64,000 bases of DNA from Albula goreensis. Lineage: Eukaryota; Chordata; Actinopteri; Albuliformes; Albulidae. Numbering within the stretch: the first letter of the stretch is position 1; each line of letters opens with the position of its first letter. This document shows, one piece after another, positions 1 through 64,000 of this stretch. Below the pieces are notes generated by a model. That model saw only the letters and a list, made by a program, of their open reading frames with translations, had not been told where the DNA came from and searched no databases. Location: contig CM040743.1 in NCBI GenBank assembly GCA_022829145.1, positions 899,501 through 963,500 on the forward strand, given 5' to 3'. The position numbers and the translations under genes were made by a program.

Positions 1-660
1 AGAACAAGAGCACCACCAATACTACACAACTATGGCAAGCAGCTGCAGTGAGGTCTGGGAAATAAAAAACCATGAGCCAGTAGATGAGTTCTCTGTGCTG
101 TGGACTGAGGCACTATACACTTATATGACATTATTGTGGGCAAGGACACATTACACTACATTATAGGCATCTGGCAGACACTTCAGAGCCACTTACAACT
201 CAAAGTGCGTAAGTCAGGGACGAGTGTGTGTAAAGTCCTAGAGTGGAGTAAAAGTCCCAAGTGCCAGAAAGGATAATATTAGCATAGAGCAGAACCCTGA
301 GAAGGATGTGTTGAAGACAAAAAAAAAAAAACAATAGCAGCAAAATTAGATCACTGCTAGTGAAACTATGGCTACATAGAGGAGCTAGGGAGGGACAGGG
401 AGAGGTGCGTCCTGAAGAGGTGAGTCTTCAGTCTGCGCTTGATGGTGGAGACTATCTGCTTTTCTGACCTCCATGGGAAGGTCATTTCACCAGCAAGGAC
501 CCCATCCCCTTGAAAGCCTGGTAGGTGAGCACCAAATTGGATTTGGGCATGAGAGGTAGCCAGTGGATGGCGTTGAGGAGGGTTGTGATGTGGAAGTGTT
601 TAGGGAGGTTGAAGTCCAGAAGTCCAGAAGGGTCTGATCCCAGCAAGGAGGGAACACATT
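1..660 (-). repeat. Dispersed repeat with SINE-like tail
   Basis: Bases 120-210 read on the minus strand as the 3' end of a tRNA-derived fish SINE: a stretch like 'agtggctctgaagtgtctg' followed by degenerate TAATG repeats. Bases 360-650 resemble a repeat that I recall as very common in teleost genomes, with stretches such as 'gtgagtcttcagtctgcgct' and 'cagtggatggcgttgagga'. I cannot name its family. A short open frame inside it (482-664) has no gene features. Confidence 0.5.
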
Positions 661-1968
661 TCACACAAATCTGGCTACAAAATATATTTTAGTTTTTTTC
701 TTTTTCACAGAGCTACTGATCCTGTCCTATAAGTCTGTTTGACCAAATGGACTGCATTTCATGACAACGCTTCTACAGCGGTCCTGGGGTTGTTCAGATA
801 TGCAGAACATCAATGTTTTAAGATTCGTGAGAAAAAGGTGACTGGCTAGACCTGACCGAGGCTGAGGAATGCCAGCTCCTGCCTCACACCAAACCAGACT
901 CTTCCCAGCTGGGCCATTCCACCCAGTTTGTTTATTCTTCGTGTGTGTTGAATAAAATTCACACAAAGGTGGGGCGAGGAACTGTCAGACACAGTGGCGT
1001 AAGAATAGATGGAGGTAGAAAAAGAGTAATTTTCACTTTTTTAATATTTATTCTGCAGTCTTTTACATTTCTGTCACATACTACACCTCAATAAAAATAT
1101 TAATAGTAGGGGTTTTTTTTTTACAATAGCCTCACCAGATGAGAGCGGAGGAAACCAATCAAAAGTGTACTCCATTGTTGCGGTTTCACTGACTGCCCTG
1201 TTATAAACGAACACCGATAATAGTTCACAGTTAAGGTGTAGAGCATCTACACAATGATTTAGCCTGAGCATTATTTTTGATAGCTCTGAGTGAGGTATAG
1301 AAACATTTAAATCGTGCAAGCTTTCATTTGAATTTAAGATGTAATTTGTCAAACAATAAATCCTCTCGAATGTGTACAAGCTATATTTACATCAGGGTGT
1401 GAGAGAAACACACACACGCTCTGTAGCAGAAATGAGGTGTAAGAAACAAATCAGTCTTTACACTCTTCAGTACTTAGTAGAAAAATATGCTTTAATATTT
1501 GTCACAGTCAGGAATAGCTCATTTTTAAGGTCATGATCATTTTACATGTTACACGTCTCTGGTGGACCACACTGTTCTCCCTCACTTAATATTGTGCTGC
1601 CTCCTTGTTTCGTCACTGCTAAGACACACAAAGCGTTAACAAACATCATCACATGATATAACAAACTACTGATTATTACTTCTGTATACTAAAGAAGAGA
1701 AAGCGTAGAGCACTTGATAAATGAGGTAAAGTGACATTTGGAGAGAATGACAGAACAGGACACTGGAAATACAGGTAGTGTGTGAAATTGCATATGGGTT
1801 CTCTGAACAGCAGGGAGTGTTCAGGAGAGGAAATAACAGAAACTGAGCAAACTGCATTTCAGTGGTTTCCTTTGGATTAGTGCTGCCAGGCAGCTCCTCC
1901 CACACCCCCCCAGGAATGAGGGAGTTCGGCATGGCGATGGGGCTTTGGTTCCCTCCTCAAGGTTCTGC
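661..1968. other. 3' flank of the DOMON gene, no coding exon seen
   Basis: This stretch lies downstream of the stop codon of the minus-strand DOMON gene and should hold its 3' UTR. Minus-strand AATAAA hexamers occur at 931-936 and 1047-1052, and I cannot choose between them. The open frames here have no splice context or recognisable domain. Confidence 0.4.
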
Positions 1969-4938
1969 TCAAAACAGACGCTGCATCACAGCACTGAGGA
2001 TGACCAGTGAAGCTGAGGAAGAGGGAGAAATATTATTCTGCTTGTTACTCAATTATCTGTTACTTTGCCAACATTTACACATTTATTTTCTATATTATAA
2101 AAATAGAGTTCTTGAATTAAAATGTTAAAGTTAGAGGAAAAGAGAGAGATTTTATTTGCACGATGACAGTAGCTGAACGTTAGACCAGAGACAGGGTTCT
2201 CTGAGGGGCAAAGAGGAAATGCTGCTACTCAGAGGTGTTGTACTCCAGTCCTGGAGGGCCGCAGTGTCTGCAGGTTTAACTCCAGTCCTGGAGGGCCGCA
2301 GTGTCTGCAGGTTTAACTCCAGTCCTGGAGGGCCACAGTGTCTGCAGGTTTAACTCCAGTCCTGGAGGGCCGCAGTGTCTGCAGGTTTAACTCCAGTCCT
2401 GGAGGGCCGCAGTGTCTGCAGGTTTAACTCCAGTCCTGGAGGGCCACAGTGTCTGCAGGTTTAACTCCAATCCTGGAGGGCCGCAGTGTCTGCAGGTTTA
2501 ACTCCAGTGCTGGAGGGCCGCAGTGTCTGCAGGTTTAAGTCCAGTCCTGGAGGGCTGCAGTGTCTGCAGGTTTAACTCCAGTCCTGGAGGGCCGCAGTGC
2601 CTGCAGGTTTAACTCCAGTCCTGGAGGGCCGCAGTGTCTGCAGGTTTAACTCCAGTCCTGGAGGGCCGCAGTGCCTGCAGGTTTAAGTCCCACACTGCAG
2701 CTCTCCAGGGCTGGATTCTGACACCAGTGCTCTGGACAGGATGTTAAGGATGAAGATGTTTCTGGACAGACTGAGTAAGCAGAACGTTGGCAGGTGATGA
2801 GAGGTGTGGCAGGTGTGCATTTTGTACAGAGCTCCTTACCCAGGGTTGTGGAGTGAAGTCCTGCGGTGCCGTCAGTGGTCCCGTTGTTGCCCCCTGATGG
2901 TGACAGGTTGCTGGTACTGTTGCCGATATTCAGGATTTTGCTTGTAAGGCTTATGTTGGGGGCGCCCAGGTTTACTGCAGAATACACACAACCCCCATTT
3001 CACACAGCTGAAACACAGCACAACTACCGCCACTATAATGCCTTTAGTTTAGTATATGTGTGTGCGTTTGTGTATGTGTGCGTTTGTGTGTATGAGTGAA
3101 TGTGAGTGTGAGAGCTGGTAAGTGGTTTGGTTGTTCAGATCTCTGAGGTCAGTGGTTTGGTTGTTCAGGTCTCTGAGGTCAGTGGTGTGGTTGTTCAGTT
3201 CTCTGAGGTCAGTGGTTTGGTTGTTCAGGTCTCTGAGGTCAGTGGTGTGGTTGTTCAGTTCTCTGAGGTCAGTGGTTTGGTTGTTCAGTTCTCTGAGGTT
3301 GTGTGCTCACCCCCGTTGAAGGTGCCACTGGCCAGGGAGATCTGGAAGTTGAGATGGGCCTGGCGCGTGCTGGCGGTGGTGGCATTGAGGTCTAGGGCCA
3401 CGAAGGTGCAGCGGATCACGCCCTGACTGACGGACGCCAGGACATCCCGCACTGCCGACTGTAACATGGAGAAGACACAGAGTCAGCCAGATTGGAACCC
3501 GGCTCTTTCCGGCCAACAGCACCTGAAGGCCTCCTGCTGCTCTGCAGACCGAACAGAGTAAACCTGCTCTCTTAAGTTTGGCCTGCTGCTCTACAGACTG
3601 AACAGAGTAAACCTGCTCTCTTAAGTTTGGCCTGCTGCTCTGCAGACCGAACAGAGTAAACCTGCTCTCTTAAGTTTGGCCTGCTGCTCTACAGACCGAA
3701 CAGAGTAAACCTGCTCTCTTAAGTTTGGCCTGCTGCTCTGCAGACCGAACAGAGTAAACCTGCTCTCTTAAGTTTGGCCTGCTGCTGCTCTACAGACCGA
3801 ACAGAGTAAACCTGCTCTCTTAAGTTTGGCCTGCTGCTCTGCAGACCGAACAGAGTAAACCTGCTCTCTTAAGTTTGGCCTGCTGCTCTGCAGACCGAAC
3901 AGAGTAAACCTGCTCTCTTAAGTTTGGCCTGCTGCTCTACAGACCGAACAGAGTAAACCTGCTCTCTATGCTGGATTAGCCTCAGTGAAATGTCAAATAC
4001 AAAACCTTCATATATTTAAATATTTTATTATTTTATCAATAATGTGATACACTTTTTAAACCAATGATTGATTAAAGTATAAAATACACGCTGAACATGT
4101 CCTGTCTGTGAGTTGGTGCTGACGCTCACCCTGTTGGACAGCATCAGGGCTGAGCCGTTGAAGATGGCGGTGAAGAAGGAGACGCTGCCGTTTCGCTGTG
4201 CGCAGATGAAGGCATCATCATTCCCCTGTATGAAGAAAACACACATTTTTATAACTTTACCAAACACCAGCCCCACACCTGCTGTACGTGTGTATGGGTG
4301 GGAGGGTGCTTTGTGTTTCGCACAGGACCTGAGGGCAGAGGGATAGCTTAGTACCTGCTCTGTATAGGGGGACAGGATTAGGCAGGACCTACTCTGTATA
4401 GCGGGACAGGGGACAGTAGCGGGACAGTATAAGACAGGACCTGCTGTGTGCAGGGGGACAGTATTCGGCAGGACCTACTGTTTATAGGAGGATGGGTATA
4501 AGGCAGGACCTACTCTGAATCAGGGGACAGTATTAGGCAGGACCTACTGTTTATAGGAGGATGGGTATAAGGCAGGACCTACTCTGAATCAGGGGACAGT
4601 ATTAGGCAGGACCTACTGTTTATAGGAGGACAGTATAAGGCAGGACCTACTCTGAATCAGGGGACAGTATTAGGCAGGACCTACTGTTTATAGGAGGACA
4701 GTATAAGGCAGACCTGCTGTGTATCGGGAGACAGTATCATGGCGATGTAGCCACTGGATTCCCCACGGAGCTCAAAGGCCAGGTCAGTGCCCCTGCGTGT
4801 GAGTTCTCTGGAGGCAGAGACGAAGAAGCAGGACCCAGAGACTGCAGGGTTGCAGTCCGCTGGAATCTCCTCACACAGCTTTGTCTGTCCACAGGCATCA
4901 CGCGTGATGGCCACCTGTCAATCACATTACTGTCTTTG

Positions 4939-4999
<61 letters not shown>

Positions 5000-5273
5000 T
5001 TTACCTGTAAGTCTTTAGGGAGTGTTTATTAAACAGAATCTCTTATTTAATACTCTCAGAAGGAGGGGTATGGGGTCTAAGAGATTGGGCCAGTGGAACA
5101 AGGCCCCACATGGAGCTTACCGTGAGCTCTCCCACGCTGATGTTCTGGTGCATGGCAGAGGCGGTCGTCATGTTGTGATCCATGGAGCTGTTTGAGTTAT
5201 GCGAGTCCCCCCTGACGGCTAGCGCCAAACAACCAATCACCACGGAAAATACCAAGATAAGTCTGCTGTCCAT
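1969..5273 (-). CDS. Secreted DOMON-domain protein, FRRS1-like
   Basis: Six exons: 5121-5273, 4714-4914, 4130-4225, 3311-3458, 2840-2974 and 1969-2012. All junctions are GT-AG and phases match, giving 777 nt and 258 residues. The product starts MDSRLILVFSVVIGCLALAV, a clear signal peptide. Residues 52-200 resemble the extracellular DOMON part of fish ferric-chelate-reductase-1-like proteins: a cysteine cluster (RDACGQTKLCEE, ADCNP, GSCFF), then LRGESSGYIAMILS, FICAQRNGSVSFFTA and RCTFVALDLN. At least eight N-glycosylation sequons are visible. The last exon codes a short hydrophobic end (ASLVILSAVMQRLF), compatible with a GPI signal or a truncated membrane anchor. There is no cytochrome b561 region, so ferric reductase activity is not implied. 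DOMON domains in general bind haem or sugar; the ligand here is unknown. Every intron except the first contains, or lies next to, a minisatellite. Confidence 0.82.
2233..2692. repeat. 37-bp minisatellite (copy 1)
   Basis: About twelve tandem copies of a 37-bp unit containing 'tcctggagggccgcagtgtc' and 'tgcaggtttaa'. It lies in the last intron of the DOMON gene. The same unit forms a second array at 30.3-30.96 kb. Confidence 0.95.
3118..3300. repeat. 30-bp minisatellite
   Basis: Six copies of a 30-bp unit ('gtggtttggttgttcaggtc' then 'tctgaggtca') end next to the splice donor of the DOMON exon 3311-3458. Because 30 is a multiple of three, both frames stay open and give false repetitive ORFs. 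Confidence 0.95.
3535..3968. repeat. 49-bp minisatellite
   Basis: Nearly nine copies of a 49-bp unit containing 'gaccgaacagagtaaacctg' and 'ctctcttaagtttggcctg'. One unit has an extra 'gct'. Located in a DOMON gene intron. Confidence 0.95.
4354..4710. repeat. Composite minisatellite of about 69 bp
   Basis: Alternating related half-units that each carry 'ggcaggacctact', followed by either a 'gaatcaggggacagtatta' or a 'gtttataggagga' part. The array reaches to within a few bases of the donor of DOMON exon 4714-4914. Confidence 0.9.
4938..4999. repeat. (CAT)n microsatellite
   Basis: About 21 uninterrupted 'cat' triplets in the first DOMON intron. A plus-strand frame through it reads as poly-histidine but has no gene context. 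Confidence 0.97.
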
Positions 5274-6639
5274 TCCTGTGGTGACAGGGGAAGAGGACAT
5301 GCTGTGAGCAATGCATTGTGGGACGTTGGAGGATATGAGCTGGCAGTCAGTCATGTACTCTGCTCCTGCTGAAAACCCCATGCCCATGCATATCACCATA
5401 TAAGGGAAATACCACCACCCAAAACACGCAACGTCAAGCCTAAGTGTGAACATGGACCCGCCCTTGCCCCGCCCCCATCCCATCCAGGAGATGGAGCTGC
5501 TGCTCTCCTCCTCCCCTCTCCCACACTCTCACATCCCAGCAATGAGAACGTTCGGGGACCATCTCTTCTGCCACATTCTGATCCATGAAGCCACACAAGC
5601 CTTAAAATACAAAGAGCAAAGAGCCCCCAGATTCTGTACACATTTACATGTACATTATGAACAAAAGGAAGACAAAAAATGATAAGAAATGTAGGTTAAA
5701 TGGAGCAAAATATCATTAACATGACCATGGAAAAGAAATGCTGAAATACATGAAAACCTGGTTCTCAAATGGACTACAACATAAAATATTGCTGAATAAT
5801 GTTTTATAGCCATAGATACTTTTGGTATTGGTGTTTTGAACCCATAAAGATATTAAAATGCAAACTGATATTCAAAAACGTTTAACTTAAGACACATTTT
5901 TATAACAATAATATCAAACATTATACACAAACAGAATACAATTTGCTGACTTTCCTGGTAACACTAAAACTGGTTCTTTAAAGTAGCTGACTAACTTTCC
6001 ATTTCAGAAACTGGATATTTGTTAAAGTGATTTATCCACACTGACCACTGCTCCTCACTGTGCACAATGACAGGACACCAGTTTCGACCCTCAGAGTCAA
6101 ACTTGAAACCTTTGCTACATGCCCAGTGCCCATGTCTGCAACAGTGCCCTAAAATGCAACTGTTTTGCTCCATGACCCTTCCACGAACGGAATTAGAATT
6201 GAACCAAACATTCAGAATGACACTCTCAATCTAATGATAATATTAAAAAAATAACTGAATGGAAAAGATAAAACACACGTTGACAGCAGATTGAATTGAG
6301 AAAACTGGGACACAGTTACCTCTGATTGTCGTTGCTGTTGGAGTAAATCTTGTGTCTTGAGAAGATGCACTCGCAGAAGGAAGGCTGCAAATCAGTGCTG
6401 ATGGTCTGGGGTTTGAGCCTTATGATACCTGTACCTGTGGGGAGGGGCGGAGCTGCCTGGCTGTGGGGGGGGGGGGGGGGGCGTTCAAGGCAGAATGGGG
6501 TTTCCAGAGAATGACACTTACCATGTGACCTGATCTGAAGAAGGTATGGGAAAATAAACAACAGAATGTCTGCCAAAGAACAATAGTTGCCTGGAATTCC
6601 TTTTATTCTGTTGAGTCATCTTGGCTTGCAAAATCTTAG
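5274..6639. other. Upstream of the DOMON gene, no gene seen
   Basis: Contains the presumed promoter and 5' UTR of the DOMON gene, but no clear TATA box could be placed. A G-homopolymer of about 16 bases sits near 6465-6481. Open frames here lack splice partners or domains. Confidence 0.4.
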
Positions 6640-7130
6640 AGTAGCCGTGGTCAGTGTGGAGCAGCAGTGTGAACCAGCGGACAGTGAGGAGCAGTGGTCA
6701 GTGAGTGTTGAGCAGCAGTGTGGCACAGTGGTCAGTGAGTGTGGAGCAGCGGTCAGTGTGGCACAGTGGTCAGTGAGTGTGGAGCAGCAGTGTGGCACAG
6801 TGGTCAGTGTGGAGCTGTGGTCAGTGAGTGTGGAGCAGCAGTCAATGTGGAGCTGTGGTCAGTGAGTGTGGAGCAGCAGTCAGTGTGGAGCTGTGGTCAG
6901 TGAGGAGCTGTGGTCAGTGAGTGTGGAGCAGCGGTCAGTGTGGAGCTGTGGTCAGTGAGTGTGGAGCAGCGGTCAGTGTGGCACAGTGGTCAGTGAGTGT
7001 GGAGCAGCAGTCATTGTGGAGCTGTGGTCAGTGAGTGTGGAGCAGCGGTCAGTGTGGAGCAGTGGTCAGTGAGTGTGGAGCAGCAGTCAGTGTGGAGCTG
7101 TGGTCAGTGAGTGTGGAGCAGCAGTAATTA
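6640..7130. repeat. Irregular minisatellite
   Basis: Degenerate tandem array built from 'gtggagcagcagtcagtg', 'gtggagctgtggtcagtg' and 'gtggcacagtggtcagtg' sub-units of 18-20 bp in changing order. No coding role is seen. Confidence 0.9.
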
Positions 7131-8755
7131 GTGTATGCATAGCTGGGCTTTGTTGTGGAGTCCTGGTGACGCCAGATTGGTCAGAAAAGTCCCGCCCCTC
7201 ATTACCTCCGGAGCACGAGAGAAAACGTCTTCAGAAGGAGTTGGAAAATGTGACTCACTAAAATACTCACAGCTTCCTCAAGTTTTGGACCTGGATCATT
7301 ATGAAGCACCATCCTTGAACAGGATGGCAAAGCTAAAAATGGATGGCCTGTAAATGATGTCGGTTTTGCTTCCTGTCCACATACCTGAGCCTTACCTGGC
7401 AAAAGTGAGTCACCTGTCATGCGCTGGTAAATGCGTCATGAGGTCATCACTCGCATGAGGGAGCAGGAAGGAATGTGCCAGAGATGACAGTCAGGCATAA
7501 CAATACCTTTATTGTGTGAGTTAATGATCATGGGTATATAAATCATATAACTCTGTATTCAATAATATGTTCATAATCCTGTCTGTTATAATAATGTATG
7601 TGATATGTGTTACTTAATCATATCTACAGTCAGCAGATATCTGTGCATTGTTGTATTTATTTGTACATAGCTAGTCACATATAGAAGGTATATAACATTG
7701 TATAGAAAATCATATTTATGCAATCATATGTATTAAATGTCTTGGTATAATAAACTGTACAGGCTATACACACACACACACACACACACATACGTGTGTG
7801 TGCATTTCAAGATATGATCATTTGTTTTGAGTAGTCATTTTCACAGTAAGGTGTAATTATTTGTGTTTACAGCTGTGTAATTGGAAACTCTCAAAAACTG
7901 AAATGTGGATAAACCAGGCCTCAGTCATAACCTTGTCTTTGTGTTTCCTTTGTCCTTACAGGTCGTGCCAAATTCTTGAAGGCGAGGCAGCAAGTGGAAT
8001 TTCCGTAAACTGGAATGTTTTTTTTTTTAACAAACCTGCTCTGGTGCAGACAGTGTGGGTAAACTTCTGCTTCCTTCTCATAAAGACCTGTTGTAAAGGT
8101 TTTTTTGTGGTAAAGAGTAAAAATCTTTAACCTGATGAATTATAAGAAATATAAAGGAGGGAAGCTTGTGGTTTCCTCGAGTATATCAATTATTTCCTTG
8201 ATGGACAGCCTCACAAGCAGAATCACGGCCATAAACCTGCTCACAATCCACTGCTCACCAATACTCTCCAACCAATCAGAATGTGGGTCTGAGGTGCTGG
8301 CTACAGCTGGTGGAGATTCCAACCCAGAAGCACTTGTGCTAACCTGTCCCCCCCACAGTCTGACCAGGGTCTGGGCCGGACACAGCCGCTAGCAGTAGGG
8401 GCTCTGACACACAGAAGAGCAGCAGAATGATGTGGATCTGAAACTCCTGTAAGTACAGGCAGTATGTGCTAATCCCAAACAGTAAGGAGGGAGTATCTTC
8501 AGATATGACCATCTCAGGACAGATGGTATCAGGTGACAGACTTGGGAAGTGTCGCTGTTTGGGGGCAGAAAAAGCGTCTCTGCCCAAATAAACCAGGGCT
8601 TTGACTGCAGTCATCAGAGACCCCATACACTTTGAAAGAGTCAACCTTGCCGCCCTGCTCAGACTCACAATCTGAATCATCCTCCTGATCACACCCACAC
8701 CTGAGTGACCTCATCACCTGTGCCTCTCACTGCAGTTCACATATCTCATCAACAT
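7131..8755. other. Spacer without recognised gene
   Basis: AT-rich sequence with a (CA)n tract at about 7770-7790. The minus frame 8339-8698 is open for 119 codons, but I recognise no family and see no supporting exon borders. Confidence 0.4.
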
Positions 8756-8816
8756 AAGGGTTAGGGTTAGGGTTAGGGGTTAGGGTGGCCTAACTAACTA
8801 ACCCTAACCCTCAGGG
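8756..8816. repeat. Telomere-like TTAGGG / CCCTAA inverted array
   Basis: Four TTAGGG-like units (one with an extra G) are followed after a spacer of about 20 bp by two units in the opposite orientation ('ctaaccctaaccct'). TTAGGG is the vertebrate telomere repeat. The order (TTAGGG)n then (CCCTAA)m is the head-to-head arrangement. Confidence 0.85.
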
Positions 8817-9071
8817 TAAATCCAAATCACAGGCAGACCTGTCCACTACAGTGCTGAGGGGGGCTACCAGCTTTCTTATTATTTGTTTCTTAATCATTTT
8901 CTTAATTTCAATCCATACATAAACTACTGCGTTTTTCTTAAAACATTTTTTTCTTTGTTAGCTAAACTTGAGAAGAGAGATTATTTTGATTTTAGCGGAG
9001 GAATAAATGTGATGATCTCTGAGGTGTGATTGGCAGACCTGGGTCAAATATAGATAGTAATTGCATATTGT

Positions 9072-9270
9072 TTTACATTACAGTCATTTAGCTGATGCTT
9101 TCATCCACGGTGACTGACGGCTGATTGGGCTAGCTGGGGACCAATCCCCCCTGGGACCAATGTGGGGTTAAGGGCCCAACTGCACTGGTGTTTTTGCTAT
9201 GGCTGGGCTTGGGCCACCAACCTAGTGGGTCCCAGTCAAGTACCTTAACCACTAGACTACAGGCTGGCCC
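9072..9270 (-). mobile_element. tRNA-derived SINE
   Basis: On the minus strand it begins with a degenerate A-box region ('gtagtctagtggttaaggta') and a B-box-like 'ggttggtggcccaagcc', continues with the body 'attggtcccaggggggattg', and ends 'gctaaatgactgtaatgtaa'. A related copy on the plus strand lies at 57005-57205. Confidence 0.8.
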
Positions 9271-9742
9271 ACATTTTTAATTTGAAATAAACATTAAAAT
9301 AAAAATATTTTTTAAAATAAAAATAACCCATTTTTAATTAGAAATATTTGTTTTGTGTATTCGAATTATTAGCCAAACATGACGTTGGCCAAACAAATGA
9401 CTTTTATTTAAAATATTTGCAATTATTGTCTTGAAAAAGCAAATACTTTCATTTGAAATAGTTCAAATGGTTCAAATAACTCATTAAATATTATTTTAAA
9501 GACATAAATGCAAAATTGAAATATCACTTATTTTCCAAATACTTTGTTCAAATATTTTAGAAATTATAATTCAGATACAATTTCAAATTGTTTCATCAGA
9601 TAAGATTGAGTGTCCCAAACTAGCTGTAAAATACCCCATTCCCTGTATGTTTTGACTCCATCGCTGTTCTTGAAAACCTGTAGTAACCTTTGTGTGGGCT
9701 CCACCTGTTCTCTGCTGAGGGAATATCATGGCCTAATGGCAT

Positions 9743-9840
9743 ATCCCTGCATCCTCTGGATCTGTGGAACGTCTGTTCAGCATCAGTAGTCATATTTTAG
9801 ATCAGACCGCTATATTTGAAATACGTATTTTACCCAGGTC
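9743..9840 (+). pseudogene. hAT transposase C-terminal relic
   Basis: In one plus frame the sequence reads IPASSGSVERLFSISSHIL, which matches the conserved hAT dimerisation motif of the type (S)SVERLFSIAG. Surrounding sequence has decayed and no long frame remains. It is a fragment of an old DNA transposon. Confidence 0.7.
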
Positions 9841-12800
9841 TACTGATTTGGCACGCTGAGGGTCACTCCAGTTGAGAATGTGATTTCCCCTCTTCAGACC
9901 TCTCACTGCTGTGTACTGCAGCACAATTTACAAATTACACAAAGAAACAAAATGACAGGAACTATATTCATAAATTCCTCAATAACATGTCAGTTACAAA
10001 TTAGAAATTAAGAATTCTGAATTAAGGGAATCTAACTAAAAACTTCAATACATAAATAACATTGGCGTTGCACAAACTGTCTAAGATAAGAAAACATTAA
10101 AGTAAATTTACAACTAGGCTAAATCAGAACATGAAACATTAATGATGAAGGTGTGCTGAGTCCCTGATTAGGGGACCAAATGATGGCACAAACCTGTGGA
10201 GTGTTTCCTTATTTTAAAGAGGAAGAACCTCAGTCTTCCTCCTGATAGTTGGACCTCAAACAGATGAGGCAGGGGATGTTAAGGAAGGCCTTTCCCTTCA
10301 TATTTTAACTGTTTTATATCTTATTTTCCTTGTCCATCATACCCTTTTATAATGTGTGTATTATACATTTATATTATACATTATTATACATATACATATA
10401 TATATAGTTTAAAACCTTTATTCAAATCCCCTGGTATGTATGAATATAGGCTCTTCCTTGTCGCCAAAGAAAAGGCAGTGTCCTCACAAAAACGCTCTAT
10501 ACATCATTTCCTAATTTCACATCCCATATGGTTAAAGATTTGTCTCCTCCTTGTGGTGAGAAGAGTAATTACATATGACATTGTCACAATGTTCACACTG
10601 TGCCTATTTCCTGTGCTTACATGCTGACCCTATACCAAGGGTGTCCAATCATCAACTAATCATGGACTTCACTAAGTCTCTTGCTTACTGTAAACTGGTA
10701 CTGTATCTCTGTGTTGCACTAATGCAAAATGTGTGTGACCTACACCAGATCTTAGTGGATAAGAGAATCGCTGATTAAGAGATACAGAGAAGAGAGCTGG
10801 AGGCAGTTATTCTGTTAAAGGGGCCAGTTACTTTATTGTTCTTAGTTTTCCTCCTCCTAAACTTTAGGGGGGCCGGGCTTGCTGTCCCCCCCAGAACTGC
10901 CAGTGTCTGGAGGCAAAGCCAGAAACCTGAAACCAAAGCCAATGTGACCATATTTGCTGAAAATAAATCACCATCAATGTAATAACCAACACTTCATTGT
11001 TCATTATAAAAACCAACCACATACACAAAGGAGAAATACAGAGCTACAAAATATCTGTGAATATAGACCAAACAATATGAAACAAAATATTTCATAATTA
11101 AAGCCTCAAGTGAAGTGTAGACTGTTACAGTTAGCATTCTGTGTTTGCTGTACACACCCCTGAGGGAAGACTGTGACCCAAGCACTCAGACAAAGCAATT
11201 AAAGTGGCCACTATTTAACTATTCAACCAAAAAAAAAAAAAAAAAAACGTGGCGCAAAATTTGCCCTCTTACTTAAAAACAATTTAATACAAAAGCTAAT
11301 GGGCGAGTATGATAGTACTTGAAGTTATAGGCCTACATTTGTACAATTCAGTTAAAGTGCGTTCGCAAAAGCTACATAAAGCCGCTGACTACCTTACGTA
11401 AACTCGTATTGTGTCCCCCTATGACAAATCATTCTAATACAAAACTAACCCGTCAAGAAACCGTCGTACTCGATAGAGAAGGCGATCCACCTTGGCTAAT
11501 GTTAGCGTTAGCTGGTAGCATTCGTAGGAGACAGTGGCGCACGGGGCATTTGGAGCCGATTGAAGGTGACCATAGCAACGGACATCTCCAAGACGGAAAT
11601 TCAAACGTCGAACATACGTTACAACAAGAAGCGCATCTGTGAGGAGAAGACCTACTGTAGAATAGTATATGGGTATTCATACCACTGTGTACAGATGTTT
11701 CGGTATAACCTGTCACAATTTGTGCTTAGAATACCTGCGCTACCTACTGTTACGGTTTGGGTACCTTGCCAAGCCGCTGGTATCATAAAATAGGCTAGTT
11801 AACTATCCGCTAGCTAGATGATCTCTTTACGATATCACCTTGTGAATAAATTCAAGACACGAGGTAAGCCCTACTTACTGTTTTAATCCGCTATAATAGC
11901 AAGTGAAGTTACTAAACTTTGTAGATGCATATCTCAGGTTCCCTGAACAAGAAACACTTAACGCACTTGTCAGTGGCTAACTTTTGACTCACAACGACCG
12001 CAGCCTGACCGACATTGCCGTTTCAAAGCCAACAGCTCGCAAGGTCTATGCCACATCGGTCTGGCCATTCCATTTATGATAGGAGCATGAGGGACACATC
12101 ATCTTAACTCCCAGGCAAACGTTGCTGTAAAGTATAATTGCGGACAAGGAGCTGGGCTTGTAATTCAGGGTTTCCTGGTTCATGCCCTTAATCCGACAGC
12201 GCCTAGCAAGATAGTTCTTTTAACTATGATTGCTAACAGCAAGTAAACAGTACGCACAAAACCGAGGTTTCTCGGTTTGCACTGCTTAAGTTTTTAAGTT
12301 GGAGTGAATGAAAACCTTTTTTTCAGCAAGCCCACAAAAAACTGAAGTTTGCTATAGTGTTGTAACTTAACATTTTGCTTGTATCTCCAAAGCCGTAGGA
12401 GTACATTTTATTTTTATTTTTTTCCCTGAAAACATCAGAACGGCAAGTGACCCTAACAGTAAACGCTATTGTCATGATTCACAACAGATTTAAAAGTAAA
12501 ACTATGCTCATTATGAAACCTTTTCATAATACTACTATTCACAATTCTCTGAATAAATCAGTCTGATTTAACAGTAATCCGTTTATAGAGGTTAGTAAAT
12601 CTTAAAGTTTGTAAAGGATTGTGGACGGACCAACACCATAGTTGCTATTTAGTCAAGTCCATTGTATAAGAAAATTATGTAATTTCACGTTTGATCATGC
12701 TAAATGCATTTGACTGCCAGATCTCACTGTCCTTCTTTTGAGGCAAAATGTAGTGGAAATGTAAAACTGAAAAAATATATATCATGTCATGGTAGTGGAA

Positions 12801-13230
12801 GTATATTATTATAAATATTAGCATTTATATAAAAATAAGGAACTTCTGAAAGTTCTGGAGTATTATGGAAGCAGTGTTATGGAAAAGATTTAACAAAATA
12901 TTTTAATATTGTAGGCCATATTCATTTGAATTATTTATGTATATTTATATATGTTCTCCAGCAGAAGTTAGCTGTGTAGTGTTCCTGAGGGGAGTTTTTC
13001 AGAGGAATGATAATGGTATACATGCAGCGACCTGTGCCAAATATGAACAGCTGAATATTAATTCATAAAGATGGTTAAGAAATGCTTAAAAGATTCTGAG
13101 AACAGTGAGCACCCAATAAACCCTATAAACTTTAAAAAATGTAAATAGATAAGATTAATAAGCAAACAACCTGTAAACATCAATATTTGGTCAGGAGAAA
13201 AGGTTTGTGATATCTGTAAAATGGAATTCC
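9841..13230. other. AT-rich spacer without recognised gene
   Basis: I see no exon with usable splice borders and a recognisable product. Short poly-A tracts occur (for example 11229-11248). The right end should hold the 3' UTR of gene A. Confidence 0.4.
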
Positions 13231-13231
13231 A

Positions 13232-13452
13232 ATGTCAGATTGAGAGGTTCTTGAGAGAGAGAGCTCTTTTTGGGAAAAACACATTTCCTGTGTCAGACTG
13301 AGAGTCTCTCTTTGGGAAACATTTCTTTTGTCAGACTGAGAGTCTCTCTTTGGGAAACATTTCTTGTGTCAGACTGAGAGCCTCACTTTGGGAAACACAT
13401 TTCCTGTGTCAGATTGAGAGCGGCTCTCTGTGGGAAGCTCGTTTCCTGTGTG
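13232..13452 (-). repeat. Tandem repeat overlapping the gene A stop codon
   Basis: About five degenerate units of roughly 38-58 bp, each with 'tgtcaga(c/t)tgagag' followed by 'tttgggaaacacatttcctg'-like sequence. The last unit is the coding end of gene A, where its complement codes HREPLSI and the stop. Gene B has the same arrangement with only two units at 32766-32855. Confidence 0.8.
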
Positions 13453-15973
13453 GGACAGGGGGTGGGGCCTTTGGCTCTGTGACTGGCCCCTCACACCTGG
13501 CCTCCTCTGGAACATTGGAAAAAGCTTTGGATCGAGGCCGGGCTGGAGGAGGGAGCGAGCTCAATACTGCATTCTTCTCTCTTTTTCCACTTTCATTGTT
13601 ACCTCTCTCTCTGCTCTTTACCTGTTCACCCCCCTCCATTTTATGACTATTTTCATGTTCATCCCTATTGCTCTTTCCACTTCTACCTCTTTCATCCCAC
13701 TCTCTTGTTTTTTTTCTCTGTTTTCCATACACCACTTTCTTTGTACTCTTCCATTGGTCATCATTGTTACATTGTTCCTTTTGCTTTTGGTCATCCTCCA
13801 CTCTCTTTGGACTCTTCCATCGTTCCTTCTCTCTCTTTCCAGATTCCCCTTGTTCAGTCCATGTTCTCTGGTCTTTTTTCCTTTGTCCATCCTCCTGTTT
13901 TTCTCCACTCTTCCAATCTTCATTCTCTTCTACCTTTCCACTTATTCCCTGTTCATCTACTGCTCTCTTTTTTTCCTCCTGAATGTCCTTTTGGTTTTCT
14001 TTAGTTTTTTGTTTGGTCTCATCTTGATCCTGGATTTTCTCTTTTAGTTTCTTATCTGTTCCATGTTTTCCAGCTCCCCTCTCCACCCCCAAAAGGGATT
14101 CTTTTACTAATCTTTGCTCCTCTTTCTGCCCTTCTCCCTCTTTTTTGCTTTTTCCAATCTTTTCATCTTCTGGAGGTTTCAGATGGTGTTCCTCACTCTC
14201 ATTTTTTTTCTCTTCTTCTTCCTCTCTTCTTTTCTTCTCCTGCACTTGCTGGTCTAGTTTTTGCTCTATCTGGTTTATCTCTTCCTCTAGGAGGGCCAGT
14301 TCCTCAGGGTCACATTCCAGATCTGATTTCTCCTCCTCCTCCTCCTCCTCCTCCTCCTCAAACTCCTCCACTTCAATGCCATCCATGGTCTTCTGCAGTT
14401 CAGTTTTGACCCGGTTCAGCAGTAGCAGCCCATCTTGTAGCTCTTTGCACACCTCACGGAGTTTGGCGGCAAATTTAGTCTTGGCACCCTTGCGAAAATC
14501 ATGGGAATCCTTGGCGAGGAAGAAGATGTCGAGCGCCAGGAAGAGTGCGGACATGACACCAGTGGTGACACTGATGGCCTGAGCAGCTTTGGCAGCACCG
14601 CCCGCTACGCTCAGTACTTGCACGGTGCTGACCAGTTTGTCAGTGTTGATCATCAGGGCCTTGCCCGCTCGAGCTCCCTCTTTCACTACATGTTTAATAT
14701 TGCGATTCAGGGCTCGTTTTGCTACGCTTTCTGTGTACTTCTCAAAGTTCCACTCCTGTAGCGCATCCATGCCTTCCTGCAGAGTAAGGTATGCAACATA
14801 CAGAGCCAGAAAGTCAGAGTCAGATGAACACATAAAAACCCTACATAACACATAGACCAACCGAGAAATCCTGTCAGAACTTAAAAAAAAAAAAAAGAAA
14901 AAAAGAAAATTGATCAGTTCAGTTATTCTACATGGTATTTTTTGTTTCCATGCTCAGTAATAATGAAATTTGCCTGTGCAAATCTTATACTTGCTGATTA
15001 TCCCATCTTACCATCTTACCTTGCCAGCAATACCTCAAATAGAGAAAAAAACACTCAAGCTTATTAACTTTTGTTGCAATTTTCTTTTTCATTTCATTGG
15101 AAAGAAAGTAACAAACACATTTTTCTTTCAAAGTTAAAGCAGGTTTTGTGGACCTTATATCCTGGATGTGACCACTTTGATTTGTTCTGCCAATGAGGCA
15201 AAGACTAGGCCTAATTGAACTGATTTGAAGTGATAAAGAGAGAGTACTGACCTGCACAAAATCCATGCATTCTCTGATGTCTTTGACCTCCTCCTGGTAC
15301 CCTTCGATCATTTTTTCCACCTTCTTTCTGCCGAAATTGGCGTGGACCGAATCTGTGATGTGAGCAGATGCTGACGTAATGGTGCCTGCCGTTGCCACAC
15401 CAATGCCTACCGCTGTGACGATAATGGAGCTCCCAAAGGTGAAGGGGGCGAGAATGAGGCCTGTGATGGTGGTCACACTTCCAACCACGCTGGCCACCCT
15501 GCCTCCCATGCTGGTCGCCAAAGTACGCTTATGAAAGTTATCAGCTGCATCAGCCACAGAGAGCAGCTCCAAGATTCGCTGCTGCAGAGATGCCCCCCGC
15601 TGGTTAAAAAGGCGGACAAAAAGTTGTGCAGCAAGGTACACACGGTCCGCTACCTGCTCGACTGCCCTGATGGAGAGACCAGAGAAAAACATAGTCAAAA
15701 ACCCGCTCAATCATCCTGAAAGAAAGACCTGAGGAATGTAGACAGATAAATGTTCATCAACCTGAAACTGTATTCAGAGAGGGAAAACACAAGGGACAGG
15801 AAAGTAGTAGTCATGTCAATGAGGTATGCAGTCTATACTGAGAGAGAAACCACACCAGCCTAAGAAAGGAAAGGAGAGGGATTCAGATTAGTACATTGCT
15901 AAGAAAGAGAGATGAACTCACAGTTCTTCCTCATCCTCTTTAAAGTTTGAAGATTCATTCCATTCATCCCAAC
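13409..15973 (-). other. Gene A: APOL core, linker exon and Glu/Lys tail
   Basis: Exon 15922-15973 (52 nt) codes WDEWNESSNFKEDEEE and ends two bases into a codon. Exon 15252-15666 (415 nt) starts AVEQVADRVYLAAQLFVRLF and ends MDFVQ. Exon 13409-14776 (1368 nt) starts EGMDALQEWNFEKY. The second hydrophobic segment and LREVCKELQDGLL lie in the last exon, followed by a run of glutamates coded by GAG triplets and about 300 residues of charged low-complexity tail. Exon sizes 52 and 415 are identical in gene B, which supports the borders. Confidence 0.85.
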
Positions 15974-18900
15974 CTGGCAACCCACAAAACGGGTCACAAC
16001 ACATTAAAAACACAATTACGTCACATCGCTAATCTTCCATAATAATAATTACTCCAAGACACAGCAGGGCGTGTCTACAGGAACCATCCATCATTCTAGT
16101 ATGTTTCCCACCTTGGCTTAGGAAGCTAGTCATAGCTTGCTGGCTTACTAACAGATAGATTGCCTCAATTATAAAAAAAAATCTTTGGTTTTGCCTATAG
16201 ATACAGAGGGTGTTATATTTAAAAATGTATCTTTTATATCTTTTTAGCAAACCTAGTGGAACACAGAGGTTGCTTACCCTCAGAAAGATAGCTTGCCAAA
16301 TTAAAAAGTGCACTAGCCAACTATCCAGCTCTTTATTCTGTCTGGTAGTTGCAAGCATTAGCTTGAGAAATAAAAAGCAGAGACTTCCTCTTCATTGTCA
16401 CCACATATGATTCCATATGATATGATGGGAGTAAATCCATTCCTGGCATTCCTCCCCACTGTCACCCTTCATAGCTGATTGTCTCCCTCAGCTCCTGCCT
16501 GACACTGAGCATAGTTCCCAGGTCTGTAATAGCTGTCTGTAGCTGAATGTGTCAATCTGTAAGAGTTGCCTATAGCTTGGTAATTGGACAAAAACAATCA
16601 GCAAAAATGCTTACGCACCTTCTACTGTTCTCCACCATTCTAGCAAGCCGTCATCGACCTAGAATGAACATTTCAGAATTCATTCACTAACCCAGAAACC
16701 TATCTATGCATTTCAGAGAATAGTCCTGTATATCTTAAAATTACAATACACTTAATTCCTTTGACTGAAAGAAAGATATTATATGCACCTCCTCACTGTC
16801 AAGGAGGTTTCCTTCACTGGACAAAGGAGCCATTTCCACCATCTGAATCTCCACTGAGCTCTCCTGTAACACAAGTACACACACACACACACACACACAC
16901 AGTGTGATACACAGTTACACCCCACTTGATAACACTCATTTACCCCAAATTATCTCACACACCTGCACTGAAGGCAGTTCCTCCATCTCCACAGACTCCA
17001 CCAGGTTCTCTTGCTCATCAGAGTCCTACAGACAATGAGAGGGTGTGATCACATGGGGGCAGCTATCCCATAGTCACCCATCACACTCACCTCATATGTA
17101 CAGGGAATTAGATTCTACATGACAGTACGGGATGAATTTGAATAACGTAGCTGGGCTGTCTCTCTCACCTCTGTTGCAGATCGGAAAAGGACATTGGGAT
17201 TTCTGGGAAGCGTTCTCCTCACTCTGAATGAGACCTAGCAGCCACAAACAACACAGTAAACATTACGCTACAGTTTCATCACAATACAACTCAGTACAGT
17301 CTGACACAAACTCCACACAGCAAGATGGGTGGTGTAGATACACAAATGGTACACGTGGCAGACAACACCAGAAGAGAACTAAGTGACAAACTACACACAC
17401 CCTCCTCTTCCTCCTAAATGAGTCCTTTCTCTTCTCTGCACCTGCAGGAGTTCCACTCTCAGTTTCAAAGGAGTCCTGGAAACAACAGCAGTATGGATGT
17501 AAGGAGATACATCTGCAAAGGTATCCTGCTAAAATAGTTTGTTTGAGTACTGGGAATGAAACATGAACGAATGACAGTAAAAATACCAGTATAGACAAAA
17601 CAGTACAGTGCTACTGCAGGAGAAGCTCAGTACAGGCAGTGTTCTTTGCAGTGTTAATACAATTCCATGAATCCATTAGCCTGGAATTTCCACTGAACTA
17701 TTACCCATTTAAAGAAGAGAGCAACACAATCTATATGTCCTGTATAGATAAAGAGCAGTATGGTTCAAATATGGTTGCCTTTACAATTAGAGTTAAGTAA
17801 AATGTTAATGTTGTTACCTGTACAGGTGCAGTGTCCTCTGCAGGTTTAGGGGATTTTCGGAACAGGCCAGTGAACTTCCCTCCTTTTTTCTGAGTGAGGA
17901 TGTATCCGGGGTGGATGTTGGATAGAAAGAGAAAGGTGAAGTTGAAGGCTGTGCAGTCAGACACCTTTGTGTTATAGTTTATGCACCTGGTTTCAAACGC
18001 TGGTGTGTGGAGTATGGCTGAACAGAAAGACTCACCTTTGTGTCGATGTCAGAGAGACTGTCATTACTGGCTGAGAGTTCACCATGTATGGATGCAATTT
18101 CCTGAAACAGACACTTTCATTAGCATGAGATTTTCACAGAACTATTACCCATTTAAAGATGAGTGCAGTATGTTGTTTATTCAGCTCCTGTGCAGTGTTA
18201 ATATAATTACCTGAACAGATGAAGTACAGCACAGTGTTAATGCAGTTTCCTGTGCAGGTAGGGGGGAGTACAGTGTTCATATATTTACCTGTACAGGTGC
18301 AGTGTCCTCTGCAGGTTTAGGGGATTTTCGGAACAGGACAGTGAACTTCCCTCCTTTCTCCTGAGAGAGAGAAATAAGGAGAGATGAGAGAAAGAAGGAG
18401 GAAGGAGTAGGTGTTGGTTTAGCAGAAACAGTTGGACAGAAACGCTGGTGTGTGGAGTAATGGCTGAACAGAAGGACTCACCTTTGTGTCGAAGTCAGAG
18501 AGGCTGTCATTACTGGCTGAGAGTTCACCGTGTATGGATGCAATTTCCTAAAAGAGAAACTTCCATTAACAGTGAATTCTCATAAAAATTCAAAGCAGTG
18601 AGAAAGTGAGTCTGTGTTTAATATCAAGTCCCACGTCTTCCTCTCTCATTACTACTTCAATCAAAAATGAAATCAAAGAAAAACGGAGGGTGGCAGAATG
18701 CATAGAAGGAAGTGTTTTTACAAATACTCAAGGAGATAAATGGACATCTCTCTTAGCTGTGTCAAAAAAAACCTGTGTCAATGTAGCTACTTTGACAGGT
18801 AGTGCAGTATTGAGTTAATATACAGGTATATATAAAGTTTTAGAACAATACAGTGGTACAATAATATGGTCACCTGTGCAGGTAAGAGTGCAGCACAGTG

Positions 18901-21900
18901 TTAATGTAGTTACCTGTGCAGGTAGAGGGGAGTACAGAGTTAATATCGCTACCTGTACAGGTGCAGTATCCTCTGCAGGTTTAGGGGATTTTCGGAATAG
19001 TCCAGTGAACTTCCCTCCTTTTTTCTGAGTGAGGACGTGTCCGGGGTGGATGTTGGATAGAAAGAGAAAGGTGAAGTTGAAGGCTGTGCAGTCAGACACC
19101 TTTGTGTTATAGTTTATGCACCTGGTTTCAAACGCTGGTGTGTGGAGTAATGGCTGAACAGAAAGACTCACCTTTGTGTCGATGTCAGAGAGACTGTCAT
19201 TACTGGCTGAGAGTTCACCATATATGGATGCAATTTCCTAAAACAGACACTTTCATTAGCACGAGATTTTCACAGAACTATTGACCCATTTAAAGATGAG
19301 TGCAGCACAGTCTTTTCCGCTTCTGCACAGGTAAAGAACAGTATAGTTCAATATAGTTACCTTCAAAGAGTTAATATATTTACCTGTACAGGTGCAGTGT
19401 CCTCTGCAGGTTTTGGAGATTTTCGGAATAGTCCAGTGAACTTCGCCCCTTTTTTCTGAATGATGATGGGTCCGGGGTGGATGTTGGATAGAAAGAGTGA
19501 TGCAGAAATCAGACTGAACAGGCAGAAATCTTTTTGTTATAGTTCATGCCAGTGTTTCTCAAACTTTTTGGAGACACTGACCCATTTTTACCTCAATTTT
19601 TCTGGGGAGCCCCTTTATGTAAAACACTATGTGCCCAGTGTGGAAAAAATAACACACATGCTTGCCTATATCATTTGGCTACAAATAGGGAAATAAGACA
19701 ACCACAAAACATGTGAATTTATAAATTTTGGCTTGACATTTCAACTCGGCTAGCTGGCAATAGCAAATCTTAATGCAAATGGTACTTGTGGACACAATGA
19801 ATTACGTACTCTGTCAAATTGAAAAATGATTGATTGGTTGCCCTCAAATGTAGTCAAGAAACAACCCATAGTGTTAAGTTCAGATGTTTTTTGGTAGATT
19901 TGAAAACTAAGCAAATAGACGGGATCAGCACCAAAGCCATGACTCTCTGACATGTACCTATGGAGTGTATGTGCTTTCAAAAAATTCAAGAACAAGAATT
20001 TTTCACAGAACCCCAGTTTAAAAATCAGTCATGTATGCACCTGGTTTCAAACGCTGGTGTGTGGAGTAATGGCTGAACAGAAAGACTCACCTTTGTGTCG
20101 ATGTCAGAGAGACTGTCATTACTGGCTGAGAGTTCACCGTGTATGGATGCAATTTCCTAAAACAGACACTTCCATTAGCACGAGATTTTCACAGAACTAT
20201 TGACCCATTTAAAGATGAGTGCAGTATGTTGTTTATTCAGCTCCTGTGCAGTGTTAATATAATTACCTGAACAGATGAAGTACAGCACAGTGTTAATGCA
20301 GTTTCCTGTGCAAAGGGGGAGTTAGTGTTCATATATTTACCTGTACAGGTGCAGTGTCCTCTGCAGGTTTAGGGGATTTACGGAACAGGCCAGTGAACTT
20401 CCCTCCTTTCTCCTGAGAGAGAGAAATAAGGAGAGATGAGAGAAAGAAAGAGGAAGGAGTAGGTGTTGGTTTAGCAGAAACAGTTGGACAGAAACGCTGG
20501 TGTGTGGAGTAATGGCTGAACAGAAAGACTCACCTTTGTGTCGATGTCAGAGAGACTGTCATTACTGGCTGAGAGTTCACCATGTATGGATGCAATTTCC
20601 TAAAAGAGAAACTTCCATTAACAGTGAATTCTCATAAAAATTCAAAGCAGTGAGAAAGTGAGTCTGTGTTTAATATCAAGTCCCACGTCTTCCTCTCTCA
20701 TTACTACTTCAATCAAAAATGAAATCAAAGAAAAAAATAGAGGGTGGCAGAATGCATAGAAGGAAGTGTTTTTACAAATACTCAAGGAGATAAATGGACA
20801 TCTCTCTTAGCTGTGTCAAAAAAAACCTGTGTCAATGTAGCTACTTTGACAGGTAGTGCAGTATTGAGTTAATATACAGGTATATATAAAGTTATAGAAC
20901 AATACAGTGATAATATGGTCACCTGTGCAGGTATGTTGTGCAGCACAGTGTTAATGTAGTTACCTGTGCAGGTAGGTAGGGGGAGTACAGAGTTAATATT
21001 TACCTGTACAGGTGCAGTATCCTCTGCAGGTTTAGGGATTTTCGGAACAGGCCAGTGAACTTCCTCCTTTCTCCTGAGAGAGAGAAATAAGGAGAGATGA
21101 GAGAAAGAAAGAGGAAGGAGTAGGTGTTGGTTTAGCAGAAACAGTTGGACAGAAACGCTGGTGTGTGGAGTAATGGCTGAACAGAAAGACTCACCTTTGT
21201 GTCGATGTCAGAGAGACTGTCATTACTGGCTGAGAGTTCACCATGTATGGATGCAATTTCCTAAAAGAGAAACTTCCATTAACAGTGAATTCTCATAAAA
21301 ATTCAAAGCAGTGAGAAAGTGAGTCTGTGTTTAATATCAAGTCCCACGTCTTCCTCTCTCATTACTACTTCAATCAAAAATGAAATCAAAGAAAAACGGA
21401 GGGTGGCAGAATGCATAGAAGGAAGTGTTTTTACAAATACTCAAGGAGATAAATGGACATCTCTCTTAGCTGTGTCAAAAAAAACCTGTGTCAATGTAGC
21501 TACTTTGACAGGTAGTGCAGTATTGAGTTAATATACAGGTATATATAAAGTTATAGAACAATACAGTGATAATATGGTCACCTGTGCAGGTAAGAGTGCA
21601 GCACAGTGTTAATGTAGTTACCTGTGCAGGTAGAGGGGAGTACAGAGTTAATATCGCTACCTGTACAGGTGCAGTATCCTCTGCAGGTTTAGGGATTTTC
21701 GAATAGTCCAGTGAACTTCCCTCCTTTTTTCTGAGTGAGGACGTGTCCGGGGTGGATGTTGGATAGAAAGAGAAAGGGGAAGTTGAAGGCTGTGCAGTCA
21801 GACACCTTTGTGTTATAGTTTATGCACCTGGTTTCAAACGCTGGTGTGTGGAGTAATGGCTGAACAGAAAGACTCACCTTTGTGTCGATGTCAGAGAGAC

Positions 21901-24900
21901 TGTCATTACTGGCTGAGAGTTCACCATATATGGATGCAATTTCCTAAAACAGACACTTCCATTAGCACGAGATTTCCACAGAACTATTACCCATTTAAAG
22001 ATGAGTGCAGCACAGTCTTTTCCGCTTCTGCACAGGTAAAGAACAGTATAGTTCAATATAGTTACCTTCAAAGAGTTAATATATTTACCTGTACAGGTGC
22101 AGTGTCCTCTGCAGGTTTTGGAGATTTCGAATAGTCCAGTGAACTTCGCCCCTTTTTTCTGAATGATGATGGGTCCGGGGTGGATGTTGGATAGAAAGAG
22201 TGATGCAGAAATCAGACTGAACAGGCAGAAATCTTTTTGTTATAGTTCATGCCAGTGTTTCTCAAACTTTTTGGAGACACTGACCCATTTTTACCTCAAT
22301 TTTTCTGTGGAGCCCCTTTATATAAAACACTATGTGCCCAGTGTGGAAAAAATAACACACATGCTTGCCTATATCATTTGGCTACAAATAGGGAAATAAG
22401 ACAACCACAAAACACGTGAATTTATAAATTTTGGCTTGACATCTCAACTCGGCTAGCTGGCAATAGCAAATCATAATGCAAACAGTACTTGTGGACACAA
22501 TTAATTACATACTCTGTCAAATTGAAAAATGATTGATTGGTTGCTCTCAAATGTAGTCAAGAAACAACCCATAGTGTTAAGTTCAGATGTTTTTTGGTAG
22601 ATTTGAAAACTAAGCAAATAGACGGGATCAGCACCAAAGCCATGACGCTCTGACATGTACCTGTGGATTGTATGTGCTTTCAAAAAATTCAAGAACAAGA
22701 ATTTTTCACAGAACCCCAGTTTAAAAATCAGTCATGTATGCACCTGGTTTCAAACGCTGGTGTGTGGAGTAATGGCTGAACAGAAAGACTCACCTTTGTG
22801 TCGATGTCAGAGAGACTGTCATTACTGGCTGAGAGTTCACCATGTATGGATGCAATTTCCTAAAACAGACACTTTCATTAGCATGAGATTTTCACAGAAC
22901 TATTACCCATTTAAAGATGAGTGCAGTATGTTGTTTATTCAGCTCCTGTGCAGTGTTAATATAATTACCTGAACAGATGAAGTACAGCACAGTGTTAATG
23001 CAGTTTCCTGTGCAGGTAGGGGGGAGTACAGTGTTCATATATTTACCTGTACAGGTGCAGTGTCCTCTGCAGGTTTAGGGGATTTTCTGAACAGGCCAGT
23101 GAACTTCCCTCCTTTCTCCTGAGAGAGTGAAAGTAAGAGGGCTATAAAACTACTACTACTACAGCACAGTGTTAATGTAGGAACCTTTGCAGTCTTCTAC
23201 CCCACACACACCCAGCTCTGTCTGACCTGCTTGTTTTCCGGAGGCTCCAGGCAAATGTCTGTGGAGGTATGTATCTGAGGAAGCTCTTCACTGTGGGAAT
23301 CAGTGCTGCTCACACTGCTGATCTGGAAAAATGGACGAGCATGAGCTAATACAGAACAGTATCACCTTCATCATGAACATATAGCTCTACTAGCATGAGC
23401 TAATATAGCACAGTATCGCCTTCCTCTTGAACATACAGGTCTACTAGCATGCGCTAAAATAGAACAGTATCACCTTCATGAACATACAGCTGTATTAGCA
23501 TGAGCTAATATAGTCCAGTATCACCTTCATCATGAACATACAGCTCTACTAGCATGAGCTAATATAGTCCAGTATCACCTTCATCATGAACATACAGCTC
23601 TACTAGCATGAGCTAATATAGTCCAGTATCACCTTCATCAAGAACAAACAGCTCTACTAGCATGAGCTAATATAGTCCAGTATCACCTTCATCATGAACT
23701 TACAGCTCTACTAGCATGAGCTAATATAGTCCAGTATCACCTTCATCATGAACATACAGCTCTACTAGCATGAGCTAATATAGTCCATTATCACCTTCAT
23801 CATGAACATACAGCTCTACTAGCATGAGCTAATCAATCCAGTATCACCTTCATCATGAACTTACAGCTCTACTAGCATGAGCTAATATAGTCCAGTATCA
23901 CCTTCATCATGAACATACAGCTCTACTAGCACGAGGTTTCATAAGGGTTCACTGCAATTATCAGTACTCATTTTTAACTGTAATTTGTTTTTAACCTAGG
24001 TTGTTGCTGTTTTAATTTTCTCCTTTACTAGATTAGTCTTTAGGGGGGTCCTGATCTATTCTGTCACCTTTGGCACTTGGGACTTTACCCCTTTCTCGGG
24101 TTATCTTTGAACTTTTTTTGTACCATTCATATGCACTTTGCCTTGTAAGTCGCTCTGGACAAGAGCGTCTAACAAATGCCTTTAATGTAATGTAATGTAA
24201 TGTATGAGGTAACATAGAACAGTATGACCTTTATCATGAACATACAGTTCTACTAGCATGAGCTAACATAGACCAGTATCATCTGAACAATGTTGCACTC
24301 ATCATCCTCATCCTCATCCTCATCCTCATCATCAACATCAACATCAGCAGACTGAAACTGGCATGAGATAATGCAAACCAAAATCATCAAATCTGAAACA
24401 CACCTTTTTAATGTCTGGAATGTTTCTCTCCCCCTCAGGTTTAGTGTCTGTTATATAACTCTGGAACATACAGAATGATCTACTATATTAAACAGAAAAG
24501 GAATAACAGAAAGAAGAAACATAATTTCATTCAGCCCAAATAAAAAATAAATGCATAAATCAAACCGATTAACTCCAATTCAAATAAAAGTCTTACAGTG
24601 AAGGTGGTGGCCCTTTCTTTAGGAATCTTCCAGAAAATTCCACCGAACACTCCTTTATCCTGAGAGAGAGGTAAAGGAGTGAATATCTGGGTGAAGGCCC
24701 ACCTCCATTCAACTGTGCACCACATTTCAGTAAAGTTTTATCACTGTGAGTTAGTGTAGTTTCACTCTATACAGTTAAAAGTCTTTAAAACTCCTGTATC
24801 ACGCACATACTCCCATATCATGCACATACTCCCGTATCACACACCCCCTTAAAAATTTATTGTTACAACTGCTGCACACTCACACTCTTCGCACAGACCT

Positions 24901-26832
24901 GTCGGTGTTCAGGTTCACTCTGGTCCTCTCTGCACTCTGATTGGGTCACTTCCCTGTTAATCTAAGTTTGACAGTGAAAAAAGCTATTAGTACGAAATAA
25001 ATGTTTTACTAACAGATAACAATGACCTCACATTAGTACAGCACCACAGACATAACAAAGTCCCCCAAACTTCATCATGCTGTGGAGATGCAAGACCTCT
25101 AATATTACTGAATATCCCTCCTTTCTCCTGAAAGAGAAACAGATTAACAGTCTAACAGAAACAGCTGGACAGAAACTCTGATGTGTAGAGAATAATGGCT
25201 GAACAGAGAGACTCACCTTTGTGTTGTTGTCAGAGAGGCTGTCATTGCTGGCTGAGAGTTCACTGTGTGTAGAAAGATTGTCCTGAGAGAGGGACAGAGA
25301 AACTGATCAGATCCAAGCACAGACAGGTCACTGGTAGTGACTGAGGTGTAGAATCACTTACCTGTGCAGGTGTGGGACCTCCAGAAGGTTTGGGAGTCTT
25401 TCTGAACTTTCCGGTGAACATCCCTCCTTTCTCCTAGAGGGCCACGAGAGGGTTAGCTTAAGCCTTTACCGAAGGCTCAAAACTGACACTGATAGAATCT
25501 TTGTACCATTTATTAAATATTAGTTATTAAATCATTTAGGTAAAAGCAAGCTGACCTTTTTGTCGATATCAGAGAGACTGTCATTGCTCACTGATAGTTT
25601 ACTGTGTACAGATTCATTTTCCTGAGAAAAACAAGTAATTAATATGTACTCAGACTACAGTACAGTGTTCATACAGTTATCAGCATAGGAAAAGTACAAC
25701 AGAGTGTTATATAGTCACCTGTGCAGGTAGACTGTGCTCAGCAGGTTTAGGGGCTCGTCTGAACCTTCCACTTAGTATCCCTCCTTTTTCCTGTGAGAGA
25801 AACAGATTAACAGTCTAACAGAAACAGCTGGACAGAAACTCTGATGTGTAGAGAATAATGGCTGAACAGAGAAACTGACCTTTGTGTTTTTGTCAGAGAG
25901 GCTGTCATTGCTGGCTGAGAGTTCACTGTGTGTAGAAAGATTGTCCTGAGAGAGGGACAGAGGAGTTAGTTTTGAGTATTGCAGAAATACACTGGTGCAC
26001 ACACAGATTATTGTCCAATGAAGTCTAGTGACCTAATCAGAACATAGTACTGTTATATAGCTACCTGTAGAGGTAGAGCGGGTGTGGGCTTGGTTCATAC
26101 TGAAGGTAAGGATGTACTTGGTTATTACTTGGATGAGCGATCTCATTGAAAACTCATCTTCTACTGGAAGTGACAATTGATACCCCAGGGACAGTGCCAG
26201 AACTGGTGTTACAACTGATCAAATTCAGCACATCCAATAAATGATGAGCATCATCTCTATGACCTTACTAAACACTTGCTATAGCAGTGTCATCATCATT
26301 ATCATAAACTTTCAGCAACTGGGTGCAGATTTCAGAACCTCAAAACACTTCTTACAACTGCTGCACACTCATCACACAGACCTGTTGGTTTGCAGGTTCT
26401 TCCCTCTGGTCCTCCATACCTTCTGATTGGCTCTCTTCCCCATCCTTAGTACAGAAATAGCAGTGTTTTACTAACAAACAACTATTACCTCTAATATTAA
26501 AATAGCACTACAGGGACAACAATGACCTCTAATATTAGCATAGCACTACAGGGACAACGGTGACTGTTATGCAGCCCTGTTACAGGTACAATACCTGTGT
26601 TGTAGGTTTCATTGTTCTGAATTTTTGCTTCATTTCCTTCAAAATTCCTGAGCTCTGAAAGACAGATGGTACATTGATCACCTTTAAAAATATTCCTTAA
26701 GACACAGTCTCTGTACCTGGCAGTGTCTTTATGCTATTAATACATGCTAAGACGGACACAGGCACACAGAAGTTGTGTTACCTCTTTTTTTTTCTTCCCT
26801 TTTACTTCTGCTGGTGACATGCACTCCTCCAT
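13409..26832 (-). CDS. APOL-like gene A with repeated N-terminal exon modules
   Basis: Start exon 26782-26832 codes MEECMSPAEVKGKKKKE. Next come 26595-26654, 26382-26444, a module block (25217-25945), 24899-24961, 24597-24659, 24404-24460, 23227-23322, the main module array (17818-23118), 17401-17475, 17169-17234, 16963-17025, 16789-16863, 16619-16658, 15922-15973, 15252-15666 and 13409-14776. If three 70-nt exons are counted at the usual 72 nt, the chain is about 1374 residues. The C-terminal 590 or so hold the apolipoprotein L core: two hydrophobic stretches (VGSVTTITGLILAPFTFGSS and TTGVMSALFLALDIFFLAKD) between amphipathic helices. A Glu/Lys-rich tail then ends PKAPPPVPHRKR...PLSI. No signal peptide is seen, so the protein is probably intracellular and membrane-associated. 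APOL proteins in general insert into membranes; the role of this one is unknown. As assembled, exons 22089-22158, 21661-21730 and 21004-21073 break the frame. Confidence 0.8.
16879..16902. repeat. (CA)n microsatellite
   Basis: About twelve CA units in a gene A intron. The same intron of gene B has a longer CA tract at 35668-35708, so the site predates the A/B split. Confidence 0.9.
19550..20030. mobile_element. hAT-like non-autonomous insertion, copy 1
   Basis: A 481-bp segment begins CAGTGTTTCTCAAACTTTTT and ends with a degenerate inverted match (complement: 'tttttaaactggggttctg'). It interrupts an intron whose sibling copies read 'gttatagtttatgcacctgg'. The flanks 'gttcatgc' and 'atgtatgc' look like a decayed 8-bp target duplication of 'gtttatgc', as expected for hAT elements. 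Confidence 0.65.
22253..22733. mobile_element. hAT-like non-autonomous insertion, copy 2
   Basis: Same 481-bp length, ends and flanks as the copy at 19550-20030. It is not an independent insertion: it was carried along by the 2.7-kb duplication. Confidence 0.65.
23340..23935. repeat. 54-bp minisatellite
   Basis: About eleven units of roughly 54 bp containing 'catgaacatacagctctact' and 'agcatgagctaatatag', in the gene A intron between exons 23227-23322 and 24404-24460. Confidence 0.93.
24010..24206 (+). mobile_element. SINE tail
   Basis: Ends 'gtaagtcgctctggacaaga', 'gcgtctaacaaatgccttta' and (ATGTA)n, the typical 3' part of a fish tRNA-derived SINE. The tRNA head is not recognisable. It interrupts the 54-bp minisatellite region. 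Confidence 0.65.
25080..25126 (-). pseudogene. Decayed type-1 module exon
   Basis: After an acceptor ('ctttcag') the sequence reads EKGGIFSNIRGLASPQ. The beginning fits a type-1 module, but the FRKTPKP part and an in-phase donor are lost. It sits where a type-1 exon would be expected, before the type-2 exon 25217-25282. Confidence 0.6.
25217..25945 (-). other. Gene A upstream module block
   Basis: Exons 25880-25945, 25719-25790, 25556-25621, 25362-25433 and 25217-25282 code three type-2 (DNLSTHSELSASNDSLSD type) and two type-1 modules (EKGGMFTGKFRKTPKP and EKGGILSGRFRRAPKP). They resemble gene B modules more than the main gene A array. The block lies between two related exons, 26382-26444 (EGMEDQREEPANQQ) and 24899-24961 (SECREDQSEPEHRQ), whose single gene B counterpart is 41794-41859. 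Confidence 0.8.
26062..26110 (-). pseudogene. Decayed type-1 module exon
   Basis: A donor-proximal remnant reads KPTPALPLQ before 'gtagct', matching the end of a type-1 exon. The acceptor side is gone. Confidence 0.5.
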
Positions 26833-27379
26833 CTTAAACCTGAAAGGTAAAAAGCCAATACACATCACACTTCAGTACAAGAACACAAATGGTCATACCC
26901 AGACAACAATATCCTCAACAAACAGTATCCTTGTAAAAGGACTAGCAATAGTGTGCATTGTGTCCACATTGTATTTGTTTTTACCCTTACAGTCAAACTG
27001 AATGGAAACTGGAGGAAAGCAGTACACTCATAAACACACAGCTATTTTTAATTATAGCGGTCTTGTATGTGTGTGCGTATCCAGGTTATTTCTAGCCAGC
27101 ATACAGGCAGCAGCCAGCCCTTCCACCAGCATGTCCACACCTGCCTGCTGCAGGGCTGCAGTGCTGTTCTCCACTCTCCAGTGAACTAACACATACTTTA
27201 GTGGCATTGCAGGAGGGTTTAACCCATAGACACCAAGCAAAACCAGCCCAGAGGCGTATGTCACTCAGACTCCAGCTGGAAGCTTAGACACAATTACAAA
27301 ACACTGTGGTTCCAGTGCATGAGTCACTGCTTTTGTGCTTTAGGAGGGACCATCAGAGCGAGGGTAATACGAAACTCAC

Positions 27380-27540
27380 AAAAACACGGTCCTTCCCACT
27401 TTTCTCTCGGTCTGCATTCTGCGATCATAATCACCCCTCTCTGAGGCCCTGAACAAAACACACCTGGGAATGGGGCGTATCCTTCAGGCACACCTATGGC
27501 ACAGGTATCCTGTCTCACCAGAAACATCCTCGGCAGACAT
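27380..27540 (-). promoter_or_regulatory. Putative non-coding first exon and promoter, gene A
   Basis: On the minus strand, a segment with 'gattatgatcgcagaatg' and 'gtgggaaggaccgtgtttt' runs into a donor (gtgagtttcgt). A clearly related segment precedes gene B at 48113-48240 with the same donor context. Each lies 0.5-1.2 kb upstream of the ATG exon, and each ATG exon begins with an acceptor. Conservation between paralogues is the main evidence. Confidence 0.55.
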
Positions 27541-29700
27541 TAACTGGTCCAAACTTAAAAGTTTTAATAAAATGATGTTTTCACAAACATGCCAAAAAGA
27601 GATCTTAAGATATCCTTAACATGTTCAGAAGGGTAATTTGGTTTTTATAAACAGCATTATTGATTTAGTTTTAATTGGTACTCTAACAAAAATAGATTTA
27701 GTATGACGTTTTGCATTTCAGACACCCTGTGCTCTAAACCTAAATTTTAAGGTACCACTAGTACACATGTTCACATACATACACAAAATTAATGTAGTAA
27801 CGTATGACACATTAAGCAACACGTAAGATAAAAAAAAATAATTGAACTATACCTACCAGACTAACTAGGAAAAAACGTTCAAAGAACTGGAGAAAACAAG
27901 CATATAATAACATCAATAATCAGGTAATCGAATTATGAAGTTGTCAGAATATCGGTCTTATTTCGAAGCTTTTTTTGAGTATAAGGGTATAAAGGTATTT
28001 CCTTTTAATTGTATGTATATTTATTACAGTGTTACTATGAAAAAGTATCATCGAAAACAGTACCGCAGAATTCCTTCAGTTGTGATTCAGGAACTGAAAG
28101 AAGCGACCAAGACAAAATCATGTCAGAGAAGAGGAGGGTGCTTGAACAAAACTTTAACCCGTGGCTTTTATCATCGATAAAACAAGAATGCTGTCAACGC
28201 AGTCTAACTACGACGTCAGTTATACGGCTTTAGCTTAGTTTATTAATTTAATACTTCCGTAGTTGAGAACACATGTAAAGTTTACTGTCAATCTTGCTAA
28301 TGCTACTTACCGCTGACGGTGCTACGCTGACGTGCTGTGATGTGTTGCACTTCCTGCTCTTTGGGATTTTCTCGTGACACCAGTATTGTTTTTATTTTGG
28401 AAATAGGCGAAAAAATCAATAGTGTAGCTGTTTATCCATTTCTCGGAACACCTCTAAAACGCGGAGTTGAGCTGCACCACACACTGCAACTGACGGCGCG
28501 TCACATGCCTGTTGAGAGGTCAAGCTAAGGCATCTTGTTCTCATTATTTTTGTAGCTTAATTTCTGCGCCGTCTGCCTCGCGCTGAATTTCCTTTTGAGA
28601 ATCGACACCAAAAAGACTACGAATGCACACATTCTACTTCCACAAGCTTTTGTTGTAGCTTTCCTGCTGTCAAAATGTATTAAGACACCAATATATGGAA
28701 TGGTATACGATGTGATAATTACAAACAGTAATACGACTAATGCGTCTCGAGTGATATATCCCTGAACGCAATTGACTCAGATAAATATCCATATATGTCA
28801 AAGAAATGGGCAGAGCTTTGATGGGACGCAGTATTTAACAATTCCAGGGTTAACTAAAATGTCAATTTCCCCATTTCAAACAGTAAATATTGTGAAAGAC
28901 TGGTAAACTCCTCTAGAGGGAGCTGCGCGCTGTTCTGATTCATCCGAATTCCAGCGCTCTCCAGAGCCAACTCTGCCGACTGTTTATGAGAATCAAAATG
29001 TTGAGACTATTTAAGATAATTAAATGCGTTAATCTGCTCCAGTTCCTAACTGAATCGAATTTCAGGTCATGAATATCAGTGTATTCTACTTCAGCATTAA
29101 TTGCAGAGAAGAATTACCATCAGGCTCTACCACACCCAGTCTTATTTACACTGCAAAAACCGCATAGATAACAGTGTTTTATACATGTTCTCATTTATTA
29201 TTTGTTCACTGCCTTTAAAAAGTAATTCACCCACTTAGTCATATAGATGCCGTATTTGTTGTTTAAAAACACAAATAGGTAACTAAATTGAAATTAAAAG
29301 GAACAGTTACAAATGCCTGGAGTATACAAGCAGTTAAGATAAAAACAGGTACTATCACATGTATAAATTCATTAATACTTTGAAAGCAGTGCAAATTTAG
29401 TTCTCTAAAACCAGGAAGGAAACCTTAGATAAAGGACAGTGGCCACATGTAATTTGAGCCTGGATGAGTTGGTTCCAGAACAAAAATCACACCTATGCCT
29501 CCATTTGGTGGAAAGATATGTGGGGTGAGTCACCCACAGGACAACTGGTGGATTATGGTAACATAAAACAAATTAAAGGAGTTTCTCATGTAATAGGAGT
29601 GTGGGAATGCAATAATTGAGGTGTCTCCCCACTCCTGAGCACACTGTAATTATGAAAAGGGCTGACTGTATTTGATGCACTGTATGAGTGTTTTCTTAAT
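27541..29700. other. Intergenic region between genes A and B
   Basis: AT-rich and without recognisable exons. Short open frames (for example 27935-28233 plus) have no domain or splice support. Confidence 0.4.
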
Positions 29701-29704
29701 GTGA

Positions 29705-30050
29705 CAGTGTTGGAACGTGTACAGATTGGAACATTGGAACTTGTACAACAGGTTTGGGCACATATCGATTTGCCTAGAGGAACTACTTTATTTTCGCAGA
29801 GATTAGGCTTGTACCATTGGCTACTCCCCCTCCCCCCCCATCACACACTTTCTGTGTTCATTTTTTGTGCCATTTTTCTGAGCACTTCACCTTTTTGTTG
29901 AAAATACACTTTATTCATGTACTACCTTATTATTCACAGATGATAGAGCAAAGCAAGCAAACAAAGAAACGTCTTGTAAAGAAACCCGACTCTGTTTTAA
30001 ATGGGATATACAAACCTCCTGTTAACCAACTGTTTACCTCCTAAAACAAT
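29705..30050 (+). repeat. Dispersed repeat copy 1
   Basis: Similar over about 300 bp to 52785-53100. Both contain 'ggaacttg(t/c)acagcagg'-like sequence and a C-rich stretch, and then, after 'tattca(c/a)ag', a short frame EQSK(Q/P)TKK(R/L)LVKKP. The shared frame may be a relic of a transposon or processed-gene exon; the family was not recognised. Confidence 0.55.
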
Positions 30051-30299
30051 TTGGAAAATCACCAGTTTTACTCTTAATAGTAACTAGTCCTGTCTGTCAG
30101 CTTGCCCCAAAACTTTTGAAATTTTTTTTTTTTTTTTTGATTTTTACACTAGCATTTGAAATTGAAAAGATGCAGTTACAGTGCTTGTGCTAGGTTTGTG
30201 GTCTGTTTGGTTAACTGTGGTTCCATAACTATAATTAAAAGTAATTACAATGAACTCTAATTAAACTGCTTTCAACAAAGCCTCACAGAACTCAGAATT

Positions 30300-30965
30300 C
30301 AGGGGGCTGCAGTGTCTGCAGGTTTAAGTCCAGTTCTGGAGGGCCGCAGTGCCTGCAGGTTTAACTCCAGTCCTGGAGGGCCGCAGTGCCTGCAGGTTTA
30401 ACTCCATTCCTGGAGGGCCGCAGTGTCTGCAGGTTTAACTCCAGTCCTGGAGGGCCGCAGTGTCTGCAGGTTTAAGTCCAGTTCTGGAGGGCCGCAGTGT
30501 CTGCAGGTTTAACTCCAGTCCTGGAGGGGGCGGTGTCTGCAGGTTTAACTTCATTCCTGGAGGGGGCAGTGTCTGCAGGTTTAAGTCCAGTTCTGGAGGG
30601 CCGCAGTGTCTGCAGGTTTAACTCCAGTCCTGGAGGGCTGCAGTGTCTGCAGGTTTAAGTCCAGTTCTGGAGGGCCGCAGTGTCTGCAGGTTTAACTCCA
30701 GTCCTGGAGGGGGCAGTGTCTGCAGGTTTAACTCCAGTCCTGGAGGGCTGCAGTGTCTGCAGGTTTAAGTCCAGTTCTGGAGGGCCGCAGTGTCTGCAGG
30801 TTTAACTCCAGTCCTGGAGGGCCGCAGTGTCTGCAGGTTTAAGTCCAGTCCAGGAGGGCCGCAGTGTCTGTAGGTTTAACTCCAGTCCTGGAGGGGGCAG
30901 TGTCTGCAGGTTTAAGTCCAGTCCAGGAGGGCTGCAGTGTATCTCCAGCCCTGGAGGGCCGGTGT
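30300..30965. repeat. 37-bp minisatellite (copy 2)
   Basis: About eighteen units of the same 37-bp repeat as at 2.2 kb, including variants where 'gggccgcag' is replaced by 'gggggcag'. Lies in the spacer between genes A and B. Confidence 0.93.
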
Positions 30966-32765
30966 CTAGTTCTGGAAGTACCTTCAAAAGAAACCTAGGT
31001 GCAGATTTTAGGAATCATCTTGTGTTTCACTTACACGGTTATTTACTTTATATAGCTTGAGGCTATAAAGGTTCTTTAGAGGCTATAAAGGCCAATTATG
31101 CAAATTGATTGTTGTGATAAAATGAATATGGTTTGAATTTTTGAGGCACTTGGTATTCAGTACCCAAGTGTAACTTTAGTTTTCCCCGTTCCTGAGGTTT
31201 TAGTTTACACACAGCCATGACTTACTGGATGTGTCCCAAAACAAAGTCAGCTGCCTGGAAACAATTTTTTTGAAAATCACTTTTTTGAATTGCATTTTCT
31301 ACAAAGGCAGGTGCTGGTGTCATCACAGGGAGGGTCAGCAATGCATGCATCCTGTGCACATCAACCTCAAAATCATGTATGCTTGTGTAGCATGTATGAT
31401 TCCTGTTTTACAGCTTCAGGTGTTTGACAGCAAGTCAACCAAGTACATGCTTCCTTAATTGTCTTTCAAAATGTACAGTGCTACACCATTTCTCTCTTGC
31501 TGTACTCCTCTGAAGTACTTTGCTGAAAAGTGATGAATTTCACATCAGATACCCTAGCTAGTTGCATAATGATATCTACAGTGGTCATGCATTTTGAGTT
31601 AATGATGTTCTGTCATACAAATAATCTGTTAAATGAGTCTTTCTGTGGAGCATGTCAATCTCTATGGCAGATGAATTTGTCTGACAAACACAGAGGCTGT
31701 TTGCACTTCCTCATTTTACTTTTTACACAGGCAAACACTTGTCTCTTGTGGTTAGACAGTAAAGGTGGGGGCATACTGAAAAATAAAGTTAAACATGGCC
31801 ATCAAAAAGTTGGACCACAGTGGAACATTTCACCATAATCAAATGCGAAAGTAACTTAACATTGTCTACTGACTGGCACCACTGTGGTACCCATCCCTAG
31901 GAAGGAATGGTGACATCAGGTCAGTATCTGTGACACCAGTGGCTCCACTCAAAGAGAAATTTGACAGGAGGATGAAGTCCTGGAAACTATTTTGGTTTAT
32001 ATTGCCCAGTAAATAAGGTTAAAAAAGATATAGTACATTAATCCAGACATCTTAATCTACACCAGCCCTGCCCAAATAAGAGAAAACCTACCTCAGAGAA
32101 ACCACTTGATCAAACACAGCGAGTTAAACACCTGACCACATCCCTGAATACTTGAAAACAAAATCTTTATTGTTCATTTTTGACCATGTATAAACAGATT
32201 AAAATTATCCATAACTGCAAATCTAAGTGGTATGGAACGGCCAACATTTAAAATAACAGTTTTCACCTGAAACCACTGAGTGAAAAGGGATTCTAACACC
32301 CTGTCCTGTTCTCCCTAAAACAAAAGCAGAGGATCAACTAAACTGTGCCTTTACTTAACAGATTATGATCTCAAATTAAACCAGAGTGAGTGTTCTTCAT
32401 GTAAAACTAGCTCCAGACTTCATAAGTGACACTATAAATGATAAAACATAACATTTACAGTTGTGACAGTATGAGAACAAAGGTCCCAGATGAAGTCAGA
32501 AAGTGCAGTGTAAAGTGCATAGGAACCAGTGTTCATTATCAAACCCTATACTAGGCATAGATACTGCATCATCCAAACTTGTCACAGAAAAAAAAAAAAA
32601 AAACATGTCCGCTAGAGGAATTAATCTCCTTCCCAAATAAAATGAATAGCTTATAACGTTTTTCAGATTACATTTTAAAAAGTGTCAATAGATATATCAA
32701 ATGACCAGTAAACATTAAAATTTGGTCAGGCTACAAGTTGCATAAAATCCATAGCATTTGTGGCA
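30966..32765. other. 3' flank of gene B, no gene seen
   Basis: Downstream of the gene B stop. A plausible poly-A signal is noted separately. Other open frames (31530-31838 plus, for example) carry no recognisable features. Confidence 0.4.
32166..32171 (-). terminator. Possible poly-A signal of gene B
   Basis: AATAAA on the minus strand about 640 bp past the stop of gene B. Not distinctive in this AT-rich sequence. Confidence 0.3.
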
Positions 32766-32814
32766 TTTCTTGTGTCAGATTGAGGGTCTCTCTTTGGCGA
32801 ACACATTTCCTGTG

Positions 32815-46933
<14,119 letters not shown>

Positions 46934-48112
46934 CTTAGACCTGCAATGCAAATAGGCGAGGTCGATCCTGATTCCACAAAGACCAGACCATGTAATTTAT
47001 ACAACTGAACTCCCTCTCTGTGAGAAACCCCCCCAACATCACAGGGAAAGGTTAGAGCATCAGCAGAATATAAAACATTCGTACATTTAGTTTTGTAATA
47101 ATGACAGCCATGATCATCATGTACAGTGTGTACAGGTACAGTTTAAAGAACATCTGTGCCACCATTCTACAAAGCTGGACTCCATTAAGTGACCAATCAC
47201 CATATCAAACTTGCTACGTCACGTGACTGAACAGGGATAGGACAGGTTAAGTTCATTTTAGCTTCACACTATGACAAGCAACATAACATGTCTATGCATT
47301 TCATCATAACAAATTACCTATACATATCATCTATACATATCAAAATTACTAAATGCTTATTTCCAGAGCCCATGTACTCCACAAGAGAACTCAAACACAT
47401 ACACAAACATATTCCATTCGCTCACCTGACTCCCTTACAAACCAGCAAATAAGCATTCTATCAACATATTTGCAAAAACATGACGTGTCGCATGGTGGCG
47501 CCTTCTATTGTTTTTAAACAAATATACCAACCAAGGTGAGGGTTGCCGGTTCCGAAACGAACAAACGCAATCCTTAATAACAGTGAATTCCTGTTGTTGT
47601 AATTTAGTCAATCCGATCTTCCGTATTAAAAGTGTTAAATCTGTTGTTCCGGTAATCACATCTATAGCATACTCAAAGTGCGCGCGCACACACACGGAAA
47701 CAGTCACGTTAACGTAGGAGATCTCTGTGTGTTTTGTTTGCAGTGTGATTGTTATCGTTCTCAAACTCGGTCGACATTAAACTGAGTGACGGCCGCGAAC
47801 TTCCTGTAATACCCGGTACCCTCAAAACAGCTATTCTTAGAGTCATCTTAAACCTGTAAATCCTTACCTCAGTGACTTGAAGCCTACGTACACACGGTAA
47901 CCAGTACTTTCAGTAGACTTTACCACGAACAAACATGAACACACCTGCTTGCTTCATGTGTATTGCACTCTACTCTCGACTGTCAAGTGAGCGAAGAAAT
48001 GTCAGAGACATCGTAATTAAGGTGTTGCACAAACAGATTCCTGCTGTAGGTTCACGGATCCTGCGTGAGTCACGGCTTTTGTTCATGAAAGCAAGGGTAA
48101 CATGAAACTCAC
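46934..48112. other. Upstream intron of gene B
   Basis: Between the ATG exon, which begins after the acceptor 'gcattgcag' at about 46940, and the putative first exon at 48113. No coding feature seen. Confidence 0.45.
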
Positions 48113-48240
48113 AAGAACACTGTCCTTCCCTCTTCTCTCTCGTTTTGTTCCGTGATCGTAATCATCCTCCTCCGTCCTATTTGCGCCCTTAACGCGCCTG
48201 CTGCATCAAACTCACCTGGGAACGGGGTGTGGTTACCTGA
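48113..48240 (-). promoter_or_regulatory. Putative non-coding first exon and promoter, gene B
   Basis: Minus-strand 'gattacgatcacggaaca', 'gagggaaggacagtgttctt' and the donor gtgagtttcat correspond to 27380-27540 upstream of gene A. Upstream, both share 'cgttcccaggtg'-like sequence. The exon end is well placed by the donor; the transcription start is not. Confidence 0.55.
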
Positions 48241-50367
48241 GGGTGAGTGCAAGGTTTCGGTCGACATGGTATTTGCCTGTCCGCTCACTCGTTCTCCCCG
48301 TCCGTTTAGCGAGGGTTATGATTGATCGTAACGCCTGACAACAGCCAGGTCATGAAATCTTCTATTATAATATCAACCAAAAACTTTTCAATACCGACAT
48401 AAAATATCACACAGTCATACTTAAAGATTTATTTGCTTTATATTATTTAAAGTCAAAACATCGCAGCCGGTTTTTGATTCGCCGCAGCAAAGTGGTACAC
48501 AAACAGCAGGGCCTCCACGCCTTTGCTTAGTCCGGGGTCAGATCGCTGCTCCTCATTCGCATTTTTGCATCCCGTGCACATTCTTTCGCCACGTGCCTTT
48601 CTCTGGATTTCCCACACCACAGACTACAGAGCCCGAGAATAACCCCGACAAACTACTATTACAAGACCGTTAGGCGCCATCACGGCTGTACTAATGTCCT
48701 TGTGATTTAGTAAGCTTTCTCGGGTAAATATTTTTCTACGATTTTTTGTACAGAAATATACCAATGTTTATTTTTTTGAAAATCAACACTGCTCATTTTA
48801 TTGTACAATAAAATATAAACTTTATTGCATGTATTCCAAACCACATACACCTTTAATCAGTACTACATAACCACAGAATCCCCACCTATTCTGAAGGCAT
48901 AATTTAAAATGTAAAAAAGTCAAGTTAAAAACATAATATATTAATCACTCAATCGATCAAAGAAAATGTTAAGATTGTTAGATGCAGACATTGTCTATAA
49001 GATAACAAGCCTGTTATTAACAAGCCTTATTGCTTATGTTCATAATTACACTTATAGTTTCAGCACAGGGTACTGGAGCCCTGCTGAGAGATTTGAGATC
49101 ATCAGACAGAATAAAAAGAAAAAACTATCACCTTGGAGTTTCACAGAAACTAAACTGTGCCACATGTTAATGCAGTATTTTAAATATTATTGGACCATTG
49201 CACAGTGCCCCAAAATACAAACAGTACATAGTGTGAACCACTCAAAGAGGAGCAGCTGTGTGTTTTTAATCCCTCTCTGTTCTGAAACAGTGGAATTTCA
49301 GCCCTTTTAATCCCAGTCCAAACAGTTTCCCAAAACTCAAAACACTCCAGTAACAGAAAGCATAAAATGAAATGTGGTGAAAATCCCAAAAGGAATAGTA
49401 TCAATGAAAAGAGATCCCCACCCAAATATCAGGGACATAACACCCAAGCTTATTTATATTTAAAGAGGGTAAAATCTTACATATAGAATGTATAAGGAAA
49501 TTATGACATTCATGAAAGTAGTTCAAGGCAGGAATAGGCACTTCAAAGTAGCATTCAAATGTTTTGTTTTCCACAGTGTGTACATAAAAGTGGACACTAA
49601 ATATCTATGCCCTGTTCAAAGAAACACCACCCTTACACAAGCCTGAGGGCCTTTCGACAGGGAGAGTCACAAAAAATGTCACACAAAGCATTGTGGGAGG
49701 TGAAGTCCAGAGCTGAGTGTGTGTGTGAAAAGCTTTGAACTCATTTCTCCTGTCATCCTCTTTGTGAGATGTCCTATAGCACTATGCATATCTTTCAAAA
49801 ACAAAGCAGCAACAGGTGATTCACCCGCAGTATGACTCATGTGATAACAGACAAGGACTGTGGAAAAGTGAGTTCAGATGACATCAAAGGAAGATTGTGG
49901 AAATGTGGGATATAGGTGACCGTAAAGGAAGATTGTGGAAATGTGGGATATAGGTGACCGTAAAGGAAGATTGTGGAAATGTGGGATATAGGTGACAGTA
50001 AAGGAAGACTGTAGGAGCATGGGCTCAGATGAGGGCAGAGAGGCATTATGGGAAAGCAAGTTCTGATAAAAGCAGAGGAGGAAAGTAAGCAACAGCATTC
50101 AATGGCAGACAGCTATGCAGGAAAAGTGAGTCGAGATGAAAACAGAAGCTTATTATGGGACAGCAGAAAGGTTGACTCAGGGAAAGGGAGTTTAAATTAT
50201 TGACGAGAAGGATTGTGGGAAAGTGAATTTAAATTATGGCAGTAGATTGTAAAAAGTGAGTTGAGATGAAAAGGATTGTGAGGTTTATGGGAAAGTGAAG
50301 GAAGGAGAAAAGAGGACTCTGGGAAAGTGAGTTTATTATGGCAGGGAAAGAGTTTAGGAGAGTGAGC
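48241..50367. other. Intergenic region between genes B and C
   Basis: No gene recognised. Includes a 38-bp minisatellite at about 49870-50010 (units with 'gaagattgtggaaatgtggg') and diverged continuations to about 50340. The stop of gene C is at the right border, so its 3' UTR probably lies in this repetitive part. Confidence 0.5.
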
Positions 50368-51187
50368 TCAGATGTTCCTGCTGGCTTCTTGCAGCTCCTC
50401 GCGGATGGTGTTGAGCTCCACTAGGCCCTCGTGTAGCTGCTCCGCCACCTCCCGTATCTTAGCTGCAAACTCGGACTTGGCGCCCTTCTTGAGCTCACGC
50501 GAGTCCTTTGCCACAAAGTAGATGTCCATGCCGACAAAGAGGCCTGTGAGCACGCCAGTGGCCAGGCTGGCGATTTGGACAGCCCGGGCGGCAGTGCTCC
50601 CGGCCACGTTAGCGATCTGGACCACGCGCATGATCTCTCCAGTGTTGATGAGAATAGCCTTGCTTGCCATGGCACCATCCTCATAGATGTTGGTGAGAGC
50701 TGGGAAGTCCTTGTTGTAGGCATGGTCCTTCATCTTCACCACATCATACTTGCGCAGGTTCTCAATGCCCTGCTTGATGAACTTCATGCACTTGCTGATG
50801 TCGGCCATTTTAGCCTGGTAGTCTTCCACAATGCGCTCCACTTTTTTACGGTCCAGGGAGTTGTTGACCGTGTTGGAGATACCAGCAGAGGCTGAGGTCA
50901 GCCCGCCTGCTGTGGCCACACCTAGCCCCACTGCTGTGACGATCAGTGAAGTTCCCATGGTGACAGGCGCTAGCGCCAACCCGGCGATGGTTGCCACGCC
51001 ACCCACAGCACTGGTGGAGCCGCCTGTGATCGCTGCGATCTTGGTCCTCTTGTTGAAGCGGTCGAGACCATCAGCGATGGCATTAAGATCAATCACGTGC
51101 TGCCACAAGCCCTCCGCCCGCTCCGTAAAGAGTTTATGAAACACACGGATGCCCTTCTGCACCTTGTCTGCAGTCACCGCAAAAGCC
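50368..51187 (-). other. Gene C: APOL core in a single exon
   Basis: 820 nt after the acceptor 'ctctcgcag'; 272 residues and stop. Unlike genes A and B there is no intron in the core and no Glu/Lys tail. The linker exons upstream (40 nt and 55 nt) keep the phases of A and B (40 and 52 nt), which shows common descent of the 3' gene structure. Confidence 0.9.
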
Positions 51188-54100
51188 CTGCGAGAGACAA
51201 GAGATATTAACACTGCATGGAAGGAGAGAGAGAAAAAGGGGCTATATGCAGTCCAGCCATGAAGATGATGGCTCAGGACAGGTGAGGAAGTTACTTTTGC
51301 ACATTATGGATCCATGTGAGGGTGACACGGTGATTTCATCATCCTTTTCATGCTGAAATAGTTTACGGTTTCATCAACAGAATATCCTGTTGAACTGGAT
51401 CTTTGATGTAGGCACTCTGATCATATTTGACCAAATACCTGAATTAAGACTAACTTTTTGATGTAAGTTTCAGTCAATATATTTTTCCCATTCAGCAATA
51501 ATTTCATTACCAAACAGAAAACAGAATTTCACATTTGACATGTCTTGGCTGGGGCCCATGGCAACATGTTCCATTAGACAGAATGGTGCATGGAAAGTGT
51601 GGATAGCCATTACACATCCTGGCTCCCAAAACAGGGAGGGCCTCTCAGGAAGGCCTCTGTATTGATGGTTAGTGTATAGTCTATGGAAATCGGGTCTTAC
51701 TTTGCTTCTTCTTTCTCAGTTAAATCTTCATCATCTGGAGGCAGATCTTCCCATTCTGAGAGGCAGAGACAGAGAGAGGGTCAATTAGAGCAACCAGCTC
51801 ATAAGACACTCATTCAAACCTAAACTCCTGAGGGATGCCGCTTGTGTGTGTGTGTGTGTGTGTTAGAGTGTCTGTGTGAGAGTGTTGATATATTTCACTC
51901 ACGTTCCACTGTGTTCCACCACTCCATCAGGCCTTCACTGTCCTGCAGGAAAGGAGAGACATTTGATGTACAAACATGTAACAGCAGATTACATATATGA
52001 GTGTAACAGAGCGTATTTGAAAGTAAGTGTGTATTTGAGTGTAACTGTACATAATACACACTGTTACTCCAAAATGCACACTAATACATACAGTTACATA
52101 CACTAACACAATAATCATACAAACTACATTGTTACTCTCAAATACATATTAATACACACTATTTTCCAAAATAAACACTAGTTTGGATTAGGGTGCAAGA
52201 CTACTACCTCCTCCTCCTCCTCCTCTTCCTCTTGCTCTTGGTCTCCAGCTGACCTTGCATCCATTGCCCTGGGTTGAATCGCCCCTGGTCTGGGAAACAA
52301 GGACTTTGTCCTTTCACTGTCCTGAAGGCAGATGGAGAGAGGAGGGTCTGACACCAGGGACACCAAGCCACCAGGGACACCACCACCCCCACCCCCCATT
52401 CGATGAGAATGACATCATTTGCTGTCACAAACTTTCTACATTTAACACAATTTCTGGAAGATAAAAAGCACCCACAAATGGCAGTGGAGAAATGATAGCA
52501 ACTGACACCAAACCATTTCAATTCAAAACACCTAATTTCACAGAAATGCTTTTGGTCAAAATAGCACTACGGTCAACTACCACACAATCATTAAATGTCA
52601 GAAAATCAATCAGTTTTCAGACAGTCTGATTTGTCACATAATTGACAGCTGTTCAGCATGACTGCTTAACCATCACAGGTTGTAAGGGACTGGAAATTCA
52701 AACACACTCAGAATTCAGGGCCTTTGTTCACCCTGGGAAGGTGTATCGTCAGTGTGTGTGAATGGTAAACCACAGGTCACACACGGTGGAACTTGCACAG
52801 CAGGTTGGGGCACATATCTACTCATTTGCTCAGCAGAGCTGCCTCACTTTGGCAGAGATATCCCCTCACATTGCTGGTGTTTTGTTTATTTACAGTTAGT
52901 AAATTGTTGTTAGGCTGTCCCCCCCCATACACTTTCCCTGTTCATTCTTTCTGCCATTTTTCTGAACACCTCACCTTTTTGTTGACAATACACTTTTTTC
53001 ATGTACTGCCTTTTTATTCAAAGATGAAAGAGCAAAGCAAGCCAACAAAAAAACTTCTTGTAAAGAAACCAAAGTCATTTAAGAGCAGAAGCCCTAATGT
53101 GGTACTTCACTCTGACCTGCAACCTCACCTACTCAGTGTTACTGACAATTCCCCTTTTAAAAGATGAACATCCCTACAAATTCCTTTTTTCTCACTATTT
53201 GTGCAAGTGCATCTGCGAGTGTGTATGTGTGTGTGCGCGCGAGTGTGAATGTGTGTGTGTGTAGGAGTGTGTGTGCGTGTGTATGTGTGGGAGTGTGTGT
53301 GTGTGTGTGTGCTTGTGTGTGTGAGTGTGTGCGTGTGTGTGTGCAGGAGTGTGTGAGTGTGCGTGTGTGTGTGAGTGTGTGTGTGTGTGTGTGTGCAGGA
53401 GTGTGTGAGTGTGCTTGTGTGTGTGAGTGTGTGTGCGTGTGTGTGTGCAGGAGTGTGTGAGTGTGTGTGTGTGTGTGCAGGAGTGTGCTTGTGTGCTTGT
53501 GTGTGTGTGTGTGTGTGTGTGCAGGAGTGTGTGAGTGTGCTTGTGTGTGTGTGTTCGTGTGTGTGTGCAGGAGTGTGTGCGTGTGCGTGGGACTGAGTGT
53601 GAGAGCTATACCTCTGTAGGCTCTGACGGACTGCTGTCTGTGCCCATAGAGGAATCCTCATTCCTGAGCCCTGTCAGCATCTTAGTCTGGATCAGCGAGA
53701 GAGGCATTACAATCACTCAGCACCCATTACAATCACTCAGCACCCAATACAATCACTCAGCACCCAATACAATCACTCAGCACCCATTACAATCACTCAG
53801 CACCCAATACAATCACTCAGCACCCATTACAATCACTCAGCACCCAATACAATCACTCAGCACCCAATACAATCACTCAGCACCCATTACAATCACTCAG
53901 CACCCAATACAATCACTCAGCACCCATTACAATCACTCAGCACCCAATACAATCACTCAGCACCCATTACAGTCACTCAGCACCCAATACAATCACTCAG
54001 CACCCATCAGAATCACTCAGCACCCAATACAATCACTCAGCACCCAATACAATCACTCAGCACCCATTACAGTCACTCAGCACCCAATACAATCACTCAG

Positions 54101-57100
54101 CACCCATTACAATCACTCAGCACCCAATGCAATCACTCAGCACCCAATACAATCACTCAGCACCCAATACAATCACTCAGCACCCAATACAATCACTCAG
54201 CACCCAATACAATCACTCAGCACCCAATGCAATCACTCAGCACCCAATACAATCACTCAGCACCCAATGCAGTCACTCAGCACCCAATACAGTCACTCAG
54301 CACCCAATACAATCACTCAGCACCCAATGCAGTCACTCAGCACCCAATACAGTCACCTGTACCCAGCACAGTCACCCGCACCCAGCACAGTCTCCTGCAT
54401 CCAACACAGTCTCACACTCAACAAACAGATGCACATGCTGACACAGACACTACCTTGGCTCCCTTGCGTGGCAGGAAGGGATTCCTGGCTTTTTTCCCTT
54501 TCTTCAGCTGCGGGGGAGAAGATAATGGGACAAAGAAAAAGCAAGTGTTACTGTATTACTAAGGCTTCACAACAGCACTGAGCTTTTCTTATACTATTAT
54601 TACAGTGTGGACAATTGGATAATCACCCCATATAGGCCCCATTTACCTACAGTCTACAGAGTATCCAGCACTGCATCAAGCCCATTTACCTTCAGTCTAC
54701 AGAGTATCCAGCACTGCATCAAGCCCATTTACCTACAGTCTACAGAGTATCCAGCACTGCATCAAGCCCATTTACCTACAGTCTACAGAGTATCCAGCAC
54801 TGCATTAAGCCCATTTAACTACAGTCTACAGAGTATCCAGCACTGCATCAAGCCCATTTACCTACAGTCTACAGAGTATCCAGCACTGCATCAAGCCCAT
54901 TTACCTACAGTCTACAGAGTATCCAGCACTGCATCAAGCCCATTTACCTACAGTCTACAGAGTATCCAGCACTGCATCAAGCCCATTTACCTACAGTCTA
55001 CAGAGTATCCAGCACTGCATCAAGCCCATTTACCGACAGTCTACAGAGTATCCAGCACTGCATCAAGCCCATTTACCTACAGTCTACAGAGTATCCAGCA
55101 CTGCATCAAGCCCATTTACCTTCAGTCTACAGATTATCCAGCACTGCATCAAGCCCATTTACCTACAGCCTACAGAGTATCCAGCACTGCATCAAGCCCA
55201 TTTACCTACAGTCTACAGAGTATCCAGCACTGCATCAAGCCCATTTACCTACAGTCTACAGAGTATCCAGCACTGCATCAAGCCCATTTACCTTCAGTCT
55301 TTACAGAGTATCCAGCACTGCATCAAGCCCATTTACCTTCAGTCTACAGAGTATCCAGCACTGCATCAAGCCCATTTACCTTCAGTCTACAGAGTATCCA
55401 GCACTGCATCAAGCCCATTTACCTTCAGTCTACAGAGTATCCAGCACTGCATCAAGCCCATTTACCTACAGTCTACAGAGTATCCAGCACTGCATCAAGC
55501 CCATTTACCTTCAGTCTACAGAGTATCCAGCACTGCATCAAGCCCATTTACCTACAGTCTACAGAGTATCCAGCACTGCATCAAGCCCATTTACCTACAG
55601 TCTACAGAGTATCCAGCACTGCATCAAGCCCATTTACCTACAGTCTACAGAGTATCCAGCACTGCATCAAGCCCATTTACCTACAGTCTACAGAGTATCC
55701 AGCACTGCATCAAGCCCATTTACCTACAGTCTACAGAGTATCCAGCACTGCATCAAGCCCATTTACCTTCAGTCTACAGAGTATCCAGCACTGCATCAAA
55801 CCCATTTACCTTCAGTCTACAGAGTATCCAGCACTGCATCAAGCCCATTTACCTACAGTCTACAGAGTATCCAGCACTGCATCAAGCCCATTTACCTAGT
55901 CTACAGAGTATCCAGCACTGCATCAAGCCCATTTACCTACAGTCTACAGAGTATCCAGCACTGGATCAAGCCCATTTACCTACAGTCTACAGAGTATCCA
56001 GCACTGCATCAAGCCCATTTACCTACAGTCTACAGAGTATCCAGCACTGCATCAAGCCCATTTACCTACAGTCTACAGAGTATCCAGCACTGCATCAAGC
56101 CCATTTACCTACAGTCTACAGAGTATCCAGCACTGCATCAAGCCCATTTACCTACAGTCTACAGAGTATCCAGCACTGCATCAAGCCCATTTACCTACAG
56201 TCTACAGAGTATCCAGCACTGCATCAAGCCCATTTACCTACAGTCTACAGAGTATCCAGCACTGCATCAAGCCCATTTACCTACAGTTTACAGGGTATCC
56301 AGCACTGCATCAAGCCCATTTACCTACAGTCTACAGAGTATCCAGCACTGCATCAAACCCATTTACCTACAGTCTACAGAGTATCCAGCACTGCATCAAG
56401 CCCATTTACCTACAGTCTACAGAGGTATCCAGCACTGCATCAAGCCCATTTACCTACAGTCTACAGAGTATCCAGCACTGCATCAAGCCCATTTACCTAC
56501 AGTCTACAGAGTATCCAGCACTGCATCAAGCCCATTTACCTACAGTCTACAGAGTATCCAGCACTGCATCAAGTCCATTTACCTACAGTCTACAGAGTAT
56601 CCAGCACTGCATCAAGCCCATTTACCTTTACAGTCTACAGGTATCCAGCACTGCATCAAGCCCATTTACCTCCAGTCTACAGAGTATCCAGCACTGCATC
56701 AAGCCCATTTACCTACAGCGTACAGAGTATCCAGCACTGCATCAAGCCCATTTACCTACAGCATACAGAGTATCCAGCACTGCATCAAGCCCATTTACCT
56801 ACAGTCTACAGAGTATCCAGCACTGCATCAAGCCCATTTACCTACAGTCTACAGAGTATCCAGCACTGCACCTTGTACCCAGGGTACAAGGGTTTCTGCC
56901 TCTACTAAATCACCTGTCAAACTGTTCTAAATATTGCTAACTCTTTGTGTTTAAGTATGTTTGATGATATCAATTTACCCTCGACTACTTTCCATAGTTC
57001 ACCACTTGTACTAAGGTACATGACTGGGACCCCTGAGGCTGGCGGTTCAAGCCCCAGTCCAGCCACAGCAACAACACCACTGCTGTTGGGCCCTTGAGCA

Positions 57101-60100
57101 AGCCCCACATTGCTCCCAGGGGGGATTGGCCCTTGGTTAGCCCAATCAACTGTCAGTCGCTTTGGATAAAAGCGTCAGCTAAATGACTGTAATGTAATGT
57201 AATGTTTATGAATTTAAAGACAGAGAGAAGGAGAGAGAGAGAGAAAGAGATAATATATACAACTTTGGGGACTTTAGGGATGTCCTCCTTCTCTTTTTCT
57301 GAGTGTTCATCTTCTCCTTTATCCTGGAAATAAGAACACATATTGGATAAATATAGTGTCAGAGGAATTTATATATTTACCATACATATCTTGCAATTAT
57401 CCAAATACACACACGCACACGCACGCACGCACGCACACACACACACACCCACCTGGCCTTTGAGAAGCAGAGATTCATATGATGGGGGCTGATCTTCACT
57501 TTCCTGAAACACAAATAGAGCAACATTACACATCTACAATATCCCACTCCTGTGTGTGTGTGTGTCTGTATGAGTGTATGAATGCACACAGATGTTTGTG
57601 TATATTTACCATACATATATAATAACAATCCAGATACACACACACCTGGCCTCTGAGGAGCACAGTTTCATATGATGGGGGCTGATATTCACTGTCCTGA
57701 AACACAAATAGAGCAACATCACACATCTACAATATCCCACTCCTGTGTGCGTCTGTTTATTTCCATATTAGTAAGACTGGGTGAGAATACAGACCTGTGT
57801 TGGTTGTTTTGATTGCTGCACACTTCCTATCTCTGTGGCTGGGGCTTCGTCTAATCTGTACTCCTGCACCAATGCAACAAAACACAGTGACAGAAAAACA
57901 AACAAAAAAAACATCAACACTCAGAAAACCCACTGACAGACAACAATACACAAATTGTTCAATACATACACTCATACACAAATAGCAACACACAGACAGG
58001 CAGGCAGGCAGACAGAGGTGAAGGGATAAACTGACACACACCTGCTTGTGTTTTGGCTGATCAACACTGGCAGGTTTCTCTTCAGAATCAGAGTCCTGCT
58101 CCATCTCCTGGAACAAAATGAGCAAATTACACTCTCTCCCTGAACCTGTATTATACCTTACAGTATCATCACTATCCCCCATTCAATTACAGTAATACTC
58201 CCCTTACAGCAACGCAATAATCCCCATAGAGTAACACAATAATCCCTTTACAGCAACACAATAATCCCCATAGAGTAACACAATAATCCCCTTACAGCAA
58301 CACAATAATCCCCATAGAGTAACATGATAATCTCCATAGAGTAACACAATAATCCCTTTACAGCAACGCAATAATCCCCATAGAGTAACACAATAATCCC
58401 TTTACAGCAACGCAATAATCCCCATAGAGTAACATGAATGCAATAATCCCCATAGAGTAACACAATAATCCCCATAAAGTAACATGATAATCTCCATAGA
58501 GTAACACAATAATCCCCTAAAGTAATATGACAAACCCCTGCAGTAACCCAAGCCCCTGAGGGAATAATTGCATGTGTGTGTGTGTGTGTGTGTGTATGCG
58601 TACCTCTGTGTTTGTAAGTGTATGCAGGTATATGTGTGTTTGTGTGTGTTTGTATGAGTGTTAGAGTGAGTGTAAAGCAGGCTTACTTTGGCTGCAGAGC
58701 GGAATGGGTTGATCTTTGACATGGCTCCTACCACTGCATTCTGAGGGACAGAACAGCAATAGCTCATTTACACAACAGCCTACCAACACGCAAACACACA
58801 CAGGCAACACACACAGAAATACAAATACAGCAAACCCACAAACAGACACGCTCATACACAAATAGCAAAACGCTGGCAGACAGATAGAGGTGAAGGGATA
58901 AACTGACACACACCTGCTTGTGTTTTGGCTGTTCAACACTGGCAGGTTTCTCTTCAGAATCAGAGTCCTTGCTCCATCTCCTGGAACAAAATGAGCAATT
59001 ACACTCTCTCCCTGAACCTGTATTATACCTTACAGTATCATCACTATCCCCCATTCAATAACAGTAATACTCCCCTTACAGCAACGCAATAATCCCCATA
59101 GAGTAACACAATAATCCCCTTACAGCAACACAATAATCCCCATAGAGTAACACAATAATCCCCATAGAGTAACACAATAATCCCTTTACAGCAACACAAT
59201 AATCCCCATAGAGTAACACAATAATCCCTTTACAGCAACGCAATAATCTCCATAGAGTAACATGATAATCTCCATAGAGTGACATGATAATCTCCATAGA
59301 GTAACATGATAATCCCCATAGAGTAACACAATAATCCCCTAAAGTAATATGACAAACCCCTGCAGTAACCCAAGCCCCTGAGGGAATAATTGCGTGTGTG
59401 TGTGTGTATGCGTATGAGTACCTCTGTGTTTGTAAGTGTATGCAGGTATATGTGTGTTTGTGTGTGTTTGTATGAGTGTTAGAGTGAGTGTAAAGCAGGC
59501 TTACTTTGGCTGCAGAGCGGAATGGGTTGATCTTTGACATGGCTCCTACTACTGCATTCTGAGGGACAGAACAGCAATAGCTCATTTACACAACAGCCTA
59601 CCAACACGCAAACACACACAGGCAACACACACAGAAATACAAATACAGCAAACCCACAGACAGACACGCTCATACACAAATAGCAAAATGCTGGCAGACA
59701 GATAGAGGTGAAGGGATAAACTGACACACACCTGCTTGTGTTTTGGCTGATCAACACTGGCAGGTTTCTCTTCAGAATCAGAGTCCTGCTCCTTCTCCTG
59801 GAACAAAATGAGCAATTACACTCTCTCCCTGAACCTGTATTATACCTTACAGTATCATGACTATCCCCCATTCAATAACAGTAATACTCCCCTTACAGCA
59901 ATGCAATAATCCCCATAGAGTAACACAATAATCCCTTTACAGCAACACAATAATCCCCATAGAGTAACATGATAATCCCCATAGAGTAACACAATAATCC
60001 CTTTACAGCAACACAATAATCCCCATAGAGTAACACAATAATCCCCATAGAGTAACACAATAATCCCCTAAAGTAATATGACAAACCCCTGCAGTAACCC

Positions 60101-60117
60101 AAGCCCCTGAGGGAATA

Positions 60118-60177
<60 letters not shown>

Positions 60178-60289
60178 AGAACATATTGTGTGTGCTTATG
60201 TGAATAAGTGCATGTTTCATGAGTCTATGTTTATATGACAGTGTGTGTGTGTGTGTACGCATGCCTGTGTGTTTGTAAGTGTATGCAGG

Positions 60290-60333
<44 letters not shown>

Positions 60334-61416
60334 CAAGCCTGTGTGTTTGTAAGTGTATGCAGGTATATATCTGTGTGTGTGTGTGTGTGTGTGTGTTGTG
60401 TTTGTATGAGTGTTAGAGTGAGTGTAAAGCAGGCTTACTTTGGCTGCAGAGCGGAATGGGTTGATCTTTGACATGGCTCCTACCACTGCATTCTGAGGGA
60501 CAGAACAGCAATAGCTCATTTACACAACAGCCTACCAACACGCAAACACACACAGGCAACACACACAGAAATACAAATACAGCAAACCCACAAACAGACA
60601 CGCTCATACACAAATAGCAAAATGCTGGCAGACAGATAGAGGTGAAGGGATAAACTGACACACACCTGCTTGTGTTTTGGCTGATCAACACTGGCAGGTT
60701 TCTCTTCAGAATCAGAGTCCTGCTCCTTCTCCTGGAACAAAATGAGCAAATTACACTCTCTCCCTGAACCTGTATTATACCTTACAGTATCATCACCATC
60801 CCCCATTCAATAACAGTAATACTAATAATCCCCATAGAGTAACACAATAATCCCCTTACAGCAATGCAATAATCCCCTTATAATAGAGTAACACAATAAC
60901 ATGATAATCCCCATAGAGTAACATGATAATCCCCATAGAGTAACACAAAATCCCCATAGAGTAACACAATAATCCCCATAGAGTAACATGATAATCCCCA
61001 TAGAGTAACATGATAATCCCCATAGAGTAACATGATAATCCCCATAGAGTAACACAATAATCCCCATAGAGTAACATAATAATCCCCATAGAGTAACACA
61101 ATAATCCCCTAAAGTAATATGACAAACCCCTGCAGTAACCCAAGGCCATTAAATAACAGTAATACTCCCCTTACAGCAGCACAATGATCCCCATTCACTA
61201 ACAGAATTATCCAAATGGAGTAAAATAACAAATCTCCATATAGTAACAGGATAATCTCAGTTACAGTAACAATATAAATTCCCCTTGCAGTACCATAATA
61301 ATCCCCATATAGTAACACAAAACCCCTAGGGGATAATTGTGTGTGTGTGAATGAGAACATATTGTTTGTGCTTATGTGAATAAGTGCATGTTTCATGAGT
61401 CTACGTTTATATGACA

Positions 61417-61447
<31 letters not shown>

Positions 61448-63665
61448 CATGCCTGTGTGTTTGTAAGTGTATGCAGGTATATATCTGTGTGTGTGTGTGT
61501 GTGTGTGTGTTTGTATGAGTGTTAGAGTGAGTGTAAAGCAGGCTTACTTTGGCTGCAGAGCGGAATGGGTTGATCTTTGATATGGCTCCTACTACTGCAT
61601 TCTGAGGGACAGAACAGCAATAGCTCATTTACACAACAGCCTACCAACACGCAAACACACACAGGCAACACAAACAGAAATACAAATACAGCAAACCCAC
61701 AGACAGACACGCTCATACACAAATAGCAAAATGCTGGCAGACAGATAGAGGTGAAGGGATAAACTGACACACACCTGCTTGTGTTTTGGCTGATCAACAC
61801 TGGCAGCTTTCTCTTCAGAATCAGAGTCCTGCTCCTTCTCCTGGAACAGGATTAGAAATTACACTCTCTCCCTGAACCTGTATTATACCTTACAGTATCA
61901 TCACCATCCCCCATTCAATAACAGTAATACTCCCCTTACAGCAACACAATAATCCCCATAGAGTAACACAATAATCCCCTTACAGCAACACAATAATCCC
62001 CATAGAGTAACACAATAATCCCCTTACAGCAACACAATAATCCCCATAGAGTAACACAATAATCCCCTTACAGCAACACAATAATCCCCATAGAGTAACA
62101 TGATAATCCCCATAGAGTAACACAATAATCCCCTAAAGTAATATGACAAACCCCTGCAGTAACCCAAGCCCCTGAGGGAATAATTGTTTGTGTGTGTGTG
62201 TATGTGTGTGTGTGTGTAAGTGCATGTTTCATGAGTCGATGTTTATATGACAGTGTGTGTGTATGCATGCCTGTGTGTTTGTAAGTGTATGCAGGTATAT
62301 GTGTTTGTGTGTGTTTGTATGAGTGTTAGAGTGAGTGTAAAGCAGGCTTACTTTGGCTGCAGAGCGGAATGGGTTGATCTTTGACATGGCTCCTACCACT
62401 GCATTCTGAGGGACAGAACAGCAATAGCTCATTTACACAACAGCCTACCAACACGCAAACACACACAGGCAACACACACAGAAATACAAATACAGCAAAC
62501 CCACAGACAGACACGCTCATACACAAATAGCAAAACGCTGGCAGACAGATAGAGGTGAAGGGATAAACTGACACACACCTGCTTGTGTTTTGGCTGTTCA
62601 ACACTGGCAGCTTTCTCTTCAGAATCAGAGTCCTGCTCCTTCTCCTGGAACAGGATTAGAAATTACACTCTCTCCCTGCGACTGTAATAATAACCTCTTA
62701 CAGTAACAGTGATAATCCCCTCTACTATCATATAATAGTCCCAATGAAGGATATGGATTTTATATAAAATAATAGTCCCAATGAAGGATATGGATCTTGG
62801 CCACATCAATCCAGCAGAGGGGCTCAGTCACACTCCAGCAGAGAGGCTCAGTCACACTCCAGCAGAGAGGCTCAGTCACACTCCAGCAGAGAGGCTTTCC
62901 AGCAGAGGGGCTCAGTCACACTCCAGCAGAGAGGCTCAGTCACACTCCAGCAGAGGGGCTCAGTCACACTCCAGCAGAGGGGCTCAGTCACACTCCAGCA
63001 GAGAGGCTCAGTCACACTCCAGCAGAGGGGCTCTTGCATTTTGTATTACTAGAGTGACAGGGAGTCTACAGCAGTTGTGGGGATCAGTGCGTACCCCACT
63101 TTACATCAGGTGCAATTAGAAAGGACTGCCATACCTGGGTACCTGAGCGAAAAGGATTCTTCAGGATGGAATTCATCACTCCATTCTGCGACAGGTGAGA
63201 CAGAGAGAGATATTAGTGCACTCCATTCTATGACAGGTGAGACAGAGAGAGATATTAGTGCACTCCATTCTATGACAGGTGAGACAGAGAGAGAGATATT
63301 AGTGCACTCCATTCTATGACAGGTGAGACAGAGAGAGATATTAGTGCACTCCATTCTATGACAGGTGAGACAGAGAGAGATATTAGTGCACTCCATTCTA
63401 TGACAGGTGAGACAGAGAGAGATATTAGTGCACTCCATTCTATGACAGGTGAGACAGAGAGAGATATTAGTGCACTCCATTCTATGACAGGTGAGACAGG
63501 CAGAGATATTAGTGCACAGCATACAGTAGCCCTTGGTCTGGTGTGCTTGCTGAGATTAAAATGGGTGTGGAGTAGATAAGGACTCACCTGCTTGGGTTTG
63601 GAATGGCGGGCTGTAGGTGGGGAGTGTTCACCTGTGTCGGATCCTGACTCTGTTTTATCTCTGTC
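50368..63665 (-). CDS. APOL-like gene C with NPF-motif exon array (5' partial)
   Basis: Exons in transcript order: 63588-63665, 63135-63185 (LKNPFRS), then alternating acidic and NPF exons (58042-62644), 57795-57863, 57646-57696 and 57453-57503 (both QPPSYE), 57264-57323, 54454-54507 (ARNPFLPRK), 53612-53686, 52208-52321 (ends in a Glu run), 51903-51942 ([10 protein letters not shown]), 51701-51755 ([17 protein letters not shown]) and 50368-51187. The last exon holds the whole APOL core: [20 protein letters not shown], hydrophobic [20 protein letters not shown] and [20 protein letters not shown], ending [10 protein letters not shown]. The true start lies beyond 64000. NPF is a known EH-domain ligand and PPxY a known WW-domain ligand, so links to endocytic adaptors and NEDD4-type ligases are plausible inferences. 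One acidic exon (58914-58980) has an extra base that breaks the frame. Confidence 0.8.
52785..53110 (+). repeat. Dispersed repeat copy 2
   Basis: Partner of 29705-30050, in a gene C intron. It contains the short frame [15 protein letters not shown] after 'tattcaaag'. Confidence 0.55.
53215..53595. repeat. GT-rich low-complexity tract
   Basis: Imperfect (GT)n with regular 'gtgcaggagtgtgtgagtgt' insertions, forming a higher-order repeat. It gives false Cys/Val and Thr/His frames. Confidence 0.95.
53706..54355. repeat. 20-bp minisatellite
   Basis: About 32 units of 'aatcactcagcacccaatac', with the variants 'cattac' and 'caatgc'. It lies in the gene C intron upstream of exon 53612-53686; the long frame through it is an artefact. 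Confidence 0.97.
54635..56870. repeat. 43-bp minisatellite, about 52 copies
   Basis: Highly regular 43-bp units with 'agcccatttacctacagtct' and 'acagagtatccagcactgc'. On the transcribed (minus) strand each unit contains 'ctgtaggtaaat', an acceptor-like AG directly followed by a donor-like GT. It fills most of the intron between exons 54454-54507 and 57264-57323. Confidence 0.97.
57005..57206 (+). mobile_element. tRNA-derived SINE
   Basis: B-box 'ggcggttcaagcccca', body 'cccaggggggattggcc', tail 'gctaaatgactgtaatgtaa' with TAATG repeats. Same family as 9072-9270. Confidence 0.8.
57453..57696 (-). other. Gene C duplicated PPSY exons
   Basis: Two 51-nt exons, 57646-57696 ([17 protein letters not shown]) and 57453-57503 ([17 protein letters not shown]), differ at a few positions and lie in introns that are also similar. 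PPxY is the canonical ligand of WW domains. Both exons are phase 0 on each side. Confidence 0.82.
58042..62644 (-). other. Gene C NPF / acidic exon array
   Basis: Six acidic exons (66 nt, [19 protein letters not shown] type): 62579-62644, 61775-61840, 60666-60731, 59732-59797, 58914-58980 (67 nt, frame broken) and 58042-58107. They alternate with five NPF exons (54 nt, [18 protein letters not shown] type): 62352-62405, 61548-61601, 60439-60492, 59505-59558 and 58687-58740. All intact exons are phase 0. Exon plus intron units of 0.8-1.1 kb are duplicated as a whole. Each intron carries the same 22-bp minisatellite ('ccccatagagtaacac...') and a GT tract, which vary in copy number. Confidence 0.88.
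58190..62135. repeat. 22-bp intronic minisatellites of gene C
   Basis: Five arrays of 'aataatccccatagagtaa' units at about 58190-58515, 59060-59350, 59880-60075, 60825-61110 and 61925-62135, one per duplicated exon-pair unit. Variants carry 'cccttacagcaac'. Neighbouring GT tracts reach about 50 bp (60121-60172). Confidence 0.93.
62805..63035. repeat. 24-bp minisatellite
   Basis: About nine units of 'ggctcagtcacactccagca' plus 'gaga' or 'gagg', in the gene C intron between exons 62579-62644 and 63135-63185. Confidence 0.94.
63186..63520. repeat. 42-bp minisatellite carrying a splice acceptor copy
   Basis: Eight units. On the minus strand each reads a pyrimidine run, 'cctgtcatag' and then 'aatggagtg', which copies the acceptor and first nine bases of NPF exon 63135-63185 (real acceptor 'cctgtcgcag'). 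Confidence 0.92.
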
Positions 63666-63759
63666 CTGAGAAAAAATACCAGGGGAAAAAGAGTAAATCT
63701 CTTCTGTGTGGCTTCCGCCTCTTAAATATCATCCACTTCCTCTTCACTAAAGTCCCACA

Positions 63760-64000
63760 CTTCACTACACGAGAACAGCACCGAGCTCTCCCACACAGTA
63801 ACAGCACAGAGCTCTCCCGCACAGTAACAGTGCAGAGCTCTGCCGCACAGGAACAGCGCAGAGCTCTCCCGCACAGTAACAGCACAGAGCTCTCCCGCAC
63901 AGTAACAGCACAGAGCTCTCCCGCACAGGAACAGCGCAGAGCTCTCCCGCACAGGAACAGCGCAGAGCTCTCCCGCACAGGAACAGCGCAGAGCTCTCCC
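63760..64000. repeat. 26-bp minisatellite, runs off the window
   Basis: About nine units with 'gagctctcccgcacagtaac' up to the last base of the window. Lies in the gene C intron upstream of exon 63588-63665. Confidence 0.94.

Follow-up and report, generated by a model that had tools for sequence, protein, structure and literature searches.

Members of the apolipoprotein L (APOL) family, among them human APOL1-6 and mouse APOL7C, are reported to remodel or permeabilise intracellular membranes (PMC11726835), and a search of that review for the terms NPF, PPxY and fish found no mention of them. The gene considered here, gene C of Albula goreensis, is like these proteins in that its core fits PF05461 and has hydrophobic stretches, but unlike the described APOLs it has 565 N-terminal residues encoded by NPF, PPxY and charged mini-exons. 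How do APOL proteins find their target membranes? To our knowledge there is no clear account of this, and an APOL that in nature carries a multivalent tail of NPF and PPxY motifs, if real, would provide a directly testable link from the endocytic machinery (EH and WW proteins) to a membrane-remodelling or membrane-permeabilising domain.

In yeast AP180, synaptojanin 1, epsin and stonin-2 an NPF-bearing tail is tied to a membrane-acting domain. Gene C resembles these NPF-repeat endocytic proteins in having several tail NPFs, and differs from them in that its folded part is the ApoL core, with one mini-exon per NPF and five tandem copies. The NPF counts given elsewhere are five for yeast AP180 proteins (PMC4194041) and three for SYNJ1 (PMC12808100). 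There is also a likeness to the EHD1 partners MICAL-L1, Rabenosyn-5 and Rab11-FIP2, both in the NPF peptides and in the proposed place in recycling; however, in contrast to partners with acidic NPF contexts, the acid in gene C comes only in the next exon. Among the matches listed in a search of the open-licence literature, no description of an arrangement of APOL with NPF or EH was found. Gene C is a variant of the known APOL family rather than a new kind of system, and the explanation that best accounts for it as a whole, though in our view its chances are about even, is that it specifies an intracellular APOL that binds multi-EH proteins by avidity.

Gene C and its mini-exons

The window, i.e., the whole stretch of 64,000 nucleotides that was analysed, is C3:899501-963500 of a 932-Mb genome, and the flank past its end was read as well (L009-L011). 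Gene C is an APOL gene on the minus strand, extending from about 66.44 kb to 50.37 kb with its modelled start beyond the window's end. Its exons come from a scan for splice sites and open frames followed by exon-by-exon scoring with textbook-like weights, and the predicted gene has 29 exons encoding 837 amino acids, the N-terminal part of phase-0 mini-exons being followed by the ApoL core. The model opens with a one-codon ATG exon (66439-66437), then EGGRYLSLEEEQEEREEQRNK, two basic/acidic cassette pairs and the NPF exons, one of which, at 64144-64094, is just beyond the window's end (in L009). The predicted protein starts MEGGRYLSLEEEQEE and, as judged by eye, is without a hydrophobic signal peptide.

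Within the window, and all on the minus strand, the gene continues with a polar exon of net charge 0 (63588..63665), from the splice and open-frame scan, and an NPF exon (63135..63185), from the NPF listing and the exon scan. There follow units in which an acidic exon precedes an NPF exon, identified by exon scan and unit alignment: unit 1 (62579..62644 and 62352..62405), unit 2 (61775..61840 and 61548..61601), unit 3 (60666..60731 and 60439..60492), unit 4 (59732..59797 and 59505..59558) and unit 5, whose NPF exon is at 58687..58740. The acidic exon of unit 5 (58914..58980), recognised by unit alignment, is 67 nt long and frame-broken by one inserted base, which may reflect genuine decay or a mistake in the assembly, and it was left out of the model. 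A sixth acidic exon (58042..58107), found by exon scan and unit alignment, has no NPF partner after it.

Downstream of the array the exon scan gave an exon of 23 amino acids (57795..57863) and, with the gene model, two adjacent PPxY exons, both reading PPSY (57646..57696 and 57453..57503). Then come a possible exon of 20 amino acids (57264..57323), a diverged NPF exon (54454..54507), an exon of 25 amino acids (53612..53686) and an acidic exon with EEEEEEEE (52208..52321). These four, which lead from the array towards the core, have weak donors at 57264, 54454, 53612 and 52208 (scores -4.9, 4.4, 3.9 and 3.1), and the first of them, the 57323 exon, may not be real. Two exons lead directly to the core: one of 13 amino acids (51903..51942), with a similar exon, DVDALMAWWNTVE, before the core of the C22 APOL gene (L027), and one of 19 (51701..51755), from exon scores and the gene model. 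The core exon itself (50368..51187) includes the stop codon, which ends at 50368. Exon length is divisible by three in 26 of the 29 cases, the last three (40, 55 and 820 nt) sum in frame, and all exon joins of the model are in frame.

The original prediction had seven NPF motifs at least, on exons with 3' ends at 63135, 62352, 61548, 60439, 59505, 58687 and 54454, each on its own phase-0 exon upstream of a conserved apolipoprotein L core. All seven were found there on the minus strand, as open mini-exons with AG/GT borders and lengths divisible by three; the exon beyond the window brings the NPF count of the modelled N-terminal part to eight (seven inside the window); and the downstream core matches PF05461 at 9.3e-38 and 130.8 bits (cut-off 25.9), over positions 43-297 of 298. 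That the NPF exons are mostly paired with an acidic exon is borne out by the array units, with the reservation that the acidic exon before 58740 is out of frame through its 1-base insertion. The two PPxY motifs had been missed.

Do the NPF exons and the ApoL core belong to one gene? Probably they form one transcription unit, and we infer that they are spliced into one mRNA. Between 12 and 78 kb, CpG observed/expected is above 0.6 in 12 of 132 1-kb windows, at 27.5-29.5, 42.5-44, 47-49 and 65.5-68 kb. The last of these stretches coincides with the modelled start of gene C and the one at 47-49 kb, by eye, with the apparent start of gene B, while none of the CpG-rich windows lies from 49 to 65.5 kb, a distribution that supports a single unit without proving it. 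A high ratio is not always a start, since the 42.5-44 kb stretch sits in a tandem repeat within gene B. Two separate genes, NPF upstream and APOL downstream, are disfavoured both by the lack of a CpG-rich segment from 49 to 65.5 kb and by all exons being in frame. As to AATAAA or ATTAAA, there is none between 66439 and 58042, and there are three between the array and the core (58042 to 51187), at 57761, 53018 and 52890. A short isoform of gene C may arise from the ATG inside DSEGLMEWW.

The genome has 19 exon-level ApoL matches, the gene C core being the best. Hydrophobic Gly/Ala-rich stretches are common to this core and two paralogues, and membrane insertion by a hydrophobic hairpin is a prediction. 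Against the PDB the core (50371-51186) has no significant match; the only ones up to E = 1 are to the bacterial toxin components non-hemolytic enterotoxin L1 and MakE (E = 0.08, query residues 31-114). In the N-terminal part no Pfam family scores above its curated cut-off, PF14374 coming closest (22.4 bits vs 27), and the 7 and 55 pattern matches in viral and prokaryote contigs, respectively, include zero relatives.

Minisatellites occupy parts of the gene C introns, at 54638-56870 (43-bp unit, about 52 copies) and 53708-54356 (20-bp unit, about 32 copies), and give rise to long plus-strand open frames, of up to 703 amino acids, that were taken as meaningless. Upstream of gene C, beyond the window, C-type-lectin-like exons were seen by eye on the minus strand (L010, 1640-3140).

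Origin of the array and probable selection on the motif

NPF codons were listed in all frames for the window and all 28 loci read, and within gene C as modelled, from start to stop, the minus strand has just the eight NPF exons. The triplets at 50277 (minus, past the stop) and at 58241 and 59179 (plus, in minisatellites) and others in the window were not counted. Could such an array be a product of chance? This was rejected on two grounds. From 52001 to 66100, phase-0 symmetric exon candidates with good sites have 20 distinct acceptors on the minus strand vs 0 on the plus strand, and 40 first-order Markov controls for the same interval gave a mean of 0.4 and a maximum of 2 such candidates. Further, 20,000 shuffles of the 565 residues with their 8 NPFs never exceeded 2, and with near-identical units collapsed to one, which leaves 4 NPFs in 405 amino acids, the maximum in 200,000 shuffles was again 2.

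Compared in all ten pairs over about 330 bp, the five two-exon units, each an acidic exon, an intron and an NPF exon, show identities of 97.6-99.4%. There are 22-bp and other minisatellites between the units, and the array is read as having arisen by recent tandem duplication. Being recent near-identical copies, the five NPF exons count once, which makes for about four independent NPFs. All five matches of a genome search with the 18-residue NPF exon were on C3 and were the array copies, in a search that missed the known diverged NPF exons. A 201-bp DNA query had 61 matches: the five that extend over almost its entire length are the array, and the remaining 56 are confined to positions 127-201 of the query, a CA-repeat-rich intron stretch downstream of the NPF exon.

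A codon comparison was made with four diverged members of the nine NPF exons, namely 64144, 63185, one array copy and an exon on C17 (L015, VSGMKGMIQKVNPFRSTSQ), leaving out the four other array copies, the 54507 exon and the likely cognate in gene B, and dropping from the alignment one array codon and two C17 codons, all before the motif. Each of the five N-P-F-R-S columns has two or three codons and one residue, whereas all 12 remaining columns vary in residue, with at least two each, a pattern with a chance of 1/6188 if columns are exchangeable. As the exons were found by their NPF, the fair part of the comparison is R and S alone, for which 2/2 vs 0/12 has a chance of 1 in 91. The NPF motif is probably under selection. 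Over five exons its codons are AAT/AAC, CCA/CCC/CCT and TTT/TTC, the 54507 exon having kept NPF with other codons (AAT CCC TTC) and RS not, and among the five array copies divergence is higher at synonymous sites than at replacement sites (ratio 0.22, from few changes). Whole-exon pN/pS is 0.34 for 64144 vs 63185 (first codon left out) and an unremarkable 0.87, 0.53, 1.17 and 0.78 for the other four NPF-exon pairs. Such a mixture is expected if little besides NPFRS is constrained, and outside NPFRS the NPF exons appear to show little sign of constraint.

What if the motif is incidental, and the tail acts by its alternating charge, as a polyampholyte of basic and acidic mini-exons that serves membrane binding, spacing or condensation? 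We think this unlikely, though among the competing ideas it deserves the most attention. In two neighbouring APOL genes on the minus strand, gene A (17818-25945) and gene B (36925-40930), phase-0 mini-exons of a basic type (EKGGMFTGMFRKTPKPSGGPTPAQ) alternate with ones of an acidic type (DNLSTHSELSASNDSLSDNNTK) in long arrays. There are 8 well-scoring basic cassettes, K.GG..(T/S)G.FRK.PKP, in gene A and 13 in gene B, none with NPF, and 11 and 12 acidic ones, respectively; the profiles were built from some of the counted copies, and the counts are exclusive of weaker fragments. Ahead of the NPF exons in gene C there are two basic and two acidic cassettes, and most gene C exons from 64962 to 58042 alternate between about +3 and -3 in net charge. 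On C17 the paralogue C17_1 has its own array, of three basic/acidic copies without NPF, on the minus strand (L012 4913-6845, C17 31.1249-31.1268 Mb), in which exons of the QQKKGKKFKIHFLQRKDSK type, likely cognates of the 54507 exon, go with exons of the GVNDHTEKGADLFKGREGEEDEQTDMEEYRQ type. The cassettes also have pN/pS below 1, at 0.54 for the basic ones of genes B and C and 0.39 for the acidic ones of gene B, so that, with arrays in A and B that do without NPF, it may be the tail itself that is being conserved. However, a role for charge only would not keep N, P and F, and it is weakened by NPFRS having changed solely by synonymous substitution in four exons where the 12 other positions all changed residue.

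Improbable, to our minds, is the suggestion that minisatellite-driven unequal crossing over produced the array as a side effect, with most copies skipped or non-functional. It would accommodate the minisatellites between the units and the near-identity of these, the one frame-broken acidic copy, and the differences among the five intact acidic copies, which over all pairs add up to 14 replacements and 0 synonymous changes; but all five NPF copies still have an open frame and share fair splice sites (acceptor 9.4, donor 7.2), and the older NPF exons are synonymous-only over NPFRS.

Putative partners and a proposed role

The class I NPF tripeptide is present, in this one genome, in eight exons of gene C and one upstream of a C17 paralogue, and the same genome has 13 exon-level EH-domain matches above the cut-off, two of them with internal stops. 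Which EH proteins would such motifs suit? EHD1-type EH domains favour an NPF followed by acidic residues, and MICAL-L1 carries NPFEEEEED (PMC13282721). In gene C the residues after NPF are R-S-(A/G) or L-P, i.e., basic or neutral (as in NPFRSAAK), with no acidic residue directly following, and in six of the eight cases in the model an acidic or polar exon starts five residues past the NPF. The flanks of NPF and the number of motifs both influence EH binding (PMC3570524). A single EH-NPF contact of Eps15 is weak, at about 0.2-1.4 mM (PMC12370899), and a peptide with NPF failed to bind EPS15 when present once but bound it strongly in three copies (PMC12808100). Eight spaced NPFs with basic flanks would fit proteins of the Eps15 or intersectin type better than EHD1.

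Least probable in our estimation is that the motifs bind a non-EH receptor, e.g., COPII Sec23/24, as in SNAREs, or POLE2, with entry into ER exit or some other pathway: NPF is indeed recognised by several unrelated non-EH receptors, and in DONSON the Arg that precedes NPF is predicted to form a salt bridge to POLE2 (PMC12808100), where gene C has R, K or I. But that preceding residue is not essential for POLE2, the peptide was bound by EPS15 in its triple form but not in its single one (PMC12808100), and a receptor with more than one binding site suits eight spaced copies.

If gene C does specify an APOL that binds multi-EH proteins by avidity, its C-terminal ApoL core would lie in the membrane by a hydrophobic hairpin, and its N-terminal tail, long, charged and presumably disordered, would project to the cytosol, displaying up to eight NPFs, mostly about 40 residues apart, and two PPxY motifs. 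The repeated NPFs could engage the multi-EH proteins Eps15/Eps15R, intersectin or oligomeric EHDs by avidity, so that the membrane-active APOL would become concentrated on clathrin-coated or recycling membranes. PPxY is a ligand motif of WW domains, and the two PPSY copies are a possible link to WW-domain ubiquitin ligases, with NEDD4-type ligases as those that may be recruited. With cassettes in phase 0 the number of motifs is tunable without a break of frame, so that exon skipping and unit duplication might adjust NPF number with the frame intact, and gene C would then illustrate how duplication of phase-0 mini-exons tunes the valency of a motif scaffold.

A multivalent endocytic or recycling scaffold fused to a membrane-inserting domain had been proposed in the original prediction. 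In favour of it, the NPF exons do come before the core, probably in one unit, and NPFRS is synonymous-only. It has to be tempered by five of the eight NPFs being recent copies, by the arrays of genes A and B being without NPF, and by basic flanks that are unlike the preference of EHD1.

Relatives of gene C in the same genome

A tree of 12 ApoL cores groups A with B (95/87), and A + B with C17_2 (96/93), and gives no settled position to gene C, C17_1 or the C22 gene; the cores of gene C and C17_1 are 62% identical. On C17 the NPFRS exon has the C17_1 core on one side and the C17_2 core on the other; it is upstream of the latter and is assigned to C17_2 by position, across stretches of N and 2 kb of unread sequence. 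If that assignment holds, the NPFRS exon probably predates the separation of the gene copies, exchange of the exon between them being a possible alternative. Pairings made by eye, from sequence and order, point to a likely C17_1 cognate of the 54507 exon, KKGKKFKIHFLQRKDSK, in which NPF is absent, to a likely C17_1 cognate of a PPxY exon, HPFYENILLIGE, that reads HPFY in place of PPxY, and to a likely cognate in gene B that reads KLRPIKSTVQ (GSGILKEMKKKLRPIKSTVQ), also without NPF. PPxY was likewise not found in the C17_1 segment GTEKWNAEEHPFYENILLIGE.

Exon candidates upstream of the other APOL genes were scanned in L019, L020, L027, L028, C17 and genes A and B, the survey of paralogues not extending to those with ApoL matches on C16 or at C17:1.88 Mb. 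By eye, none of the NPF triplets in the C2 loci, L017, L018 and L021 is NPFRS-like, the triplets that C17 has within repeats and long open frames (L012, L016) were set aside, and the one NPF candidate in L027, TNPFIRFLLLTLAN, was taken as chance.

The neighbours of gene C have tails of their own. All 23 matches of a search with one basic cassette, a lower bound, are in the C3 cluster, and some cassette copies of gene A are apparently split between frames. Proline-rich exons read PILPPRPRPE in gene B, PLPPVPRSK on C22 and PPPPLPRP on C19, and PPPVPHRKR occurs near the C-terminus in genes A and B, all of which we take to be SH3-like motifs. With sister genes that carry cassette arrays and SH3-like exons, gene C appears to be the NPF-bearing form of a pattern general to the C3 APOL cluster. 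It is a longer step, and a doubtful one, to see in fish APOLs a class of endocytic adaptor-APOLs, cores with long tails of EH, WW and SH3 motifs in which the NPF exon predates the C3/C17 split; were it true, endosomal APOL action would begin as motif-driven recruitment, lost or replaced in mammals. Proline-rich exon candidates lie before the APOL cores on C22 (L027, 6716-8614) and C19 (L028, 2949-4180), and the APOL gene in L027 retains a WWNTVE exon.
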